Below, in pieces: positions 1 through 64,000 of a stretch of DNA of 64,000 nt; positions within the stretch are counted from its first letter, which is position 1, and each line of letters starts with the position of its first letter. The stretch lies in NCBI GenBank assembly GCA_001788835.1, contig MFXK01000010.1:1-64000 (forward strand), in the 5' to 3' direction. Origin of the DNA: Candidatus Peregrinibacteria bacterium RIFOXYB2_FULL_33_20 (GTDB lineage: Bacteria > Patescibacteriota > Gracilibacteria > UBA1369 > GWF2-33-10). The notes under the pieces are model-generated. The model was given only the letters and a program-made list of their open reading frames with translations. It ran no database searches and had not been told where the DNA came from. The translations under genes were made by a program, and so were the position numbers.

Positions 1-3000
1 CCATCCTGTTCTTGATATCCTTGTATTACAGCCTGAGCATATGCTTTCAAAACATATTTAGCATACCAAGCTGATAAATCAATATCTTTGAATGGATTTG
101 CATAAGTTTCATCTCCGATCTTTATATCACCTGCTTTATATAAAATCTTAACAGCCTCGACTCTATTTACTTTATTATCTGCTTTAAATGTATTACCTTC
201 ATATCCTCCCACAATTCCTAATTCATAAGCTGTTAATATATAATCATAAGCCCAGTGATCTTTTGTAAGATCAGTGAAAGGATTTGTTATTTCATCAGCA
301 GACAAAGAAATTCCATATAAATTCATAGCTAGTTTAAGTAATTCAGCTCTTGAAATTTCATTATCTGGACAGAAATTGCCTTCTTTATCACATCCTTTGA
401 CAGCTCCTTCTGCATATAATTCTGTAATGTATTTTTCAGCCCAATGCCCCTTATAATCTGCTGTGACTGGAATTTCATATGATTCTGTTGATAATGACGT
501 GTCAGATCCAGTTTCTGTTGCTCCATTTTCATCTCCTGCTGATTCATGACTATCTGATGTGGTTTCTGCGTTTTGATCAATAACTTCACTTAATGTTAGT
601 GTCCCTTTTGCTCCACCATTACCATTACTTGATTGTTGTTGTTGTTGTTGTTCTTCTTCTTCTACTGCTTCATCTTCAATAATAGGTGCAAATATCGTAA
701 AGTGGTCTGTAGTTCCAGAATAATTAATTGAACAATCATTCCAAGTACTATATTCCGTATCGTAATCAGCATTAAATGTATCTCTATTTATATGTTCATA
801 ATCATCTCCTGAATTTTCCTGACATTCAATTGTAGTACTTGTTGAATCAAGCATTACCCATGACTGTGAAGATGTATCATAATATCCAAGAGGTAAATCA
901 GTAGCATCAGACACATCATTAATAATTCCTGCATCTATCATTCCTTCTATTTGATCAATACTATATTCAAGTGTTACGACACCATCTCCATCAAAATTAG
1001 AAATCGCTGTATCATTAGTATCTGTAGCTGTAAAATCAACACCTATATTACCCAAAGGTCCTCCTGTTGCTCCTCCTTCAGATACACCCGTTGTTACTTC
1101 AATGCCAAGCGAGATTGTGTCATCTCCCAATGCTCCAGCTTCTGCTGAAAATGAAGCGAAATCTCCTTCAACAGCAATTGAATCTTCAGGTTCAAATACT
1201 GAATTAATTGGATCATGAGCTTCAAAATAATCTATTGTCTGATCTAATGCAACTTCAACAGAAGTATCTCCAGCAACAACACCTGTAGTTTCACCCCATG
1301 TACCATTCATACCATGAGCTGTTAAATCCCATGTTGTAGCTTCTGATACATAAAGAGTGAATTCACCGCTTCCATCAGCTCCTGTATTAGTCCATTGATT
1401 ATCAGTATTATTAGCATCAACCCATGCATAAGGCATAGGATCACCCTCAGAATCAACTACAGTACCTGTAATTGTTGCATCTGCTTCTTGCATAGTAATT
1501 ATATAAGAAGTTGTCCCAGTTGTAGTTTGTGTATTAGAACTAATATAATTTGGTTTATTTGCTTGAATCATATAGGTATATCCGCTAACTACATTCAATG
1601 TTGCCTCACCATTTCCATCAGTAAATGCATCAATAAATATTTTACTTGCTGGACTGAATGCATTAATAAATGCATAAGGTACTGGATCTCCATTACTATC
1701 TTCAACTGTAACAGTGAATTCTTGCATTGAATAATCACTGAAATCAATTTCAACACTTGTTTCTGCACCGTCAACAGTAAATTCTTGTTCTAATCCTCCT
1801 ATACCAGGAGCAAACATACGCAACATATAATCTCCATCATCCAAACTAACAGTTTTCTCGCAATCACCATCAGTTAAAGGACAATCTGCCCATGTCATTG
1901 TTCTGGTTGTAGTATTTTGAAGATCCATGAATATTCTATCCATATTAGTATTTGGGAAGTTCAAAATAGATAAAGCAACATCATATCTTTGAGGTAGGGT
2001 AATTGTTCCTAATTCAGCATTTGCTTCAGAAACATCTATATCAGTTTCTATTGTAACTTCACCTAAACCATTCCATGATCTAAGTTCATAGACTTCATTT
2101 TCTTGATTTTTTTCTACAATAATTCGGAAAGCACCAGTACTATCAGTGCTTGCTCCATTTCCTGGACCAGTCCACTGTCCAGTAGTTGAATTAACTTTAT
2201 TTGCCATTACCCAATTATATGAATAAGGATCGCCATTTGCATTATGTATAATGCCACTAATTTCAGCAAATGCATCTGGGTCATACTTGAAATTAATTGT
2301 TGCGTCAGAAGCAATAGAAACATCACTTGCATCAGATCCGTCAGCAACTGGAACCTTACCATACATTGGAGCCCAAGCCTCACAATTATAAGTACCTGCA
2401 TTAACGAATAATGTATACTCTCCATTACTATCAGTCATAGCATTAGCCCCTCCGAATCCATTATTACTCCAGCAATTAACATTTGACCATTGAATAGGAT
2501 TATCAGAATTATCTGTTATAGATCCTGAAATTGCTATACTTGGTTGTTTAATAACGAAATTTAAAACTGCTGGCACATTAGCACCTTCTTCTGGGACCAA
2601 AATATTCATTTCAGTTTGAGAAAATATACCAGGCACATTTGCCATAACTTTATATTGTCCAGGAGCTACAGCAATTCTAAATGCTCCAGATTTATTTGTT
2701 TGACCTCCTGCCCAAAAAGACATATCGCCTTTTTGCTGATTAGCTGTAACTTGCACCCAAGCATTAGCAAGAGCGCTTCCTTGATCATCCACTACTGTAC
2801 CTGAAATAAATTTATCTGCGGCTATCAAAGCAAGATTAACAGTTTCATCTCCGTCAACATTAATAGATGTTGGAGGAGGACTAACGAATTCAAGTTCAGC
2901 ACCACCATTTGATCCATACCATTTATCAATACCAATATTACAGAATCCTCCACTTGAAAGTGAAAGACTATAAGCTGTTGAACCATCTGCATCCAATGTA

Positions 3001-6000
3001 ATTCTTTTGCCAACCCAACTATTTGAACAACCTGCCCATACTTGTGCATGTTTACTACCTTCAGTTCCTATACCAGTATGAGTAATTGTTCCGCTTACTG
3101 TATAAAGAGCTTCGTCAAAATAAAAAGTAACTTCTGCACTTGGATTGCTTTCAGATAAAGTAAAATTTCCATTATTACATCTAGCTACATAACCTTCTGG
3201 AGCTTCCATACAATCTGTCCATGCATTGCCCCATGCATCCCATGAACCAACTGGAATACCTGTAACTATAGCTTGTCCTGAACCATTAGTTAATGTTTCC
3301 TGTGTACCAGCGCCAGGAGCATTTATATATACAGTAGCATTAGCTATTGGACTATCATCAGTCGAATTAAGAACTGTAACTGTTACAGAACCATCTCCAG
3401 GTTCACTTAACCATACTGGATTAAGTGAAATTTCTTCAATTGTTTGATCTGAATTTGTCAATGTATTTACATTAATTTGATAACTGGAAGACACAGTTGA
3501 TGGATTGGTAATATTTTTTAATTTAAACGATACTTGGGAGCCATTATCCCCAAAATGAGCATCAGTATCAACATCCCCATCATTATCAGCATCAATTGCA
3601 ATAGTCAAAGTAACTGATCTGGTTGATTGACTTACAGTTGCATCTGTAACATAAATTCGTCCATTTTCTGAATAATCATCAGTACCAGCTGTAAGATATG
3701 CCCCATCCCATTGATTTATATCATTATTCATCCAATCATCATCCATCTCAGCATTTGACACATTATATCCAGTTGGGAATACAACTTGTATTTTATATCC
3801 ATTATTAAGAGCTTGTGTAATTGGAAATTCAATATTGTAATCAGTTGTGCATCCTGCAATATTACATTCCGCCCAAGCATTCATTGGATTATATTTTTGA
3901 ACATATTTATCATCCCAAACATCACCTGTAAATCCAGCCGACATTTTAAACCAATCACCTGAACCTTCTGCTCCTCCCATCATCCCACCTTCTCCACTTG
4001 AAAAATCTTGATAAAAATCATTACCTCCTCTTTCCATATGAGTACTGCCTTCCTGTGTACGATCAGCTTCAATTATTGGCTGATTATTTAAGGCAACTAT
4101 ATTTGTAGATAAATTTAAAAAACAATCTTGGTCTTGTGCTAATGGAATGCCAAATACTTGTAATTCATATCTATCTGAATCCCAATCAAATGTAGCATTT
4201 GCAAGACTTACTGGCATATTATCACAAACTAATGTGTAATTTGATACAGTTATTAATGGAGAATTTTTCATTGGTAAATCAAGTCCAATTCGAAATCCAT
4301 CAAGCAAGAAATCTGTAAATTTAACTGTTGGAGCAGAAGTATTTGCAGTTAATTGAGTATTAAAATTAAGTACATAATTTCCTCCAGCTACTTCATTATC
4401 ATCTCCATCTAAATTATTCCCAGCGCTATCTTTTATAACACTACCTAAAAGAGTGATTTGATAGCTAGTATTAGCTTGTAAAGCTGAATTATTAAATTCA
4501 ATTACCAAGCTCTGATCCATTGGTTCATAATATGAGCTAGCAGATATTTCTGGCGTAGCTACCCAAGAATTTGTAAGAAGGGTTGTCGGATCTATCATCT
4601 CAGAAAATCCAATTTTAATATTGCTAAGCAAAGTATTTACATTTTCCTCTTCATCATTTGGTTCTGCCCACCATATTGTTGGAGCTTCAGTATCTGCTGA
4701 ATTATTTGTATAAAAATTAGTTGTATAAGAAACTGTAACGCCATTTGAATCTTCAGCATTTAATACTTCAAATACCAAAGTTGAATTTGCTGTTAAAGTT
4801 TCATCTGTTTTGAATATTGCAGATAATTCATCTGAATTATAACTAACAGTACCAGCTATATAATCTCCATTAAGCACTCTTAATGTGATGGTTTCATCAG
4901 TAATAGTAGTTGAATCCATTGGAGCAGAAAATCTTGCCACAAATACCTTATTATTTGTGTTAATTGTACTGTATGAATAAGGAATAGTCCCTTCTACAAA
5001 TGTTGACCGCCAATTGTTATCTTCAAAAAATCCTTGATCAAAATTATTATCAGGCGTGAAATTTATAGGACTACTTTCTGTTGTTAAACAATCAATCTCT
5101 TCAGCATTACAAACTTCAACTACTGCTTTGTATGATTGATCTTGCATGAAATAATAATATGGCCAGAAATTATCATAATCAGATCTGCTATCTCCTTGTA
5201 TATAATATGCACTATCAGTACCATCATAACTTACTTCACTAATATCAATTGAACTGCTATTAATTGGATTAAAATTATCTCTATTATCAAATACTTCATC
5301 TGCTGGTAAGATATAAACATTAACATGATCACCAATATTAGCTTCACTCCAAGCAACTGTTATATCATTACCATCAATGCCTGAATTAGTTGAATCATTA
5401 TCTGATAATTCTACATAAGGAACTCTGCTTACAGCAGATATGCGAACACGTGGTTTTGGATTAAAATTTAATGCACCATTACCATTAAGATCTTTAATAT
5501 CTGGAGACAAAGTAACTTCAGCTCCAACAGAATTTGTTTGTTCTGCATTTAAAGTAACTTGCAAAATATTATCATCCATCCAAACTAAAGCTGGAGTAAC
5601 AAAATTAGTCCAAGTACCTTGACTAAGCGTAATTCTTGTATTTATATTATCTGATCTCAATGTATTTTGATCAACATCTTTATCAAAAACTAACATTATC
5701 TTTTCTCCAACTTCTGTGAATTGATTATTAGCACCAATATCATTTAATACTACAACATCTTTTAAAGTAGGACCATTTGTATCTAATAAAATAGCATCAT
5801 TAAAACAACGATAATTGGAAGCGCAAAAACTTGGCCATATTCTATCATCATTTGCAATCGTTGGAGATCCGCCAAGAGTAATAATAACCTTATCATTAGA
5901 AACATAATTTGTAACAAAAGCTGCTACTGCACCAGTTCCATAAGAATGACTTAAATATGTATCAATACTTTGAGCATTTAAAATTGCATCAGGTGAATAA

Positions 6001-6770
6001 CCACCTTCAACAGTAGCCCAACTTATTGTAGTTAAATCTATAGCTTGATCAAAAAATAAAGAAAGGTGAGTGCCTGCATTACTTAAAAGACCATCTGCAG
6101 TTAATTTTACTAATTTTGGACGATTTGCATCCATTTGAATAGATTGAGACAAAACTTCACTATGTGTTACTGATTGATTGTCACCAAATTTTGTTCCATT
6201 TTGAACAATACCAATTTGAAAACGACTTCCATCTACGACTCCATATTGCGCAGTTTTTAACGCCAAAAAATAGACATCCCCAGCTTCTATTGGATCAGCA
6301 TTAACCAATCTAAGATTAGCCCTATAATTAGCCCCATCAATTTCATAAACAATATTATTATTAAGAGATAATTTCCTATCATTTCTACTTAATGAATCTG
6401 ATTGGAATTCACTTTTCCATATTTCTAGTCCAGCTGGCAAATATTTTAATATATTAGAAGTGTTTTGATCAACATCTACACTCGCACCATCATCCAAAAC
6501 AAGCTTAACATCTAATCCTTGGAAATTACCTCCTGGAGCATCTACAAAATGCACAGCAAATATTTCAATAGATTCACTGTTACTATTTACTTGCTGTCCT
6601 GCGTGACTTTTATCTACAATATAAAAAGGATCAGATTCACTACCAAATGAATTTGTTTGGATATCCTTTCCTTTAAATAAATGAAAAGAATCATATGCAG
6701 TAGCAACTGCAAAAAGTGAGGTAATTATAGCTACCCCAATAACGGCTTTAAGCCATTTTTTGGTACACAT
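1..6770 (-). CDS. Giant SLH-anchored surface protein, C-terminus beyond the window
   Basis: One uninterrupted frame runs from ATG at 6770 to the left edge (at least 2,256 codons, no stop), so the 3' end is missing. The N-terminus (MCTKKWLKAVIGVAIITSLF) is a signal peptide or anchor. Residues ~100-900 hold several Ig-like units of the Big_5 kind, recognisable by phrases such as FSAPMDSTTITDE and FSEMIDPTT. Residues ~1130-1800 hold at least five carboxypeptidase-regulatory/CnaB-like units (ISGTVVDDQGSALANAWV, ITGTVVDSEGDPMPYAWV). An acidic, Gln-rich linker (EEEEQQQQQ) lies near residue 2040. Three SLH domains follow from ~2102 (HWAEKYITELYAEGAVKGC, HWAYDYILTAYELGIVGGY, AWYAKYVLKAYAQAVIQGY), the third cut by the edge. 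SLH domains bind cell-wall polymers, so I infer a wall-anchored adhesin or S-layer-like protein. The ligand is unknown. Confidence 0.9.
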   Translation of the reverse strand, partial: MCTKKWLKAVIGVAIITSLFAVATAYDSFHLFKGKDIQTNSFGSESDPFYIVDKSHAGQQVNSNSESIEIFAVHFVDAPGGNFQGLDVKLVLDDGASVDVDQNTSNILKYLPAGLEIWKSEFQSDSLSRNDRKLSLNNNIVYEIDGANYRANLRLVNADPIEAGDVYFLALKTAQYGVVDGSRFQIGIVQNGTKFGDNQSVTHSEVLSQSIQMDANRPKLVKLTADGLLSNAGTHLSLFFDQAIDLTTISWATVEGGYSPDAILNAQSIDTYLSHSYGTGAVAAFVTNYVSNDKVIITLGGSPTIANDDRIWPSFCASNYRCFNDAILLDTNGPTLKDVVVLNDIGANNQFTEVGEKIMLVFDKDVDQNTLRSDNINTRITLSQGTWTNFVTPALVWMDDNILQVTLNAEQTNSVGAEVTLSPDIKDLNGNGALNFNPKPRVRISAVSRVPYVELSDNDSTNSGIDGNDITVAWSEANIGDHVNVYILPADEVFDNRDNFNPINSSSIDISEVSYDGTDSAYYIQGDSRSDYDNFWPYYYFMQDQSYKAVVEVCNAEEIDCLTTESSPINFTPDNNFDQGFFEDNNWRSTFVEGTIPYSYSTINTNNKVFVARFSAPMDSTTITDETITLRVLNGDYIAGTVSYNSDELSAIFKTDETLTANSTLVFEVLNAEDSNGVTVSYTTNFYTNNSADTEAPTIWWAEPNDEEENVNTLLSNIKIGFSEMIDPTTLLTNSWVATPEISASSYYEPMDQSLVIEFNNSALQANTSYQITLLGSVIKDSAGNNLDGDDNEVAGGNYVLNFNTQLTANTSAPTVKFTDFLLDGFRIGLDLPMKNSPLITVSNYTLVCDNMPVSLANATFDWDSDRYELQVFGIPLAQDQDCFLNLSTNIVALNNQPIIEADRTQEGSTHMERGGNDFYQDFSSGEGGMMGGAEGSGDWFKMSAGFTGDVWDDKYVQKYNPMNAWAECNIAGCTTDYNIEFPITQALNNGYKIQVVFPTGYNVSNAEMDDDWMNNDINQWDGAYLTAGTDDYSENGRIYVTDATVSQSTRSVTLTIAIDADNDGDVDTDAHFGDNGSQVSFKLKNITNPSTVSSSYQINVNTLTNSDQTIEEISLNPVWLSEPGDGSVTVTVLNSTDDSPIANATVYINAPGAGTQETLTNGSGQAIVTGIPVGSWDAWGNAWTDCMEAPEGYVARCNNGNFTLSESNPSAEVTFYFDEALYTVSGTITHTGIGTEGSKHAQVWAGCSNSWVGKRITLDADGSTAYSLSLSSGGFCNIGIDKWYGSNGGAELEFVSPPPTSINVDGDETVNLALIAADKFISGTVVDDQGSALANAWVQVTANQQKGDMSFWAGGQTNKSGAFRIAVAPGQYKVMANVPGIFSQTEMNILVPEEGANVPAVLNFVIKQPSIAISGSITDNSDNPIQWSNVNCWSNNGFGGANAMTDSNGEYTLFVNAGTYNCEAWAPMYGKVPVADGSDASDVSIASDATINFKYDPDAFAEISGIIHNANGDPYSYNWVMANKVNSTTGQWTGPGNGASTDSTGAFRIIVEKNQENEVYELRSWNGLGEVTIETDIDVSEANAELGTITLPQRYDVALSILNFPNTNMDRIFMDLQNTTTRTMTWADCPLTDGDCEKTVSLDDGDYMLRMFAPGIGGLEQEFTVDGAETSVEIDFSDYSMQEFTVTVEDSNGDPVPYAFINAFSPASKIFIDAFTDGNGEATLNVVSGYTYMIQANKPNYISSNTQTTTGTTSYIITMQEADATITGTVVDSEGDPMPYAWVDANNTDNQWTNTGADGSGEFTLYVSEATTWDLTAHGMNGTWGETTGVVAGDTSVEVALDQTIDYFEAHDPINSVFEPEDSIAVEGDFASFSAEAGALGDDTISLGIEVTTGVSEGGATGGPLGNIGVDFTATDTNDTAISNFDGDGVVTLEYSIDQIEGMIDAGIINDVSDATDLPLGYYDTSSQSWVMLDSTSTTIECQENSGDDYEHINRDTFNADYDTEYSTWNDCSINYSGTTDHFTIFAPIIEDEAVEEEEQQQQQQSSNGNGGAKGTLTLSEVIDQNAETTSDSHESAGDENGATETGSDTSLSTESYEIPVTADYKGHWAEKYITELYAEGAVKGCDKEGNFCPDNEISRAELLKLAMNLYGISLSADEITNPFTDLTKDHWAYDYILTAYELGIVGGYEGNTFKADNKVNRVEAVKILYKAGDIKIGDETYANPFKDIDLSAWYAKYVLKAYAQAVIQGYQEQD

Positions 6771-6825
6771 ATTTGTTTTTGTGTTAAGAAATATTTGTTT
6801 TTGTTTTTTTAAAAAACATGTGTGA

Positions 6826-6844
6826 ATTTGCAAAAATTGCAAAT
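6826..6844. promoter_or_regulatory. Inverted repeat upstream of the giant surface gene
   Basis: Arms ATTTGCAA and TTGCAAAT are separated by three bases, about 56 bases upstream of the ATG at 6770. The position suits an operator or a leader hairpin for the surface-protein gene; function is inferred from position only. Confidence 0.4.
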
Positions 6845-6973
6845 CTTAATATAATATCAAAAATTTGTCTTACACTCAAAAACATTGTCTTGTCATATTT
6901 CGTGTTTATATTTTAATTTTTAAAATCGTTTAAAAAACTCATGTCATTGCTAAATACTAAATTTTTGGCTGTG

Positions 6974-6999
6974 CCATCCGAAGCTTTAGCGTAGGATGG
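6974..6999 (-). repeat. Trailer hairpin fused to the tRNA-Arg CCA end
   Basis: CCATCC (6974-6979) pairs with GGATGG (6994-6999) around a 14-base loop containing GAAGCTTTAGCG. The last three bases are the complement of the tRNA CCA, so one arm begins with the tRNA 3' end itself. A close relative sits in the same place after tRNA-fMet (46884-46912). It may act as a terminator or as a processing signal. Confidence 0.6.
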
Positions 7000-7073
7000 T
7001 GCACCCAGCAGGATTTGAACCTGCAACCCTCAGTTCCGAAGACTGATGCTCTATCCAGTTGAGCTATGAGTGC
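6997..7073 (-). tRNA. tRNA-Arg (UCG anticodon)
   Basis: 77 nt with encoded CCA. The acceptor GCACTCA pairs with TGGGTGC (one G-U). The D stem is GCTC/GAGC, the anticodon stem TCAGT/ACTGA encloses loop CTTCGGA giving anticodon TCG, and the T arm is GCAGG TTCAAAT CCTGC. Discriminator base is A. It reads CGA and probably CGG arginine codons. Confidence 0.93.
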
Positions 7074-7097
7074 TGATTAGAAAAAAATAAAAAAATG

Positions 7098-7176
7098 AAG
7101 TCAGAAGTGAGTAGTCAGAAATCAATAATCGACTACCAACTACTGATTACCGACCACTGACTACAACATTCAACAT
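7098..7176. repeat. Degenerate GACTACTGA-type tandem repeat
   Basis: Imperfect units of AGTCAGAAG, GACTACC and ACTACTGATTACC fill the gap downstream of tRNA-Arg. The same family forms the larger array at 12114-12275 and occurs inside ribD at 54764-54795. No open frame of note is present. Confidence 0.6.
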
Positions 7177-7215
7177 CTAAAGTATCTTATACTATAGCTA
7201 AATATAAATACAAGA

Positions 7216-7929
7216 TCAGCATTTATTTATTGATTTGATAAAACTTACGACTTTATTTACTTCATTGAATCCTAAATTTCCATGAAATTTCTGACTATCA
7301 ATATTTTCTAATTCAGCATCAGAGGCTAATTCTTTACAACCTTTTTCTAAAGCCCATTTTTCGGCTATTTTGATGAGTTTTTTGGCTATTCCTTTTTCCC
7401 TATATTTAGGCTTTACATAAATTCCTTCAACATATGCAACAGGACTACTTTTTGCACCTTGTACATAATCGCTACGCAAAGATAGATTAATAAAAGCTAC
7501 ATAATGTTCAGTATCTTTACAAATATATGTTGTATTTTTATTAGACAACATTAATTCCCTAAATTCTTTTTCTAATTCTTCTTTTGTGTGATTTGGCCAA
7601 AAAGCTAAGCCCATTGAGACCCAATCATTAAAATCAATTTTAGAAATTTCATGAAAATTCATATTTTTTGCATCTGGTCTACGATGAGGACAACCAGGCC
7701 AGCAACATGGTCTACGCTTCCCCTTCAAAAGATCTGAACATAATCTCTCTATATGATTTTTTCTTGTTTCTGATTTTTTGACAATAGTAGTCCAACAAAT
7801 CCACTCGTTGCGCGCAAGAGATGTAAGTTTATTCCATTTCGCAAGTATGTCTGGACTGGAAATTAAAGTTTCTCTTAAATCGTTTGGAACTTTATGAACT
7901 ACACCTGTGGCGATTATTTTATCAGTCAT
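7216..7929 (-). CDS. YdeI-like domain fused to AAC(6')-family N-acetyltransferase
   Basis: 237 aa. Residues 1-~83 match the short YdeI/OmpD-associated family, including the hallmark LARNEWICW and the ending GKRRPCCWPGCPHRR, which is normally the C-terminus of a free-standing protein. Residues ~92-237 are a GNAT acetyltransferase: VAYVEGIYVKPKYREKGIAKK carries the acetyl-CoA loop (R-x-x-G-I/A), followed by ELASDAELENIDSQKFHGNLGF. That last stretch is diagnostic of aminoglycoside 6'-N-acetyltransferases of the AAC(6')-I type. The expected reaction is acetyl transfer from acetyl-CoA to an amine. Resistance activity is inferred, and the native substrate may differ. The neighbouring nucleotidyltransferase and attC-like palindrome suggest a cassette origin. 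Confidence 0.85.
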   Translation of the reverse strand: MTDKIIATGVVHKVPNDLRETLISSPDILAKWNKLTSLARNEWICWTTIVKKSETRKNHIERLCSDLLKGKRRPCCWPGCPHRRPDAKNMNFHEISKIDFNDWVSMGLAFWPNHTKEELEKEFRELMLSNKNTTYICKDTEHYVAFINLSLRSDYVQGAKSSPVAYVEGIYVKPKYREKGIAKKLIKIAEKWALEKGCKELASDAELENIDSQKFHGNLGFNEVNKVVSFIKSINKC

Positions 7930-7970
7930 ATTTTTTCAGGTAAAAGTTAAAAGTTTTTTCACATGTATTC

Positions 7971-8049
7971 CCTACAACGTTCGCGTGTATCTGATGTTGC
8001 GTAGCAATATAGGCGGAACGAAGTGAAGCCAGGTACACGCTGTTATCGG
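7971..8049 (-). other. Integron attC-like imperfect palindrome
   Basis: Read on the minus strand, CCGATAACA-GCGTGTACCTG at one end mirrors CAGATACACGC-GAAC-GTTGTAGG at the other. The inner arms pair at 10 of 11 positions and the outer boxes (ATAAC and GTTGT) are separated from them by unequal spacers (1 and 4 bases). The variable middle contains a TTGC-GTA-GCAA mini-hairpin. This architecture resembles a folded attC recombination site. The outer boxes deviate from the classical RYYYAAC/GTTRRRY consensus, so the call is tentative. It directly follows the nucleotidyltransferase stop, where a cassette attC belongs. Confidence 0.5.
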
Positions 8050-8058
8050 ATGTATGAC

Positions 8059-8538
8059 TTACACGGTCATTTTATCATAGACTGCAAAGTTTTTATGCAT
8101 AGTGTTGCTCGTCATGGGAATACCTGCTAATTCACCTTGTTCTTGAATGATTGGATTTTCAAAATTAGTACGCTTCAAAAAAAAGACCTCAATATCGTAT
8201 TTTTTATCAACAAATTTTTTGTTTCTATATGCCAAATTCATTGTATCTTCTGAAAAAGGTTTTCCATCAGGTTCCCTATTAAGCCAGTCGGGAATTATAT
8301 AGTCATCCTCTACAAAAATTATAAAATCAAAATCTGAAAATAAGCTTCCCCTAAATCCTGGCGGATCATATTCTCCAAAAGAATCTTTAATAGATGAGCC
8401 AATAAGTATAATTTTGATTATTTTTTCATCAGGAAGAAGTCTTGATTTGATTTTATCAATAGCTTGATTTCTAAGACGATCAATTTCTATTTTTTGGAAA
8501 ACTTTTTTATGAGGTCTTTTTTTTAGATATTCTTCCAT
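8059..8538 (-). CDS. Minimal nucleotidyltransferase-fold protein
   Basis: 159 aa. The motif ILIGSSIKDSFGEYD followed by SDFDFIIFVEDD is the G-S...D-x-D signature of the DNA polymerase beta-type nucleotidyltransferase fold (two metal-binding acidic residues), with a third possible carboxylate in DIEVFF. The family includes antibiotic nucleotidyltransferases and MNT-type antitoxins. No HEPN partner is next to it. It shares orientation with the acetyltransferase and is separated from it by the attC-like palindrome, so a cassette gene is plausible. The substrate is not predictable. Confidence 0.7.
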   Translation of the reverse strand: MEEYLKKRPHKKVFQKIEIDRLRNQAIDKIKSRLLPDEKIIKIILIGSSIKDSFGEYDPPGFRGSLFSDFDFIIFVEDDYIIPDWLNREPDGKPFSEDTMNLAYRNKKFVDKKYDIEVFFLKRTNFENPIIQEQGELAGIPMTSNTMHKNFAVYDKMTV

Positions 8539-8804
8539 ATGTATTTAGTAGCAAGTAGCGTAAGTCATATTTTCAATAATGTTCGAGGATATGCAAACTA
8601 GCGAAATAATACAATCTTTCTGATCATTTTGCCAGTTGGGAAAGCAAAATTTTAAGCTTTAAATTTTTAAAAAATCAAAAAAAATTGTTTTAAATCATAA
8701 TTTTTTGTGCTACTCTCGTTTTTTGAATTATTTGTACTTGCCTTCAAATTTCCATCTAGTGAGGATTGTTGTAAGTTTTAGTTATTTAATAGATTTACAG
8801 CAAG

Positions 8805-9065
8805 TTATTGGCGACTTTTGTCGCTCCATTTTTGCCAAGCAACACGAGTTAACTGTTGTTCATTTTGAATAATCGTTATTGCCTTACATTCAGGACATTT
8901 TATGCAAGGCTCATCTCCAGTACTATCCATACCACTTCCTGCAATAAAAATATCATTTTCATTAATTCTAAGTGTTGAACCACAACCATTAGAACCACTG
9001 CCATTGCCACTACATTTAACGTCAATTGTTGAGGGTTTTTTAGTCCCAGGAAATAAAACTTCCAT
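8805..9065 (-). CDS. Small putative zinc-ribbon protein
   Basis: 86 aa. Cysteine pairs VKCSGNGSGSNGCG near residue 17 and CIKCPEC near residue 53 suggest two halves of one zinc ribbon, with a conserved-looking GDEPCIKCP turn. The C-terminus is basic and Trp-containing (TRVAWQKWSDKS). No enzymatic motif is visible. The ~265-base gap to the nucleotidyltransferase is AT-rich without a recognisable gene. Function unknown; nucleic-acid binding is a guess. Confidence 0.6.
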   Translation of the reverse strand: MEVLFPGTKKPSTIDVKCSGNGSGSNGCGSTLRINENDIFIAGSGMDSTGDEPCIKCPECKAITIIQNEQQLTRVAWQKWSDKSRQ

Positions 9066-9146
9066 AATCTAATATTTATGAATTCAAATTACATGCGTAT
9101 AATAAACTCTATTTACCTTTTTGTCAATTTTTTTAGGCGTAAAAAC

Positions 9147-9684
9147 GGATCAAGCGGAAAATGGTTTGAAGAAATTTTGATTTATCGTTAGCAGTCATTC
9201 CAGATTTAGTCTGGAATCCAGTGGAGGATTAACGTCGATAGTGTGGAAATTTATAATGTCCAGAAATTTGTTAAAACAAATAATACAAATCTTTCCAGTT
9301 AGGATTCTCTTTCTCAATTAAATTTATTTTCCATTGTCTTTGCCATGTTTTAATTTGTTTCTCTTTTTCAATTGCTGATATTGAAGTATCAAATTCTTCA
9401 TACCATACTAATCTTGATATATTATATTTTGATGAAAAGCTTTTATTAATTTGTTCTTTGTGTTCATGAATTCTTCTCTCTAAATTATTTGTCATCCCTA
9501 CATATAAAGTACCATTACGTTTACTAGCAATAATATATACAAAATAAGTTTTATCCATCAATAATGAATATGTTTACTGGATACCAGCCTTCGCTGGTAT
9601 GACCTTGCGACAAATAATATCCTATATTTCTGGTCTTTTCATGAATTTTTAAAATTATTTATTCAAACTATTTTCCGCTTGACC
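9147..9684 (-). mobile_element. Mobile cassette carrying a GIY-YIG endonuclease
   Basis: The left end GGATCAAGCGGAAAATGGTT and the right end, read inward as GGTCAAGCGGAAAATAGTTT, are terminal inverted repeats over ~23 bases. The 9-base sequence CGTAAAAAC flanks the element on both sides (9138-9146 and 9685-9693), a target-site duplication. The only gene inside is the GIY-YIG protein at 9271-9558. Each side of the gene carries a palindrome (ATTCCAG/CTGGAAT near 9195-9220 and ACCAGC/GCTGGT near 9580-9600). There is no transposase, so it must move in trans or by means of its endonuclease. A second full copy lies at 60480-61038 and a remnant at 36144-36263. Confidence 0.85.
9271..9558 (-). CDS. 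Single-domain GIY-YIG endonuclease
   Basis: 95 aa. TYFVYIIASKRNGTLYVGMT holds the two halves of the GIY-YIG motif (VYI and YVG), followed by the catalytic Arg region NNLERRIHEHK and the conserved Glu region IEKEKQIKTW. The length and layout fit the UPF0213/YhbQ-like family of stand-alone GIY-YIG domains. I start at ATG 9558, because the copy at 60608 starts at the equivalent Met and the upstream codon is TTG. The two proteins differ at only 8 of 95 positions while intergenic parts differ more, so the protein is probably maintained by selection. Likely role: DNA cleavage during cassette mobility. Confidence 0.88.
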   Translation of the reverse strand: MDKTYFVYIIASKRNGTLYVGMTNNLERRIHEHKEQINKSFSSKYNISRLVWYEEFDTSISAIEKEKQIKTWQRQWKINLIEKENPNWKDLYYLF

Positions 9685-9798
9685 CGTAAAAACTCACTAA
9701 CCCTCCCAAAAAATGATATGCAAATTAAAAATTATACTGATAAATAGATAAGGAAAGAAAACATGGAACTTCAAATAGAGAATGAAAATCTTCAAATG

Positions 9799-9830
9799 TT
9801 TACTGGATTCCAGCCTTCGCTGGAATGACA
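9799..9830. repeat. Stand-alone ATTCCAGC/GCTGGAAT palindrome
   Basis: ATTCCAGC (9808-9815) and GCTGGAAT (9820-9827) flank a CTTC loop, preceded by TTTACTGG and followed by GAC. The same module lies within the GIY-YIG cassettes (TTTACTGGATACCAGC near 9580-9600) and in a relative inside pyrC (60092-60112). It forms a stable hairpin and looks like an independent palindromic repeat. Confidence 0.7.
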
Positions 9831-9842
9831 ATTGACAATTTC

Positions 9843-9864
9843 TCCCTCTCTTTAAAGAGAGGGA
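9843..9864. repeat. Perfect 22-bp palindrome
   Basis: TCCCTCTCTTTAAAGAGAGG plus GA is fully self-complementary, followed on the plus strand by TTTAGGGTGAG and then TTTTT. It sits 15 bases beyond the stop of the PKD gene at 9879. The T-run is on the wrong strand for terminating that gene, so I class it as a repeat that may also act as a terminator. Confidence 0.55.
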
Positions 9865-9878
9865 TTTAGGGTGAGTTT

Positions 9879-12086
9879 TTATTCCACCACTCCCGTTACA
9901 ACAACATTTTTAGTTGTGGAGTCGGTAATGCCATTTTGGTCTCTAACTTCTAATGTAATTTCATAATTTCCAGGTTTTGAATATGTAGCTATAGGTTTTC
10001 GGTCTCTACTTGTTTTGCCATTACCAAAATTCCATAAATAATAAGCAACAGTACCGCCGGCACATGAAGCATCAAATTGGACATCCAAAGGAGCATCGCC
10101 AATAGAGGGTGTCATGTTAAAGCAAGCTTTCAATGAGACAGGTCTAATACTGACTACAACATTAGCTTCAGATTTCGAACCATCAGATCCCACAGCAGTT
10201 ACCTTGGCAGTATAAGTGCCAACAGCATTATATGTATAGCTAATTTGACTGATGTCTATTCGTTTCGTGCCATTACCAAAATCCCATTCATAGCTAATAA
10301 TTTTGCCTTCTGGGAAACTTGATCCGGAAGCGTCAAAATTCACTTTTAACGGCACTTCTCCTTCAATCGGACTAGCAGTCAATACCGCCTCAATGCCATG
10401 AGCCTTTACTTTAACAATAATTGAAGCTTTTGATTCGTTTTTTTCACTATCAATGACTGTCAAAGTCACCTGATATTCCCCTTGTTCTTTAAAAATGTTT
10501 TTCACCACATCTCCACTATCATCAGTCACGCCATCGCCATCAAAATCCCATTTATATTCAATAATATCTTTATCTTTATCCCGACTATTAAGTCCACTGA
10601 AAGTAACACTTAATGGCGCTTCCCCTTCAATATAAGTTTGCTCTTTATCGGTAAATCCTGGAGTCGGCATGATCACAGCAATTGGTGCTGATTTCGGTTC
10701 TATAATGGTGACATCAGAACTATCATCGCCTTTTAAACCATTTTCATCAGTCACAGTCAGTTTGACGGTAAATTTACCAACATTTACAAAGCTGTGATTG
10801 GCTGTTCTGGTATTAGCTACAGAACCATCACCAAAATCCCATAAATATTTAACAATTTGAGCATCGACTGGACTGGCTGATTTGCCGGCATCAAATAAAT
10901 ATGATTTGCCTTTTTCAAATTGTCCATTATCAGAATTAATAGTAATTACCGCTTGAGGATTTTCACCAGCTTTGATCGTAATTTGCTTTTCCGCAAAACT
11001 ATAATTATCATTATTATCAGTCACCCGTAATTTAGCGGTAAAAGTACCAATTTTTTCATAAGTGTATTTAACATTTTCCCCCTCCGCATCATCAAAAAAT
11101 CCATCTTCATCTAAATCCCATTCATATTTTGCAATTGTTCCGTCAGCATCAGCAGATGATGAAGCGTCAAAAGTCACTATCAAAGGCGCTGGCCCAGATT
11201 CGGGATTAATCGTAAAACTGGTATCGGCCACTTGATTAGAAAAAACAACGTCCCGTTCAAATTTATCCTGTTTTTCTGAGCCATCTTTCAAATCTTTGTA
11301 AGTGACAGTCAAAGTGACTTTATATCGGCCAGCATTAGGCCCTTTTTCTTTATATAAATGAGTAATTTTTTGCCCAGTGCCGCTGTCACCATTATCGCCA
11401 AAATTCCACTCATAAGATAAAATTTGATATCTGGCGGGATTCACAACTTTGGCTACATTAGAAGCATCAAAACTAATTTCTAACGGAGCAGTCAAATCAA
11501 CAGTTTGTTCTGGAACTGTTAAAATAAAATTTTGTGGGTTAACGGTACTGGTTTTTCGAGAACTTAAATTAAGGTAAACAAACATCCAACTAATAACTAG
11601 TACCACAAATAATATTGCTCCGATACCAGTCATCATGCCACCTTTCAGTTTAGCCTGCTTATCATCTTTTTTGCTCATAGCAATCTTGAAAATACCAATA
11701 ATAGCAATAATAAATGAGACAAAAACCATGAAACCAAAAGCCGCACTAGTCAGATTAATTAAAAAAGGGATCCAGTCTTCAGGATTAATGCCAAAAATTT
11801 GGATAAAAGGATTAGAAGCGGCATCGGTACTTTGATTAATCAAAAAGAATAAAACCAAAAAAGCCAATACAAAAAAGCTAAATAAGCCTAATATTAACCC
11901 TATAATTAATTTTTTATTTGTTCCTGGCGGTGTTTTTTTCACTTTTAACTGAGAATTTTGTGTGTTTTGAACTTGAGGCGGTTGTTGAGTTACAGCCTGT
12001 TGTAAATTTGGAGAAATAAAATTTGTTTGTGGTTGAAAATTTTGATTTTGATTTGTTGGATTTTGTTGTTTGTTTTCTTCAGACAT
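9879..12086 (-). CDS. Membrane-anchored six-PKD-domain protein
   Basis: 735 aa. A Gln/Asn-rich cytoplasmic tail (1-55) precedes a membrane segment at ~59-82. A two-helix unit follows at ~108-172 (FGFMVFVSFIIAIIGIF, short Lys-rich loop KKDDKQAKLKGG, then GAILFVVLVISWMFVYL), resembling the VirB2/TrbC pilin-like units of the upstream genes. Residues ~195-735 form six PKD domains, each with its W-[DN]-[FL] core (WNFGDNGDSG, WDLDEDGF, WDFGDGS, WDFDGDGV, WDFGNGT, WNFGNGK). PKD domains are beta-sandwich spacers in surface proteins. It is the last gene of a four-gene minus-strand operon. I infer an envelope protein with a long extracellular stalk. Confidence 0.85.
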   Translation of the reverse strand: MSEENKQQNPTNQNQNFQPQTNFISPNLQQAVTQQPPQVQNTQNSQLKVKKTPPGTNKKLIIGLILGLFSFFVLAFLVLFFLINQSTDAASNPFIQIFGINPEDWIPFLINLTSAAFGFMVFVSFIIAIIGIFKIAMSKKDDKQAKLKGGMMTGIGAILFVVLVISWMFVYLNLSSRKTSTVNPQNFILTVPEQTVDLTAPLEISFDASNVAKVVNPARYQILSYEWNFGDNGDSGTGQKITHLYKEKGPNAGRYKVTLTVTYKDLKDGSEKQDKFERDVVFSNQVADTSFTINPESGPAPLIVTFDASSSADADGTIAKYEWDLDEDGFFDDAEGENVKYTYEKIGTFTAKLRVTDNNDNYSFAEKQITIKAGENPQAVITINSDNGQFEKGKSYLFDAGKSASPVDAQIVKYLWDFGDGSVANTRTANHSFVNVGKFTVKLTVTDENGLKGDDSSDVTIIEPKSAPIAVIMPTPGFTDKEQTYIEGEAPLSVTFSGLNSRDKDKDIIEYKWDFDGDGVTDDSGDVVKNIFKEQGEYQVTLTVIDSEKNESKASIIVKVKAHGIEAVLTASPIEGEVPLKVNFDASGSSFPEGKIISYEWDFGNGTKRIDISQISYTYNAVGTYTAKVTAVGSDGSKSEANVVVSIRPVSLKACFNMTPSIGDAPLDVQFDASCAGGTVAYYLWNFGNGKTSRDRKPIATYSKPGNYEITLEVRDQNGITDSTTKNVVVTGVVE

Positions 12087-12113
12087 TTTTAGAAATTTTA
12101 AATTTTAAATTTT

Positions 12114-12275
12114 GAATGTTGAATGTTGAATGTTGAATGTTGTAGTCAGTAGTCGGTAGTCAGTTCAAACTGACTTCTGACTACCGATTACTGACTACTG
12201 ATTACTGACTACCGACTACTGATTACTGACTACCGTCCACTGATTACTGACTACCGTCCACTGACTACCGTCCAC
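12114..12275. repeat. Tandem array GAATGTT / GACTACCGATTACT
   Basis: About four GAATGTT units lead into about ten imperfect units of the TGACTACCG / TGATTACTGAC kind that end at the stop codon of the giant pilin-PKD gene. Units are 7-17 bases, too short and too variable for a CRISPR. The array separates the last two genes of the operon. Confidence 0.75.
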
Positions 12276-15200
12276 TCATTCCTTACTCTGCCTTTTTCCC
12301 AAATATAAAGCTAGTATCAATATACCAAATCCCCCCAATACTTCAAAGAAAATAACCAGGTTAATCTCATTTAAATTGAAAATATCTGCATAAATATTAG
12401 AGATATCAAAAGCAGTTTTATTGGTGTCAAAAACAATTTGTATTGTAGTTTTGTCTGTCGTGCCTTTCGCATCAACCACTTTCATTTGCACTACTATATT
12501 TCCCCATGATTGATCAAAATCCATTACAGCAGTATCATGATAATTATTATCACTATAAGAATAACTATAATTAGCATCATTATCTTTTACGCCATTGCCA
12601 TCGCTGTCAAAATTAGTATTTTTATCAAAATAAAATTGATAAGGGACTTTGCCGCCAGTAGCTTTGAAGGAAAAAGAAATTTTGGCTGGACTACTGGTAA
12701 AATGAATTTTACCATCACTTTGTGATAAATATTTTGAATATTGGCTACTCGGTGTCATAAACATATCCAAAATTCCCGTATTAGATGAAACTGTGCTAGT
12801 AGAGCTAGCATCAAAAACGATATTTAAAGCTGTTTGATCTTTATTGCCTTTGGCATCTATTACTGTGTATTGAGCCTTAAGATTACCCCAAGCACTATTA
12901 TAAGTTAATTTATAAGAACTGTTAATCTGTTCACAATCATTATCACTTTTGCCATCGCCATCATCATCATAATAAGCATTAAAATCAAAACATTCTTCGA
13001 TTTCGCCTAGCCCGCCTTTATGTGAAGGCGTGAAAATTACTGTAGCCTTATCTTGAGTTAAGTGAATTTTGCCATCGCTTGGATTAGCTTTGGGATCGGA
13101 CAATAGATAAACAGTTAACTTTTCCGCATCAATAGTGATAGTCTCTTTAATAGTGAATTTATCGCCTAAACTGTCTTTGATTAATAATGAAATATCGAAA
13201 CTAGAAGCTATGGTAGGCTCGAATTTCACTTCATCAATGCTAACAGTTTCCATATCTTTAATATCACCTTTGTAATCTTCATCATCATTAGTTTTACCAT
13301 TGCCACTTGAATCCCGATTGACATCAGCATCTAAATAATATTTATAAGGAGCAACTCCTCCGGTGGCTGTTACTCGGAAATTCACAACAGAATTGGTTGC
13401 CTCTACATGATAAGAATTGTCGGAACCAAGTGTAATTTTATTTTTATCATTGGAATCATAAGTCATCATTGTGCCACCTAATTCTACAGCTTGCACTGTT
13501 ACATAATTAATTACACTATTAACACTGCCTATGCTATCTTCCACTTTTAATTTAACACGATAGGTGCCAGGCTTGGCATAAGTGTATGTGCCTCCCTGAC
13601 AGGAATCATTGGAAGAATTTTTATCAAATGTTTGATTATCATTATCTTTGTTGCCATCTCCATCATAGTCAATATCAGCATCAAAATCCCAAGTGCAATT
13701 AGTGAGTTCTAAAGAAGAACTACTTGATGTTTGTTGACTTGATGAAACTTTTTCATCAATGGTGGAGTTATTTTCAAATGTTACAATCAAGCCGCTAGTT
13801 GTAGCAACAAATGCAGCTTTGGGCGGATCAGTCAAAGCATCAATGTAGACAGTCACTGGTACTGAAATATTGGTAGCGTTATCATTATCCGTCACCTGTA
13901 AACGTATTGAAACACCTTCATTGGCGACTTTATCAAAAACATGGGAAGTGCTAGCATAATCCAAGGTCTCATCATCATAAAATCCATTGCCATTAAAATC
14001 CCAAGTATATTTTATGATTTTACCATCATCATCATGCGATGAACCAGCATCAAAATTAACCTGTTCTCCAACATAAATGCTTGCTTTATCAACATTAAAA
14101 GAAGCAACTGGATTTTTATTCGGGCCATTTTTTACATCCAAAGTCGGTTCGGTCAAAGTGCAACTTTTGGCCGATTTATCACTATCCACAGTGGCTCCAC
14201 AATTAAGACCTTCTAATATACTATTATTGGTACCGGTTTTATTATTATCATCATCAGTAATTACTAAAGTAAAAATATAATGTTTGACCTTACCCTGATC
14301 ACCATTATTGTTAATAGTCATGATTGTTTCCGAGCTATCAGAACTTTGAGAAGCGACATAACCATTCGCAGTATTATCAGCATCAATATAACCCCATAAG
14401 TATTTCCCTACTTGACCATCAATATCATTAACATTAGCTTTTAATTTTACCTGGACCGGGGTAGTAACATCATCTGGATTCGTCGCATTAATCACATTCT
14501 GAATGAAAAAATTACTAATTTTTGGCTTTTCTTCTTGAATTAAAACTTTTAAATCAGTTTTATTGGTAGAATCATTATTTAAATCCGCCAGTGTTAAATT
14601 AACAATATAAGGTTGATTATTCACTGAAACTTGATCATAAGTTTTGGTAAATACTGGAATGGTTCTGGCTGAAATATCATCCCCAGTCCAGCTAAAGGTG
14701 AGATTTTTGTTATTTGCGCTGTAACTTTCTCCATTCACATCTTTGGAAGCGGTAGCATCAAATTTAAAAGTAGTGGTTTTATTGCCATAAATAATATTGT
14801 TTTCATCAGGGATGAATTCTGACCCGCTATATGAATCATACGCTTTAATAACTGGAAAAGGTTTATCACTTTCCGCAACATATAATTTTCTAGTTAAAAC
14901 GTTAAAATTTTTACTAACATCAGTATCGCTAATCGTAATAGTCACTATATATGTACCAGCAACTGTATAATTACAATAATAATCCACCGTGCTGCTATCA
15001 AAAGACCAATCTATATCATTAATAGAACTATTGGCCAATTTACCTATACCGTCATCACCACAATCAACCGTCAGATCAATGCTATCAATTTTATCCTGAT
15101 TTTCAGCGATATACAAACTATGCAAATCAAAGCCAAATTTTGGCGCATCCAAAGTAGCCACATTGCCAAGAATATATGAATTACTGTTGCCAGAATCATT

Positions 15201-17933
15201 TTCTGGTGGGTTGGTCTGATCAGTTGAGCCAACAGAGGCAATATAAACTATCGCATTTACATCCATTAAGTTATTAACCATGATTTCCCCAGTCGTAGTA
15301 TCAGTTTGTTCCGTGCCTTCAGATCCATTATTGACAGTTAACGTAACTTTATATTTGCCTAATTTTTTAAATCGTACCGCTACTTTCTGTTCATCCAGAA
15401 AATTTTGATTAGCATTAGTATCATAAGGATTTCCCGCACTATCTTCAGTCAAAATAACATAATTATCAGGACTAGCATCAATCGTCCAAGCATATTGTGA
15501 TGAAGTTAACTCTCCTCCAGTGCTGCAACTGCCATCAAAATAATAAGTAGCAGGATTATGTTTATCAGGTACATCATAAATAAAACAACTAACCGGCGGC
15601 TCTGGCAATATAGTCACATCAACTTCAGTGTTATCGCTCACAGGATCAGCATTGTTATCTTGTCCATTCACTACTAAGGTGAATTTATAAGTGCCTGGTT
15701 CAGTAGGAGTCCAATCATATTTAGTTTGATCCTTGGCGTCAGCAATTTCCTGAGAATTAAGCAACCATTGATAACCGCTAATTTTACCTTGAATGGAAGA
15801 GGTGGAAGCATCAAAATGCCAAGTCTTGCCAACATACATATCAGTTGGCGCTTGATAATTTAGTTCCGCATTAGGGTTTTTTATAATTACTTTAAATGGA
15901 AAAGTATCACTAATATCACCCTGTTTTAATATCAATTTGAGATTATATGTACCCAAAGCCACTTCTCCGTTAGCATTTTTTGGGAAATAATATACAAATT
16001 TGCCATCGCCGTTTTGCATTGGTTCTTTATCACCATCAACCTGTAATTCAAAATCATTAATCAATTTATTATTTTGACCAAGAGACTTGCTGGCATCAAA
16101 AGTAATGCCCGCCGCCGCATCAGCTGGAGAAAAATCAATCACCGTATTTTTCACTGACGGTTTGGCAATATAATCGTAAACAATTTTCGTTGTCTGCTGA
16201 TCAGCAGCGCCACTTGAATAAGCTACGATATTTGATTCGGTATTCGCAGGTTCAACAATCAGTCTAGCTGTGGCAATACCCGGAGCATATTTATCTGGAT
16301 ATTTACTATTAACTTTTAATTTTACTATATAAGTAGCAGAATCATAATAAGTACAAACTAAATTATTAGAGCTGCCATCTTCGGCATCGCCTGAACTATT
16401 AGGCACTTCATTGCACATGCCATTCTGGAATGGATCGATTTCATTATATTCGCCATTGCCATTTAAGTCCCAAAAATGTTGTAAACCCTCTACAGTTTCA
16501 TTTGATGGATCAATCGTGCCTAAACTATCAAAAGTCACAGTGCATGGAGCTTTGCACTTCAAAGTGGAAGCATTTAATTTAACATTCACAAAATCAATTT
16601 TTTGCACTCCTTCTTGTAATTTATTAAGAGAATCATTGGCAGTGACGAAATTACTGTCCTTTGGATCATCAGTTAAGGTAATCATCAATCCTTGAGTACC
16701 GCAACTTTTTAAGCTGCTATAATCAATATAAACACAAGGATTAGTGGTGCTATTAGGCAGTGATAAAATAGAATTATATAGTTTCTTAACTGTATTACTA
16801 TCATCCAGATCAACAAATATGCTATTCATATCAATATATTCAACCATCATTTGATACATGCCTTTCTGATAATCAGCACTAATAGCTGTGTTTAAATCTG
16901 TAATACATTGATCATAAGTATCCACACCACATAAACTGGCTGGTTTAGCGTAAATTTTCTCAATCCAATCTGGTATAAATGAAGTGGAAGGGGCAACATT
17001 AATTGCATCTTTCACACTTTTAGCACTGTTATAGGTTTCGCTATACTGATCCACGCTTTTCATGATGAAATCCAAAGTATTATTAACCTTTTGTAAATCA
17101 TCGGCAATAGTGGGATCCAAGGCTTCCAAATCAGGAATCATAGGACTAATCACCTTCATGTATAAACCGTAAACATTATTCAAATTACTAGAAACCGTGC
17201 CTAAATCTGCTATTACATTATCCTTGGTATCATTATTAAAAGCGGTCGTGCCCTGAGTGGTTTCAATTTGTCCAGTGCCGGTTCCAATAATCTCTTCTTC
17301 TTTACCAGTCGGCGCCTGAATGACAGTATTGACTATGGCGTAAGAAGCCATAATTACCAAAAGGCCGATTATGGTATATTTAATCCCCTCTTTGCCCTTG
17401 TCAGCTGTTTCAGAAACACCGGAAAATAAATACAAAGAGCCGGAATAAATAATGCCTATCACCGCTACGAACCCCAAAAAACCTAAAGCAAAATTAATCA
17501 CTGTCGTGATATAATCCCTGATATTATCAGATCTAGTAATAGCTGGATCATAAGCTTCCTTCTGCAGATCGTTTAATTGACCATCAAATTGCGTGAAACT
17601 CACAAATTGCTGATTGCCATACAAATATTCATCACAATTATAAAGATCATAAATCACATCATCAAAATTGACACAGTAACAAAAATAAGAACCGCTACTA
17701 GTATCATCAGAACTGGCCTTACAAGTAGCATTATCACCGTGAACTTGCTTGACATAGCTCTGAGAACATTGCGGACTGAACCAGTCTACATAAGCAGCAC
17801 AGGCTTCAGAATCAAACACTGTTGAATTTCCATCATCAGCTAAAGCTGATTTAGTTAAAGGTCCAAAACACACAGTCACTAAAATTAATAAACAAATTTT
17901 AAGACCTAAATAATGATTTGCTTTGATAAACAT
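12276..17933 (-). CDS. Giant pilin-unit/PKD surface protein
   Basis: 1,885 aa. A signal peptide (residues 1-32, ending TKSALADD) is followed by a Cys-rich head of ~8 Cys (CAAYVDWFSPQC, SYFCYCVNFDD). A two-helix VirB2/TrbC-like unit lies at ~140-205 (INFALGFLGFVAVIGIIYSG; loop SETADKGKEG; YTIIGLLVIMASYAIVNTV). The next ~1,600 residues hold about eight PKD-like domains (WDLNGNGEY, WDFNGNGFYDDE, WDFDADIDYDGDGNKD). Three homologous units follow, each with an Asp-rich calcium-type loop (DADVNRDSSGNGKTNDDED, YYDDDGDGKSDND, KNTNFDSDGNGVKDND). It ends with a membrane helix (LGGFGILILALYLG) and basic tail. Both ends are membrane-embedded, so the ectodomain would form a loop. It lies between the pilin-unit genes and the PKD gene of one operon. 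Likely structural part of a secretion or attachment apparatus. Confidence 0.85.
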   Translation of the reverse strand: MFIKANHYLGLKICLLILVTVCFGPLTKSALADDGNSTVFDSEACAAYVDWFSPQCSQSYVKQVHGDNATCKASSDDTSSGSYFCYCVNFDDVIYDLYNCDEYLYGNQQFVSFTQFDGQLNDLQKEAYDPAITRSDNIRDYITTVINFALGFLGFVAVIGIIYSGSLYLFSGVSETADKGKEGIKYTIIGLLVIMASYAIVNTVIQAPTGKEEEIIGTGTGQIETTQGTTAFNNDTKDNVIADLGTVSSNLNNVYGLYMKVISPMIPDLEALDPTIADDLQKVNNTLDFIMKSVDQYSETYNSAKSVKDAINVAPSTSFIPDWIEKIYAKPASLCGVDTYDQCITDLNTAISADYQKGMYQMMVEYIDMNSIFVDLDDSNTVKKLYNSILSLPNSTTNPCVYIDYSSLKSCGTQGLMITLTDDPKDSNFVTANDSLNKLQEGVQKIDFVNVKLNASTLKCKAPCTVTFDSLGTIDPSNETVEGLQHFWDLNGNGEYNEIDPFQNGMCNEVPNSSGDAEDGSSNNLVCTYYDSATYIVKLKVNSKYPDKYAPGIATARLIVEPANTESNIVAYSSGAADQQTTKIVYDYIAKPSVKNTVIDFSPADAAAGITFDASKSLGQNNKLINDFELQVDGDKEPMQNGDGKFVYYFPKNANGEVALGTYNLKLILKQGDISDTFPFKVIIKNPNAELNYQAPTDMYVGKTWHFDASTSSIQGKISGYQWLLNSQEIADAKDQTKYDWTPTEPGTYKFTLVVNGQDNNADPVSDNTEVDVTILPEPPVSCFIYDVPDKHNPATYYFDGSCSTGGELTSSQYAWTIDASPDNYVILTEDSAGNPYDTNANQNFLDEQKVAVRFKKLGKYKVTLTVNNGSEGTEQTDTTTGEIMVNNLMDVNAIVYIASVGSTDQTNPPENDSGNSNSYILGNVATLDAPKFGFDLHSLYIAENQDKIDSIDLTVDCGDDGIGKLANSSINDIDWSFDSSTVDYYCNYTVAGTYIVTITISDTDVSKNFNVLTRKLYVAESDKPFPVIKAYDSYSGSEFIPDENNIIYGNKTTTFKFDATASKDVNGESYSANNKNLTFSWTGDDISARTIPVFTKTYDQVSVNNQPYIVNLTLADLNNDSTNKTDLKVLIQEEKPKISNFFIQNVINATNPDDVTTPVQVKLKANVNDIDGQVGKYLWGYIDADNTANGYVASQSSDSSETIMTINNNGDQGKVKHYIFTLVITDDDNNKTGTNNSILEGLNCGATVDSDKSAKSCTLTEPTLDVKNGPNKNPVASFNVDKASIYVGEQVNFDAGSSHDDDGKIIKYTWDFNGNGFYDDETLDYASTSHVFDKVANEGVSIRLQVTDNDNATNISVPVTVYIDALTDPPKAAFVATTSGLIVTFENNSTIDEKVSSSQQTSSSSSLELTNCTWDFDADIDYDGDGNKDNDNQTFDKNSSNDSCQGGTYTYAKPGTYRVKLKVEDSIGSVNSVINYVTVQAVELGGTMMTYDSNDKNKITLGSDNSYHVEATNSVVNFRVTATGGVAPYKYYLDADVNRDSSGNGKTNDDEDYKGDIKDMETVSIDEVKFEPTIASSFDISLLIKDSLGDKFTIKETITIDAEKLTVYLLSDPKANPSDGKIHLTQDKATVIFTPSHKGGLGEIEECFDFNAYYDDDGDGKSDNDCEQINSSYKLTYNSAWGNLKAQYTVIDAKGNKDQTALNIVFDASSTSTVSSNTGILDMFMTPSSQYSKYLSQSDGKIHFTSSPAKISFSFKATGGKVPYQFYFDKNTNFDSDGNGVKDNDANYSYSYSDNNYHDTAVMDFDQSWGNIVVQMKVVDAKGTTDKTTIQIVFDTNKTAFDISNIYADIFNLNEINLVIFFEVLGGFGILILALYLGKRQSKE

Positions 17934-17980
17934 AATTTATACATAAAATAATCTTTATATTTTAGCATAAATAAAAAGAA

Positions 17981-18010
17981 CTAAGAACTAAGAACTAAGA
18001 GTTAAGAAAT
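17981..18010. repeat. AAGAACTAAG tandem micro-repeat
   Basis: Three to four head-to-tail AGAACTAAG units fill the gap between two operon genes. The same family lies at 21035-21118, 40239-40262 and inside pyrB. Confidence 0.6.
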
Positions 18011-18059
18011 ATTTGATGTAGATTTTTTAAAAAAATATTGCCTGACAATGATTTCAAAA

Positions 18060-19010
18060 TTAAGAATTAAGAATTTCTTCTCTCACACTCACCTGATCAG
18101 CGGAATCTTGAAATTGGATTAAAGTTTTGGTTACCGCGTATGAACCGGCAGCCAGTAATATACCGACAATCGCGCCGATCATGGCTTTCTTAGCTTTATC
18201 ATTCTGTTCGCCGGCAGCATAAGATGCTACATACAAATAACCAGCATACACAAAAGCAGCCACCGCAATAATAGCAATAAAAGATACCGCAAAGTTGCTG
18301 ATGGAAGCGAACAAAGAATTAGCTTTTGCGACATTAATAGTCGTACCATAATCAGCAAAAATAATATCTTTCATAAATAATTCCGACAACCCAACCGTCA
18401 TCAGCCCCACTGAAGCAAAACCAAGGTGTTTTTTCTGGGAAGTCGTATCTTCGGTGCTTAACATCATGGTAATACCATCTATAACCATGGTTAATACTGA
18501 AATCGCACCAATCAAAATTTCAATAAAGGTATATATACCTTTAAGTTCATACCCTCCGGCCAAAGCGGCTTGTCTAATGGAGTCAATCGACAAATAAACT
18601 TCTCCTCTTTCGCCAAACAATACTTTTTGAATAGCAATATCCGCTATGTATATCAACAACAATCCAATAATAATAGATCCAAGATATTTTTTAAATTCGC
18701 CAAGTTTTGATTCTGAATCAGAACTTGTTACCAAACTAACCCCCATAATAATTATCATCAAAATTGCTAACGGCGCTAAAATATATTTAACTAAATCCAA
18801 TAAATAATAAATACCGCTAGTAATGTTTCTGATGCCTCTCTGGTCAATTGCCTTGGAGTTAATATCGCCTTCATAATTAGTTAAGCCTGTTTGGTCACCA
18901 ATTTCCGTAACAGTGTCAGTAATAGCATTAGCATGTATTAACTTTATGCCTCCAAATATATTTAGAGCTAATATTAAGCCGATCAAACCAATTTTTATTT
19001 TTTTATTCAT
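18060..19010 (-). CDS. Multi-unit VirB2/TrbC-like pilin membrane protein
   Basis: 316 aa. A signal-like helix (residues 5-27, IGLIGLILALNIFGG) precedes three repeats of helix, short charged loop, helix. Unit 1 is at ~66-128 (YILAPLAILMIIIMGVSLV ... GSIIIGLLLIYIA), unit 2 at ~155-212 (ILIGAISVLTMVIDGITMM), unit 3 at ~233-296 (FAVSFIAIIAVAAFVYAGYL ... KKAMIGAIVGILLAAGSYAV). Unit 3 closely resembles the pilin-like conjugal-transfer proteins (Mbov_0395 type) annotated in CPR bacteria and mycoplasma conjugative elements. It sits 25 bases from the upstream paralogue. Probably an inner-membrane or pilus component. No VirB4/VirD4 ATPase is in the window, so the assignment to a type IV system is incomplete. 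Confidence 0.8.
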   Translation of the reverse strand: MNKKIKIGLIGLILALNIFGGIKLIHANAITDTVTEIGDQTGLTNYEGDINSKAIDQRGIRNITSGIYYLLDLVKYILAPLAILMIIIMGVSLVTSSDSESKLGEFKKYLGSIIIGLLLIYIADIAIQKVLFGERGEVYLSIDSIRQAALAGGYELKGIYTFIEILIGAISVLTMVIDGITMMLSTEDTTSQKKHLGFASVGLMTVGLSELFMKDIIFADYGTTINVAKANSLFASISNFAVSFIAIIAVAAFVYAGYLYVASYAAGEQNDKAKKAMIGAIVGILLAAGSYAVTKTLIQFQDSADQVSVREEILNS

Positions 19011-19035
19011 AAATCTACAAACTAAAGACTAATAA

Positions 19036-19968
19036 CTACCCTCCCACTTTTCCACTCACAAAAGTCCCCACGATGGCAAAGGCTCCATAAACCACAACTA
19101 AACCAATAAAAGCATTAGTCATCCATTTCTTAGCTGTTTCACTGCGGCTTTCATCCTGAAAACTGATTACATAATAAATACCGGCTGCGATAAAAACCAA
19201 AATCAGTAAAGGTCCAATAAAACTGACCACAAAATTAGTTGCGCCAATAATTTCTGATAAGGCGGCATTGGCATCAATAGTTGGATTAAGTCCGCTAGTC
19301 TTAGCAATCTGATTGATATCTACTTTATATATAATTTTATCTATAAATGTTCCTGAAAAAAGCACGGTCAACAGTCCCAGGATACTAGCATATAATTTCT
19401 TTTTGGCTTCATCCAGAGCACTGTCATTCTTAAGCGCAGTCACTAATTGACCACCAGCAATAGCGGTAAACAAAGTAGCAATACTTCCTAAAATATACTT
19501 AATAAAAGTAATCACTATATTCGTCGTGTTCTTAAAAAGAGTAACTCTTTGACTGATTTCATAACTACTGCTGAAAGGTCCCCCATTTTTGAAATTTACG
19601 ATTTCCGAAATTGGCATGGCCAAACCAAGAAGTGCTAATCCCAATACCATGTACAGTAACCCTTTTTTCGTTTCATCCAGCTGATCACCGCCCAAACCCA
19701 AAGCTACCAATTTAAAACCTGAATACACAATTAGAGCAATAGCAATCACGCCAATAATATATTTAGCATTTTTGGAAATTTTATCGACTAAATTTTCCGC
19801 ACCAATAGTGCCAGAAGTCCCTACCGCATCAGGCAGATCACCAAACTGACTGGCATTAGGCAGTGGAAAAAATCCAGGGTTATTATCAGCGGCTGAAACT
19901 TTTATGCTATAAAGACTCAGCAACAGCAGTCCTAAAATCAAAATTTTTTTACCAGAAAACAATTTCAT
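19036..19968 (-). CDS. Multi-unit VirB2/TrbC-like pilin membrane protein, first gene
   Basis: 310 aa from the Met at 19968 (MKLFSGKKILILGLLLLSLY, a signal peptide ending near SAADNN). The frame is open to 20061, but those 31 codons are a translated AATTTTGAATT-type repeat (NFEFLIFNFEW), so the downstream start is preferred. Three helix-loop-helix units follow: IIGVIAIALIVYSGFKLVAL, YILGSIATLFTAIAGGQLV, and FVVSFIGPLLILVFIAAGIY with its partner helix FIGLVVVYGAFAIVGTFV. Each short loop is Lys/Asp-rich (DQLDETKKG, ALDEAKKK, SRSETAKK). The layout matches the next gene, pointing to an old duplication and perhaps a hetero-oligomer. Transcribed divergently from secE. Confidence 0.8.
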   Translation of the reverse strand: MKLFSGKKILILGLLLLSLYSIKVSAADNNPGFFPLPNASQFGDLPDAVGTSGTIGAENLVDKISKNAKYIIGVIAIALIVYSGFKLVALGLGGDQLDETKKGLLYMVLGLALLGLAMPISEIVNFKNGGPFSSSYEISQRVTLFKNTTNIVITFIKYILGSIATLFTAIAGGQLVTALKNDSALDEAKKKLYASILGLLTVLFSGTFIDKIIYKVDINQIAKTSGLNPTIDANAALSEIIGATNFVVSFIGPLLILVFIAAGIYYVISFQDESRSETAKKWMTNAFIGLVVVYGAFAIVGTFVSGKVGG

Positions 19969-20044
19969 CCATTCAAAATTAAAAATTAAGAATTCAAAAT
20001 TTCTATAAATTATACCTAAAATTAACCAAAACATCAATTTTTGC

Positions 20045-20074
20045 TTGAAAATGGATAACAATTCAGTCTATAAT
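20045..20074 (+). promoter_or_regulatory. Promoter of the secE-nusG operon
   Basis: TTGAAA (20045-20050) and TATAAT (20069-20074) are separated by 18 bases, 37 bases before the secE start. This is a good sigma-70-type promoter by sequence. Confidence 0.65.
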
Positions 20075-20110
20075 CACTCAGGATTAATTCCCGCTTTTTA
20101 AAAGTTAAAT

Positions 20111-20302
20111 ATGAAAGAAAATTTTATCAAAAATTATCTAAGCAATACGATTGAGGAATTTCATAAGATAACCTGGCCAACCAAGGATAGCGCTATCAAA
20201 CTTACCATGATTGTTTTGATTGTTTGTGTGATTGCCATGATTGTGAACGGAGTGGTGGACTCTATTTTTCAACAATTATTTTCATATTTAATTTTAAAAT
20301 AA
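20111..20302 (+). CDS. secE: Preprotein translocase subunit SecE
   Basis: 63 aa, the short single-helix form. The amphipathic segment NYLSNTIEEFHKITWPTKDS contains the conserved EEFHKITWPT signature, followed by one membrane helix (LTMIVLIVCVIAMIVNGVVD). SecE clamps SecY in the SecYEG channel at the inner membrane. It is the first gene of the secE-nusG-X-rplK-rplA cluster, in the usual bacterial order. No Shine-Dalgarno is evident in the leader TTTTTAAAAGTTAAAT. Confidence 0.95.
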   Translation: MKENFIKNYLSNTIEEFHKITWPTKDSAIKLTMIVLIVCVIAMIVNGVVDSIFQQLFSYLILK

Positions 20303-20314
20303 TTTATGAACCTG

Positions 20315-20335
20315 TCCCGTACGAAAGAAACGGGA
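20315..20335 (+). terminator. TCCCGT/ACGGGA hairpin between secE and nusG
   Basis: TCCCGT (20315-20320) and ACGGGA (20330-20335) enclose a 9-base loop and are followed by TTTAAAATTTAAAAT. This may be an attenuating hairpin or a repeat; the U-run is weak, so read-through into nusG is expected. Confidence 0.4.
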
Positions 20336-20357
20336 TTTAAAATTTAAAATCTCTAAA

Positions 20358-21026
20358 ATGCCCAAAAGCACCAAAAAAATAAACAAAGCTGCTAAAAAAA
20401 ATGATCAAAAAATACAGACAGGCTCTGATCAAGAAGAATTGCAGATTGATGATCAGTCGAAACCAAGCTTCTTTACGAGTACAGGCAAACAAGATCCTAG
20501 CGCTGGCAGAAGATGGTATGTTGTACATACTTATTCTGGCTATGAAAATGCCGTAAAAAAGGCTTTAGAGCAAAGAATTGAAACCATGGGCATGCATGAT
20601 TTTATTTTTAATGTTATCGTGCCAACTGAAAAAGTGATGGTTATGAAAAAAGGTAAGCTTGTAGAAGAAGAAAAACGTATTTTTCCAGGTTATGTTTTGG
20701 TAGACATGACTGTAACTGATGCTTCTTGGTATGTAGTCAGAAACACGCCTAATGTTACCGGCTTCGTAGGGTCAGGGACAGTGCCTGTGCCTGTTTCCGC
20801 TGATGAGTTCAAAATTATTAAGCGACAAATTGGACAACAGGAACCAGTGTTCAAAATTGATGTTAATGTTGGCGATACTGTCACAATCCGCTCTGGACCG
20901 TTTGCGAGATATCAAGGCGTGATTAACTCTGTCGACGATGAAAAAGGTAAAGTTAAAGTGTTAGTTAGTATTTTTAATCGAGAAACTCCAATTGAACTTG
21001 ATTTTGATCAAGTGCAGAAGAAATAA
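20358..21026 (+). CDS. nusG: Transcription elongation/antitermination factor NusG
   Basis: 222 aa. The NGN domain starts near residue 50 (RRWYVVHTYSGYENAVKKAL) and contains FPGYVLVDMTV and WYVVRNTPNVTGFVG. The C-terminal KOW domain has GDTVTIRSGPFARYQGVI. NusG binds RNA polymerase and couples it to Rho or the ribosome. The ~48-residue Lys/Gln-rich extension at the N-terminus (PKSTKKINKAAKKNDQK) is longer than in E. coli NusG and has no recognised fold. It lies 55 bases after secE in the expected operon. Confidence 0.96.
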   Translation: MPKSTKKINKAAKKNDQKIQTGSDQEELQIDDQSKPSFFTSTGKQDPSAGRRWYVVHTYSGYENAVKKALEQRIETMGMHDFIFNVIVPTEKVMVMKKGKLVEEEKRIFPGYVLVDMTVTDASWYVVRNTPNVTGFVGSGTVPVPVSADEFKIIKRQIGQQEPVFKIDVNVGDTVTIRSGPFARYQGVINSVDDEKGKVKVLVSIFNRETPIELDFDQVQKK

Positions 21027-21034
21027 TTTTAAAG

Positions 21035-21118
21035 GATTAAGAACTAAGAATTAAGAACTAAGAAAAATAAAGTATAAAAAAACACTTAGATCTTAACTCT
21101 TAGCTCTTAGTTCTAAAT
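21035..21118. repeat. TTAAGAACTAAG repeats in inverted arrangement
   Basis: Direct units TAAGAACTAAGAATTAAGAA occupy the left side, and the complement TCTTAACTCTTAGCTCTTAG lies on the right, about 30 bases apart, so a long imperfect hairpin can form. It abuts the ATG at 21120 and separates nusG from the next gene. Confidence 0.65.
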
Positions 21119-21119
21119 T

Positions 21120-21788
21120 ATGCCTAAATTCACGTGGATAACTATATTTCTATCAATATTTATCACTGTGGTGGTAACAGAAGTAGTTATCAATGAATAT
21201 ACATTGAATCAAACAGGATCTCTGGCGGCTAACGTCTCTCAAACTGAAACTAATATCAATAATGAGAACGACACTAGTGTCGCGGACATTGCTGCTCTGA
21301 CAACAACTGATGAAAAAATTGAAAAGAATTCCACAACAGCCAATGATCAAATTATTCCAATTATTGATCAGCCAAGTATTACCGAAACGATACTAACTAG
21401 TGCTAAAATTGCTAACGCAGTAATCAAAGAAATCGAATTCAATGGTCAAATGTTTGATTTCCTCAAAATAGACTTTCCAAGCCAATACATAATCCAACAG
21501 AATATATTCAGCGGCCAATCTTACATAGGATTAGCTTATGAAATACATTTTCAAAGCCCTCTGGATGCCGAAGAATATTATATGGAATTAAAAAACAAAT
21601 CTGCGGCACTGGACTTTGCAAAAGTTAATGAGAATAATAGTTTTGGAGAAAAATCCTTTTATATAAATAATAAAAACAAAGAAAATACCGTATTTCTAAT
21701 TTGTAAAGTGGGAACAGTTATATATGGATTTAACTATCCCCATAGCAGTCACGCAATTTTCAAATCCATAGTCGCCTATTTTAAATAA
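21120..21788 (+). CDS. Unknown membrane-anchored protein within the nusG-rplK cluster
   Basis: 222 aa, not recognised. One membrane helix lies at residues ~5-26 ([19 protein letters not shown]). A Thr/Asn/Asp-rich linker (residues ~30-95) precedes an external globular domain of ~125 residues with alternating beta-like segments ([38 protein letters not shown]) and one Cys (FLICKVG). It stands where bacteria normally have nothing between nusG and rplK, starts directly after a micro-repeat, and ends 16 bases before rplK, so it is probably co-transcribed. Lineage-specific envelope protein; function unknown. Confidence 0.75.
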
Positions 21789-21804
21789 CATTTATTATAA
21801 ATTT

Positions 21805-22227
21805 ATGTCAAAAAAAGTAATTAAAATCATCAAGCTACAAATTGGAGCTGGTAAAGCAAATCCCGCTCCCCCCGTTGGTCCAGCTTTGGGTCAAGTTGGC
21901 TTGAATATTCAGCAATTCTGTAACGAATTTAACGAAAAAACCAAAACCGCCGGCGATTCTATTCTGCCGGTTGCCATCACGGTATTTGACAATAAAACTT
22001 ATACTTTTATTGTTAAAAGGCCACCTGCCGCAGAATTAATCAAGAAAAAAATAAACTTAGCCAAAGGCTCAGGTGTCCCTAACAAAGACAAAGTCGGCAC
22101 TCTCACCCAAGCACAATTAAGAGAAATTGCCATCGAAAAAATGCCTGATCTTAATGCCAATGACGTTGAAGCCGCGATGAATATAATTGCCGGTACGGCT
22201 AGGAATATGGGAGTAAAAGTAGAGTAA
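21805..22227 (+). CDS. rplK: 50S ribosomal protein L11
   Basis: 140 aa, normal length. The N-terminal domain has the conserved Pro-rich [20 protein letters not shown], and the C-terminal 23S rRNA-binding domain has [16 protein letters not shown] and a GTARNMGV ending. L11 binds the GTPase centre of 23S rRNA. The alanine-rich linker and the [10 protein letters not shown] helix are intact. It lies upstream of rplA as usual. Confidence 0.97.
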
Positions 22228-22256
22228 AAACTTTACAAACTAAACCTGTGGGAGCC

Positions 22257-22295
22257 TTACCACTCATAGCCCAAAGCTCATAGCTCAAAGCTAAA
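22257..22295. repeat. AGCTCATAGCTCAAAGCT micro-repeat
   Basis: Imperfect units CTCATAGCCCAAAG and CTCATAGCTCAAAGCT lie in the 100-base rplK-rplA gap, another short repeat class of this genome. Confidence 0.45.
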
Positions 22296-22327
22296 CAAGG
22301 CGCCATTACCACTTAAAATTTTTTTAT

Positions 22328-23029
22328 ATGAAAAAACACGGTAAAAAATATCTAGAAGCAATCAAAAAAATCGCCAAAAACAAATATTACAATTTGGAAG
22401 AGGCGGTAACTTTACTTCCACAAGTATCCACCACCAAATTTGATTCCAGCTTAGAAATTCATATCAAATTGACAGTTGATCCCAAACAAGCAGATCAGCA
22501 AATTAGAAATACCGTAGTCTTGCCTCACGGTACAGGAAAAACCGTGAAAATTATTGCCTTTGTTAGTGATGATAAGGTAAAAGAAGCTTTGGAAAACGGT
22601 GCCATCAAAGCTGGCGGGGCAGAATTAATTGAAGAAGTGCAAAAAGGTTTCTTGGATTTCGATAAAGCCATTGCCACTCCTGATATCATGAAAGATCTAG
22701 CTAAAATCGCTAAAATTCTTGGTCCAAAAGGTTTAATGCCTAGTCCAAAAGCCGGAACTGTCTCAAAAGATGTCGCTAAAACTCTTGGAGAAATGATGAA
22801 AGGACGTATTGAGTATCGAAATGATAAACAAGGAATTTTGCATAATTCTATTGCCAAAATTTCTTTCTCTAAAGAAAAACTTTTGGGAAACATCAAAGAA
22901 TATTTGAAAGCAGTCAAAGCTTCTAAGCCAACATCATTGAAAGGCACTTTCATTGAGTCTATCACCCTTGCTCCAACCATGGGTCCTGGTATTAAACTTG
23001 ATGTTAATACCGTAATGAAAGAAGTGTGA
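22328..23029 (+). CDS. rplA: 50S ribosomal protein L1
   Basis: 233 aa, normal length. Conserved blocks include NTVVLPHGTGKTVKI, the signature KILGPKGLMPSPKAGTVSKD, and the C-terminal TLAPTMGPGIKLD. L1 forms the mobile stalk at the E site and in many bacteria represses its own operon by binding the leader. Its stop codon (TGA) lies 9 bases before tRNA-Gln, so the tRNA may be co-transcribed. The usual rplJ-rplL pair does not follow, because the next gene is a mobile-element recombinase on the other strand. Confidence 0.97.
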   Translation: MKKHGKKYLEAIKKIAKNKYYNLEEAVTLLPQVSTTKFDSSLEIHIKLTVDPKQADQQIRNTVVLPHGTGKTVKIIAFVSDDKVKEALENGAIKAGGAELIEEVQKGFLDFDKAIATPDIMKDLAKIAKILGPKGLMPSPKAGTVSKDVAKTLGEMMKGRIEYRNDKQGILHNSIAKISFSKEKLLGNIKEYLKAVKASKPTSLKGTFIESITLAPTMGPGIKLDVNTVMKEV

Positions 23030-23038
23030 CCCCCCCCT

Positions 23039-23112
23039 TGGGGAGTCGTCTAATGGTAGGACAGCGGCCTTTGAAGCCGTATGTGAAGGTTCGATTCCTT
23101 CCTCCCCAGCCA
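23039..23112 (+). tRNA. tRNA-Gln (UUG anticodon), integration site
   Basis: 74 nt with encoded CCA. The acceptor TGGGGAG pairs with CTCCCCA. The anticodon stem GCGGC/GCCGT encloses loop CTTTGAA (anticodon TTG), and the T arm is GAAGG TTCGATT CCTTC. Discriminator G, as usual for Gln. The recombinase gene on the other strand ends inside this tRNA, so the element probably integrated here while keeping the tRNA whole. Confidence 0.93.
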
Positions 23113-24687
23113 TCTGCTATATATAGAGTTAATTTCTGGACTTTGTTCTTTAGTCATGCCTCTTTTCTCTGGTTCTAACCCTAAGTATTCTTCTTCAAGA
23201 GATTTATAGCTCTTTTTTATAGGCACAAGACAATCTTCAAGGTTAATACTTAATCTGGCATCTTTAAGTATAAAGTTCTGACCGAGAGAAACAAAGATCT
23301 CTCTTTTCTTATTAATATCGCCTTCATTAAAATGACTTCTAGCATAAGTAACAAACTTAAAGGTCTTCTCAGTTAATTCAAACCACCTCTCCCCTCTTTG
23401 CTCTGTATTTTGAATACTGCCTTTAAGCTTGGTTATTTCTTCTTTTAGTTTTGCTCTTTCGCTTACGAATTCTTCATCACCTATAAAATCTCTATATCGC
23501 ATTCTTGTAAGATTATCTAACTGAGTTTGCAAAGTATTTAAGGTGTTTAATTGATTCTCATAGATTTTGCCTTTTGTATCGACCTCTTTGTCATTATTGC
23601 TATTTAATATTTCCATGGACCAATCATAGAACTCAGGCAGGATTGTTAAGCTTTCCAATTCTTGATCTATCTGTTTCTCTAACTCATCTGAGCTAATAGA
23701 TTTGTTTTGTGAACACTTATAATCTTTTCTCCTCTTAGTACAATGATAATAAGTATAGCTCTTAGTCTGATTTGTCTTTTTGATATATTTAATTTTTGTT
23801 TCTGCGGTAATCATACAGCCACATTCACCACACTGAATAACACCTGTAAAAGGGAAATCATGAGTCTTAGGTCTAGGCTTACCTTTTCTACCCAAAATCT
23901 CTTGGACCCTATCATATTCTTCAAGAGTAATCATAGATTCATGTTTCCCACTATAAACAGTACCTTTCCATTCAAAATTTCCAGTATAAAAGATATTTGT
24001 AAAAAGTTTATAAATACCACTTGTAGATAAACTCTTATTCCCTAACCTCCTTGTTTTTCTGGTTTTAAATCCCCATTCATTATTTGCAATAGCAAGTATT
24101 TTTGGTGGCGTATAAGCTCCTGTAAGCATCAAGTCCCACATCTTTCTTATTAAATCGAATCTTTCAGGATCTTTTACAATAGTCTTCTCTACAAGATCAG
24201 GCATATAACCTTGAGGTGGTAATGCGGTAAACCAGCCTTTATCTCTTTTACTTTGCATACCTCTTTTTACATTCTTACTCAAATCAAGAATAAACTGATT
24301 AGCTATTCCACTCTCCACATTAAATATAAGAACGTTATCTTCTGGTCTATATTCCCTATCAATTGTTTGAATTGATTTCAAGATTCCTCTCTGAAGTAAC
24401 CATTGAATCCTTGCACTATCAATAGGGTTTCGACTCAAGCGGTTAATTTGCCAACACATAAGCCCTTCAGCTTCCCCTCCTTCTATCCTTTTAAGCATTT
24501 CATCAAATACAGGTCTATTCTCAGGCATTTTTGCAGATTTGGATTCTTTGAATATCTCAATTATATTCAGGTTAAGATTCTTAGCTAACTCTTTTAATCT
24601 ATCTATCTGATCATCAATAGATTGCACTTGTCTGTCCTCTGATTCGGAAGACTTACGAGCGTATAAGAAATATTTTGGTTTTTCCAT
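23050..24687 (-). CDS. Large serine recombinase (integrase)
   Basis: 545 aa. The N-terminal resolvase domain begins PKYFLYARKSSESEDRQVQS, where the Ser of RKSS is the expected nucleophile, and continues to WQINRLSRNPIDSARIQ. A recombinase domain (~150-280; GWFTALPPQGYMPD) and a zinc ribbon (CGECGCMI ... YYHCTKRRKDYKC) follow, then a coiled coil (LNTLQTQLDNLTRMRYRD). The last ~20 residues (GRKESNLHIRLQRPLSYH) are read from the antisense strand of tRNA-Gln, so the C-terminus was formed by the integration junction. It catalyses site-specific integration and excision of the adjacent element. Coding on the opposite strand from rplA marks the element boundary. Confidence 0.95.
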   Translation of the reverse strand: MEKPKYFLYARKSSESEDRQVQSIDDQIDRLKELAKNLNLNIIEIFKESKSAKMPENRPVFDEMLKRIEGGEAEGLMCWQINRLSRNPIDSARIQWLLQRGILKSIQTIDREYRPEDNVLIFNVESGIANQFILDLSKNVKRGMQSKRDKGWFTALPPQGYMPDLVEKTIVKDPERFDLIRKMWDLMLTGAYTPPKILAIANNEWGFKTRKTRRLGNKSLSTSGIYKLFTNIFYTGNFEWKGTVYSGKHESMITLEEYDRVQEILGRKGKPRPKTHDFPFTGVIQCGECGCMITAETKIKYIKKTNQTKSYTYYHCTKRRKDYKCSQNKSISSDELEKQIDQELESLTILPEFYDWSMEILNSNNDKEVDTKGKIYENQLNTLNTLQTQLDNLTRMRYRDFIGDEEFVSERAKLKEEITKLKGSIQNTEQRGERWFELTEKTFKFVTYARSHFNEGDINKKREIFVSLGQNFILKDARLSINLEDCLVPIKKSYKSLEEEYLGLEPEKRGMTKEQSPEINSIYSRWLGRKESNLHIRLQRPLSYH

Positions 24688-24703
24688 ATAATATATTACA
24701 AAA

Positions 24704-24808
24704 TGGGCAACTCTGGCGACCCAACATCAACCCAAAGGCTTTTGCTGGCAGAATTGCCCACTTTATACAGCAAGAAAGAGTCTTTAGGTATTTTCGATAT
24801 TGGGTCGC
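24704..24808. promoter_or_regulatory. Nested inverted repeats upstream of the recombinase
   Basis: GCGACCCAA (24716-24724) and TTGGGTCGC (24800-24808) are perfect 9-bp arms. TGGGCAA (24704-24710) and TTGCCCA (24754-24760) are perfect 7-bp arms. They interlock in the gap between the recombinase and the next element gene. They could be operator, recombination-accessory or origin sites. Confidence 0.5.
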
Positions 24809-24844
24809 ATCTAAATTTTAAACACTTAAATTTTCAAAATCAAT

Positions 24845-24860
24845 CATAACTTAAGTTATG
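24845..24860. repeat. Perfect 16-bp palindrome after the 248-aa gene
   Basis: CATAACTTAAGTTATG begins 7 bases beyond the stop codon at 24867. Without a loop or T-run it is more likely a protein-binding site than a terminator. Confidence 0.45.
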
Positions 24861-24866
24861 GGGTAG

Positions 24867-25613
24867 CTATAAATGTTTATCAATCTTTGCCTTAGCTTCT
24901 TCTTTTTCCTCTTCAATTAGCTCTAAAGCTTCTTTTATATCTTGTTTTAAAGAATCAAGAAAAAAAGGTGATTTAATATTTGATTCCTTCATAAGTCCAA
25001 ATTCAAAGAATTTTTTATATAACTTCATTATTCCTAACAACCCTTCAAGATTACAGAATGATTCTAATTGTTTTTTAAATAAGTCCAAAAGTTTTTGATC
25101 TTCATTACTTATAAGATTAATTCCTGCTAGTACATTTACATATTCGACCATATACATTTTTTTGCATAATTCCTTATAGCAATGGACCGCATTATCCCAT
25201 TTTGCTTGTAAGGTAGCATTTGGCTCTCTTATGTTAGGATCTGAAGACGTAAAATAAGATGATTTATCATTTACACTTTCATTATTAACTTTATCACGGT
25301 GAGTTTCTATAAGGTATATAGTCATTACATATGTATCCATATAACTTATAGCTAATTCAAGATTTAACGCCGCAACCCGTACATCTATAATTAAGAGACC
25401 TAATAGATTGAATAAATTATTTATTCTATTAAGCTCTCTTATTTGATTATTCTTTTGAGCATCTTTTATTAGCAAATCTTCTTCACCCGCAGTAAGAAGA
25501 CTTTCTTTGCCTATAGTGTCATATTTCAAATTCTTGTCTGCAAATAGCAATTTTGCTTTGTCTTGTAATGACATGTTAGGCGTTATTTTTTTAAAATTAA
25601 TTGTTGATGTCAT
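24867..25613 (-). CDS. Unknown element protein, helical
   Basis: 248 aa, not recognised. Predicted mostly helical, with a hydrophobic stretch near 65-95 (LFNLLGLLIIDVRVAALNLE) too polar for a clear membrane helix, and an acidic/basic C-terminus (ELIEEEKEEAKAKIDKHL) likely to be coiled. It stands 4 bases downstream of the next upstream gene (start 26049), so the two form one transcription unit within the integrated element. Confidence 0.65.
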   Translation of the reverse strand: MTSTINFKKITPNMSLQDKAKLLFADKNLKYDTIGKESLLTAGEEDLLIKDAQKNNQIRELNRINNLFNLLGLLIIDVRVAALNLELAISYMDTYVMTIYLIETHRDKVNNESVNDKSSYFTSSDPNIREPNATLQAKWDNAVHCYKELCKKMYMVEYVNVLAGINLISNEDQKLLDLFKKQLESFCNLEGLLGIMKLYKKFFEFGLMKESNIKSPFFLDSLKQDIKEALELIEEEKEEAKAKIDKHL

Positions 25614-25617
25614 ATTT

Positions 25618-26049
25618 TTAAATTTTAAGTTTTGAGTGAAAGCTTTTTAAATAAGCATTAGTAAGTTCAAGATTAAGTGATTCTGTAATGAAACCATTTG
25701 TTTCATCTATATTCCTCATAAATTGACTCATTATAATTGATTCAAGCATTTCCAAATTATCTTGGTTAGCCTCTAAAACAGTTTTAACAAGCTCTATATC
25801 TTGATTTAAAGTTTTTGATACTTCTTTTGGATTATTTTTAATAAAAGTGAAGTATAGAATTTGATAAACCAAACGTGTAAATTGTTTAATTTGCTCTTTA
25901 GTTAAACTCTCAAAATTATATGTAAGTTCTTCTTCAAGATCCCGTAAAAATTCATCAAGTGTATATTTTACTTTACCTTGCAAAACTTCTGTAGCTGTAA
26001 AGTCCCATTCCATAGTAATAAGGTTAAGAAATAGTTGTTTTGCGTTCAA
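25618..26049 (-). CDS. Unknown element protein
   Basis: 143 aa, not recognised. It is helical with many Leu/Phe/Gln, for example LTKEQIKQFTRLVYQILYF, and has no signal peptide or catalytic motif. Its start overlaps the end of the zinc-finger-type gene at 26024 by 26 bases, and 4 bases separate its stop from the following gene, a pattern of translational coupling in an element operon. Confidence 0.6.
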   Translation of the reverse strand: MNAKQLFLNLITMEWDFTATEVLQGKVKYTLDEFLRDLEEELTYNFESLTKEQIKQFTRLVYQILYFTFIKNNPKEVSKTLNQDIELVKTVLEANQDNLEMLESIIMSQFMRNIDETNGFITESLNLELTNAYLKSFHSKLKI

Positions 26050-26401
26050 AGATAGCTCTTTCTATAATTTCCATTTTATTTGCAAGCTTGGAAATTTCTA
26101 TAGCTTTAATAGCCTGTCCTGAAAGAACGCCTATGCAGTTTGCTATTTTCACATCCAACTCTCCGCTTCTGACTCTGTTTATAGTATCTTCAAGTAATAT
26201 AAGCACATCATTTGCTTCTTGAATTTTTATAATAGGAAGAGGGGTTTGAATTTTTATTAAATTATTTTTTCCTCCTTTTGATTGAGAATTGTTTTTCTCT
26301 TCATCTGTAATTTCCGGATTGTGAAAGTAGCAATAATCGCTATTTATCATTGCATTAGATGAACAAACGCTACTATCTATTTTTATAAATTTACATTTCA
26401 T
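26024..26401 (-). CDS. Small Cys/His-motif element protein
   Basis: 125 aa. The N-terminus has the pattern CKFIKIDSSVC ... YCYFHNPE (C-x9-C-x10-C-x2-H), a putative zinc-binding module common at the front of phage and plasmid proteins. SKGGKNN follows. The C-terminal half is a coiled or helical region (VLILLEDTINRVRSGELD ... KAIEISKLANKMEIIERAI). I infer a small DNA-associated element protein; the exact family is not known. Confidence 0.65.
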   Translation of the reverse strand: MKCKFIKIDSSVCSSNAMINSDYCYFHNPEITDEEKNNSQSKGGKNNLIKIQTPLPIIKIQEANDVLILLEDTINRVRSGELDVKIANCIGVLSGQAIKAIEISKLANKMEIIERAIFERKTTIS

Positions 26402-26466
26402 TAGACTAAATTAATATATAAGAATTGACCTTCACATATTCACAAAAGCTTAAGTCCAAGGACTTA

Positions 26467-27924
26467 TCATTGGATTAATAGGCTTTGTGAACTTGTGAAC
26501 TTTGTTTCAGCTATACTTCCAATAAGATCTTTAAATCCAGATCTTTCTATAATATCTCTAATTCTTTCTCTAGGTATCAAATATAGTGTATTGCCTTTAC
26601 CACCTCTTCTTTTTCTGTCTTTTTTATCGCATATCAACTTGCTCCTTTTAAGAAGACTACCAATACTTTTTGCCGTAGGAGCATATTGATCAAACACATC
26701 AATTTCTAAGCCTTGAATTACAAAATTTCTTAAATCCTCATTAGAAAATTCCAAAATATGCTCTTCTGAATTTTTCAAAAGATTAGAAAGATATTTCAGC
26801 GCATGATAAAGCCTGTCATTATCAGTACAATCTTCTTCATCAAGCTCTTCTTTGCTTATAAGATATTCAAACAAATCGGCATCATCTATCGTGAAATAGC
26901 TCTTAATACCGCAAATAATAGCAAGAATATCCGACCTTCTACCATAAACACCTTTATCTTCAAGCCTTAGCTGCTTACATTCAATTTCTTTAATTATCTC
27001 TCTGCCATATTTGAGGCATATACAAAAAATATCATTTGTTAGATTTTGAAATGAGCTTCTCTCATCTTCTGTTAAAGCATAGATGCTTTTCACTTTCTTT
27101 GTATTTCTGACTGTATTTATCAATATTGCTCTGCTAATGAAACTTTCATCAAAAGAAGCTTTATTTACACTAAATGTTTTAGTTCCGAATGTCCTAAATA
27201 TCTGTATTTGATTTGAGCTTCCTTTATTATCCAAATTTACTATTTCTTTTGTACCAGACGCGTAAGCTCCAGTATTAAGTATTCCCGTCATTACAGACTT
27301 CTCATCCTTATCTAATTTTTCAAACTCATCTAAATTCACAGAAGCTCTTAGGTAATGAATTTTCCTTACAATTGAAGCTATACTGCTCTTGCCCCCGAAA
27401 CATCCATGATAATGAAGCTTTGCCATTAAATTCTGCAATGTACTTTTGCCAGTGTTTCTTTCTCCGTCGAGTAACAAATAAAATGTTTTGCCTAGCAACC
27501 CTAATAAATAGCTATGGATGATATGACAAACTACAATATCTAACTCATTTAGATTTATAAAATCATAGTAGTTACTTATTTTTGTTTTGATAGCATCATA
27601 AACAATATTTGGCTCTTTCATTTTATTTTCCAAGAAATTCTTTATACCTTCTGCATTAACGGCATTTACTATGTTTCCTTGAAACCAAAGATGATCTTGG
27701 GTGTTGATGACATACCTCTTACCGTTATAGTCAAAGAAGCTATACTTAGCTGTTTTACCCTTACTATCTTTAATTTCTACATGGTCCCCATTTTCAAATA
27801 TAGCAAAGGCTTTATACTTCATTTCCATTGCTATAAAGACTACATGGTAAAACTTAGATTCAATTATTCCAGACAAACCGACATAATTAATCTGTGAGTT
27901 GATTTGTAAAAGCTCTTTAAGCAT
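26467..27924 (-). CDS. Replication-type P-loop ATPase of the integrated element
   Basis: 485 aa. The Walker A motif LLLDGERNTGKSTLQNLM lies near residue 160, and a Walker B-like acidic segment (LRASVNLDEFEKLDKDEKS) near 200. A conserved-looking Asn/Arg region (DESFISRAILINTVR) around 265 may carry the sensor and Arg finger. The C-terminal ~100 residues are basic (DKKDRKRRGGKGNTLYLIP), with a winged-helix look. This layout fits helicase/primase-associated ATPases of phages and plasmids (DUF927/DUF3631-like), but the family call is by eye. Likely drives replication of the element. Confidence 0.7.
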   Translation of the reverse strand: MLKELLQINSQINYVGLSGIIESKFYHVVFIAMEMKYKAFAIFENGDHVEIKDSKGKTAKYSFFDYNGKRYVINTQDHLWFQGNIVNAVNAEGIKNFLENKMKEPNIVYDAIKTKISNYYDFINLNELDIVVCHIIHSYLLGLLGKTFYLLLDGERNTGKSTLQNLMAKLHYHGCFGGKSSIASIVRKIHYLRASVNLDEFEKLDKDEKSVMTGILNTGAYASGTKEIVNLDNKGSSNQIQIFRTFGTKTFSVNKASFDESFISRAILINTVRNTKKVKSIYALTEDERSSFQNLTNDIFCICLKYGREIIKEIECKQLRLEDKGVYGRRSDILAIICGIKSYFTIDDADLFEYLISKEELDEEDCTDNDRLYHALKYLSNLLKNSEEHILEFSNEDLRNFVIQGLEIDVFDQYAPTAKSIGSLLKRSKLICDKKDRKRRGGKGNTLYLIPRERIRDIIERSGFKDLIGSIAETKFTSSQSLLIQ

Positions 27925-27930
27925 AAAATT

Positions 27931-28095
27931 TTATTTAATAGTAATATTTTTATTTCTGCCATATCTTGCCCAGTAAGCATAGAATGTATAGCAAGGGAGA
28001 TAATGTCCTTGATGGACCTTAAGAAATTTATCTTTTGACGACACCCAATCCATTTGAATTTCTTCAGGGATTTGGTAATATTTTTTTGTAAACAT
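27931..28095 (-). CDS. 54-aa element protein
   Basis: ATG at 28095 to TAA at 27931, starting MFTKKYYQIPEEIQMDWVSS and rich in Tyr and Trp (YTFYAYWARYGRNKN). It lies 6 bases upstream of the ATPase start, in the same direction and inside the small-gene cluster. The length is below common cut-offs. Function unknown. Confidence 0.55.
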   Translation of the reverse strand: MFTKKYYQIPEEIQMDWVSSKDKFLKVHQGHYLPCYTFYAYWARYGRNKNITIK

Positions 28096-28178
28096 GATAG
28101 TTTGAATTAGCGATTAATAAGTATTTGTTTGAAGCCTGTACTTATTTTTTCGCTATGGCGGTTTATATAGACAATGGA

Positions 28179-28361
28179 TCATATAGAACTTGGTTTAGAA
28201 TATTTTTCGTACTGTTCTTTTGTAATTGGTCGATAGATGCAAGTCATCAAAGTAAGCAATTTAGTTGCTTTCTCAAGAGCTTTATCTCTAGCTATTTCTA
28301 TTCCGAAACGCTTTTTATAAAGCTCAATAAAAGAATCAAGTTGTGCTTCTGTAATCTGCAT
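28179..28361 (-). CDS. 60-aa conserved-type CPR element protein
   Basis: 60 aa: MQITEAQLDSFIELYKKRFG followed by an ALEKATKLLTLM helix and the ending YRPITKEQYEKY. I recall similar small proteins with this layout in CPR genomes and mobile elements, which supports coding, although no function is established. It lies 14 bases downstream of the DUF5659-like gene. Confidence 0.7.
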   Translation of the reverse strand: MQITEAQLDSFIELYKKRFGIEIARDKALEKATKLLTLMTCIYRPITKEQYEKYSKPSSI

Positions 28362-28375
28362 CTAGATAGCTCAAA

Positions 28376-28660
28376 TTAAGTGTTATAGATTCTTGTCTTC
28401 AAAGCCTTAATTGCATTAGCAAAATCCATGGGCTCTACTCTTATCTCTTTACAAAAATAAGCCCTTATAAGTTCATCAAGATTCTTATCTCTCTTAATAT
28501 AAAAAATTGCTTTTGATGGATCTTGCTTATTTACATAGTGGATCTTGTATCCATAACAACAAAAACTGGCTATCAAATTAATATCCGAAGAACTGAAAAA
28601 ATACGAATCAGCAAATTTGTGTTGCTCTACAAACTGCTTCTCTGTGGTTTGGTTTTCCAT
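28376..28660 (-). CDS. DUF5659-like element protein
   Basis: 94 aa. Residues ~17-90 show the pattern of DUF5659: a membrane-less sensor-like alpha/beta domain with ADSYFFSSSDINLIASFCCY, then AIFYIKRDKNLDELIRAYF, and the ending DFANAIKALKTRIYN. That ending recalls the K-[ST]-R-[IL]-Y-N close of the family. DUF5659 proteins occur in phages, plasmids and CPR elements; their role is not known. The gene heads the small-gene cluster upstream of the ATPase. Confidence 0.65.
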   Translation of the reverse strand: MENQTTEKQFVEQHKFADSYFFSSSDINLIASFCCYGYKIHYVNKQDPSKAIFYIKRDKNLDELIRAYFCKEIRVEPMDFANAIKALKTRIYNT

Positions 28661-28749
28661 ATAATATAATTTAGGAAGTAAATGCTTTTAGATTCATGCA
28701 CAATAAAAAAGCACTAATAGAAATAGTGTTAAGCATTTAGGTTAAACAA

Positions 28750-28870
28750 ATTGAAATTAATCAATTTCAATCAAAACCATGATTTATATTGCCTTTTAAA
28801 GGGATAATTATATGGCAAAAAGCATATTTATATTGCTAAATAAGCATATTAATCATGTTAATTAATTAAC
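28750..28870. promoter_or_regulatory. Hairpin and palindrome cluster in the element
   Basis: The 225-base gap between the 417-aa gene and the DUF5659-like gene contains three structures. ATTGAAATT-AATC-AATTTCAAT (28750-28771) has 9-bp arms, AAGCATATT is directly repeated (near 28820 and 28842), and GTTAATTAATTAAC (28857-28870) is a perfect palindrome. No gene is seen here. The AT-rich repeat content would suit a terminator plus promoter, or a replication origin. Confidence 0.4.
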
Positions 28871-28884
28871 ACTTTGATTAATGC

Positions 28885-30138
28885 TCAAAGAGCTTTCATG
28901 CAACTTAAATCAGGATTTAAATATTTTTTTGTATCAACATCACTCAATATAATTTGCTTCACCCCAGATTTATCGCAAATATCATTTATTTTTTTGACAG
29001 CGTTACTTATAGTAGACCTTTTCCCATTTTTATCAGCTAACTCTTTACACCATTTCTCACCTAAATCTTTAAGAGACATGTGTTTCTTCTGATTTTTTGT
29101 ATCATAGAAAAATTTAATAATTTTTATACATAAAGGAGAAAGACTACTGTATTTCTCTGATTGATTGCTATTAACTAACATATATAAACCTTTGGAAGTA
29201 TCTTTAAAATTATCACCGCCAAGATACAAAAATATGTGCTCATCCAATTCAATACTTCCATTAGGAATTTTGTATAAATCTTTGTCATTTTTTTCTTTTG
29301 GTTCTATTCCTTCTTGTAATATATCCTCACCATTAATGCTCTGATACTCTTCAACAAATAAACAAATATCATCAAAAACATTCTGAACACTATGTTTTAA
29401 CTTATCAAACTGTTGTTTATCATAATTTAATTGAGGTAAATCTAGATATAATGAAGCAAGTGGTTGATTATAATAAGCACCATAAACATTATACAATCTA
29501 ACGTAATCCCAACAATTATGCTTAGTTGGATATGTTATCAGTATATCTTTTAAATCCCCATAAAGCTTAGTATTTATATCAAAAAATTGCTCTATAAATT
29601 TATTATGGAATTCATCATCGTTCATTTGCTTTTGTAAACAGTACATAAAACTAGTCAACTCATTAACAGCTTTTTGCACTTTAGAAAGAATTTCCTGTGA
29701 ATATGGAAATGAATTATAATAATAATTAACATCTACAATATTTTCTAAAAAAATCCTAAGCTGATTTTCGCAATTTTCATCAGAATACCAGCCAATGCCA
29801 GTATGCTTTAAACAATATTTCCTATATGTAGGAACAAATGAGTGTAGATTATATTTATCATAAAACAAGATCTTAAAATCAGAAAATATTGGCAAAATTT
29901 TATTTATAATTGGTAATGTTAATTCTTTTTCTACTTCATATGAGGTACGTCTATTTTTATAATCGAAGTCTGTTTTCAAGACATTATTATTATAAATTGC
30001 ATCTACAAAATAAATGGTTATGTATTTGATTATATTGTCTTCATTTTGATTAAACACACCTGATTCTTGAAAATTTAAATTTTGTATTTTTTCGTTTGCA
30101 AGCCTCAATCTATTTAAAATATATTCTAACTTAACCAT
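28885..30138 (-). CDS. Unknown 417-aa element protein
   Basis: Soluble protein rich in Tyr, Asn and Lys, not recognised. The last ~60 residues look like a helix-turn-helix (MSLKDLGEKWCKELADKNGK, then RSTISNAVKKINDICDKSGV), so DNA binding is possible. It has no P-loop and no signal peptide. It is the leftmost gene of the minus-strand block led by the recombinase, and is divergent from the SLH gene at 30350. A regulator or replication initiator is a guess. Confidence 0.65.
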   Translation of the reverse strand: MVKLEYILNRLRLANEKIQNLNFQESGVFNQNEDNIIKYITIYFVDAIYNNNVLKTDFDYKNRRTSYEVEKELTLPIINKILPIFSDFKILFYDKYNLHSFVPTYRKYCLKHTGIGWYSDENCENQLRIFLENIVDVNYYYNSFPYSQEILSKVQKAVNELTSFMYCLQKQMNDDEFHNKFIEQFFDINTKLYGDLKDILITYPTKHNCWDYVRLYNVYGAYYNQPLASLYLDLPQLNYDKQQFDKLKHSVQNVFDDICLFVEEYQSINGEDILQEGIEPKEKNDKDLYKIPNGSIELDEHIFLYLGGDNFKDTSKGLYMLVNSNQSEKYSSLSPLCIKIIKFFYDTKNQKKHMSLKDLGEKWCKELADKNGKRSTISNAVKKINDICDKSGVKQIILSDVDTKKYLNPDLSCMKAL

Positions 30139-30206
30139 CTAATATTAATTTAATCTAACAGCATTTTATCATTTGTACTTTTTTTGTGAATGTAATAAAG
30201 TAAATT

Positions 30207-30319
30207 TGACCTCATAGATCGGGAAAAATGCGCTATTTTTGTGCATTTTGCATACACACCAGTAAGCTGGGGCATCCAGTGGTTCATGGTGTGTTGCGCA
30301 AGCTCGCTCTATGAGGTCA
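30207..30319. repeat. 113-bp nested inverted repeat between divergent genes
   Basis: Three arm pairs are nested in order: TGACCTCATAGA (30207-30218) with TCTATGAGGTCA (30308-30319); TGCGC (30229-30233) with GCGCA (30296-30300); and ACACACCA (30254-30261) with TGGTGTGT (30287-30294). The tip holds a further CTGG-GGCAT-CCAG hairpin. The order is fully compatible with one long folded structure. GC content is higher than in its surroundings. It may be an element end, a single-strand recombination site, or a structured leader of the gene at 30350. Confidence 0.7.
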
Positions 30320-30349
30320 CCCACGGATGTCCCTTTTGCTATTTAAATT

Positions 30350-31789
30350 ATGAAAAAAATATTGTTTATTGTCTTATTACTTACTCTAAATATTTTAAGC
30401 ATTGATCAAACTAAAGCTTTTTCACTAGAATGTAATGACTTAGATGGCTCATCTATATTTGGTTACGATAGCTTTGAAGATGAATATAAATATATTGGAT
30501 CAATAAGTAATAAATACGATAGTAATTCAATAGCAAATGAATATGGAGCTGGAAGTAAATACGAAACAGATTCAATTAACAATGAATATGGCGACTTTGG
30601 TAGTAAATATAGCTCTTATAGTGCATTTAATGAATATGCAAGTTATCCACCAATTATAATTAACGATGACCTCGAATTTATAGGTTATTTAACAATCAAT
30701 GAATATACTACGCCTGCAATAAATTCTTATAATGCACTTGCATGTGCATCTGAATCGCTACAATCTTCAATATCAGAACATGAAGATATAACTTTTGAAG
30801 AAATACCTGAAAGTTCTTATATATACGAAGATAACAGCACTGATTCGGTTTGTATTGATACAGAAAATGGATTTTTAGGCTCTGATGGTATGTGTTATTG
30901 CAATAAAGGATATGAATGGAGCGATAATGAAAATAAATGTATTGTTATTATTAATAATGAAGTTTGTGAAGATTTATATGGAAATGCTTATTCAAATAAT
31001 GGAACTTGTTCCTGCAAAGAAGGTTATTTAGTGAATCAAGATACCACTGCTTGCATTACACCAACAGAAAGTTGTCAAGAATTATATGGCGAAAGCAGCT
31101 ATAGTGATGGAGTAAAGCAAGACAATGGTTTATATAATTGTTACTGCAAAGAAGGCTATTATTTTAATGATAATATGCAATGTGCTTTAAATGTAATAGA
31201 TACAACAGAAAACAATACTAATAAAACTGATCAGTCTCCATTTTATGACTTATTAATATCAAATAAAAATTATACAGCTATAATTTGGCTCTACAATCAC
31301 AGTATCATCTCTGGTTATCCTGATGGCAGTTTCAAGCCAGAAAATACGATAAATAGAGCAGAATTATTAACTATTCTTGTTAGGACAACGTCTGCAGCAG
31401 AGGATTTAAATTATGCAGGTGCATCAGTGGAAACTCCCCCTCCTTGTTTTACAGATGTAGATGTGGATGCTTGGTATAATGCATATGTTTGTACAGCAAA
31501 AAAATATGGTTGGGTAGAAGGATATGATAATAATACTTTCAAACCAGATCAACCAGTAACTAAAGCGGAAGCGATCAAAATGTTATTAGTTATACATAAT
31601 ATACACACAACTAGTATTATATATAATTCTGCATTTGAAGATGTGAAAGCAACTGATTGGTACGCTCCTTATTTACAAATCGCAAAAGACAAAGCCATCT
31701 TAGAAGAAACAGGCACATACTATGATCCAAATGGAAATATGACTAGAGGGAGTATAAGTGAAAGTTTATATAGATTAATGAACCAATAA
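30350..31789 (+). CDS. Secreted SLH-domain protein with EGF-like Cys modules
   Basis: 479 aa. Signal peptide MKKILFIVLLLTLNILSIDQ ends near TKAFS. Residues ~40-130 carry three to four copies of a short repeat of the SKYxSxSIxNEYG type. Residues ~165-285 hold three Cys-rich modules (GMCYCNKGYEWSDNENKC, GTCSCKEGYLVNQDTTAC, YNCYCKEGYYFNDNMQC) resembling EGF-like or CPR-type CxCxxGY units. Three SLH domains end the protein (IISGYPDGSFKPENTINRAE, WVEGYDNNTFKPDQPVTKAE, and a divergent third). It is wall-anchored, as is the giant protein at 1-6770. It begins a plus-strand surface block. Confidence 0.88.
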   Translation: MKKILFIVLLLTLNILSIDQTKAFSLECNDLDGSSIFGYDSFEDEYKYIGSISNKYDSNSIANEYGAGSKYETDSINNEYGDFGSKYSSYSAFNEYASYPPIIINDDLEFIGYLTINEYTTPAINSYNALACASESLQSSISEHEDITFEEIPESSYIYEDNSTDSVCIDTENGFLGSDGMCYCNKGYEWSDNENKCIVIINNEVCEDLYGNAYSNNGTCSCKEGYLVNQDTTACITPTESCQELYGESSYSDGVKQDNGLYNCYCKEGYYFNDNMQCALNVIDTTENNTNKTDQSPFYDLLISNKNYTAIIWLYNHSIISGYPDGSFKPENTINRAELLTILVRTTSAAEDLNYAGASVETPPPCFTDVDVDAWYNAYVCTAKKYGWVEGYDNNTFKPDQPVTKAEAIKMLLVIHNIHTTSIIYNSAFEDVKATDWYAPYLQIAKDKAILEETGTYYDPNGNMTRGSISESLYRLMNQ

Positions 31790-31793
31790 TTTT

Positions 31794-32342
31794 ATGAATT
31801 TATTACAAAAACTTACTTTAAATAATGTTTTAAAAATCGTAGCAATCATAGCTATTACATTTATCACAGTTTCTATTTCATATTATTTTTTAGTAAGCAA
31901 ACCAAAGATTGCTAATGAGAAATTAGCATTCGATAAGGAACAACAAATTGCATTCAAGAAAGATGCAGAAATGAAAATTAAACTTGAAAATGATAAAATA
32001 GCAAAAGAAACACTGTTAACTAACAGCAAAGAATGTCAAAATTACCAAACCGAAATAGAAAATAAGCTCAAAAAGAATGATGTTTCAGGATCAAAAGGTG
32101 CAGTAGTGAATGAATTAAAAATGATTTTTTATAGTCCAAAATTAAATACTTGTTTATATACATATAGAACATTTGTAGCAAATTTTACAGAAGACGCTTT
32201 CACTATTATTAATGACAATTATAGTTTAGTGAACATTTATACTAATGAAATTTTAATGACTATTAAAACTAAAGGTGATCAAGATCCATCATATCAATTT
32301 CAAAAATCTGAATTTGATAATTTTGTGGATTTATATAAATAA
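31794..32342 (+). CDS. Unknown membrane-anchored protein
   Basis: 182 aa. One membrane helix (residues ~12-33, LKIVAIIAITFITVSISYYF) is followed by a Lys-rich coiled stretch (FKKDAEMKIKLENDKIAKE) and an external ~100-residue domain with two Cys (KECQNYQTEIE; LNTCLYTYRTFV). It begins 4 bases after the SLH gene and is surely co-transcribed with it. The Cys pair and beta-like segments suggest a small extracytoplasmic domain; function unknown. Confidence 0.7.
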   Translation: MNLLQKLTLNNVLKIVAIIAITFITVSISYYFLVSKPKIANEKLAFDKEQQIAFKKDAEMKIKLENDKIAKETLLTNSKECQNYQTEIENKLKKNDVSGSKGAVVNELKMIFYSPKLNTCLYTYRTFVANFTEDAFTIINDNYSLVNIYTNEILMTIKTKGDQDPSYQFQKSEFDNFVDLYK

Positions 32343-32476
32343 AACTTAATTATTAGCATCTAAAGCCTAGGTTTGGGATTTAAATTTTACATATCCAAAG
32401 CTATAATTTATATTCTGAATTATGGAATATTTCAGGATTTTTTGTTAAATTTTCATAAAATAACATCTTATAATTT

Positions 32477-32929
32477 ATGAAAAAACTTTTAGCTTGGCTA
32501 TTCGGAACTAAAAAAGGATTAGCTACTGTAGCCATAGCTTTTGTAATAGCTTCAAATTCTAATAACAACACTTCACAAAATACACAAACTGATGCTCTTC
32601 AGCTTAATACAAAACAAGATACTGAACAGACTATAAATTCTAGATATCAAAATAATTTAGACGAAAATGCAAATACTGAAACAATAAATCAACAACAGAA
32701 ATTATATCAAGAATCTTCTACTTATAAAAACCAACAGCAAACTGCTCCACAACCTACAAACGAAATCAAATATTATACAAATAGCAAAGGTAATACTATT
32801 CAATCCCCTACCTATTATAATTCAGCTCCGTCAGGTGCAACTGCTAAATGTAATGATGGAACTTATAGCTTCAGTCAAAGCAGACGTGGCACTTGCTCAC
32901 ATCATGGAGGAGTTGCTCAGTGGCTATAA
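32477..32929 (+). CDS. Exported DUF3761-domain protein
   Basis: 150 aa. The N-terminal hydrophobic segment (GLATVAIAFVIASNS) acts as signal or anchor. A long Asn/Gln/Thr-rich low-complexity linker follows, and the last ~28 residues contain KCNDGTYSFSQSRRGTCSHH and GGVAQWL, the hallmark of the DUF3761 domain. That short Cys/His domain is found at the end of exported bacterial proteins, sometimes beside a nuclease domain. No catalytic domain is present here. Confidence 0.8.
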   Translation: MKKLLAWLFGTKKGLATVAIAFVIASNSNNNTSQNTQTDALQLNTKQDTEQTINSRYQNNLDENANTETINQQQKLYQESSTYKNQQQTAPQPTNEIKYYTNSKGNTIQSPTYYNSAPSGATAKCNDGTYSFSQSRRGTCSHHGGVAQWL

Positions 32930-32956
32930 ATTGATTTGTTATTCAATTAATCAATT
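32929..32956. terminator. Hairpin between convergent genes
   Basis: AATTGATT (32929-32936) and AATCAATT (32949-32956) are perfect 8-bp arms around a 12-base loop at the meeting point of two convergent genes. A near copy lies after the gene ending at 34271 (34305-34333). It is probably a bidirectional terminator or a repeat. Confidence 0.45.
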
Positions 32957-33581
32957 ATAAAGAAGCCATCATAGGTCTAAAATTTGGCGTTCTAACTTCA
33001 AATTCATGTGATGGAATATTAGTTAACCCCAATGATTCCAAAAGCATATCTTCCCTACATAAGCCAAGTAAGTTCCAATCATTTTCTTCAAGTAAAGTAC
33101 TTAAATCACTCATCAAAACCATAAGTGGATCATTGGTAATACCCATAATAGATCTATACATAGTAAAACCATGCTGTTTACTATTATCTGTAAAATCAAT
33201 AACTACTCTATCAGTAGGATCTTGTAAAACAGCTGAATCAACAAATATTCTTCTAGCACCATCAAATCCTTTAGGAGTTATTGCGGTTACAAAATGGTAT
33301 GGCGTAACCAGTCTTTGGGGTACACATAATGCCGTTCTTATATCAAATTGATCTCTAGGAAGCTCATTTCTTAACCAATAAGTAATCGTAGATGAAGTAT
33401 GTCCGCATAAGCCAGATTTATAACCTTTCTTTTCTAAATATACCTCTCGTAACTTATCCCTAACTTTAATAAACCTATCTAACAAGGGCTTCAATTTTTC
33501 GATGGCTGTAGATAGATTTGGTATGCTTTGTACATATTCTCGAACTGTCAATGGACATTCTATTAATAACTGATTGAGCAT
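32955..33581 (-). CDS. Unknown protein with a possible Cys-His-Asp triad
   Basis: 208 aa, not recognised. In order it shows GLCGHTSSTITYWL (Cys in front of a helix, ~58), TPYHFVTAI (His, ~93) and RIFVDSAVLQ (Asp, ~111). This is the order and local character of papain-like or transglutaminase-like enzymes (Cys nucleophile, His, Asp/Asn). No signal peptide, so it would act in the cytoplasm or leave by an unusual route. The N-terminal ~45 residues are helical. Peptidase or amidase activity is inferred from the motif order only. Confidence 0.6.
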   Translation of the reverse strand: MLNQLLIECPLTVREYVQSIPNLSTAIEKLKPLLDRFIKVRDKLREVYLEKKGYKSGLCGHTSSTITYWLRNELPRDQFDIRTALCVPQRLVTPYHFVTAITPKGFDGARRIFVDSAVLQDPTDRVVIDFTDNSKQHGFTMYRSIMGITNDPLMVLMSDLSTLLEENDWNLLGLCREDMLLESLGLTNIPSHEFEVRTPNFRPMMASL

Positions 33582-33690
33582 TAAATGTAGGGTTAATTTA
33601 AAAGAAGTGATTCTACCATATTAGAGCAGGTTGTCAAATACGCTTTAAGCTAATTTGAATATAAACACTTTTCTAACATCCTCCACCACG

Positions 33691-33719
33691 CCCAGCCAAA
33701 TTGAATAAATAATTTATTC
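33691..33719. other. Possible att-site trace and terminator hairpin
   Basis: CCCAGCCA (33691-33698) equals the last eight bases of tRNA-Gln (23105-23112) in the same orientation, and is followed by the hairpin GAATAAA-TAA-TTTATTC (33703-33719), as expected downstream of a tRNA. It could mark the far end of the integrated element. An eight-base match can occur by chance. Confidence 0.25.
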
Positions 33720-33746
33720 GTATTTTTAAATAATCTTCATTACATC

Positions 33747-34271
33747 ATGATTTCCAGCTCAACATCTTTATATTTCTATAGTGCTTTTTTACAAGGCAAT
33801 GCAGCCTTAATCGGTTTAATAGCAATATTTATAGTTTACAAAAAACAATATCTAGATGCATCATTTAATAATTTAGAAAAAATAATTATTAACTTTCTAA
33901 GTGAAAGATGTGGTATCGCGATTCTTTATAAAAATATTTTTGAATATGAAAATTATAATGAAAAATTTTTTCAAGTAAGAGAAGAAGCTAAAATTTCAAT
34001 AAAAGAATCTATGAATAGCCATGTATGGCATAATATCTTTGATGAACTTAAAAAGATTAATAATCAAAGAGAAACGCTATGGGAAAAAGCGTCTTTAACT
34101 ATTAAATTAATATTTATCATTTTAAGTGCAAGCATTATTAGCCTTCCTTTAAGTGACTTAATCCATTTAAACATATATCTGGAAATTATGCTTTTTATTA
34201 TTTTTGTTATTGCGGAAAGTTACACATTAAGATTACTTTTTATTTTTATTAAAAATCAATTATCAAAATAA
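33747..34271 (+). CDS. Unknown membrane protein
   Basis: 174 aa. An N-terminal helix (LQGNAALIGLIAIFIVYKKQ) is followed by a ~90-residue charged cytoplasmic or external part rich in Lys/Glu. Two C-terminal helices follow (LIFIILSASIISLPLSDL and IMLFIIFVIAESYTLRLLFI). No recognised motif. The gap that follows (34272-34557) holds AT-rich sequence with one repeat of the 32929 hairpin and a likely promoter (TTGTCA near 34506), but no gene that I can see. Confidence 0.6.
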   Translation: MISSSTSLYFYSAFLQGNAALIGLIAIFIVYKKQYLDASFNNLEKIIINFLSERCGIAILYKNIFEYENYNEKFFQVREEAKISIKESMNSHVWHNIFDELKKINNQRETLWEKASLTIKLIFIILSASIISLPLSDLIHLNIYLEIMLFIIFVIAESYTLRLLFIFIKNQLSK

Positions 34272-34557
34272 TCACTAATATAAGTCTTTTTAAGGGGACT
34301 ATAAATTAATTTGTTTTTCAATTAATCAAATATTCTAACTATTACATGCGAACTTAAATTAAATAAATAATAAATTAAAAACTAGAAAAAAATCAAAAAA
34401 AATTTCCAGCCCCATTGACCCCTTTTTGAAAATCCAATCAAAGCCCGATCACTGAATATAATTTTCACATTTTCAAATATATCAGAAAAATAATCTTGCT
34501 TTTTGTCAAATCTATAAATAGAATAATATCTAAATTATTTTTTATGATTATAATCAT

Positions 34558-35271
34558 ATGCACTATTTGAAAGATCCACAATCTGAAGAACTAGATTTTG
34601 GTTATAAATCACCAATTTCATCTGCTCAAGATGACAGATTATCTCTGCAAGATACTTTCAGTAGACTTGAAGATGGAATTTTTACACCTCAACAGTCCAA
34701 TATTCAAGTCACACCTCAACTCATTCAAGCTCAAACTTTAGATGACCAAGCTATACTAAAAGCAGTAGCATCTGAAAGGACTCCTTATAGTAGTTTTGAT
34801 GCTTTTGCTCAATTAATAGCTAGAAAAATGCTAGCATTAAGAATAGAAAATGGAGCTGAATTAATCTTACCGCTTGTATCATTTATAAAAAGAACTATAA
34901 AAGCATTAGGTAATGATGCTCCGCAAACATTAGCTGGATTGCAAGCTCGTATATTAGAAGAATCAAACTTAGATTCTCGTATTCAATTATCAATGCTACT
35001 CGGAGATACGGCTACTTCATTTGCGGCAGGATGGATTACCAATAGACACCTTCATAGAGTAATGAGAAGTGAAGAATTGTATCGATACGCTAACGGAATG
35101 GCAATTGGAGGCTATGTTGAAGCGATAAGCTTAGCTTTGAGAGATGTATTACATAGTAACAGCAAATCAGTACCAAACAAATTACAACCATTAGTAGATA
35201 GATTTCCAAGTGGAGTACGAGTGTTACATGCTTTACAGCCAAAAAAAATACCTAAGGATATGATTAATTAA
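34558..35271 (+). CDS. Unknown soluble helical protein
   Basis: 237 aa, not recognised. Residues 1-~70 are polar and probably disordered. The rest is helical with Leu/Ala-rich segments (SFDAFAQLIARKMLALRIEN, QLSMLLGDTATSFAAGW) and several Arg. No membrane helix, no Cys and no catalytic motif. Its higher GC and richer Arg/Gln use resemble the large unknown proteins at 37421, 47081 and 50451 more than the adjacent AT-rich genes, which may mean a shared origin. Confidence 0.65.
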   Translation: MHYLKDPQSEELDFGYKSPISSAQDDRLSLQDTFSRLEDGIFTPQQSNIQVTPQLIQAQTLDDQAILKAVASERTPYSSFDAFAQLIARKMLALRIENGAELILPLVSFIKRTIKALGNDAPQTLAGLQARILEESNLDSRIQLSMLLGDTATSFAAGWITNRHLHRVMRSEELYRYANGMAIGGYVEAISLALRDVLHSNSKSVPNKLQPLVDRFPSGVRVLHALQPKKIPKDMIN

Positions 35272-35279
35272 TATTTACA

Positions 35280-35474
35280 ATGTTATTAGATAACTTTACT
35301 TATAATAGAGCCAAGGAATTGTCGAGAGAACCATTAAATAGTGTGGATATAGAATTAGACTCCACTCATCCATTTGTAAAATTTATAAAAGACAATATAG
35401 GTAAATTTACAAGCACATACGGGATAATATATATATATATATCTGTCAAGCAAAATGCGAAAATTATTGCCTAA
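35280..35474 (+). CDS. Short unknown frame, possibly truncated
   Basis: 64 aa starting MLLDNFTYNRAKELSREPLN, 8 bases after the preceding stop. Its last ~16 residues are read from an (AT)n run at 35428-35445 and following junk, so the natural C-terminus may be lost. It lies at the edge of a region of broken genes. Weak case. Confidence 0.3.
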   Translation: MLLDNFTYNRAKELSREPLNSVDIELDSTHPFVKFIKDNIGKFTSTYGIIYIYISVKQNAKIIA

Positions 35475-35514
35475 TATGGTTTTTAAAATAATTAATTTGA
35501 TTTAAAATATAGTT

Positions 35515-36030
35515 GTGCAACATTGGATATCTATTATTGAAGCTTCTTTTCTAGGATTCAAAGTATTGCCCTATTTTAACAATTTCAAAAAAAGAATTAT
35601 CAGATCACCAAAATTTTATTTTAGCGATACTGGTCTGGCAGCTTGGCTACTCAACATAAGACAGGCCGATAGTATTTGGTCAAGCTATATGAATGGAGCT
35701 CTATTTGAAAATTTGATCATGTCGGAAATACACAAATTTATTAATAACAATGGACTGCATACCCAAATTTATTTTTACAAAGATTCAAATGATTTGGAAT
35801 GTGACTGTATTATCGAATGGGATTCAAAACTTTACCTAATTGAAATCAAGTCTGCACAAACAATAAAAAAGGAATTATATGCAAATTTATTGAAATTTAA
35901 AAAATTAGAGAGAAATGTAGATAAATTATATTTAATTTATGGTGGAGATAAAAATTACAAACTTACCGATATAAATGTAATAAGCTGGAAAAATGTTTGC
36001 CAAGCTATGAAAGAGATTTTTGTCAAATAG
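35515..36030 (+). pseudogene. C-terminal remnant of a DUF4143-type AAA protein
   Basis: 171 codons from a GTG. The text ASFLGFKVLPYFNNFKKRII, SPKFYFSDTGLAAWLL and GALFENLIMSEIHK, then LECDCIIEWDSKLYLIEIKS, is the DUF4143 domain (PD-(D/E)XK-like, with D-x-I-x-x and E-I-K-S) that normally follows an AAA ATPase domain in ~400-residue proteins. The ATPase half is absent and the upstream DNA is an (AT)n tract, so the gene is truncated at its 5' end. Start codon use is uncertain. Such proteins often lie near mobile DNA. Confidence 0.75.
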
Positions 36031-36053
36031 TGAGGTAGAAGTTTAATTTATAA

Positions 36054-36143
36054 TGGTCCCGCAAAATTAGACACGAAAAAATGAAAAATAAGATAGAATG
36101 ATTTTACAAAATAATCATTCTAAAAACATGGGAAATGGTAAAA
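36054..36143 (+). mobile_element. Left-end remnant of an IS3-like insertion sequence
   Basis: TGGTCCCGCAAAATTAGACA is of the type of IS3-family terminal repeats (TG... with GACAC). About 40 bases on, a frame begins at a hairpin (AGAATGATT/AATCATTCT) and reads MGNGKKHY, reminiscent of the start of IS3 OrfA. It is cut off by the cassette remnant at 36144. Assignment is by eye. Confidence 0.5.
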
Positions 36144-36263
36144 AACACTATCGATGTTACTCCTCTACTGGATTCCTGCCGGAGTTTACCCCAATGGAGA
36201 TGGGGGCAGGAATGACTGCTGACGATAAATTAAAATTTTTTCAAACCATTTTCTGCTTGATCC
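36144..36263 (+). mobile_element. Remnant of the GIY-YIG cassette, 3' end only
   Basis: The segment ACACTATCGA ... ACTGGATTCC ... GGAATGACTGCTGACGATAA ... CCATTTTCTGCTTGATCC matches the part downstream of the GIY-YIG gene in both full copies, including the terminal inverted repeat. The gene and other end are missing. Its terminal repeat truncates the helicase remnant on the right. Confidence 0.8.
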
Positions 36264-36706
36264 CATATCACCAGTAAGAACTAAAACTTCCATCTTTTCT
36301 TTCAAATATAAACTGAGTATATCTATATGTTCACGCCTCTCAGCTATAAGAAGAATTTTACCTTTATCTTTATTTTGTAAAGTATGTTCACAAATCAAAT
36401 TATTTCTATAGAATTAAATTTGTTAATCACAGTGCTAAATGTTTTAGCAGGGATATGATGACATTCATCTACTATCTTATATACATATTCAAAAGTAAAT
36501 GAAGGATATTTCTGATACGAACGATCTCTGCATTTACCTTTTTGGAGTTTTAGACAAATTCCTTCTTTCCATTCATTATCACAAACAGGCATATAGCCAC
36601 TTTTACCGCTACTTCTATTCTCCCACCTCTTTGAAAAAACATCTTTCCTGCCTTTAAAAATATCAATAAATAATAAAACTTTTTCTTTGGAGGAAAGGTT
36701 AGACAT
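36264..36706 (-). pseudogene. Broken TOTE-type primase/DEAD-box helicase
   Basis: Two fragments in different frames meet at 36395-36398. The first (from 36706) begins with LFIDIFKGRKDVFSKRWEN, SGKSGYMPVCDNEWKEGICL and a KGKC motif, which recall the N-terminal primase region of TOTE conflict-system helicases. It then jumps directly to VDECHHIPAKTFSTVINKF, a helicase motif II (DECH) region. The second continues with RNNLICEHTLQNKDKG and ILLIAERREHIDIL. The ~400 residues expected between these motifs are deleted, and the 3' part ends abruptly at the cassette terminal repeat. Non-functional relic of a conflict or defence gene. Confidence 0.75.
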
Positions 36707-36753
36707 ATAATTTTTTCATAAATCACTTCAAATCATATCTTGAAATACAAATT

Positions 36754-37182
36754 TTAAAAAGTTCCTTCATCTTTACTAAATATACCACTAGAAATTGGTG
36801 TTCTGGTCTTTGCAAAATATTCACATAAAACTTCCCAAGCTACTTGATATACTTCCTCTGAAGTTGAGGCTCCTGACACTTCCCCTGATAACGGTTTACT
36901 CATATAATTTGAACTAATATGATATTTTTTCCCTTCAACTTGAATTAAAGGCTGTTGGCCATATATTTCCTCACCTTTCTCGTCTCTCCAAAATAACTGT
37001 AAATGATAATAAACTATAGTTCTTTTAATTTCTGGCGCTTTAGTGGATTCTGCCAAAACTTGTTCTCTTGTCTCTAACGTTATTTTGTCACCAGATTCAC
37101 TCAAGTCTGCCTTATTACCGCTTCCGTCAGTAATAATCTCAGAGCCATTACCGTCTACTTGCCCCAATTTTATTTCTGTCAT
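36754..37182 (-). CDS. Unknown 142-aa protein
   Basis: Start chosen at ATG 37182 (MTEIKLGQVDGNGSEI). The frame is open 13 codons further up, but with an atypical Cys/Trp-rich lead. Residues ~15-60 are Gly/Ser/Asp-rich. The rest forms a compact beta-alpha domain (KRTIVYYHLQLFWRDEKGEE, EVYQVAWEVLCEYFAKTRTP). No recognised family. Isolated between the helicase relic and the 414-aa gene. Confidence 0.5.
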   Translation of the reverse strand: MTEIKLGQVDGNGSEIITDGSGNKADLSESGDKITLETREQVLAESTKAPEIKRTIVYYHLQLFWRDEKGEEIYGQQPLIQVEGKKYHISSNYMSKPLSGEVSGASTSEEVYQVAWEVLCEYFAKTRTPISSGIFSKDEGTF

Positions 37183-37420
37183 AAATTTATTAATTAGGAA
37201 ACAACACCTAGACCATAGCATCTCTCTTTCTCTCTGTCAAGTTTTATTTTGATGAAATCTAAGATAAAATTAATTATTTAAATTAATATTTAAACACGCC
37301 TATTATTTCAAGATTTTATGGAAAAATGGTGCTGATTTTGCTCCTGAATTTTTGTATCAAATAGCAAAATAAAAATTTAATTTATTTCTAATTCCATTCT
37401 TTAAATTAATATCTTAGTTT

Positions 37421-38665
37421 TTATTTAAATTCTGCAATTTTCATTTCCCCGCAATATCCCTTAATATATTGTTCTAGCCGGATTGATATTTCAACCAATT
37501 GAGGATTTTCCTGAGATAGTTTTTTGCATAATAAATAAAGAGCAACAGTTACACCGAGATTACGAGTTAACTGCCGCCTCCCCCAACTTGGCGTAATATT
37601 TTTCGAGCGATCCACCTCAACTCTGGCAGTGATAGTAGAAATTAATCCATCTGATTCTTTGGTACTAACGCCAATAGAAAAATAATCCGCTTTCCCTTTT
37701 TCCCAATAATTGGCATAACCAGTGGTGCCGATTGTTATTGATGTTTGTGTGTTGGACCTATTGAATAAACCGCTACTTGCTAAAGCTATTGTGTCTGGCT
37801 CAGCAATTCTATCCCATTTCAAATTTTCATTGGGTACCCCGACATACGCTTTCAAAAGAGGATCGTACCAATTCAAATATGTATCCAATATATTAGTTGC
37901 CCCCTCAATAGATGTCATTAAATTGGCAAGTAATCCACATGTGAAACTCTCACCAATGGAAATCTTTCCTCCATTTAACTTTTTTTTAATTAAAAGAAAG
38001 ATTTCCTGCCAGACATGCCTATTGAGCTTCTTAGTATCTTGAACATCAGGCGTCAGCGGATCTTCTACGGTTTGAGAATCATACAAAAGAGCATTAATCC
38101 TACTATTTGCGTCTTGAATCACATCCAGAAACGCCATTATCTGATACATCGTTAATATGGCGGCAACCTCTTGGATTGCTGTCCTTTTATCTTCTGGGCT
38201 CTGTATAGTTTTAGGTGAAAAATCAAAACATTCTGAAACAAATGTTCCATGATTCCCAGCAAATGACATGATTTCACCAGCTCTTTCGCCACTAGCGAAA
38301 CCATGAGCTCCAGCTATTATCTGGCAATTGTTTAACCCAGCTTCTTTCGCCAAAGAAAATCCCTCTGTAATACACAATGAAGCGAGTGATCTCAAATCGC
38401 CTGGTAAACTAGAATATCTTACTAAACCACCCTGTAAATATTGTGAACTTTTATCATTTGAAGCTAAAGCATCTGCCTCCATACCAGGAGCAATACCACT
38501 ATTACATAAAAGGCCAATTTGCTGCTGTAATAGCATAGGATGTAGCAATCCCCCCAGTCTATATCTTAAATTTCTAAGCTGGGAAAGATCAAAATTCTCT
38601 AATTGCTTAACTAAACTGTGTATATCTTTACCTCCCAATATTTCCGGATCTGAATTCTGCTCCAT
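37421..38665 (-). CDS. Unknown 414-aa protein
   Basis: Not recognised. Soluble, mixed alpha/beta, with several Cys spread over the chain and a Gly/Ser-rich middle (CQIIAGAHGFASGERAGEIM; SITIGTTGYANYWEKG). Residues 1-~60 include a helical QLRNLRYRLGGLLHPMLLQQ. No signal peptide. It is expressed alone, divergent from the gene at 38795. The composition groups it with the other large unknown proteins of this window (34558, 47081, 50451). Confidence 0.65.
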   Translation of the reverse strand: MEQNSDPEILGGKDIHSLVKQLENFDLSQLRNLRYRLGGLLHPMLLQQQIGLLCNSGIAPGMEADALASNDKSSQYLQGGLVRYSSLPGDLRSLASLCITEGFSLAKEAGLNNCQIIAGAHGFASGERAGEIMSFAGNHGTFVSECFDFSPKTIQSPEDKRTAIQEVAAILTMYQIMAFLDVIQDANSRINALLYDSQTVEDPLTPDVQDTKKLNRHVWQEIFLLIKKKLNGGKISIGESFTCGLLANLMTSIEGATNILDTYLNWYDPLLKAYVGVPNENLKWDRIAEPDTIALASSGLFNRSNTQTSITIGTTGYANYWEKGKADYFSIGVSTKESDGLISTITARVEVDRSKNITPSWGRRQLTRNLGVTVALYLLCKKLSQENPQLVEISIRLEQYIKGYCGEMKIAEFK

Positions 38666-38736
38666 GTTAAATTTTAATTGTAATTATATTAATTTACCAC
38701 TTAAAAAATAAATGTCAATATCAATGCCCCAAAAAA

Positions 38737-38764
38737 TTGACTTTCCCAAAAAATACGCTATTAT
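38737..38764 (+). promoter_or_regulatory. Promoter upstream of the 171-aa gene
   Basis: TTGACT (38737-38742) and TATTAT (38759-38764) are 16 bases apart and 30 bases before the ATG at 38795. A good match to the general bacterial promoter pattern. Confidence 0.55.
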
Positions 38765-38794
38765 ATTTTCTTCTTATTATTTTATTTTTTTCAG

Positions 38795-39310
38795 ATGTTC
38801 AATTCAAATGATAAAAAACTGCGAGCATTTGCTCAAACAGATACAGATAATATTCTAAATAGAAATCGTTTTAGACCAAAATCATCTATAAATAGACGCT
38901 CAGGTAAGTTACTCGCAATAGGGACTTTGTTTGCAATGGGACTCGGCGGTCAATGCGCCTATCAACACGGAACCAGGCAAGAAATTCAAGCCTGCGTAAA
39001 AGGCCTTGAAAGCAGAGTTCATACTAACAACACAATACACGAAGGCAGTGATGGTCGTCATTACACCACTACTGATGTATCGACCCAATGGATAGTTGCT
39101 ACTGATCAAGGAACTTTACAAAATAGTTCTGCTTGGCTAAGTGGCAAATTTGATTCTAGTGAAATACAGGGGGACCTAAAAGAAGGCCAAAAATACCTGT
39201 TTAAAATTTATGGCTGGAATATTGGTTTTGACAGATATTATCCAAACATATTAGAAGCACAACTAATAGGCAGTTGTGATGATAAGGCTGATGATAACCT
39301 AAAAAAATAA
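38795..39310 (+). CDS. Membrane-anchored small beta-domain protein (DUF1523-like)
   Basis: 171 aa. A membrane helix at ~31-50 (LLAIGTLFAMGLGGQCAYQH) follows a basic N-terminus. The C-terminal ~75 residues read QWIVATDQGTLQNSSAWLSG, then KFDSSEIQGDLKEGQKYLFK and IYGWNIGFDRYYPNILEA. That is the pattern of small DUF1523-type domains (K-F-x-S-S/D-[IL] ... G-K-x-Y ... GWxI ... YPNI) known from phages and bacteria. Probably an extracytoplasmic beta-barrel-like fold. Function unknown. Confidence 0.65.
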   Translation: MFNSNDKKLRAFAQTDTDNILNRNRFRPKSSINRRSGKLLAIGTLFAMGLGGQCAYQHGTRQEIQACVKGLESRVHTNNTIHEGSDGRHYTTTDVSTQWIVATDQGTLQNSSAWLSGKFDSSEIQGDLKEGQKYLFKIYGWNIGFDRYYPNILEAQLIGSCDDKADDNLKK

Positions 39311-39316
39311 ATTAAT

Positions 39317-40237
39317 TCAAAATTCTGGCGTATACATCGGATCAGCTGATTCCAAGTCCTGAATTAAACCATCTGCAAAATCTAAATCAGCGAAATAGTC
39401 TGAAATTTCTGCATATTCTTTTTTGCTCAGTTTACGATTGATTTCAGGAAAATTTGCGGCTTTATAAGTTGGATAATATTGTGCCATGAGTGCGATGTAG
39501 GCTTTTTCTCCAAATTCTTTTTTTATCCAATCGAGAATTTTTTTACTATCTTCTGTGTGTCCGGGCAAAACCAGGTGTCGAATTATTAAACCGTTGGTGA
39601 TGAAATTATTTTGATTTAATTTTAGCCAGCCGACTTGTTTGTACATTTCTTTGACTGCCTCTGAAGCAAATTGAAAATAATTTATGAATTTGGAATATTG
39701 GAGAGCGATTTGATTGTCAAAATATTTAAAATCAGGCAGGTAAACATCTACAAGACCATCAAGTTTTTTCAAAGTTTCTACTTTTTCATAGCCATTGCTG
39801 TTCCAGATAATTGGAACTTTTATTTGTGATTTGTATTTATTTAAAAATTTACAAAGCAAATTTGAATATGGAGTCGGACTTACAAAATTTATATTATGAA
39901 CTTTCTTTTCGTTAATTAAATTTAAACAAATTTCCAAAAATTTTTCTTCGCTTGTCTCAAGATTTATTTTTTTCCCCCAAAATAAAGGATCTGAAATTTT
40001 ATAATTTTGACAAAACACGCATCGACCATTACAGCCAGTAAAAAATATTGCGCCAGATCCGCCCAATCCATCTTTCAAATCTTCACCACTGATCATTGGT
40101 TCTTCAAAAAAATGCTGCTGGACACGCGACACAAGAATTTTTTTTGGCAACTTACAAATCCCAAAGTTTTCAACTCGATCTACATTGCAGTTAAAAGGAC
40201 AAATAGTACAGGTGGAAGAAAATTTTGAATTAAACAT
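39317..40237 (-). CDS. Radical SAM protein, PflX type
   Basis: 306 aa. An N-terminal Cys cluster (CTICPFNCNVDRVENFGIC) precedes HFFEEPMISGED and the radical SAM motif FFTGCNGRCVFCQNYKIS, a CxxxCxxC that binds the 4Fe-4S cluster. The order fits COG1313 (PflX, related to pyruvate formate-lyase activating enzymes). These are assumed to generate the 5'-deoxyadenosyl radical, with substrate unknown. Full length. The C-terminal part LRHLVLPGHTEDSKKILDW is also typical. No glycyl-radical enzyme is adjacent, so the partner cannot be named. Confidence 0.88.
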   Translation of the reverse strand: MFNSKFSSTCTICPFNCNVDRVENFGICKLPKKILVSRVQQHFFEEPMISGEDLKDGLGGSGAIFFTGCNGRCVFCQNYKISDPLFWGKKINLETSEEKFLEICLNLINEKKVHNINFVSPTPYSNLLCKFLNKYKSQIKVPIIWNSNGYEKVETLKKLDGLVDVYLPDFKYFDNQIALQYSKFINYFQFASEAVKEMYKQVGWLKLNQNNFITNGLIIRHLVLPGHTEDSKKILDWIKKEFGEKAYIALMAQYYPTYKAANFPEINRKLSKKEYAEISDYFADLDFADGLIQDLESADPMYTPEF

Positions 40238-40238
40238 T

Positions 40239-40262
40239 CTTAACTCTTAGTTCTTAGTTCTA
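40239..40262. repeat. CTTAGTTCTTAGTTCTAA micro-repeat
   Basis: TCTTAACTCTTAGTTCTTAG runs upstream of the radical SAM start. Same family as 21035-21118 and the insert in pyrB. Confidence 0.5.
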
Positions 40263-40355
40263 ATTTATTCTAGTTCTCTTTAAAAAATAAATAAAGCATG
40301 TTATTTTTGCATCGTGCTTGGATTTTTTTTTATTCTTTTTTCTTTTTTCTAAATT

Positions 40356-42176
40356 ATGAAAAAATACGAACTTTTTGATAGAAACACACAAAGTTTTATT
40401 TATAGTTTACAGCCAAAAGCCATTCAGAGAATGCTTGATTTTGATTTTCTGATAGCACGCAACCTCCCATCAATCAGTGCAATCATTCAGCCTGGTTCAT
40501 CTGGTTTTCATAAAGTATTTTTTGGAACCAACGAAATCTTAATCCCAATTTATTCTGATATTGAGGAAGCTAGTAAAAATCATCCAAAAACTGATGTTCT
40601 GATTAATTTCGCTTCAATGCGTTCTGCTTATGAATCTAGTTTGGAAGCGCTAAATACTGATCAGATCCGAGTGATTGCTATAATTGCTGAAGGTGTGCCA
40701 GAGAGAAGATCAAGAGAACTTGCTATGATAGCAAAAAAAAAGAACAAATTAATTATAGGGCCAGCAACTGTTGGTGGAATTAAGGCTGGAGCTTTCAAAA
40801 TTGGTGACACAGCAGGAACAATTGAAAATATTATAGATTCAAAATTACATCGTCCTGGTTCAGTTGGTTTTGTTTCTAAGTCAGGTGGAATGAGCAACGA
40901 AATGTATAACGTTTTAGCTCAAACTACAAATGGTGTTTATGAAGGAATTTCAATTGGTGGAGATAGATATCCAGGTTCACAGCTGATTGATCATATTTTG
41001 AGATTTGAAGCTAATCCAGATATTAAGATGATTATTTCATTAGGAGAAATTGGCGGAACAGAAGAATATGCAATTGTTGATGCTTTGAAAAATGGTAAAA
41101 TTAAAAAACCTTTAATTATTTGGGTGACTGGTACTTGCGCTTCAGTTTTCCCCTCAGAAGTTCAATTTGGTCATGCAGGAGCAGCCTCAGGCAATAAGGA
41201 AACATCAGCCGAAGCAAAAAATAAAGCATTAAAGGAAGCTGGAGCATATGTGCCAAATTCTTTTGATGATTTTCCCGATTTGATTAAAAAAGTGTTTGTT
41301 AAATTAGAGCAAAAAAAGAAAATTCCTAAAATTATTGAGCCAAAACTTAATATAGTTCCTGAAGATTATGTTGTTTTGAAAAAAGCTGGAAAAGTTCGAA
41401 AAGCCACAAATTTTATTTGCACGATTTCTGATGATCGAGGAGAAGAATCAAAATATTTTGGTGTGCCGATTAGTGAAGTAGCAGAAGGGAATTATGGCAT
41501 TGGTGATGTATTATCTTTGTTATGGTTTAAGAAAAAATTGCCTAGGGAAGCTACCAAATTCTTGGAAATAGTGTTAAAAAATGTAGCTGACCACGGACCG
41601 GAAGTGAGCGGAGCCCATAATGCTATTGTGGCTGCTAGAGCTGGCAAAGATTTAATGTCTTGTTTGGCTTCAGGAATTTTGACAATCGGTCCAAGATTCG
41701 GCGGAGCAATTGCTGACAGCGCCAAATATTTCAAGGAAGCGCTAGATCAAAAGATGGAACCAAGAATTTTTGTTTCTGAAATGAAAAAAAAAGGCCTTAA
41801 TATCCCAGGCATTGGGCACAGAATTAAGAGTATTCACAATCCAGATAAACGAGTTGAGACTTTGAAAAAATATGCTTTTGCCAATTTTAAATCCAATAAA
41901 TATTTAAATTATGCTTTATCAGTAGCGGACATTACCACTCAGAAAAAAGCTAATTTAATTTTAAACGTAGACGGTTGTATTGCCATGTGTTTCTTGGATT
42001 TTATGGACAGTTTTGATTTTAGCAAGCAAGAGACGCAAGATGTTTTGAATGCGGAAATTCTGAACGGACTTTTCGTCTTGGGAAGATCAATCGGGATTAT
42101 GGGACATGTGTTTGATCAAAAACGTTTGAAAGAAAAATTATATAGGCATCCGGAAGACGATGTTTTATTCCTTTAA
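40356..42176 (+). CDS. aclA: ATP-citrate lyase, large (CoA-ligase/citrate-synthase-like) subunit
   Basis: 606 aa, matching the length of the AclA-type subunit. The N-terminal CoA-binding part has FVSKSGGMSNEMYNVL and IGPATVGGIKAGAF. The phospho-His motif is VQFGHAGAASG. The C-terminal citrate-synthase-like domain has GIGHRIKSIHNPDKRVETLK, NLILNVDGCIAM and LGRSIGIMGHVFDQKRLKE. The enzyme converts citrate, CoA and ATP to acetyl-CoA and oxaloacetate; it is the key step of one form of the reductive TCA cycle and a source of cytosolic acetyl-CoA in eukaryotes. It needs the smaller ATP-grasp subunit (AclB type), which is not in the window. Unusual for a reduced genome. Symbol follows green-sulfur-bacterial usage. 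Confidence 0.88.
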   Translation: MKKYELFDRNTQSFIYSLQPKAIQRMLDFDFLIARNLPSISAIIQPGSSGFHKVFFGTNEILIPIYSDIEEASKNHPKTDVLINFASMRSAYESSLEALNTDQIRVIAIIAEGVPERRSRELAMIAKKKNKLIIGPATVGGIKAGAFKIGDTAGTIENIIDSKLHRPGSVGFVSKSGGMSNEMYNVLAQTTNGVYEGISIGGDRYPGSQLIDHILRFEANPDIKMIISLGEIGGTEEYAIVDALKNGKIKKPLIIWVTGTCASVFPSEVQFGHAGAASGNKETSAEAKNKALKEAGAYVPNSFDDFPDLIKKVFVKLEQKKKIPKIIEPKLNIVPEDYVVLKKAGKVRKATNFICTISDDRGEESKYFGVPISEVAEGNYGIGDVLSLLWFKKKLPREATKFLEIVLKNVADHGPEVSGAHNAIVAARAGKDLMSCLASGILTIGPRFGGAIADSAKYFKEALDQKMEPRIFVSEMKKKGLNIPGIGHRIKSIHNPDKRVETLKKYAFANFKSNKYLNYALSVADITTQKKANLILNVDGCIAMCFLDFMDSFDFSKQETQDVLNAEILNGLFVLGRSIGIMGHVFDQKRLKEKLYRHPEDDVLFL

Positions 42177-42273
42177 CTTTTGTCACATGCCAAATTCAGT
42201 GAAACTATCAATGCCTTAAAAGCCTCGGCAGAGGAGGTGGGATTGAAAGGGAATCTTTAGCCTTGAACATTTC

Positions 42274-42690
42274 ATGATTATGAATTTATTTCCGATTGAA
42301 TTATCGGCAAAATATATAGAGAAAGCGCAGGAATTGTATATCCAAAATAATGATATTATTGAACAATTTATTCATGGTAGCGGTCATGGCGGGCAAAAAA
42401 TAAACAAGACCTCGTCTACAGTGTATTTAAAACATTTACCAACAGGTATTGAAATTAAATGCCAGGCTTTTCGTGAGCGGGGGAAAAATCGGATTCAGGC
42501 TTACAAACTTTTGATAGATAAAATTGAGTTTTTGAAAAAAGGCAAAGAATCCGAAAAAGCCAAAAAAAACTATAAATTAAAAAAACAAAAACAGAAACGT
42601 TCCAAAAGAGCCAAGGAAAAAATTTTAGAACAAAAACACCTTCGAAGTGAGGTGAAAAAAAACAGGACTCAGGTAAAAGCTGGTTTTTAG
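42274..42690 (+). CDS. RF-1-domain peptidyl-tRNA hydrolase (release-factor-like)
   Basis: 138 aa. The catalytic motif HGSGHGGQKINKTSSTVYL includes GGQ, which enters the ribosomal peptidyl-transferase centre. It continues with KHLPTGIEIKCQAFRERGKN. The C-terminus is a long basic tail (KKNYKLKKQKQKRSKRAKE), as in ribosome-rescue factors ArfB/YaeJ and the mitochondrial C12orf65 type. There is no codon-recognition domain, so it acts on stalled ribosomes, not at stop codons. It is a stand-alone gene between aclA and icd, with a weak upstream leader. Confidence 0.85.
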   Translation: MIMNLFPIELSAKYIEKAQELYIQNNDIIEQFIHGSGHGGQKINKTSSTVYLKHLPTGIEIKCQAFRERGKNRIQAYKLLIDKIEFLKKGKESEKAKKNYKLKKQKQKRSKRAKEKILEQKHLRSEVKKNRTQVKAGF

Positions 42691-42744
42691 CTTAAAAACT
42701 TTATAGCAACTGATAATGATTTTAATGAAAAGATCAGAGTACTT

Positions 42745-44961
42745 TTACATGTTATCAATAACACTATTAAAAGTCAGGCTGGGGCGCATTACGGCTGACA
42801 TTTTTTTGGTATCTGGCTTGTAGTAACCGCCAAGGTCAGCTGGTTTGCCTTGAACACTATTGAGTTCTGCCATAATTTTATTTTCATGGCTGGCTAGATT
42901 TTGATAAATTGAATCAAATTTGGCAGAGAAATCTTGATCATCAGTTTGCTTGGATAAGGCTTCCGCCCAATACATCGCCAAATAGAAGTGACTGCCTCGG
43001 TTATCAATCGTTCCTAATTTTCTTTGCGGAGATTTGTTGTTTTCTAATAATTTGCCAGTGGCTTGATCAAGAGTCTTGGCTAGGATTTTAGCTTTGTTGT
43101 TGTTATCAGTTTCCGCAATTTTCTCCAAAGATGGCGTCAAAGCCAAAAATTCTCCAAGCGAATCCCAACGTAAATAATTTTCTTGGATAAGTTGTTTGAC
43201 ATGTTTTGGCGCAGATCCGCCGGCGCCAGTTTCATATAAGCCGCCACCAGCCATTAATGGTACGATAGAAAGCATCTTGGCGGAAGTGCCAACTTCCATG
43301 ATTGGATATAAGTCAGTATTGTAATCTCTAAGTACGTTGCCAGTGACAGAAATGGTGTTTTGCCCAGCGCGCATTCTCTCGACAGAGGTTTTGGCGGCTT
43401 CTTTGACAGACATAATTTCAATATCGAGTCCATTTAGATCGTAGTCTTTCAAATACGCATCAACTTTTTTTCTTAATTCGATATGATGAGCTCTGTCAAA
43501 ATCCAGCCAAAAAATCGTTTTCCATTTAGTGGCTTTGGCGCGGGCTACCGCTAATTTAACCCAATCCTTAACTGGAGCATCTTTGACTCGAACCACCCTC
43601 CAAATATCACCGATTTCAACTTCATGCTGAATAATTATATTATCATTGGCATCAATTATTTTGACAGTGCCGTCACTAGGGATTTCAAAAGTAGTGTTAT
43701 GTGATCCATATTCTTCTGCCGCTTGAGCCATTAATCCGATATTAGGTACAGTGCCGATTTTGGTTGGATCAAGCGCTCCATTGGTAAGACAATTTTTGAT
43801 GGTTTCATCATATAACGGCGCATAAGTGCTGTCTGGAATAGTCAGTTTAACATCACGAGCTTCGTTATTCTTGTCCCACATTTTACCGCCCACCTTGATA
43901 GCAGCAGGCATAGAGGCGTCAATGATTACATCGCTTGGAACATGCAGATTGGTAATTCCTTTGAACGAATCAACCATAGCCAACATCGGTCTGGATTCGT
44001 AAACAGCTTGAATGTCAGCCTCAATTTCAGTTTTTTTTGCAAGAGGCAGGGATGACATTTTATCATAAAGATCGCCAAGTCCACTATTGAAATTTACGTT
44101 TAATTTTTGAAAAGTATCAGCATGCTTGGTGATTAAATCTTTGAAAAAAACTTTGACCGCGTGTCCGAAAATAATGGGATCGGAAACCTTCATCATAGTT
44201 GCTTTCAGATGGATAGAGAATAATATCCCCTTATTTTTGGCATCTTGCATTTGTTCTTCCATGAATCGCACTAAAGCTTTTTTACTTAAGAAAGTTGCAT
44301 CCATGATTTCTCCTTTTTCTAGAGATAAAGCGTTCATTAGGGTGGTCTCCTCTCCATTTTTGGCTATGAAGATAATTCTGACAGTAGTCGACTGCGCCAT
44401 GGTAACTGATTTTTCGTTATGCCTGAAATCATTATCAGACATGGTGGCCACATGCGTTTGTGAATTCGCCTCCCATTTACCCATGCTATGCGGAAATTTT
44501 TTGGCATAATTTTTTACTGAATCTGGGATCCTTCGATCAGAATTGCCTTCTCTTAAAACCGGGTTCACCGCTGATCCCAAAACAGTTTTGTAGATTTTGG
44601 CTAATTCTTTCTCTTCATCGGTTTGCGTGTTGTCTGGATAATTTGGGATGTTATAGCCTTTGATTTGCAATTCGGCAATGGCTTCCTTGAGTTGGGGAAT
44701 GGAAGCGGAAATGTTTGGCAATTTAATGATATTGGCTTCTGGTTTTTTAGCTAAGGCACCAAGTTCGATTAGGTGGTTCCCTACTTTTTGTTCATTTGGA
44801 AGAGTATCCGAAAATAAAGCTAGGATTCTTCCGGCTAAAGAAATATCACGCGTTTCAACTTCCACAGCGGCCTGTTTGGTAAAGGCTTGAATAATGGGAA
44901 GTAAGGAACAGCTGGCTAAAGCTGGAGCTTCATCTGTTTCTGTCCAAATAATTTTTGACAT
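42745..44961 (-). CDS. icd: Monomeric NADP-dependent isocitrate dehydrogenase
   Basis: 738 aa, the size of the monomeric class (Azotobacter, Corynebacterium). The start [20 protein letters not shown] and the substrate-binding text [16 protein letters not shown], then [19 protein letters not shown], are characteristic. [20 protein letters not shown] and [20 protein letters not shown] lie near the NADP site. It interconverts isocitrate and 2-oxoglutarate with NADP(H). It stands 9 bases downstream of aspS in the same direction. With the ATP-citrate lyase it suggests carbon flow through citrate. Confidence 0.93.
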
Positions 44962-44970
44962 AAGTGTATT

Positions 44971-46752
44971 TTATTGTTTTAACGTGTCAAGCACACACTT
45001 CACATTCGCTTCCTTCACTTGCACATCTGGAATCGTACTTGGAGCGCCAGTCATTAAATCTTTTGCTTTGGAATCTTTTGGGAAAGCAATAACTTCTCTA
45101 ATATTTGGTTCTTTTTGCAAAATCATTATCAATCTATCAATCCCCCAGGCAATCCCTCCGTGTGGTGGCGGACCATATTGAAAAGCTTCAAGCATGTGTC
45201 CAAATCTATGTTTAGCCTCATCGTCAGTTATACTTAAAGCTTTGAAAACTGTGCTTTGAACCTCGCTGTCATGGATACGAATACTTCCCCCTCCAATCTC
45301 ATTGCCATTCAAAACTAAATCATAGGCAATTGATAAAACTTTGCCATATTCACCTTTTTTCAAAAAATCCAAATGAGCCAAATTAGGACTGGTAAAAGGA
45401 TGATGAGTGGCAACATATTTATTCTCTTCTTTTTTCCATTCAAACATAGGGAAATCCGTTACCCAGCAAAGTGCAAAAACATTGTCATCCATAAGTCCTA
45501 ATTTTTCTGCGCAAGCAAGTCTAACATGCCCTAAACTTGCACAAACAACTTCAAAACTATCAGCTCCAAAAAATATTATATCACCAGGCCTTGCTCCAGT
45601 TTTAACTTTAATATCATTTTGTTCTTTTTCATTTAAAAATTTCAAAATTGGCGATCTGACTTCACCGTTTATATCATATATAATATAGGCCAAACCTTTT
45701 GCTTCATAAACTTTGGCCACTTCTGTAAATTCATCTATTTCTTTTCTTGTAAATTTCGCACCACCATCCACTTTCAAAGCTCTGACTACGCCACCATCTT
45801 TAACTGCATTTTTAAACACTGAAAATTCGGCATTTTTTAACTCTTCTGTTAAATCAACAATCTGCACGTCAAAACGTAAATCAGGTTTATCAACTCCATA
45901 TTTATCCATGGCTTCCTTCCAGGTAAGTCTTGGAATAGATTTATCTAAAATTTTTCTGTCAGACGCAAATTTATCCAAAATTTCAAGCATCAGTCTTGAA
46001 TTAAGTTCAATCAAATCTTCCTGCTCCACAAATGACATTTCTATATCAAGCTGGGTAAATTCAGGCTGTCTATCCCCTCTTTGGTCCTCATCACGGAAAC
46101 ATCTGGCAATCTGAAAATATTTATCCATCCCTGAAACCATCAAAAGCTGTTTCAACTGTTGGGGAGATTGTGGTAAAACATAAAATTTTCCAGCATAAAG
46201 TCTGGAAGGTACCAAATATTCACGAGATCCTTCTGGCGTTCCTTTTATAAGAATAGGAGTTTCCACCTCAACAAAATCCTCTTTATCCATAAAATCACGT
46301 ATAAATTTCACAATTTTATGTCTCATAACCAAATTGTTTTTCATCCTTTCTCTTCTTAAATCCAAATATCGATATTTTAGCCTTAATTCTTCATTTAAAG
46401 CCTTATCCTGATCTATTTCAAAAGGGGGAGTTAATGATTTAGATAAAATCTTACATCCTTTAATCAAAAGTTCAACCTTGCCTGTTGATAGATTCTTGTT
46501 TTCCATGCCCTCCGGTCTTGCCCTCACAATACCTGTCACCTGCAAAACATATTCAGTCCTGACTTGTGATGCTAAATCCAAAGCCTCCTTATATTGAGGG
46601 GCAAAAACTATTTGGCTAAGCCCATATCTGTCTCTTAAGTCTATAAAAATTAATTCACCATGATCCCTTCTCCTATGAACCCATCCAGCCAAAGTAACTT
46701 CTGATCCAATCATTGTTTCAGAAATTTCAGTACAAGTATGTGTTCGGTGCAT
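44971..46752 (-). CDS. aspS: Aspartyl-tRNA synthetase
   Basis: 593 aa, the bacterial-type length with the GAD insert. The N-terminal OB-fold anticodon-binding domain has VTLAGWVHRRRDHGELIFID. Motif 2 is ARCFRDEDQRGDRQPEFTQL and motif 3 is GGIAWGIDRLIMILQKEPNI. It charges tRNA-Asp, and whether it also charges tRNA-Asn cannot be read here. tRNA-fMet lies ~160 bases upstream in the same direction. icd follows at 9 bases. Confidence 0.96.
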   Translation of the reverse strand: MHRTHTCTEISETMIGSEVTLAGWVHRRRDHGELIFIDLRDRYGLSQIVFAPQYKEALDLASQVRTEYVLQVTGIVRARPEGMENKNLSTGKVELLIKGCKILSKSLTPPFEIDQDKALNEELRLKYRYLDLRRERMKNNLVMRHKIVKFIRDFMDKEDFVEVETPILIKGTPEGSREYLVPSRLYAGKFYVLPQSPQQLKQLLMVSGMDKYFQIARCFRDEDQRGDRQPEFTQLDIEMSFVEQEDLIELNSRLMLEILDKFASDRKILDKSIPRLTWKEAMDKYGVDKPDLRFDVQIVDLTEELKNAEFSVFKNAVKDGGVVRALKVDGGAKFTRKEIDEFTEVAKVYEAKGLAYIIYDINGEVRSPILKFLNEKEQNDIKVKTGARPGDIIFFGADSFEVVCASLGHVRLACAEKLGLMDDNVFALCWVTDFPMFEWKKEENKYVATHHPFTSPNLAHLDFLKKGEYGKVLSIAYDLVLNGNEIGGGSIRIHDSEVQSTVFKALSITDDEAKHRFGHMLEAFQYGPPPHGGIAWGIDRLIMILQKEPNIREVIAFPKDSKAKDLMTGAPSTIPDVQVKEANVKCVLDTLKQ

Positions 46753-46883
46753 AAAAAAAAATTAAATTTTGAATTTAGAATTTTAATTGCTTTAAAACTT
46801 CAAAAAACATTCTAAATATATAGAATTAAACAATCAAGAAAAATATATGAAATTAAATTATTAACAATAAATTTCCTGGCGTG

Positions 46884-46912
46884 CCAATCGAAGCTTAATA
46901 AGCGAAGATTGG
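46884..46912 (-). repeat. Trailer hairpin fused to the tRNA-fMet CCA end
   Basis: CCAATC (46884-46889) pairs with GATTGG (46907-46912) across GAAGCTTAATAAGCG. As with tRNA-Arg, the 3' arm overlaps the tRNA CCA complement. The loop and flanks (GTGCCA..CGAAGCTT) match the repeat at 6971-6999. Confidence 0.6.
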
Positions 46913-46984
46913 TTGCGGGGGAAGGATTCGAACCTCCGACCTCCGGGTTATGAGCCCGACGAGCTGCCACTGCTCTACCCCGCG
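46910..46984 (-). tRNA. Initiator tRNA-fMet (CAU anticodon)
   Basis: 75 nt with encoded CCA. The first base C faces A72 (C-A mismatch), and three G-C pairs close the anticodon stem (TCGGG/CCCGG) around CTCATAA; both are hallmarks of the initiator. The D stem is GAGC/GCTC and the T arm GGAGG TTCGAAT CCTTC. Confidence 0.93.
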
Positions 46985-47080
46985 ATGATTATGGTCTTTT
47001 GCGAACTGAATTTTAACAATAATTGTAAATATTAACAACAGATAATTAAAAATTTATTTTTAACAAACAGGTAAATAATC

Positions 47081-50000
47081 TTAAAAAAAACTGTGACTTT
47101 GAAAAAATTCTGATATTTTATAACGCATTTCTGTTTCAGCCTTTTTAGAAGCTTCTGTTTGTATCTGAGTTAATAATTGATTTCCTAAATTTGGAAATTC
47201 CGCCAAAAATAATTCTGAAACCTGCCTTTGTTGCTCACTTATTTGACATTCTATATTTAATCTATCTCTTAAAAGAATATTTGGAATACCTAAGGCAATT
47301 AATATATCTATAACACCTGCTGTATTATATCTGGCTGAACCATTTTCTATACAAGTCACAATTCTTTTCTTTATTTCAGCAAACCAAAATTTTCTTATAA
47401 TTGTTGATTTATACATCACACCGCTTTCCACTAAATTACACAAATAATTTGCTACACCACCAGTGGTAGTAAATAAACGATCGGTAAATTCATTCATTAA
47501 GTCAGGGGATTCCCTATAAATTGCTTCTATATCTGCAAAATTGGCATCATCAACTTCTCTATCAATAGCATATAATAATTTAATATGTTTAACTAAAGTT
47601 AATTTCTCTAACCATTGATTTAAAAAACTGGGCGTTAAATGTGGAATCTTATCGCTATTTCTTTTTGCTAATGGTGAAGCATCAGTAATCATGGCAGCAA
47701 CTTCTGCTGGTTTATTATTAATTGCAGTCCTCAATTTATTAAATTTATTACCACCATTATTTGCAACAAATTCCAATACATCTCTTTGAAATTGCCCAAA
47801 ATCAGTTTCAGGTAAATTTACACTAAAAACTTTTGCCAAATGCCAAAGTGTAATAAAATTATAAAATCCAGTAAAAAGAGAAGCTCTTTCTCTTATCCAC
47901 ATTTCAGCTAAATCAGGTGGTAATAACGCCTTAAATTTATTTTTTTTCAATTCTCTATCTTGTTGTTCTTGTTCATCTCTTTTTAGACTTAATATATGTC
48001 TTTTTAGAGCAAACTCTGAAAAATCTGTTATTAAATCAGGGAATCTAGTGCTTTTTAATAATTCATCTAATTCACTGCGACTAGGTTGAGCCTTTACTGC
48101 TTGCCTGGCTTCAATAAATTCCTGCTTTTTCACTGATTCAAGCCCCTCTTCAAATTCTAATAATTTTCTTTCTAACTGAGTACGTGAAGCTAAAGATACC
48201 TGAAAATATGTTAATTTTCTTCGCAGAACAATAGCCAAAGTATTACAGAAATGCGTTCTTGTCGCTCCAAAACTTTCATCACATAAAAGACCCTGCAGTT
48301 CTACAAGTCCTAAATTCTTCAAATTATCTAAAATATCTTGGCAAGAACTATTTTTACTAAAAGAAGATAATAAACGCATGGCATATTCTGTATATAAAAT
48401 TCCGTTTAATTGATCGATATCAGCTCCCGCTAAGCTAGAGATTTCCTGATTAACATTTTCTGCAGAAGCTGTATCAAATATATAATGTAAAATACTAAAC
48501 AAATTAGTTTCTCCATTCATAGCATTAATAACATCAATATACGATATTGGTAATTTTGTAAAACTACTATTTTTCGATGGAATATATTTTCCCCATTTTT
48601 CACCACACACAGCCTTTCTGACTCCAGGACTCACTGGTCTTGACAATTTATTATTAACATGAGCGGCAATTTTTAATTGAGCTGTAGCTCTTTCTTTTGT
48701 ATGTTGGGGAGCATGACGCCTGTTTAATAATTCAATACCATCATCATAAAAATCAGAAAACGTAAACGTATTAAGAATCGAAGAAAAAACTGATCCCGGG
48801 AGTCTGCCTTCTTCATCAAATGCAGATCTAACATCCATAAAAGCACATATAGCATATTCTATCATCAAATCTTGTTCCAGTTCAGTTATCTGATGTTCCG
48901 TAGCATATGCCTGCCAAGCTTCAGATAATCTTAATCTTGTTGTAAAGGCCTTATGTAAAGTATTATAAGCTGGAGAGGCATGATCCTGAATAACTTGGAC
49001 GCCAGATTCTGTTTTAGATATCATGTATTCGGCTTGAGGCAAATATACACTACTATAATTATATGGATTCGTAACACTATAAGATACATTAGCTCTGATT
49101 GATTGGATATCCTCATTACTTCTTTCTACCTCCAAGGTGACAAGAATATTTTTTTCACCTTCTTTGTAACCTAAAACTGAAAACATAAGATAAAGTCTAT
49201 AATTATGATCACCTGTTGGTTCAAAAAACATTTTGCTCGGTTTAAATCCACTATTATTTATATCACTACCCAGCCTATATAAAGGAGATTCTCTAGGTGT
49301 ATTTTCTTCAATCCATTTTATGGCAACACGAAAAGCTTGGTTATCAGTGGATATTTCAGTGAATGATAATTTCATATCTAAATCCTGAAAAGAAGCCATT
49401 TGTGGCATATATTCACCAATATAGGCAAGAAATCCTTCCAAAGAAATAGGGGCAAAAGCTTTTCTTTTTTCTCCAGTCCCTCCCTCAGCTGTAAATTGAT
49501 ATTGGGAATGACTTGATAAAATCAACTCCAGACATAATTGTGCCAATTTTTTTGGCTGTGGATATTCGGCCATTGATATGTAATAAAAAAGTTTATCTTT
49601 ACTCTCATCTTCAGGAACAAAATCAACAGCCTCTTGAACTTTCCTATTATTAGGGAATCTAGAAAGCAACTCTGGTGTATATAAATGATCATATAATTTA
49701 CCTATGGCAGTTAGTGCCGGAGAAAGTCTTCTCATTATAAGGTAAGTACCAAATTGGGATCTTCCTTGTTTCATCAAGGTCTGACGTGCTAATAAAGCAG
49801 TTTCAAATGGAGATCTTGTATCCAAAATTCCTTGATCTGCAATAAATGATGATGACATAACTTCGGGAAGTAAACCTGCCAAGCTAGTTCTTCCTAATCT
49901 ATGAAAACCTTGAAGTGTTAAAGGTGTACGACCAATATCTCTTGATGGATCCTTAACGCCTTTTTGTTTTAAAACATAAGTCAAAGCAATTCTTGAATCT

Positions 50001-50434
50001 GTAACCGTCTTTAATTCATTAATTCCTAATTTAAACATAGATTTAACAAATTTCTCCAAATCTTTATCATTTTTAGTCATTAGATTTTCTATCTGAAAAC
50101 TGTACCATTCATCAGTATTTATAGTACCTTTGGCTTGGACATTGGTGATACTAATTAAAAAATATCCTAAAAGATGTCTTAAATGTTTAAAAAATAAATG
50201 TCTTAATTCTGCAGAACTTCTGTCTAGATATTCTTTTTTTTGCAAAAGATTATTACCAGGCAAATATTCCTCATAAAAAACTTTTGACGCTATTTGATTG
50301 AAATGCTCAAAAAAAACCTGATTAGCAACAAATAACCTGTTTAAAAATTGCTCACCACATTGGTATGTAAGACTTTTTTCTTCATATTCACATTCAAAAT
50401 CATCTACCTCAGAATCAGGGCTATTTTTTGCCAT
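47081..50434 (-). CDS. Very large unknown soluble protein
   Basis: 1,117 aa, not recognised. No signal peptide or membrane helix; mostly helical, with an acidic start (NSPDSEVDDFECEYEEKS). One coiled-coil-like region near ~770-870 (LERKLLEFEEGLESVKKQEF, DEQEQQDRELKKNKFKALL) divides it. Cysteines are scattered without a metal pattern. The upstream gene (start 51557) ends 16 bases before its start, so the two are co-transcribed. Possibly a lineage-specific scaffold or toxin-like protein, but there is no motif to support any function. Confidence 0.75.
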   Translation of the reverse strand: MAKNSPDSEVDDFECEYEEKSLTYQCGEQFLNRLFVANQVFFEHFNQIASKVFYEEYLPGNNLLQKKEYLDRSSAELRHLFFKHLRHLLGYFLISITNVQAKGTINTDEWYSFQIENLMTKNDKDLEKFVKSMFKLGINELKTVTDSRIALTYVLKQKGVKDPSRDIGRTPLTLQGFHRLGRTSLAGLLPEVMSSSFIADQGILDTRSPFETALLARQTLMKQGRSQFGTYLIMRRLSPALTAIGKLYDHLYTPELLSRFPNNRKVQEAVDFVPEDESKDKLFYYISMAEYPQPKKLAQLCLELILSSHSQYQFTAEGGTGEKRKAFAPISLEGFLAYIGEYMPQMASFQDLDMKLSFTEISTDNQAFRVAIKWIEENTPRESPLYRLGSDINNSGFKPSKMFFEPTGDHNYRLYLMFSVLGYKEGEKNILVTLEVERSNEDIQSIRANVSYSVTNPYNYSSVYLPQAEYMISKTESGVQVIQDHASPAYNTLHKAFTTRLRLSEAWQAYATEHQITELEQDLMIEYAICAFMDVRSAFDEEGRLPGSVFSSILNTFTFSDFYDDGIELLNRRHAPQHTKERATAQLKIAAHVNNKLSRPVSPGVRKAVCGEKWGKYIPSKNSSFTKLPISYIDVINAMNGETNLFSILHYIFDTASAENVNQEISSLAGADIDQLNGILYTEYAMRLLSSFSKNSSCQDILDNLKNLGLVELQGLLCDESFGATRTHFCNTLAIVLRRKLTYFQVSLASRTQLERKLLEFEEGLESVKKQEFIEARQAVKAQPSRSELDELLKSTRFPDLITDFSEFALKRHILSLKRDEQEQQDRELKKNKFKALLPPDLAEMWIRERASLFTGFYNFITLWHLAKVFSVNLPETDFGQFQRDVLEFVANNGGNKFNKLRTAINNKPAEVAAMITDASPLAKRNSDKIPHLTPSFLNQWLEKLTLVKHIKLLYAIDREVDDANFADIEAIYRESPDLMNEFTDRLFTTTGGVANYLCNLVESGVMYKSTIIRKFWFAEIKKRIVTCIENGSARYNTAGVIDILIALGIPNILLRDRLNIECQISEQQRQVSELFLAEFPNLGNQLLTQIQTEASKKAETEMRYKISEFFQSHSFF

Positions 50435-50450
50435 AAAAATATTTTGCTTA

Positions 50451-51557
50451 TTAGAAGGTCATCTTAGATAAATCTACAAGATTTTCTGGTGGTGTCACTT
50501 CTGTTGGAGGGACATTATCGTTGTCCCCAGGTAATAATTGTGGTGGCCCTTTTTTACCCTCTCTATCACCCTCAAGAAGTTTAATCACTTGCTTTCTTGC
50601 TCTAGCCAAATTTATTTCAGGGAAAAGTGCTCTAAGAGCGTCTTCAAATGCTTGTGTACTACTAATTTCTATTGTCGGTCTTTTCAATGTTGTTAAAGAG
50701 CCACAAGCTGATTGTTTTTCTTCTCTTTTTGTAAGCCTTCTTTGTCGTGGAGGGTATCTAAGTTGAGTTTTGATCTCACTTACTAAATCTCTATAAAAGC
50801 TCAGATCAATTGTTTTAATAGCATCCAAAATCCCTCTGGTAGAATCACCTATACCAGTAAAAACCTGATCAAGCTCTAAATCTCCGGCACTACCATCTTG
50901 ATCTGCAATCTCATAATTACAATACCTGCCTGATTCCGCCTCATTTGAAACAAGTTCATTATCTTCTAATTCCAAAGCAAAACCTAATAATTCACGACAA
51001 AAAGCTACAAATAATTGTTTATATTTTTGGTCATCCTGAGCTAATCTAGCAAAATTATCAATAAGAGTTTGTACTGAACTTTCTTCATGTAAAGATTTTT
51101 CACCAACCAACATTTCAAGTACAGACCGTCTTGCTCGATCATTTAAGTTAGTTCCTGACCCATCATACATCAAAGCAATTACACAAGCTGGATTAGTTAA
51201 ATCAAGTAAATCGACTTTTTGAAGTTTGTGAGGATCCTGTAAAAAAGCAACTACAGAAGGTTTATTTTGAACTGTAGTTAAAAAATCAATAACCGCTCTT
51301 ACAGCATCTTCCAACTGCATATCCGCAATACTTAACATCAAAGTACCTCGAGTTATGGCAATATCCTTTATACGATCTTCGGGATGCTGATGCGCTTGTA
51401 ATTGCAAACCTAATCTATCCAATAGAACGCTTAATTGAGGAACTCTATCTTCAAGAGACACTAAACTACCACCATCAACATTACTATCGGCATCTTGTGA
51501 AGTTAAAGGTAGAATCTTCTGAATTGAATTATTTCCTTGTCTAGTTAGTGAAACCAT
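50451..51557 (-). CDS. Unknown protein paired with the 1,117-aa gene
   Basis: 368 aa, not recognised. Soluble and helical, Leu/Asp-rich (VSLEDRVPQLSVLLDRLGLQ), with a basic segment near 275 (RYPPRQRRLTKREEKQSACG) that could bind nucleic acid, and a Pro/Asp-rich tail (PQLLPGDNDNVPPTEVTPPE). It is the first gene of a two-gene unit, divergent from manC. The constant pairing with the large gene would be the best clue to its role. Confidence 0.65.
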   Translation of the reverse strand: MVSLTRQGNNSIQKILPLTSQDADSNVDGGSLVSLEDRVPQLSVLLDRLGLQLQAHQHPEDRIKDIAITRGTLMLSIADMQLEDAVRAVIDFLTTVQNKPSVVAFLQDPHKLQKVDLLDLTNPACVIALMYDGSGTNLNDRARRSVLEMLVGEKSLHEESSVQTLIDNFARLAQDDQKYKQLFVAFCRELLGFALELEDNELVSNEAESGRYCNYEIADQDGSAGDLELDQVFTGIGDSTRGILDAIKTIDLSFYRDLVSEIKTQLRYPPRQRRLTKREEKQSACGSLTTLKRPTIEISSTQAFEDALRALFPEINLARARKQVIKLLEGDREGKKGPPQLLPGDNDNVPPTEVTPPENLVDLSKMTF

Positions 51558-51714
51558 AAAAATAATTTAATTTATAAATAGCCCATTAATTACATGGCAA
51601 TTATACATGTTTTTGCTAAAAAGGCAAATATATTATGTGGAATATTTTTTTCTTTTCCACTTTTTTCTTTTTTCTTATATACTTCCCCCGTTAAACACTT
51701 TTTTCTTTCTTAAA

Positions 51715-52791
51715 ATGCTTGCCTTAATTCTTGCCGGCGGATCTGGGACAAGGCTATGGCCTCTCTCGCGGCAAAAACACCCCAAACAATTACAATCACT
51801 GGTTAGTGACAAAACTTTACTGGAAGAAACAATTGATAGATTAGATTTTCTGAAATCGAATCAAATATTTATTGCTACGAATCAAGATTATGAAGATGAA
51901 ATAAGACTTCAAGCAAAAACCATTCCTGCTGGCAATATCATTATCGAACCAGCCATGAGAGATACCGCTACTTGTATTTGCTATAGCCTGCTCTTTCTAC
52001 AACAAAAATTCCCAGATGAAGTTGTGGCAATTATTTATGCTGACCATTTAATCAAGGACAAACATGAATTTGTTGAAAAATTAAAAATAGCTGAAAAAAT
52101 TGCAAAAAAAGAAAACACTTTGAATATCATTGAAGTAAAAGCCAGATTCCCAAATACTAATCTTGGTTATGTGAAAATAGGAAAAATGCTTGAAAGTGTT
52201 AATGGCCATGAAGTTTATGAATTCCTTGCATTTAAAGAGAAACCTGATCTTCAAACCGCTGAAAAATACTTGGGAAGCTATCAATATCTGTGGAATACAG
52301 GTTATTATGTGTGGAAAATTGCAGACATTTTAGAACAATATAAAAAATATTTACCAGAAACAGTTGGAAACCTTAATAAATCAATAAAAGCATTGAATAA
52401 AAAAAATACTCAAGAAATTAAAAAGAATTATGAAAAATGCCAAAAGATCTCAATTGATTACGCAATAATGGAAAAAGTAAATCCATCAAAAGTTCGCATT
52501 ATTCCAGCAAATCTTGGATGGAGTGACATTGGCACATGGGATTCTATCTATAACGAACTGGCGCAAGACCAAATCGACAAAAATATCATCAAAGGCCAAT
52601 CTTTAAATTTAGCTACAAAAAATTCCCTTATTTACAATTACACTGACAAACTCGTCGCCACTGCCAATTTAAACAACATGGTGATAGTGGTGACTGATAG
52701 AGCGATCCTAATCACCAAAAGAGACAAAGATCAAAACGTAAAAAAAATTGTAGAAAAACTAAAAGAAGATGGGAAAGAAGAATTATTATAA
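51715..52791 (+). CDS. manC: Mannose-1-phosphate guanylyltransferase
   Basis: 358 aa from ATG 51715. The frame is open 36 codons upstream, but that stretch is Phe/Leu-rich non-family sequence. The N-terminal MLALILAGGSGTRLWPLSR is the nucleotidyltransferase signature, followed by HPKQLQSLVSDKTLLEETI. YADHLIKD, FKEKPDLQTAEKYL and WNTGYYVWKI are typical, as is LGWSDIGTWDSIY. It forms GDP-mannose from GTP and mannose-1-phosphate for glycans. The mannose-6-phosphate isomerase domain of the bifunctional form is absent. Confidence 0.92.
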   Translation: MLALILAGGSGTRLWPLSRQKHPKQLQSLVSDKTLLEETIDRLDFLKSNQIFIATNQDYEDEIRLQAKTIPAGNIIIEPAMRDTATCICYSLLFLQQKFPDEVVAIIYADHLIKDKHEFVEKLKIAEKIAKKENTLNIIEVKARFPNTNLGYVKIGKMLESVNGHEVYEFLAFKEKPDLQTAEKYLGSYQYLWNTGYYVWKIADILEQYKKYLPETVGNLNKSIKALNKKNTQEIKKNYEKCQKISIDYAIMEKVNPSKVRIIPANLGWSDIGTWDSIYNELAQDQIDKNIIKGQSLNLATKNSLIYNYTDKLVATANLNNMVIVVTDRAILITKRDKDQNVKKIVEKLKEDGKEELL

Positions 52792-52832
52792 ATAACGACA
52801 ATAACTGTTAAGCATTTAAACTAATCTCCCCC

Positions 52833-54413
52833 TTGTCTTCCAAACAAATCATTGCCGGTGCCATTTTACTTGGACTGTCTTCCTTAATAAGCAGACTGCT
52901 TGGTGTATATCGAGACCATTTATTCGGTATCATGTTTGGCACTACTTCTACCGGCATTCATGATATTGGCGTTTATTTAACTGCTTTTCGTATCCCTGAT
53001 TTTCTCTATACAGTGTTAATATATGGAGCAATATCAACAGCTTTCATTCCAATATTCACTGAATTAATAACAAAAAAAGATGACAAAAAAGCATGTGATT
53101 TTGCTACAAACATAACAAATACTTTAATTTTATTTTTATTAATTTGTGAAATAATAATTTTTATTTTCACTCCATATTTAACAAAAATATTTGCCGCTGG
53201 ATTCACAGGTGAAAGGTTAGATCTGATGATAAAACTAACAAGAATTATGCTTTTATCTCCAATATTTTTTGGTATAAGCAGTATATTTCAGGGCATACAA
53301 AACACTTACAAAATCTTTCTCTATCCAGCTCTTGCGCCAATTTTTTACAATCTTTCTATTATTATAGGCACATTATTTTTCGCAAAAAATTATGGAATTT
53401 ATGGTCTTGCAATTTCAGTATGTATCGGAGCTTTTCTTCACATGCTTATACAAATCCCACAAACAATTAAACTTGGATTTAAATATAAATTTTCTATTAA
53501 TTTAAAAAACTATGAAATGAAACGATTTTTTAAATTAATGATCCCAAGAATAATTGGACTTTCAGTGGATCAATTAACTCTTATTATCAATTCAAACTTC
53601 GCAACAACCTTATCATATTCAGCAACAACAGTGCTTCCATATGCAGTAAATATTCAAAGCTTACCACTCGGTCTTTTTGGCATTGCTGTTGCCATCGCAT
53701 CATTTTCAACATTTTCAGAAATGGCGGCCAACAAAGATCATGAAAAAGTTTCTTATGTTTTGAAACAATCTATTTCCAACATTCTTTTCTTTGTAATTCC
53801 GTCTGCAATCGGTCTTTATATTATAAAATACGATGTAATCAATTTAATCTTTGGAGGAGGAAAATTCACACAAAACGATATAATATTAACAGGTGATACT
53901 TTGAGTTTTCTGTTAATAGGCTTAGCCTTTCAATCAATAACTCCAATCTTAGCAAGAATTTTTTATAGTTACCATGACACCAAGACGCCTCTTTATACGG
54001 CAATTTTTGCAATATTAATTAACATCATAGCAGTATTCATAACTACAAAAATTTTAAATCTTGATGTAAAAGGAATTGCTTTAGCAATAAGTTTAACAGG
54101 AATTTTTAATTCAATTATTCTTGCAATAGCTTTGAAATTCAAACTAAATCTTCAAAATTTCTTTCCATTCAAAAACACAATAAAAATTATAATCTCATCA
54201 TCTTTAATGGGAGTTTTTGTTTACAAAATTTCACCACTTATTATTAATCAACTACATTTAAATTTCACCGGCTTAATTTTAAAAATCACAAATCTCGCCA
54301 TCCCAATTTCACTTGGAATAATTCTTTACATCATATTTGCAATACTTTTAAAAATCCCTGAAATATACACTCTATTAAATAAATGTTTCCCTAATTCAAA
54401 ATTCAAAATTTAG
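52833..54413 (+). CDS. murJ: Lipid II flippase MurJ (MviN)
   Basis: 526 aa from TTG 52833 (MSSKQIIAGAILLGLSSLIS). About 14 membrane helices. SRLLGVYRDHLFGIMFG, FLYTVLIYGAISTAFIPIFT and the LARIFYSYHDTKTPLYTAIF segment are typical of the MOP-superfamily MurJ group. It flips lipid-linked peptidoglycan precursor across the membrane. It follows manC at 41 bases in the same direction. The last codons are read from an AATTCAAAATT micro-repeat that also reaches the convergent ribD end. Confidence 0.92.
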   Translation: MSSKQIIAGAILLGLSSLISRLLGVYRDHLFGIMFGTTSTGIHDIGVYLTAFRIPDFLYTVLIYGAISTAFIPIFTELITKKDDKKACDFATNITNTLILFLLICEIIIFIFTPYLTKIFAAGFTGERLDLMIKLTRIMLLSPIFFGISSIFQGIQNTYKIFLYPALAPIFYNLSIIIGTLFFAKNYGIYGLAISVCIGAFLHMLIQIPQTIKLGFKYKFSINLKNYEMKRFFKLMIPRIIGLSVDQLTLIINSNFATTLSYSATTVLPYAVNIQSLPLGLFGIAVAIASFSTFSEMAANKDHEKVSYVLKQSISNILFFVIPSAIGLYIIKYDVINLIFGGGKFTQNDIILTGDTLSFLLIGLAFQSITPILARIFYSYHDTKTPLYTAIFAILINIIAVFITTKILNLDVKGIALAISLTGIFNSIILAIALKFKLNLQNFFPFKNTIKIIISSSLMGVFVYKISPLIINQLHLNFTGLILKITNLAIPISLGIILYIIFAILLKIPEIYTLLNKCFPNSKFKI

Positions 54414-54433
54414 AATTTAGAATTTAGAATTTT
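54397..54433. repeat. AATTCAAAATTTAGAATTT repeat at the murJ-ribD junction
   Basis: AATTCAAAATTCAAAATTTA and TTTAGAATTTAGAATTTT form complementary halves between two convergent genes, and both gene ends overlap it. Likely a hairpin terminator grown from a micro-repeat. Confidence 0.6.
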
Positions 54434-55545
54434 ATATACCCTTCCCACCACAAATCATCATCGACTTTCGTTATAGAAATATCTTTAAATTTAAAATCAG
54501 CTAAAATTTCATTTGCAAAAAGATTTGGTGCGTCAATTTTACCTGATATTTTTGGGCTATAAATAATATTTATTTTATCAACTAATCCTGCATTTAAAAA
54601 TGCGCTATTAATTGTCCCCCCACCTTCAACCAAAACACTGCTTATATTTTCTTCACTGCATTTACAAATTAAACCATTTAAATCTAAAAAACCTTCTTTC
54701 TCTTCATTCAATTCCCAAATTTTTACATTTTTCATTTTCTCCAGTTCTTTCCTTTTCCCCCACTGATCACTGACCACTGACCACTGACCACAACAAATTA
54801 TCGTTTGCCCCTCCTCTTTAAAAATATTTGCATCCAAATTTACCCGCAAATTACTATCCAAAATTATTTTTATAGGGTTTCGAACATTTTTTTTATTCAA
54901 TCGGCAAGTAAGTCTAGGATTATCAATTAAAACTGTATCAATTCCAATTAAAATCGCATCATAAAGATTTCGTAATTCATAAACTTTTTGCCATGATTTT
55001 TCATTACCTAAAATAGTTTTTTTATTTTTTTCTAAAGAAATTTTACCATCCAAAGTAGATGCAGTTTTGATAGTTACAAAAGGTTTTTTATAGCTAATCC
55101 ATTTAACAAAAATTTCATTTAATTTCAAACATTGTTTTTCCAAAATTCCGCAATGGACTCTAATATTTGCCTTTTCAAGCTCCGAAATCCCCTTTCCAGA
55201 GACCAAAGGATTCGGATCTTTCATGCCAATAAAAACCTCGGATATTCCTGATTTAATTATTTCTTTCGTACAAGGCCCAGTCTTGCCACTATGGCAACAT
55301 GGTTCCAAATTTACATACAATATTGCTCCCTTCGGATCTTCAATACAATTTTTCAATGCTTCAACCTCTGCATGCTGATCTCCAAATTTTCTATGAAAAC
55401 CCCTGCCAATAATTTTCATTCTTCCCTTATCATTTTTTACAATCAAAGCCCCAACCATCGGATTCGGACTCACAAAACCAGTCCCTTGTTTCGCAAGAGC
55501 AATAACCTGACTCATAAACTCCTCATGAATTTCTTTGTTAAGCAT
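54424..55545 (-). CDS. ribD: Bifunctional riboflavin deaminase/reductase RibD
   Basis: 373 aa. The deaminase half has the zinc motif HAEVEALKNC and the PCCHSGKTGPCTKEI block. The reductase half has TLDGKISLE, IKIILDSNLRV and VLVEGGGTINSAFLN. It converts diaminohydroxyphosphoribosylaminopyrimidine to the ribitylamino precursor in two steps. Residues ~251-261 (GQWSVVSDQWG) are read from a GACCACTGA-type micro-repeat (54764-54795) that expands a loop between TIIC and NVKIWEL. Convergent with murJ. ribBA lies 2 kb to the right. Confidence 0.94.
   Translation of the reverse strand: MLNKEIHEEFMSQVIALAKQGTGFVSPNPMVGALIVKNDKGRMKIIGRGFHRKFGDQHAEVEALKNCIEDPKGAILYVNLEPCCHSGKTGPCTKEIIKSGISEVFIGMKDPNPLVSGKGISELEKANIRVHCGILEKQCLKLNEIFVKWISYKKPFVTIKTASTLDGKISLEKNKKTILGNEKSWQKVYELRNLYDAILIGIDTVLIDNPRLTCRLNKKNVRNPIKIILDSNLRVNLDANIFKEEGQTIICCGQWSVVSDQWGKRKELEKMKNVKIWELNEEKEGFLDLNGLICKCSEENISSVLVEGGGTINSAFLNAGLVDKINIIYSPKISGKIDAPNLFANEILADFKFKDISITKVDDDLWWEGYIKF
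54764..54795. repeat. GACCACTGA repeat inside ribD
   Basis: TGATCACTGACCACTGACCA continues to CTGACCACAAC, about three tandem units of the family seen at 7098 and 12114. It is translated in frame as WSVVSDQW within RibD. Confidence 0.75.
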
Positions 55546-55614
55546 GGAATTTATTAAAAAATCTTAAGCTCAGAAATTTTATAGAAATTTAGTCAGTTTA
55601 GCAAAAAACTAAGT

Positions 55615-56433
55615 TTAATTTGATTCTCCAGGTACTTCTCCTGACAATGAAATTTCAAATTGCAATTGACCTTCATCATCACAAAATAATTTTGCCTTAT
55701 AAATAGATTTTCCTTTCGCAAGTCTATTAACTATTTCATTTAATTGTTGAGAAGCAATCTCAATTAATTTTGCAATAAATGCTTCTTGTGTGACTCCTAA
55801 TTTCTGACAATTTTCAGTATAAAGAATTTTTGCTAATTGAGTTAATTTTCTTTCCGCAAAAGTTTTTTGATATACGAAAACCTGCTCGGCATCTGGAGAT
55901 ATATGTCTTAATCCTGCCATCTCTGCTTCAACAACAAATACAGCTTGCTCTGCATGACCTCCTGTAAGTTTTTTTATATTTACTCCATTTGCTTTTGCTC
56001 TTTCAAATAATTTCAAAATTAAAAGTATATCTTTCTCTGTTAAATTAAATGCCTGTACAGATTTAATACAATTAGCACAAAAGCCACATCCTTCATATTC
56101 TTTTCCTTCTTCATTATGATGATCGTCTCCATGTAACCCTAAATTTTGTATTCCTCCTTCAACCTCAATAACATCATCTATCAATTTCTCTGTAGGTTCT
56201 ACGCCAAAACTTCTTAAAATTGCAATTCCTGCCATTAACAAACCAGCACTGCCTCCTTGCATTGATGTTGGTTCATTATTTTCTATAATATCTCTTCCAT
56301 CTACACATCCACTTTTTACATTTTCAGATTTAGAAGGATCTTCTACTAAAAATGCATTTTCTTTTACAAAAGATTCTGCTTGTTCTAATGACATCTTTCG
56401 CCTTGTTTCTTCCTTAGGATTATCTATACTCAT
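55615..56433 (-). CDS. Unknown protein with a beta-carbonic-anhydrase-like metal motif
   Basis: 272 aa, soluble. The order SGCVDGRD (Cys, Asp, Arg; ~42), NLGLHGDDHHNEEG (His-rich; ~98) and YEGCGFCANC (Cys; ~115) parallels the C-x-D-x-R ... H-x-x-C zinc site of beta-class carbonic anhydrases, with extra His and Cys. LKKLTGGHAEQAVFVVEAE-like text near 160 and a C-terminal beta-sheet-like end complete it. A single-metal hydrolyase or metal-binding role is inferred. It is stand-alone, between ribD and the phosphoribosyltransferase. Confidence 0.65.
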   Translation of the reverse strand: MSIDNPKEETRRKMSLEQAESFVKENAFLVEDPSKSENVKSGCVDGRDIIENNEPTSMQGGSAGLLMAGIAILRSFGVEPTEKLIDDVIEVEGGIQNLGLHGDDHHNEEGKEYEGCGFCANCIKSVQAFNLTEKDILLILKLFERAKANGVNIKKLTGGHAEQAVFVVEAEMAGLRHISPDAEQVFVYQKTFAERKLTQLAKILYTENCQKLGVTQEAFIAKLIEIASQQLNEIVNRLAKGKSIYKAKLFCDDEGQLQFEISLSGEVPGESN

Positions 56434-56648
56434 ATTTTTATAAATTTAAAAAATAACAAAAATATTTTAAATATATTTTTCAAAATAGTCCATATTTTTA
56501 TTTTTAATTTTTAATTCCACATTCTATATTCCATATTCGCCCTCTCCATCACACTTCCCCCAGCAAATGCCCCATTTTATCTTTTTTTGTTTTAAGGTAT
56601 TTTGCTGTTTTTCGATTTATTTTTTAAATATTATTTGCTATACTAATT

Positions 56649-56681
56649 ATAGTTGATAGTTGACACTAAACTATCAACTAT
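56649..56681. promoter_or_regulatory. 13-bp inverted repeat before the wHTH-phosphoribosyltransferase gene
   Basis: ATAGTTGATAGTT (56649-56661) and AACTATCAACTAT (56669-56681) are perfect arms around GACACTA, 18 bases before the ATG at 56699. It could be an operator for the protein's own winged helix or another repeat family. Confidence 0.55.
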
Positions 56682-56698
56682 CAATTTTACATTTAATC

Positions 56699-57664
56699 AT
56701 GAAAACCAATACAGCCAATAAAATTCTTGATTATTTGACAAAGCAAGGACCAATTAAAGCAAATGATATTATTCAGTATCTACAAATAAGTCCACAAGCT
56801 ACATTCAAGCAACTTAAGAATTTATATTCAAAAAATTTAATTACGAAATCAGGAACTCCACCTAAGGTTTTTTATCAAATCGCAAAAACTAAATTAAAAC
56901 CACCAAATATTAATTTACCAAAAAAAATTGATGAGACCTATCTTATAATAAGTCCTGAAGGTGAACTTTTGGAAGGGACGCAAGGTTTTGGATATTTTTG
57001 CAATAAAAACAATTTAAATATAAATAAAACTGCTGATGAATACTTAAATACATTAAAAAAATATGATAAATTTAAAAACAATGGATTAATTGATGGCATG
57101 TCTAAGCTTAAAAAAACTTTTAAAAATATTTATTTGGATGAAATCTATTATCTTGATTTTTATAGTATTGAAAGGTTTGGCAAAACTAAACTTGGAAATC
57201 TCGTGCTTTATGCTAAACAAAGTCAAAATAAAGCTTTAATTTATAAAATTTATCAACTTATAAAAGAAAAAATATCAAATTTAATAAAAGAAAAACATAT
57301 TGATGCTATAGCCTTTATTCCACCCACAATACCAAGAAAAATACAATTTCAAAAAGAATTGGAAAAACTTTTGACACTTAAAATACCAAAATTTAATATT
57401 GTAAAAATTTTGAATCAAATCCCAATTGCACAAAAAACTTTAAATAAGCTTGAAGACAGAATTGAAAATGTCGAGACCACAATATTTATTGATGATAAAA
57501 AATCTTACAAAAATATTTTACTTATTGATGATGCTGTTGGATCAGGTGCAACTCTTAATGAAACTGCAAAAAAAATAAGAGAAAAAAACTTAGTAAAAGC
57601 AAATTTAATAGGACTAGCTTTAGTTGGCAGTTTCAAAGGATTTGATATAATAAATGAAATTTAA
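56699..57664 (+). CDS. Winged-helix/phosphoribosyltransferase fusion
   Basis: 321 aa from ATG 56699. The frame is open to 56660, but only through the upstream inverted repeat. Residues 1-~65 form a winged helix ([40 protein letters not shown]). The C-terminal part has [20 protein letters not shown] and the PRPP-binding motif [20 protein letters not shown], typical of type I phosphoribosyltransferases including ComF. It binds PRPP or nucleotides and DNA, like PurR-type sensors. Ends 4 bases into the convergent ribBA. Target unknown. Confidence 0.8.
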
Positions 57665-58860
57665 ACTTTCCTCAACAAATGTCCCATTTTATCTTTTTTT
57701 GTTTTGAGATATTTTGCTGTTTTAGCGTGAGGTTTGATTTCAATTGGAACTCTTTCTGTAATTTCCAATCCATACCCCTCAAGCCCAACTATTTTCTTGG
57801 GATTGTTTGTCATCAACCTAATCGAGCTTAAACCCAAATCAACAAGTATTTGGGCGCCAATTCCATAATTTCTAAGATCAGCTTTAAATCCTAATATTTC
57901 ATTTGCTTCCACCGTGTCATAACCTTTATCTTGTAAATCATAGGCCCGCAATTTGTTCAAAAGTCCAATACCACGGCCTTCTTGTCTCATATATAAAAAA
58001 ACTCCAAGCCCTTCTTTCTCTATCATTTTCAAAGCATACTCCATTTGAGCTTTGCAATCACATCGCATTGATCCAAATGTTTCACCTGTCAAACACTCGC
58101 TATGAACTCTAACCAAAACATTTTTCTTGCCTGCGACCTTTCCTTTGACTATTACTAAATGATCTTTATCGTCAACTTGATTCGAATATCCAATTAACTT
58201 AAATTCTCCGAATTTTGTTGGGAAAGGTATTTCCACTTCACGTTTAATTAACTTTTCATTTTGTCTCCTATGTTTAATTAAATCCTCAATTGAAATAATT
58301 TTTAGTTTATGTTGCACAGCAAATTTACGAAGATCAGGCATTCTGGCCATCTCGCCATCTTCTTTTGCAATTTCACAAATAACAGCAACTTCTTTCAAAT
58401 AAGCTAATTTACATAAATCAATAGAAGCTTCAGTATGTCCAGCACGCACTAAAACTCCACCATTTTTTGCAATCAATGGAAAAACGTGCCCAGGTCGTGA
58501 GAAATCATTTGTTTTAACTTTATCTGAAGTCAAAGCCATTATTGTTTTAGCTCTGTCTGAAGCTGAAATCCCTGTTGTAATTCCTTTTTTTAAATCAATA
58601 GATACAGTAAAATTTGTTTCTTTGCGATCAGTATTCCTAGCTACCATTGGATCCAAATTCAATTTTTCAGCAATATCCTGACTAACTGGAGTACAAATAA
58701 GTCCTCTAGCCTCTTTTGCCATAAAATTAATTGCTTCTTTCGTCACTTTTTCCCCAGCCATCACCAAATCACCTTCATTTTCCCTACCTTCATCATCGAC
58801 AACAATAATCATTTTCCCTGATTCGAAATCATTAACCGCTTCTTGAATGGTGTTTAGCAT
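57661..58860 (-). CDS. ribBA: Bifunctional riboflavin protein RibBA (DHBP synthase / GTP cyclohydrolase II)
   Basis: 399 aa. The DHBP synthase half starts [20 protein letters not shown], followed by [16 protein letters not shown] and [12 protein letters not shown]. The GTP cyclohydrolase II half has the zinc site [17 protein letters not shown] and [20 protein letters not shown]. It makes dihydroxybutanone phosphate and opens GTP, the two inputs of riboflavin synthesis. Its stop overlaps the convergent phosphoribosyltransferase end by 4 bases. Confidence 0.96.
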
Positions 58861-58867
58861 TTATATA

Positions 58868-58976
58868 AATTTTGAATTCTAAATTCTAAATTATGGTTTT
58901 AATTTTTATAAAATAAAAATTTATTTTATAAATTTTAAGTCCTTCATTCAAAATTCAAAATTAAGAATTTAGAATT
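58868..58976. repeat. AT-rich micro-repeats between ribBA and pyrC
   Basis: TTTGAATTCTAAATTCTAAA at one end and AAAATTAAGAATTTAGAATT at the other enclose a hairpin-forming ATAAAATAAAAATTTATTTT stretch. No gene. Probably leader and terminator sequence between pyrC and ribBA. Confidence 0.5.
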
Positions 58977-58977
58977 T

Positions 58978-60210
58978 TTACCCAAACTCCACCTCCTTCC
59001 CCTTCCCTTCCCCAACAATCCTTCCTTCCCTCATCATCACTTCCCCTCCCCTTATCGTCATTACTGGCCAGCCTTTACAAATTCTACCAGCATACGGAGT
59101 CCAGCCACATTTTGAAACAACATTTCCATTTTTAATTTCTTTTTCTAAATTTAAATCAACTAAAACCAAATCCGCATCAAATCCTTCTTTTATTTCCCCT
59201 TTGTTTTTTATGCCAAAAATTTTAGCAGGATTATAAGACATCAATCTTACTATATCTTGCAAAGTTAATCTTCCCTTAGAAACTTCATTTAACATCAAAG
59301 GCAGTGAAAATTCAACTCCAGGAACTCCAAAAGCAGGTTTTTCAGATTCTTTTTCTGCTTTGGTATGAGGGGCATGATCTGTAGCAATAGTATCAATCGT
59401 ATAATCTTTCAATCCTTCCCAAAGTGCATTCTGATCTTCAAGACTTGCGAGTTCAGGCTTCACACAACAATATCCGCCATGTTTCTCACGATCTTCTTTA
59501 TTTAGAAATAAATGATGAGGACAAGCTTCCATAAATACTTTTTTATTTCCATTTTTTTTCAAATCTCGAACTTTATCAACTTCACGTTTCAAACTTGCAT
59601 GACATAAATAAAATTCATTACTGCTTTCTAATAAATATTTCAAAGCCAAATCAAAAGTTTCACCTTCAGCATGAAGAGCATATCTCTGTTTAACTTTAAA
59701 TAATTTTTGCAAAACTTCAGGATCAGTAATTAACAAATTTCCTGTTGTAACATTCATATAAACTTTCACTCCAGCAACATTTTTCACTTTTTTTATTTCA
59801 TCCAAATTCTCTCCATTTGTACCGAAATACAATCCAAAATCAACTAAAGACATTTTTGAAACTATTGCTCTTTTTTTCTCCAAAAGTTCATTTGTGAAAA
59901 TAGGTGGCACATTATTTGGCATATCCAAAACAGTTGTAACACCGCCCATCAATGCCGCTTTTGAACCACTTTCAAAATCCTCCTTATATTCCTGCCCAGG
60001 CGTACGGAAATGCACATGACAGTCAATAATCCCTGGCAATAAAAATTCCCCATTCCCATTTATCACTGTCATTTCTGCTTTTTTTCCTGTCATTCCTGCG
60101 GAGGCAGGAATCTTACCAATTTTCAAAACCTCCCCATCCTCAATCAAAACATCCTGTTCCTCAGAAATTTTCTCACAACTTACGATTTTTACATTTTTTA
60201 TTAAAAGCAT
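58978..60210 (-). CDS. pyrC: Dihydroorotase
   Basis: 410 aa, type I. The metal site starts PGIIDCHVHFRTPGQEYKED, and TTVLDMPNNVPPI, AGVKVYMNVTTG (site of the carboxylated Lys), CHASLKREVDKV and TDHAPHTKAEKE follow. It closes carbamoyl-aspartate to dihydroorotate in pyrimidine synthesis. Residues ~33-46 (KIPASAGMTGKKAE) are read from a palindromic repeat (60092-60112) and do not belong to the family. They lie in the N-terminal beta-sandwich before INGNGEFLLPG. The AbrB-like gene is 9 bases upstream and pyrB is on the far side of a mobile cassette. Confidence 0.94.
   Translation of the reverse strand: MLLIKNVKIVSCEKISEEQDVLIEDGEVLKIGKIPASAGMTGKKAEMTVINGNGEFLLPGIIDCHVHFRTPGQEYKEDFESGSKAALMGGVTTVLDMPNNVPPIFTNELLEKKRAIVSKMSLVDFGLYFGTNGENLDEIKKVKNVAGVKVYMNVTTGNLLITDPEVLQKLFKVKQRYALHAEGETFDLALKYLLESSNEFYLCHASLKREVDKVRDLKKNGNKKVFMEACPHHLFLNKEDREKHGGYCCVKPELASLEDQNALWEGLKDYTIDTIATDHAPHTKAEKESEKPAFGVPGVEFSLPLMLNEVSKGRLTLQDIVRLMSYNPAKIFGIKNKGEIKEGFDADLVLVDLNLEKEIKNGNVVSKCGWTPYAGRICKGWPVMTIRGGEVMMREGRIVGEGKGKEVEFG
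60092..60112. repeat. ATTCCTGC/GCAGGAAT palindrome inside pyrC
   Basis: ATTCCTGC-GGAG-GCAGGAAT is a perfect 8-bp stem-loop, preceded by GTC and followed by CTTACC. It is translated as IPASAGM. The ATTCCTGC arm also occurs at 36169. Confidence 0.8.
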
Positions 60211-60219
60211 TTTTTATAT

Positions 60220-60396
60220 TTATTTGGATTTAGTTCTTTTTTTAATTTCTTTTAAAAATTGTTGTTTAGTAAAAAGAGGCGTTAAAATTATATCCCCATT
60301 ATTTATCTTGCAGTCAAAAGCATCTACAGAGAAAGACTCCCTAATTTCTTTAGGGATAGTAATTTGTCCACGCTCTGAGATTTGTACTGCAATCAC
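60220..60396 (-). CDS. AbrB/MazE-type DNA-binding protein
   Basis: 58 aa from GTG 60396. VQISERGQITIPKEIRESFS is the swapped-hairpin AbrB/SpoVT signature (G-Q-I-T-I-P-K-E-I-R), followed by CKINNGDIILTPLFTKQ. Below the usual length cut-off. It forms dimers that bind DNA; MazE/AbrB members often pair with a toxin, but no toxin gene follows. pyrC starts 9 bases downstream, so both may share a transcript and this protein may regulate pyrC. A palindrome upstream (60424-60439) could be its operator. Confidence 0.78.
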   Translation of the reverse strand: MIAVQISERGQITIPKEIRESFSVDAFDCKINNGDIILTPLFTKQQFLKEIKKRTKSK

Positions 60397-60423
60397 ACTG
60401 AAAATATGAATTACTGAAATACT

Positions 60424-60439
60424 GTATTAATTTTAATAC
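60424..60439. promoter_or_regulatory. Palindrome before the AbrB-like gene
   Basis: GTATTAATTTTAATAC is a perfect 16-base inverted repeat, 28 bases upstream of the GTG start. A plausible autoregulatory operator. Confidence 0.4.
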
Positions 60440-60479
60440 AAAAAAAACATAAAATCAATTATCGTTCAGAATTATTTAG

Positions 60480-61038
60480 GGATCAAGCGGAAAATAATTT
60501 GAATAAATAATTTTAAAAATTCATGAAAAGACCAGAAAAGTAGGATATTTTGCCTTTAGTGTGTCATTCCAGTGAAGACTGGAATCCAGTAAACATACTT
60601 ATTATTTATGGATAAAACTTATTTTATATATATTATTGCTAGTAAACGTAATGGTACTTTATATGTAGGAATGACAAATAATTTAGAAAGGAGAATTACT
60701 GAACATAAAGAACAAATTAACAAAAGCTTTTCATCAAAATATAATATATCAAGATTAGTATGGTATGAAGAATTTGATACTGCAATATCAGCAATTGAAA
60801 AAGAGAAACAAATTAAAAAATGGAAAAGAGAATGGAAAATAAATTTAATTGAGAAAGACAATCCTAACTGGAAAAATTTATATTATTTATTTTAACCAAT
60901 TCTGGATATTATAAAGTTCAACACTATCGAGGTTAGTCCTCTACTGGATACCAGCCGGAGTTTACACCAATGAAGATGGGTGCTGGTATGACGACTAACG
61001 ATAAATTATTGTTTTTTAAACCAATTTCTGCTTGATCC
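60480..61038 (+). mobile_element. Second full copy of the GIY-YIG mobile cassette
   Basis: GGATCAAGCGGAAAATAATT opens the copy and CCAATTTCTGCTTGATCC closes it, so the inverted repeats are kept. The 5' ~140 bases agree closely with the cassette at 9147-9684, and the palindromes (GTCATTCCAGTGAAGACTGG; GGATACCAGCC...GCTGGTATGAC) are present. No perfect target duplication remains (flanks ATTATTTAG and ATATTTTTT), so it is older or differently inserted. It separates the AbrB-pyrC unit from pyrB. Confidence 0.85.
60608..60895 (+). CDS. Single-domain GIY-YIG endonuclease, second copy
   Basis: 95 aa, about 92% identical to the copy at 9271-9558. TYFIYIIASKRNGTLYVGMT and NNLERRITEHKE carry the core motif and Arg, and IEKEKQIKKWKREW the Glu region. 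The start is fixed by alignment of the two copies. Changes are mostly conservative (V/I, E/D, D/N), so the reading frame appears to be kept. It is the sole gene of the cassette. Confidence 0.88.
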   Translation: MDKTYFIYIIASKRNGTLYVGMTNNLERRITEHKEQINKSFSSKYNISRLVWYEEFDTAISAIEKEKQIKKWKREWKINLIEKDNPNWKNLYYLF

Positions 61039-61057
61039 ATATTTTTTCATTCTATTA

Positions 61058-61267
61058 TTATTCCGGATTACTTGTATAAGGAGTTGTTGGATCAAGATTT
61101 CCATCAACATTTAAATTGTTATTAGGGTTTGTAGTTTCAGGCATCATTTCAGTATTTAACCCCTCAATATTTGTATCATTATTTGGAGAGGCTACATTCG
61201 AATTAGTCTCTGAACAACTATATAAACTTGAAACAACAAAAACTAATAATATTATTAATTTTTTCAT
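61058..61267 (-). CDS. Small lipoprotein
   Basis: 69 aa. MKKLIILLVFVVSSLYSCSE carries a lipobox (L-Y-S-C), so Cys18 would be lipidated. The mature ~51 residues are Asn/Thr/Pro-rich and unstructured. It starts 6 bases after the pyrB stop and lies 19 bases outside the mobile cassette. Probably co-transcribed with pyrB. Function unknown. Confidence 0.65.
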   Translation of the reverse strand: MKKLIILLVFVVSSLYSCSETNSNVASPNNDTNIEGLNTEMMPETTNPNNNLNVDGNLDPTTPYTSNPE

Positions 61268-61273
61268 AAAATA

Positions 61274-62275
61274 TTATTTAATCATCCCCTTAATTAACGC
61301 CATCCTCACTATAACTCCATTTCTAACTTGTTCAAAATATTTAGCACGTGGATCTGAATCCACTTCCTCCAAAAGCTCTCCAAATCTAGGTAGGGGTGCA
61401 ATAACAATCATTTCTTGTTTAGCTTTTGTCATCATTTTCTTGTCTATTTGATAAAAAGTTCTATATTTCTTAAATTCCTCCTCACTCTCAAATCTTTCTT
61501 GTTGAATTCTAGTGTCAGACAAAACATCAAAATCCCCTATCACTTTTTCCAGATTTTCTGTTTCGCTAAATTCACAATGATTTTCTTTCATTAAATCTTT
61601 ATATTTTTGTGGTAATTTCAAAGCATTTGGTGCAACTAAAATAAATTTACATCCAAAAAACTTCAAAAGTTCAATTTGTGAATGTACAACACGGCTATTT
61701 TTCAGATCACCTACCATGCCAATCGTTAATTCCCCAAAAGCGGATTTAAAATCAGAATAATTTCTCCATTTCCAGATAGTATAAATATCTAGCAAAGCTT
61801 GCGTTGGGTGATCTCCAGAACCATCGCCAGCATTAATAACTGGCACGCTTGATCCTTTTGCAAATTCCGCTACAGCCCCTTCTTTTGGATGTCTCATGGC
61901 AATTATATCCGCAAAACTTGAAATGGTTTTTGCTGTATCATATAACGTTTCTCCCTTAGTAATTGAAGAACTTGTTTCCATTGAATAATTTGAAATTACT
62001 TTTCCACCTAATTTCAACATTGCAGTCTCAAAACTAAATCTAGTCCGTGTCGAAGGTTCCCAAAAAACTGTTGCCAAAATCTTCCCATCGCCAAAATTTT
62101 CAATTCTTAGTTCTGAATTCTTAACTCTTAGCTCTAAGCTCTTAGTTCTTAACTCTAGCTCCCTCGCTTCATCAAAAAGAATTTTTAATAAGCTTGGGTC
62201 AAATTGACTGGCTTTTAACAAATGTTGGAAAGGTAATTTCATAAAAAAACAATAAACTTTATAATTATTATGCAA
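61274..62275 (-). CDS. pyrB: Aspartate carbamoyltransferase catalytic chain
   Basis: 333 aa as opened at 62275; the family start fits the Met at 62242 (MKLPFQHLLKASQFDPSLLK) better, which would give 322 aa. The carbamoyl-phosphate site is FWEPSTRTRFSFETAMLKLG, followed by MRHPKEGAV and DGSGDHPTQALLDIYTI. It joins carbamoyl phosphate and aspartate in pyrimidine synthesis. Residues ~40-60 (ELRTKSLELRVKNSELRIEN) are read from a CTTAGTTCTTAACTCTTAG-type micro-repeat between the first helix and the GDGKILATVF strand. This is a foreign insert that the protein tolerates. No pyrI is present. Confidence 0.93.
   Translation of the reverse strand: MHNNYKVYCFFMKLPFQHLLKASQFDPSLLKILFDEARELELRTKSLELRVKNSELRIENFGDGKILATVFWEPSTRTRFSFETAMLKLGGKVISNYSMETSSSITKGETLYDTAKTISSFADIIAMRHPKEGAVAEFAKGSSVPVINAGDGSGDHPTQALLDIYTIWKWRNYSDFKSAFGELTIGMVGDLKNSRVVHSQIELLKFFGCKFILVAPNALKLPQKYKDLMKENHCEFSETENLEKVIGDFDVLSDTRIQQERFESEEEFKKYRTFYQIDKKMMTKAKQEMIVIAPLPRFGELLEEVDSDPRAKYFEQVRNGVIVRMALIKGMIK
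62098..62158. repeat. TTAGTTCTTAACTCTTAGCTC repeat inside pyrB
   Basis: Six imperfect copies of a CTTAGTTCT/CTTAACTCT unit, the same family as 21035-21118 and 40239-40262, are translated in frame as SLELRVKNSELRI. Confidence 0.75.
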
Positions 62276-62369
62276 AATATAAAAATTTATATCAACAAAA
62301 AATAAAATTTTACAAAATCTAAAAAATTACATAAAATTTAAATTGTTCTATTAATTTAGGATTTTTGCA

Positions 62370-63635
62370 TTGTCTCAAATAACAATAATTCTCGGTGCTC
62401 AATGGGGTGATGAAGGTAAAGGTAAACTTGTAGATATTTTAAGTGAAAAATTCGATATAATAACAAGAAGTGCTGGAGGAGCAAATGCTGGACATAGTGT
62501 ATACATAGGAGATCAAAAACATGTATTTCATTTAATCCCATCAGGGATTTTGAATAATAAAACAGTGTGTGTAATCGGTAATGGATGTGTAATTCATATC
62601 GAAACACTTTTAGAGGAAATTAATAATTTAAAAAGTAAAAATATTAAAACAGAAAATAGAATTTTTATATCTGACAGAGCTCATATTTTATTTGATTATC
62701 ACAAGGTAATTGATGGCAAGCAGGAAGAAATGAAAGGAAAATTAAGTGTTGGTACTACCAAAAGAGGCATCGGTCCCTGTTATGAAGATAAAATTTCTCG
62801 CCGAGGAATCAGATTTTGCGATTTAATGGAGTGGGAAATTTTTGAAGAGAAAATCCGCAATAATGTTAAAATTCTTTCTCAAATGTATGGCGATTTAGAA
62901 TTTGATTTAGAAAAAGAACTAAATAAATACAAAGAATATTCAAAAACATTAAAAGAAATGATTATTGACACAACTTTTTATCTAAATGCCTCAATTCAAG
63001 AAGGTAAAACTTTGTTGCTTGAAGGGGCCAATGCAATTATGCTTGACGTTGATCATGGGACATATCCTTATGTAACTTCATCGAATCCATCGATTGGTGG
63101 AATATATACTGGCTTAGGTATCGCTCCGCAAAAAAACACAGAAGTCATTGGCATTGTCAAAGCTTATACTACTAGAGTCGGAGCCGGTCCTTTCCCAACC
63201 GAACAAGAAAACGAAATTGGCGAACATCTAAGACAAGTCGGCGGTGAATATGGATCGACCACCGGACGACCAAGAAGATGCGGTTGGCTTGATGCCGTGA
63301 TGTTGAAATATTCTATGGCAGTGAACCATTATGATATTATTAATTTGACAAAAATTGATTGTTTAACAGGACTTAAAACGTTAAAAATAGCAGTTAGTTA
63401 TTATCGTAAAGGAGAAAAATTAAACTCTTGGCCTGCTTCATTGCAAGTTTTGAAAGAATGCGAAGTCGAATATCTTGAACTTCCCGGCTGGGATATTGAC
63501 ATCAGTGCTTGCCGTAATTTTGAGGAATTACCGGTTAATTGCAAAAACTATATTCTCAAGATCGAGGAATTAATGCAGTGTCGCATCAAATACATCGGGG
63601 TAGGTGTCAGAAGAGATCAAATAATTATCAAGTAA
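62370..63635 (+). CDS. purA: Adenylosuccinate synthetase
   Basis: 421 aa from TTG 62370 (SQITIILGAQWGDEGKGK), with AGGA 8 bases before it, one of the few possible Shine-Dalgarno sites here. The P-loop-like GDEGKGK, VGTTKRGIGPCYEDKISRRG and TTGRPRRCGWLDAV motifs are complete. It joins IMP and aspartate using GTP on the way to AMP. Divergent from pyrB and convergent with hpf. Confidence 0.96.
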   Translation: MSQITIILGAQWGDEGKGKLVDILSEKFDIITRSAGGANAGHSVYIGDQKHVFHLIPSGILNNKTVCVIGNGCVIHIETLLEEINNLKSKNIKTENRIFISDRAHILFDYHKVIDGKQEEMKGKLSVGTTKRGIGPCYEDKISRRGIRFCDLMEWEIFEEKIRNNVKILSQMYGDLEFDLEKELNKYKEYSKTLKEMIIDTTFYLNASIQEGKTLLLEGANAIMLDVDHGTYPYVTSSNPSIGGIYTGLGIAPQKNTEVIGIVKAYTTRVGAGPFPTEQENEIGEHLRQVGGEYGSTTGRPRRCGWLDAVMLKYSMAVNHYDIINLTKIDCLTGLKTLKIAVSYYRKGEKLNSWPASLQVLKECEVEYLELPGWDIDISACRNFEELPVNCKNYILKIEELMQCRIKYIGVGVRRDQIIIK

Positions 63636-63637
63636 AC

Positions 63638-63946
63638 CTATTGTTTGGTTTTATATTTCTCAATTTGGTGCTTTAACTTATCCACCAAAAGATCAATAGC
63701 TTCTGTAACTTGCAAACTATCAAAAACTTCAGCGTATAAAAGATTATTGGGAACGCTGATTGATACTTTCATCTCCACATGAGAACCGTGACTTTTGTCA
63801 TGGCCTTTTTCAATATGAACATCACATTGTACTGAATCATCCTGTAAATGAGCTGACAATCTAGTTAAATGCTCCAATTTATGCCTAATATATTCCTCAT
63901 GTTCAGGATTTAAAGTGATGTTTTTGGCGTGAAAATTAATGTTCAT
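63638..63946 (-). CDS. hpf: Ribosome hibernation promoting factor, short form
   Basis: 102 aa with the beta-alpha-beta-beta-beta-alpha fold of HPF/YfiA: MNINFHAKNITLNPEHEEYI, VQCDVHIEKGHDKSHGSHVE and EVFDSLQVTEAIDLLVDKLK. It binds the 30S decoding centre in stationary phase. The C-terminal extension of long HPF is absent. Its stop lies 2 bases from the purA stop, so the two genes converge. The 54 bases beyond the start to the window edge hold no visible feature. Confidence 0.93.
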   Translation of the reverse strand: MNINFHAKNITLNPEHEEYIRHKLEHLTRLSAHLQDDSVQCDVHIEKGHDKSHGSHVEMKVSISVPNNLLYAEVFDSLQVTEAIDLLVDKLKHQIEKYKTKQ

Positions 63947-64000
63947 AAAAAATAAATTTAAAAATTATGACAAAGCCAAAATTAATATATAAGATAATTA

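Follow-up and report, generated by a model that had tools for sequence, protein, structure and literature searches.

The Ssn family offers perhaps the closest parallel to the locus considered here: as the abstract of a 2025 Nature Communications article has it, its GIY-YIG enzymes reportedly cut single-stranded DNA at NTS repeats and modulate the transformation of Neisseria. The same catalytic domain occurs in group I intron and free-standing GIY-YIG homing endonucleases. In the RAYT/REP/REPIN systems one enzyme gene, that of a Y1 HUH transposase, lies between inverted hairpins with a conserved short leader (GTAG in REPs), and gene-less pairs of the repeat are dispersed in the genome. The MITEs of DDE transposases that leave 8-bp duplications (IS256/Mutator, IS1595, ISL3 and IS6 types) combine inverted ends starting with GG, AT-rich duplications and many internally deleted copies without a transposase. 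Bacteria, furthermore, commonly have unexplained dispersed repeats, among them palindromes of the GTCATTCC..GGAATC and CCCTCTCC..GGAGAGGG types.

The window, by which we mean the whole 64,000-nucleotide stretch of a Candidatus Peregrinibacteria genome analysed here, holds a nuclease-repeat module of a known kind inside an orphan transposon vehicle (Table 1). In the inner module a GIY-YIG gene of 95 aa lies between an inverted pair of GTCAT-stem-loop-stem-ATC hairpins, and this module presumably belongs to the Ssn/NTS-repeat kind; the outer vehicle has 24-bp ends of the form GGATCA-N9-TGGTTTGAA, an 8-bp AT-rich duplication and no transposase. This nested structure, together with the second complete copy and the truncated copy in the window, had been missed by the preliminary description. 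As in the Ssn family, the nuclease is small and stands alone (tblastn aligns it at 52% identity with an N. gonorrhoeae homologue that is a candidate Ssn), the catalytic-motif residues are shared, and the gene comes with many dispersed copies of a putative cognate palindromic repeat, which are also found beside it. Unlike in the Ssn family, the gene and hairpins ride a vehicle whose 24-bp ends are accompanied by 8-bp duplications. The resemblance to RAYT and REPIN lies in the single enzyme gene flanked by inverted hairpins with a short leader (here GTCA) and in the dispersed gene-less repeat pairs, but only a GIY-YIG gene is found between the hairpins, its fold and chemistry unrelated to those of the Y1 HUH transposase. 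With the DDE MITEs the vehicle shares inverted GG-starting ends, AT-rich duplications and many internally deleted copies lacking a transposase; it differs from them in its exchangeable nuclease-hairpin cargo and in that its parent transposase is a presumed one. Likeness to the homing endonucleases is in the catalytic domain, with a weak TIGR01453 match below the cut-off; the differences are that there is no intron, that 95 aa are too few to accommodate an additional DNA-binding domain, and that no homing site is seen, the gene being flanked by hairpins and transposon ends.

We consider it quite probable that the unit is a composite, with a non-autonomous vehicle moved in trans and a GIY-YIG/hairpin cargo whose nuclease recognises the hairpins. 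A DDE-type transposase acting in trans would recognise the 24-bp ends, cut or copy the unit and insert it where the target has been cut with an 8-bp stagger. The GTCAT hairpins would most likely be the recognition sites of the nuclease, probably in single-stranded form, and their cutting may stimulate exchange or repair among the scattered copies, by which hairpins and gene would spread, and/or may filter incoming single-stranded DNA, as is said of the Neisseria member. To its cargo the vehicle is indifferent: some copies carry a DUF559 nuclease with hairpins of another kind, others no gene at all. The association of hairpin and nuclease is observed; cleavage of the hairpins and its consequences are what we infer.

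Table 1. Features of the element and its relatives in the 64,000-nucleotide window
Feature	Position	Strand	Remark
Target duplication, left, 8 bp, GTAAAAAC	9139..9146	.	
Left terminal inverted repeat, type 1, GGATCAAGCGGAAAATGGTTTGAA	9147..9170	+	exact consensus, 0 mismatches
Inner-module hairpin GTCATTCCAGATTTAGTCTGGAATC	9194..9218	+	other copies have different hairpins at the same site
GIY-YIG nuclease, 95 aa	9271..9558	-	ATG start at 9558; the ORF list has an upstream TTG at 9561
Inner-module hairpin, inverted, GTCATACCAGCGAAGGCTGGTATC on the - strand	9580..9603	-	
Right terminal inverted repeat, type 1, GGGTCAAGCGGAAAATAGTTTGAA	9662..9685	-	2 mismatches
Target duplication, right, 8 bp, GTAAAAAC	9686..9693	.	
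Second complete element copy, opposite orientation	60480..61038	-	86% identical to the first; without clear target duplication
Second intact GIY-YIG gene, 95 aa	60608..60895	+	92% identical
Hairpin of the second copy, GTCATTCCAGTGAAGACTGGAATC	60563..60586	+	
46-nt hairpin of the second copy	60947..60992	-	site homologous to 9194-9218
Solitary type-1 end of a truncated copy (~36130-36263)	36240..36263	-	1 mismatch
46-nt hairpin of the truncated copy	36171..36216	-	

Boundaries, copies and spread of the outer vehicle

The preliminary description had the unit bounded by a 9-bp target duplication, CGTAAAAAC, and this 9-mer is indeed present at 9138-9146 and 9685-9693, with 31-nt arms (90% complementary) at 9145-9175 and 9657-9687. 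Comparison with the other copies gives a consensus end of GGATCAAGCGGAAAATGGTTTGAA; the element therefore occupies 9147-9685, and only the 8-mer GTAAAAAC is duplicated. The additional C belongs to the right inverted repeat as its final base; this end reads GGATCAAGC in other copies and GGGTCAAGC in this one. The duplication thus stands, one base shorter than had been claimed.

With the unit as query, BLAST gives 112 matches in its own genome (1.50 Mb in 42 contigs), many of them at contig ends, where repeats would be expected to interrupt an assembly. The family amounts to about 65 ends having no more than five mismatches to type 1 (GGATCAAGCGGAAAATGGTTTGAA) or type 2 (GGATCATCTGATTTTTGGTTTGAA), two types with their first six and last nine bases in common. 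The 9-base block in between differs (9147-9170 against C28:67564-67587), and both ends are open in one frame (GSSGKWFEEI and GSSDFWFEEI). Among 13 complete pairs of ends, the target duplication is 8/8 in five and 7/8 in two, so that 7/13 reach at least 7/8, as against 1.5% of 4,290 mismatched pairings; five pairs are without a recognisable duplication and in a sixth it is offset (7-bp AAAAAAC). The 8-bp duplications of other copies are CCAATTTA, ATTAATTT, ATTATATC and AAAAAAAT, and in a further copy (C14) CCAAAACT can be seen by eye on both sides. The vehicle family has spread by transposition with an 8-bp target duplication, and the many copies and their duplications bear out the earlier statement that the unit moved as a discrete element. 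With terminal inverted repeats and a fixed-length target duplication in many copies, it resembles in its behaviour a MITE mobilised in trans. The number of copies and their duplications attest to the movement; the transposase, and with it its type, is presumed.

Instead of transposition, recombination or a collapsed assembly could conceivably account for the outer ends and their copy number, given the many copies at contig ends and the five pairs that show no duplication, but this is hardly credible: perfect 8-bp duplications occur within long contigs at unrelated sites, and the same ends are also present in a second genus (G001). Among 98 relatives G001 alone has the vehicle ends, apart from a chance coding match (the end match in G076 lies inside a cysteinyl-tRNA-synthetase-like ORF).

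Exchangeable cargo and a presumed mobilising transposase

The vehicle is indifferent to what it carries. Type-1 ends with the perfect duplication CCAATTTA enclose a DUF559 gene remnant between palindromes of a different kind (C16:46382-46718), type-2 ends with a 7/8 duplication enclose a DUF559 nuclease (C28:67564-67981), and two vehicles are without a gene, one of them having a perfect 8-bp duplication (C27:13625-13805; the other is C2:2125-2283). Pfam assigns the gene on the C30 copy to DUF559 with E=6.6e-24. Since units with the same ends carry DUF559 or no gene, GIY-YIG is not needed for movement of the vehicle. In this genome 34 type-1 ends adjoin GTCAT hairpins, as do 6 of type 2 (these six include C34:225, in fact an end of type 1 beside one of type 2, and C22:52296, a weak end with 5 mismatches); CTCACCC hairpins are adjoined by 3 type-1 and 17 type-2 ends. 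The presence of type-2 ends beside GTCAT hairpins and of type-1 ends beside CTCACCC hairpins implies that ends and cargo have been exchanged. In this exchange between the two types of end we see how such modules can travel without a transposase of their own.

These units bear directly on the earlier proposal that the nuclease itself takes part in the movement. As the only gene of the unit, intact in two copies and under mild constraint, the GIY-YIG protein might be thought to move the whole cassette itself, cutting both terminal repeats and target. We find such a role very improbable: identical ends with perfect 8-bp duplications have moved on units without GIY-YIG, a DUF559 unit has a 7/8 duplication, and the displayed flanks of the homologues in other genomes keep the hairpins and contain no outer ends. 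To our knowledge, moreover, GIY-YIG enzymes do not make fixed 8-bp staggered target duplications.

The preliminary description had also suggested that an unseen transposase moves the cassette in trans, and this agrees with the many copies, the 8-bp duplications and a unit that has no transposase; those of IS1595, IS4, Mutator and ISL3 (PF12762, PF01609, PF00872 and PF01610), four DDE families, are all absent from the genome. Neither an autonomous element with the vehicle ends nor any other transposase with matching ends was found in the genome itself (a draft assembly), 98 relatives, GTDB contigs (searched with the type-1 pattern) or IMG/VR, and we therefore infer a transposase acting in trans. 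A draft assembly could miss its source, and the absence is not proof. The one match to the terminal-repeat pattern on GTDB contigs falls within a coding sequence from a Crocinitomicaceae MAG and is due to chance.

It is rather unlikely, although not without indications, that the vehicle was made by an insertion sequence of the Mutator/IS256 superfamily, about 1.05 kb long with GG-starting ends and 8-bp duplications. In relatives this element has perfect 8-bp duplications and is apparently intact in G012 (L142, G012:C13), and a decayed copy with the duplication AAAATTTC is present in the same family (G001:C32, L140/L141). The type-1 end resembles its ends (summed score p=0.026), but the likeness is weak and post hoc, the type-2 end is unlike them (p=0.26) and the gene is absent from the genome that carries the vehicle; as the source of the vehicle it is a weak candidate only. 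The IS1595 element of G001 was rejected as parent because its ends differ, and the IS110 element of the vehicle's own genome because it is a separate insertion into a type-2 hairpin. This IS110-family transposase (316 aa) is intact at C25 (L098 1501-2753), inserted in the loop region of the vehicle's type-2 hairpin, and the same insertion sequence begins at C27 (L086, C27:36058). The 86-aa neighbour gene of the element has no homologue in 58 relatives.

The GIY-YIG nuclease and its GTCAT hairpins

The nuclease is the sole ORF of at least 60 aa inside the unit and, as stated previously, a stand-alone GIY-YIG protein: it matches PF01541 with E=1.6e-18 (67.2 bits, against a curated cut-off of 22.6), and the catalytic-motif columns Y8, Y19, G21, R29, E66 and N85 are invariant in 22 homologues. 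Comparison of the two intact copies gives a dN/dS of 0.039/0.159, a value resting on 16 differences, which suggests mild constraint. A phage search returned two weak matches only, and Rfam and PADLOC nothing decisive. Several relatives appear to read through in-frame TGA, a trait that suggests Gracilibacteria among the candidate phyla.

In 29 other genomes of the class, homologues with 43-58% identity mostly have the same inverted hairpin arrangement, with flanking stems that differ between genomes. A strict search for the oriented hairpin finds it 5' of 15 of these 29 homologues, 3' of 19 and on both sides of 14, as compared with 12 of 606 control scans; hairpins in the wrong orientation number 1/29 and 5/29, and imperfect stems that the strict test misses are visible at most of the remaining homologues. 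Such hairpins, again with differing stems, also adjoin nuclease genes of distant genera (roughly 45-59% identical), namely those of Neisseria gonorrhoeae, Shinella, Azospirillum, Planktothrix, Aeromonas, Sinorhizobium and Sphingobium; in N. gonorrhoeae these are ATTCCCGC..GCGGGAAT repeats, and in Azospirillum the module sits between sufB and sufC. On Planktothrix agardhii plasmid p1 (L204) the GIY-YIG homologue has an MmeI-type restriction-modification gene on one side and drmA, a DISARM helicase gene, on the other. It seems likely that the internal GTCAT hairpins, and not the outer ends, are the cognate repeats of the nuclease.

Exact-form hairpins occur 97 times in the 1.5-Mb genome, versus 0 for a reversed control pattern. 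At one fixed site of the vehicle several different hairpin sequences are found in this genome, nearly all of them still folding; such variety with the pairing kept suggests that hairpins have been replaced whole and not altered base by base through point mutation. Outside complete vehicles there are eight gene-less hairpin-spacer-hairpin units, seven without an outer end and one (on C40) that keeps an end.

We regard it as entirely possible, without thinking it probable, that the hairpin-nuclease-hairpin module is the real replicator, in the manner of RAYT/REPIN, and that its presence in the vehicle is incidental hitch-hiking, a reading compatible with the vehicle part of our preferred explanation. 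The occurrence of the module without outer ends across phyla, as in Azospirillum, the gene-less paired units outside complete vehicles and the swapping of hairpin alleles at constant sites all argue in its favour. It has to contend with the lack of a clean filled/empty pair or target duplication for the module alone, and with the fact that all GIY-YIG copies seen in this genome either lie within the outer vehicle or derive from it; a host role would likewise hold gene and repeats together.

DUF559 genes and a second hairpin class

DUF559 (Vsr-like) genes lie between inverted hairpins of the CTCACCC..CCCTCTCC type at C30:5467-5898 and C28:67564-67981, on other G000 contigs and at loci L172-L200. 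In the genome under study these genes and their hairpins ride within the same vehicle; elsewhere, in numerous distant genomes, they stand alone. Pyrimidine-rich hairpins are found 5' of the DUF559 homologues in 16 of 29 genomes, 3' in 13 and on both sides in 10, and in 3/264 control windows. A limited literature search found no description of this coupling. If true, two unrelated nuclease folds would each travel with a hairpin class of their own.

More tentatively still, solitary nucleases tethered to hairpins might form a general class of minimal replicators, in which GIY-YIG with GTCAT hairpins and DUF559 (Vsr-like) with CTCACCC-CCCTC hairpins would each spread with their own abundant repeats, RAYT-like but without a transposase, and would here have one exchangeable vehicle in common. 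Each palindrome class goes with a small nuclease gene, on whose flanks it is found in many genomes, so that the origin of the repeats can be tested with one enzyme and one hairpin.

A solitary hairpin, GTCATTCCAGCGAAGGCTGGAATC, is present at 9806-9829 of the window, about 120 bp outside the element, and adjoins a CCCTCTC-type palindrome (9840-9880). A GTCAT hairpin at 60089-60112 is in frame within a dihydroorotase-like gene (58978-60210, minus strand), where it encodes IPASAGMT.

Follow-up and report, generated by a model that had tools for sequence, protein, structure and literature searches.

A group of four neighbouring genes bears on the question of how bacteria of the candidate phyla stay attached to their hosts. 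The genes lie in a 64,000-nucleotide stretch (positions 1-64000 of contig C10, below called the window) of a 1.5 Mb genome assembled into 42 contigs, whose group consists of tiny, probably host-dependent bacteria. A first-pass annotation had proposed that the four genes, at 9879-19968 on one strand, encode proteins with 3, 3, 1 and 1 copies of a helix-loop-helix unit of the VirB2/TrbC kind, two of them fused to PKD regions, and that they may form an undescribed envelope machine for attachment or DNA uptake. Here, we ask what these proteins (P4, P3, P2 and P1, in this order) are and what they may do together.

Pilin units in P4, P3 and P2

All four open reading frames were confirmed. They lie on the same strand with gaps of 25 (P4-P3), 126 (P3-P2) and 189 bp (P2-P1) and are likely transcribed together. 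Divergent from them, a secE-nusG-rplK-rplA block begins at secE. A signal-peptide-like segment, read by eye from hydropathy, starts P4, P3 and P2; such segments and the transmembrane (TM) hairpins described below agree with the envelope location proposed earlier. A scan of positions 9000-24000 with Rfam returned nothing besides one tRNA, and a search for a second copy of the tRNA-Gln 3' end within the window found none. Another gene of the window codes for a protein with three SLH domains. Coordinates are collected in Table 1.

Table 1. Features of the four-gene set and of its upstream border (window coordinates).
Feature	Position	Strand	Description
P4	19036..19968	(-)	310 aa from ATG; signal peptide and three pilin units
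P4, longer form	TTG start at 20061	(-)	341 aa
P4 unit a	19591..19788	(-)	class II; unit HMM 53.7 bits
P4 unit b	19327..19521	(-)	class II; unit HMM 56.7 bits
P4 unit c	19054..19251	(-)	class I, canonical pilin type; unit HMM 64.4 bits
P3	18060..19010	(-)	316 aa; signal peptide and three pilin units
P3 units	18615-18812, 18357-18545, 18114-18311	(-)	unit HMM
P2	12276..17933	(-)	1885 aa; signal peptide, Cys-containing N-terminal region, one pilin unit
P2 pilin unit	17316..17510	(-)	class I; unit HMM 58.2 bits
P2, remainder after unit			helical domain, long PKD-type ectodomain, C-terminal TM (profile match, hydropathy, model)
P2 helical domain	16599..17228	(-)	aa ~236-445, between unit and PKD region; AlphaFold2 model
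P2 PKD-type region with Ca-type loops, putatively extracellular	12384..16595	(-)	~1,400 residues
P1	9879..12086	(-)	735 aa; Pro/Gln-rich N-terminus, TM, putative degenerate pilin hairpin, six PKD domains
P1 hairpin, putative degenerate pilin unit	11556..11774	(-)	weak alone; supported via orthologues L182/L183
secE then nusG	20111..21026	(+)	divergent neighbour of P4; secE read by eye
Adjacent divergent promoter-like matches	20009..20074		between P4 and secE; consensus match only

The T4SS_pilin family PF18895, whose curated cut-off is 26.6 bits, matches P4 and P3 in three stretches each (56.4 and 51.0 bits) and P2 in one stretch at aa 136-203 (31.6 bits), in each case above the cut-off. When relatives were scanned independently of one another, the same family was found in all 55 members of the P4 family and in 35 of the 36 P2 N-termini. 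Scores for the TrbC/VirB2 family PF04956 stayed below its 27.9-bit cut-off in the window (24.1 bits for P4 and 17.5 bits for P2, with no match for P3 and none for P1 among the best 25 listed); 24 of the 55 P4-family members are matched at E<=0.001, the best at 3.6e-10. The VirB2/TrbC character assigned to the unit is supported. A chance likeness of any two TM helices was considered and rejected for P2, P3 and P4, since these exceed curated Pfam cut-offs. For the loops of the hairpins, the earlier "Lys-rich" overstates the composition: in the units of P4, P3 and P2, 2-4 K/R residues stand beside 2-3 D/E residues.

Unit-by-unit comparison with hhalign within the order of this genome divides the unit profiles into two classes. 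Class I comprises the P2 unit and the third units of P3 and P4 (P3c and P4c), with mutual scores of about 112-125 (P4c scores 111.6 with the P2 unit and 115.7 with P3c), and class II comprises P3a, P3b, P4a and P4b, with mutual scores of 96-115; scores between the classes are 48-86. Because the two classes occur in the order II-II-I, P3 and P4 look like copies of one ancestral II-II-I protein. Mean pairwise identity is 50% and 45% for the last units of P3 and P4, 33-40% for their other units and 57% for the P2 unit, the best conserved of those compared.

The AlphaFold2 model of P4 (mean pLDDT 81.8) contains three long helical hairpins, with pLDDT values of 90-96 across most of the third. Searching solved structures with the P4 profile gave 0 matches at E<=10, and a fold search with the model gave none at E<=0.001; the closest folds (VIA listing) are generic, common helical arrangements, and VirB2 pilins are absent among the fold matches listed. 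Unrelated helices, the outcome that the first-pass annotation had named as speaking against its proposal, did not turn up in the unit profiles, the P4 model, the family scans or the permutations described below.

The hairpin of P1 and the PKD regions

Hydropathy places three TM helices in P1, two of which form the hairpin. The P1 of this genome is not significantly matched by PF18895 (11.9 bits) or by the unit HMM (6.7 bits), and its hairpin aligns with the unit in hhalign at a probability of 40, which was equalled in 1 of 200 permutations. With the unit model, 33 P1 proteins have a median score of 1.8 bits versus 0.0 bits in 37 other membrane proteins (Mann-Whitney p 0.0005), one of these controls being probably a cut P1 of locus L063. 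Two P1 orthologues from family f28, L182 and L183, score 22.8 and 19.9 bits against a unit model built without any P1 row. On the same hairpin, PF18895 reaches 28.9 bits in L183, which is over the cut-off, and 24.6 bits in L182; the other four P1 N-termini tested with it had no match at E<=0.1. A hairpin profile made from the whole taxonomic class (45 rows, with L078, L080, L089 and L101 excluded for a misplaced second helix) aligns with the unit profile at a probability of 42, and its score was reached by 0 of 300 hydropathy-keeping permutations. At E<=1, PF18895 matches 11 of the 33 P1 N-termini (best 2.7e-4), and the unrelated PF06024 likewise matches them. Chance likeness was thus checked in three ways, with permutations, with other membrane proteins as controls and through orthologues that bridge the gap, and, because the f28 orthologues score as units and the permutations were beaten, we take the P1 hairpin to be a degenerate pilin unit. 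Counted in this way, the copy numbers 3, 3, 1 and 1 stand, with PF18895 behind the first three.

The six PKD domains annotated in P1 were recovered as six stretches of PKD_4 (274.2 bits, above the cut-off). Exactly six are present in 32 of 32 complete P1 proteins from 40 loci of this genome's order and in 15 of the 16 P1 loci examined outside it. A C-terminal TM helix was detected in 0 of 33 P1 proteins.

For P2, about 1,600 residues of PKD with calcium-type loops had been claimed. PKD domains and loops were found, but a helical domain precedes them, and only 4-5 segments are recognisable as PKD (PKD_4, 68.8 bits in 4 stretches, above the cut-off). The helical domain is mostly confidently modelled, with many ten-residue blocks at pLDDT 84-94, and its fold matches are generic helical bundles. 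The ectodomain contains six D-x-[DN]-x-[DNSG]-G loops where 0.66 are expected, a number found in 0 of 1000 shuffles. Its first PKD domain resembles Ca-binding collagenase PKD domains: Foldseek gives a probability of 1.00 and a best E of 0.005, and the folds superpose over 83-84 residues with Z about 9 and an rmsd of 2.2-2.5. A fold search with the P2 model returned no match at E<=0.001, and the P2 N-terminal profile found just weak PKD and generic helical matches among solved structures. Of 34 P2 sequences, some of them truncated at contig ends, 21 show a C-terminal TM helix; P2 may therefore be anchored at its two ends, an arrangement that would fit a filament tip poorly. In two loci, L082 and L090, the P2 gene is split.

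Gene order, distribution and relation to type IV secretion genes

A P4 match at E<=0.001 was obtained in 89 of the 89 genomes of this genome's order and fell below 1e-15 in 81; the matches in the remaining 8 may be other pilins or reflect lost contigs. In 40 loci picked from these 89 genomes for their long contigs, P3 lies next to P4 in 39, P2 is present in 39 and P1 in 33, the seven loci lacking P1 all being at contig ends; nusG is divergent upstream in 36 of the 40. The survey of gene order that the first-pass annotation had suggested thus found the order kept. Among the genomes compared, the nearest relative is the only other one of the family, and its P4 lies on a contig of 16,213 bases. 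P4 matches that carry names come mostly from Peregrinibacteria, with some from Peribacteria, Gracilibacteria and Patescibacteria and one labelled Bacteroidetes.

Across the taxonomic class, 187 of 241 genomes have a match to the P4 profile at 1e-12, and in a sample of the phylum 19 of 286 do at 1e-20, two of the 19 being outside the class. Twenty class loci surrounding P4 matches were retrieved; most have the P4-P3 tandem, and in both of those from family f20 P2 and P1 follow downstream. Members of the P1 family occur in 97 of the 241 class genomes at 1e-20 (40/45 in this genome's own order and 57/196 outside). Outside the order, a P4 match (1e-12) accompanies P1 in each of the 57 genomes, versus 85 of 139 genomes without P1 (Fisher p 2e-10, a statistic that ignores relatedness). 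Loci of 16 of these 57 genomes were examined, and in 10 of them an open reading frame with a pilin unit lies within four genes of P1; such neighbours include P2-like proteins of up to 2,885 aa and four-unit proteins.

The genome also encodes single-unit pilins, among them one on contig C35 (positions 17035-17439) and a five-gene array on contig C6. With the C35 pilin the P2 unit shares 42% identity, with the other units compared at most 35%. When the order was searched with the C35 pilin, the 150 best matches listed came from 85 genomes, with a short open reading frame in at least 73 of them, a long one in at least 69 and both in at least 58; nearly all long ones are P2 giants, an occasional other fusion being possible.

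A survey for accompanying VirB4, VirB6 or VirD4 genes had been suggested. None was found nearby: the neighbours are secE-nusG-rplK-rplA, and VirB4 is a lone gene on contig C28. Nor was a gene for VirB4, VirB6 or another type IV secretion system (T4SS) component recognised beside P4-P1 in the other loci read. A link to VirB4 through the neighbourhood was therefore rejected. VirB4 is present in 228 of the 241 class genomes, and TrbL/VirB6 (PF04610) in 20 of them and in 0 of this genome's order. Because most genomes of family f25 have VirB4 and no P4 match at 1e-12 among the matches listed, and family f24 combines a TrbL match with P4/P3, the presence of the four-gene set does not strictly follow that of VirB4, and the set does not simply stand in for VirB6. 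The idea that P4 and P3 are plain VirB6 proteins was discarded on the f24 pattern and on PF04610, which matches neither at E<=1.

A possible contact apparatus and its alternatives

The most economical reading, whose chances we put at about even on the sequence evidence, is that P4-P1 are membrane parts of a cell-contact apparatus derived from T4SS pilins. Its purpose would most likely be host attachment, contact with a host being presumed. The hairpins would sit in the membrane with their loops inside and the PKD regions outside. P4 and P3, each with two divergent units followed by a canonical one, would form a polytopic ring or platform. P2 would use its canonical unit to dock, the partner being either this platform or a filament of the C35 pilin, and the PKD chain of P2 would in this way act as an adhesive stalk. 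P1 is proposed to be a fixed-length spacer through the wall or S-layer because the number of its PKD domains hardly varies, and the genome's lone VirB4 may power pilin extraction. We are less sure of the platform and of the VirB4 step than of the contact apparatus itself. In favour of the reading count the PF18895 matches throughout the P4 and P2 families, the kept gene order, the joint occurrence of P1 and P4 outside the order, the pilin-unit neighbours of P1, the closeness of the P2 unit to a free pilin, the near-constant PKD number of P1, the wide presence of VirB4 and the essential T4SS pilins of a saccharibacterium cited below; against it count the lack of recognised T4SS neighbours, the pattern of family f25, the generic fold matches of P4 and the C-terminal TM helix of many P2 proteins. 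An order-wide pilin-stalk operon offers a concrete, testable candidate for how such cells hold their hosts.

Chief among the alternatives is a static tether, in which the hairpins are mere TM anchors and P1 and P2 link the membrane to the S-layer or to a neighbouring cell, without a filament and without any VirB4-driven step. Such a scaffold would explain why no T4SS gene is recognised beside P4-P1, would suit the near-constant six PKD domains of P1, which suggest a spacer of fixed length, and is also favoured by the three-SLH-domain protein of the window; yet the P2 unit is the best conserved one and the closest to a free pilin, beyond what an anchor needs, and we consider the static version rather doubtful. 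We hold only tentatively the idea of a pilin-derived nanomachine that stands apart from the T4SS and, throughout a lineage of host-dependent bacteria, would have taken the place of the missing T4SS adhesins and VirB6, with the triplicated pilins as platform, the PKD-fused pilin as deployable stalk and the six-PKD protein as molecular ruler.

VirB2-type pilins are members of a DNA-transfer superfamily, which counts for the DNA uptake envisaged by the first-pass annotation. No DNA-handling partner, however, recurs in or beside the set in the loci read, where neighbours were judged mostly by length, TM count and profile and only some by name, and the PKD/Ca-loop ectodomains point to surface contact; as nothing found points to it, a DNA-uptake device appears very improbable. 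It is also unlikely, if less remote, that P4/P3 are the lineage's equivalent of VirB6, a polytopic base of pilin units that nucleates a pilus. The scarcity of PF04610 where VirB4 is near universal speaks for this, as does the pilus-assembly model for R388, whose available part has a VirB6 pentamer as the proposed starting point of pilus growth (PMC9259494), whereas the missing PF04610 match and the co-occurrence in f24 speak against it.

VirB2 is a small single-unit pilin. P4, P3 and P2 share the two-helix hairpin with TrbC/VirB2 (PF04956), and the set differs in the three units of P4 and P3 and in the size of P2 and P1. VirB6/TrbL proteins are polytopic too, from which P4/P3 differ by their repeated pilin units and the lack of a sequence match. 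With PKD surface proteins and fibrillar adhesins the set shares long PKD chains, Ca-type loops and a presumably extracellular position, the difference being the anchoring through a pilin unit. The operon illustrates a route from conjugation pilins to polytopic proteins.

As to the novelty claimed for the machine, multi-unit or PKD-fused pilins are not reported in the portions of the literature searched, but PF18895 pilins and VirB2 arrays are published. A survey of T4SS in Patescibacteria covers pilins of the PF18895/VirB2 kind and counts 441 arrays, each with 2-11 separate pilin genes; its available text reports no PrgB-type adhesin and gives VirB6 as scarce or absent in Microgenomatia and Gracilibacteria (PMC12102498). 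The likeness to our set lies in the hairpin unit, the phylum and the arraying of several units; the difference is that those are separate genes, many near virB4, whereas here 3-4 units share one chain, PKD fusions occur and no virB4 is nearby (PMC12102498, same text). In a saccharibacterium, pilins of a T4SS cluster are essential for epibiotic growth, so pilin-unit proteins also serve an epibiont's envelope machine there; unlike P4-P1, that cluster has linked T4SS genes, and the accessible part of the report mentions no PKD-fused or multi-unit pilin (PMC10633639). According to the available sections of further reports, T4SS pilins and a PKD protein are among the highly expressed Patescibacteria genes in methanogenic cultures (PMC10936435), type IV secretion subunits are expressed in Gracilibacteria (PMC11452946), and Vampirococcus has giant membrane proteins with PKD domains (PMC8080830).

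Pilin and VirB4-like genes elsewhere in the genome

Two loci on other contigs of the Peregrinibacteria genome (C6 and C28, table) carry related genes. The five pilins arrayed on C6 are each single-unit and are surrounded by housekeeping genes, with no VirB4 seen nearby within the stretch of L021 examined. The VirB4-like gene on C28 is solitary; a chorismate synthase gene (named by eye) lies a few kb from it. As an observation in relatives, the adjacent genes for three-unit pilin proteins (P4-P3 tandem) of family f24 adjoin a chorismate synthase gene, likewise named by eye.

Coordinates of features in the window and on contigs C6 and C28
Location	Feature	Detail
L021:10767-12983 (C6)	Five-pilin array	
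L174:8407-10698 (C28)	VirB4-like gene	Flanks, named by eye: gyrA-like gene on one side, acetyltransferase-like gene on the other
Window 20009-20074	Two good predicted σ70-like promoter matches between P4 and secE	Opposite strands, nearly abutting
Window 23039-24687	tRNA-Gln and serine recombinase ORF	The recombinase ORF, on the opposite strand, overlaps the tRNA with its end
Window 24867, 26467, 28885	ORFs beyond the recombinase	No Pfam family
Window 30350-31789	Protein with SLH (S-layer homology) domains	Three domains
Window 40356-44961	ATP-citrate-lyase-like protein	CoA-ligase and citrate-synthase domains in one protein

Pilin-family loci of relatives

Proteins with four pilin units (524-592 aa) were found in family f22 (L179, L180, L189), close to an orthologue of P1, the hairpin protein with six PKD domains. 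In some relatives (L075, L077, L078, L097), P1 is followed by genes for several large proteins anchored at their N-terminus. Pfam matches in these proteins are few or absent, and a short LKG-like motif right behind the TM is common to several of them. A P4-family gene is also present on a contig labelled Bacteroidetes (L131), probably from a misbinned or mislabelled genome.

Other genes of the window

The stretch containing the serine recombinase and the ORFs beyond it is perhaps an integrated element; an att repeat was sought across the window and not found. The ATP-citrate-lyase-like protein is encoded near a monomeric isocitrate dehydrogenase.
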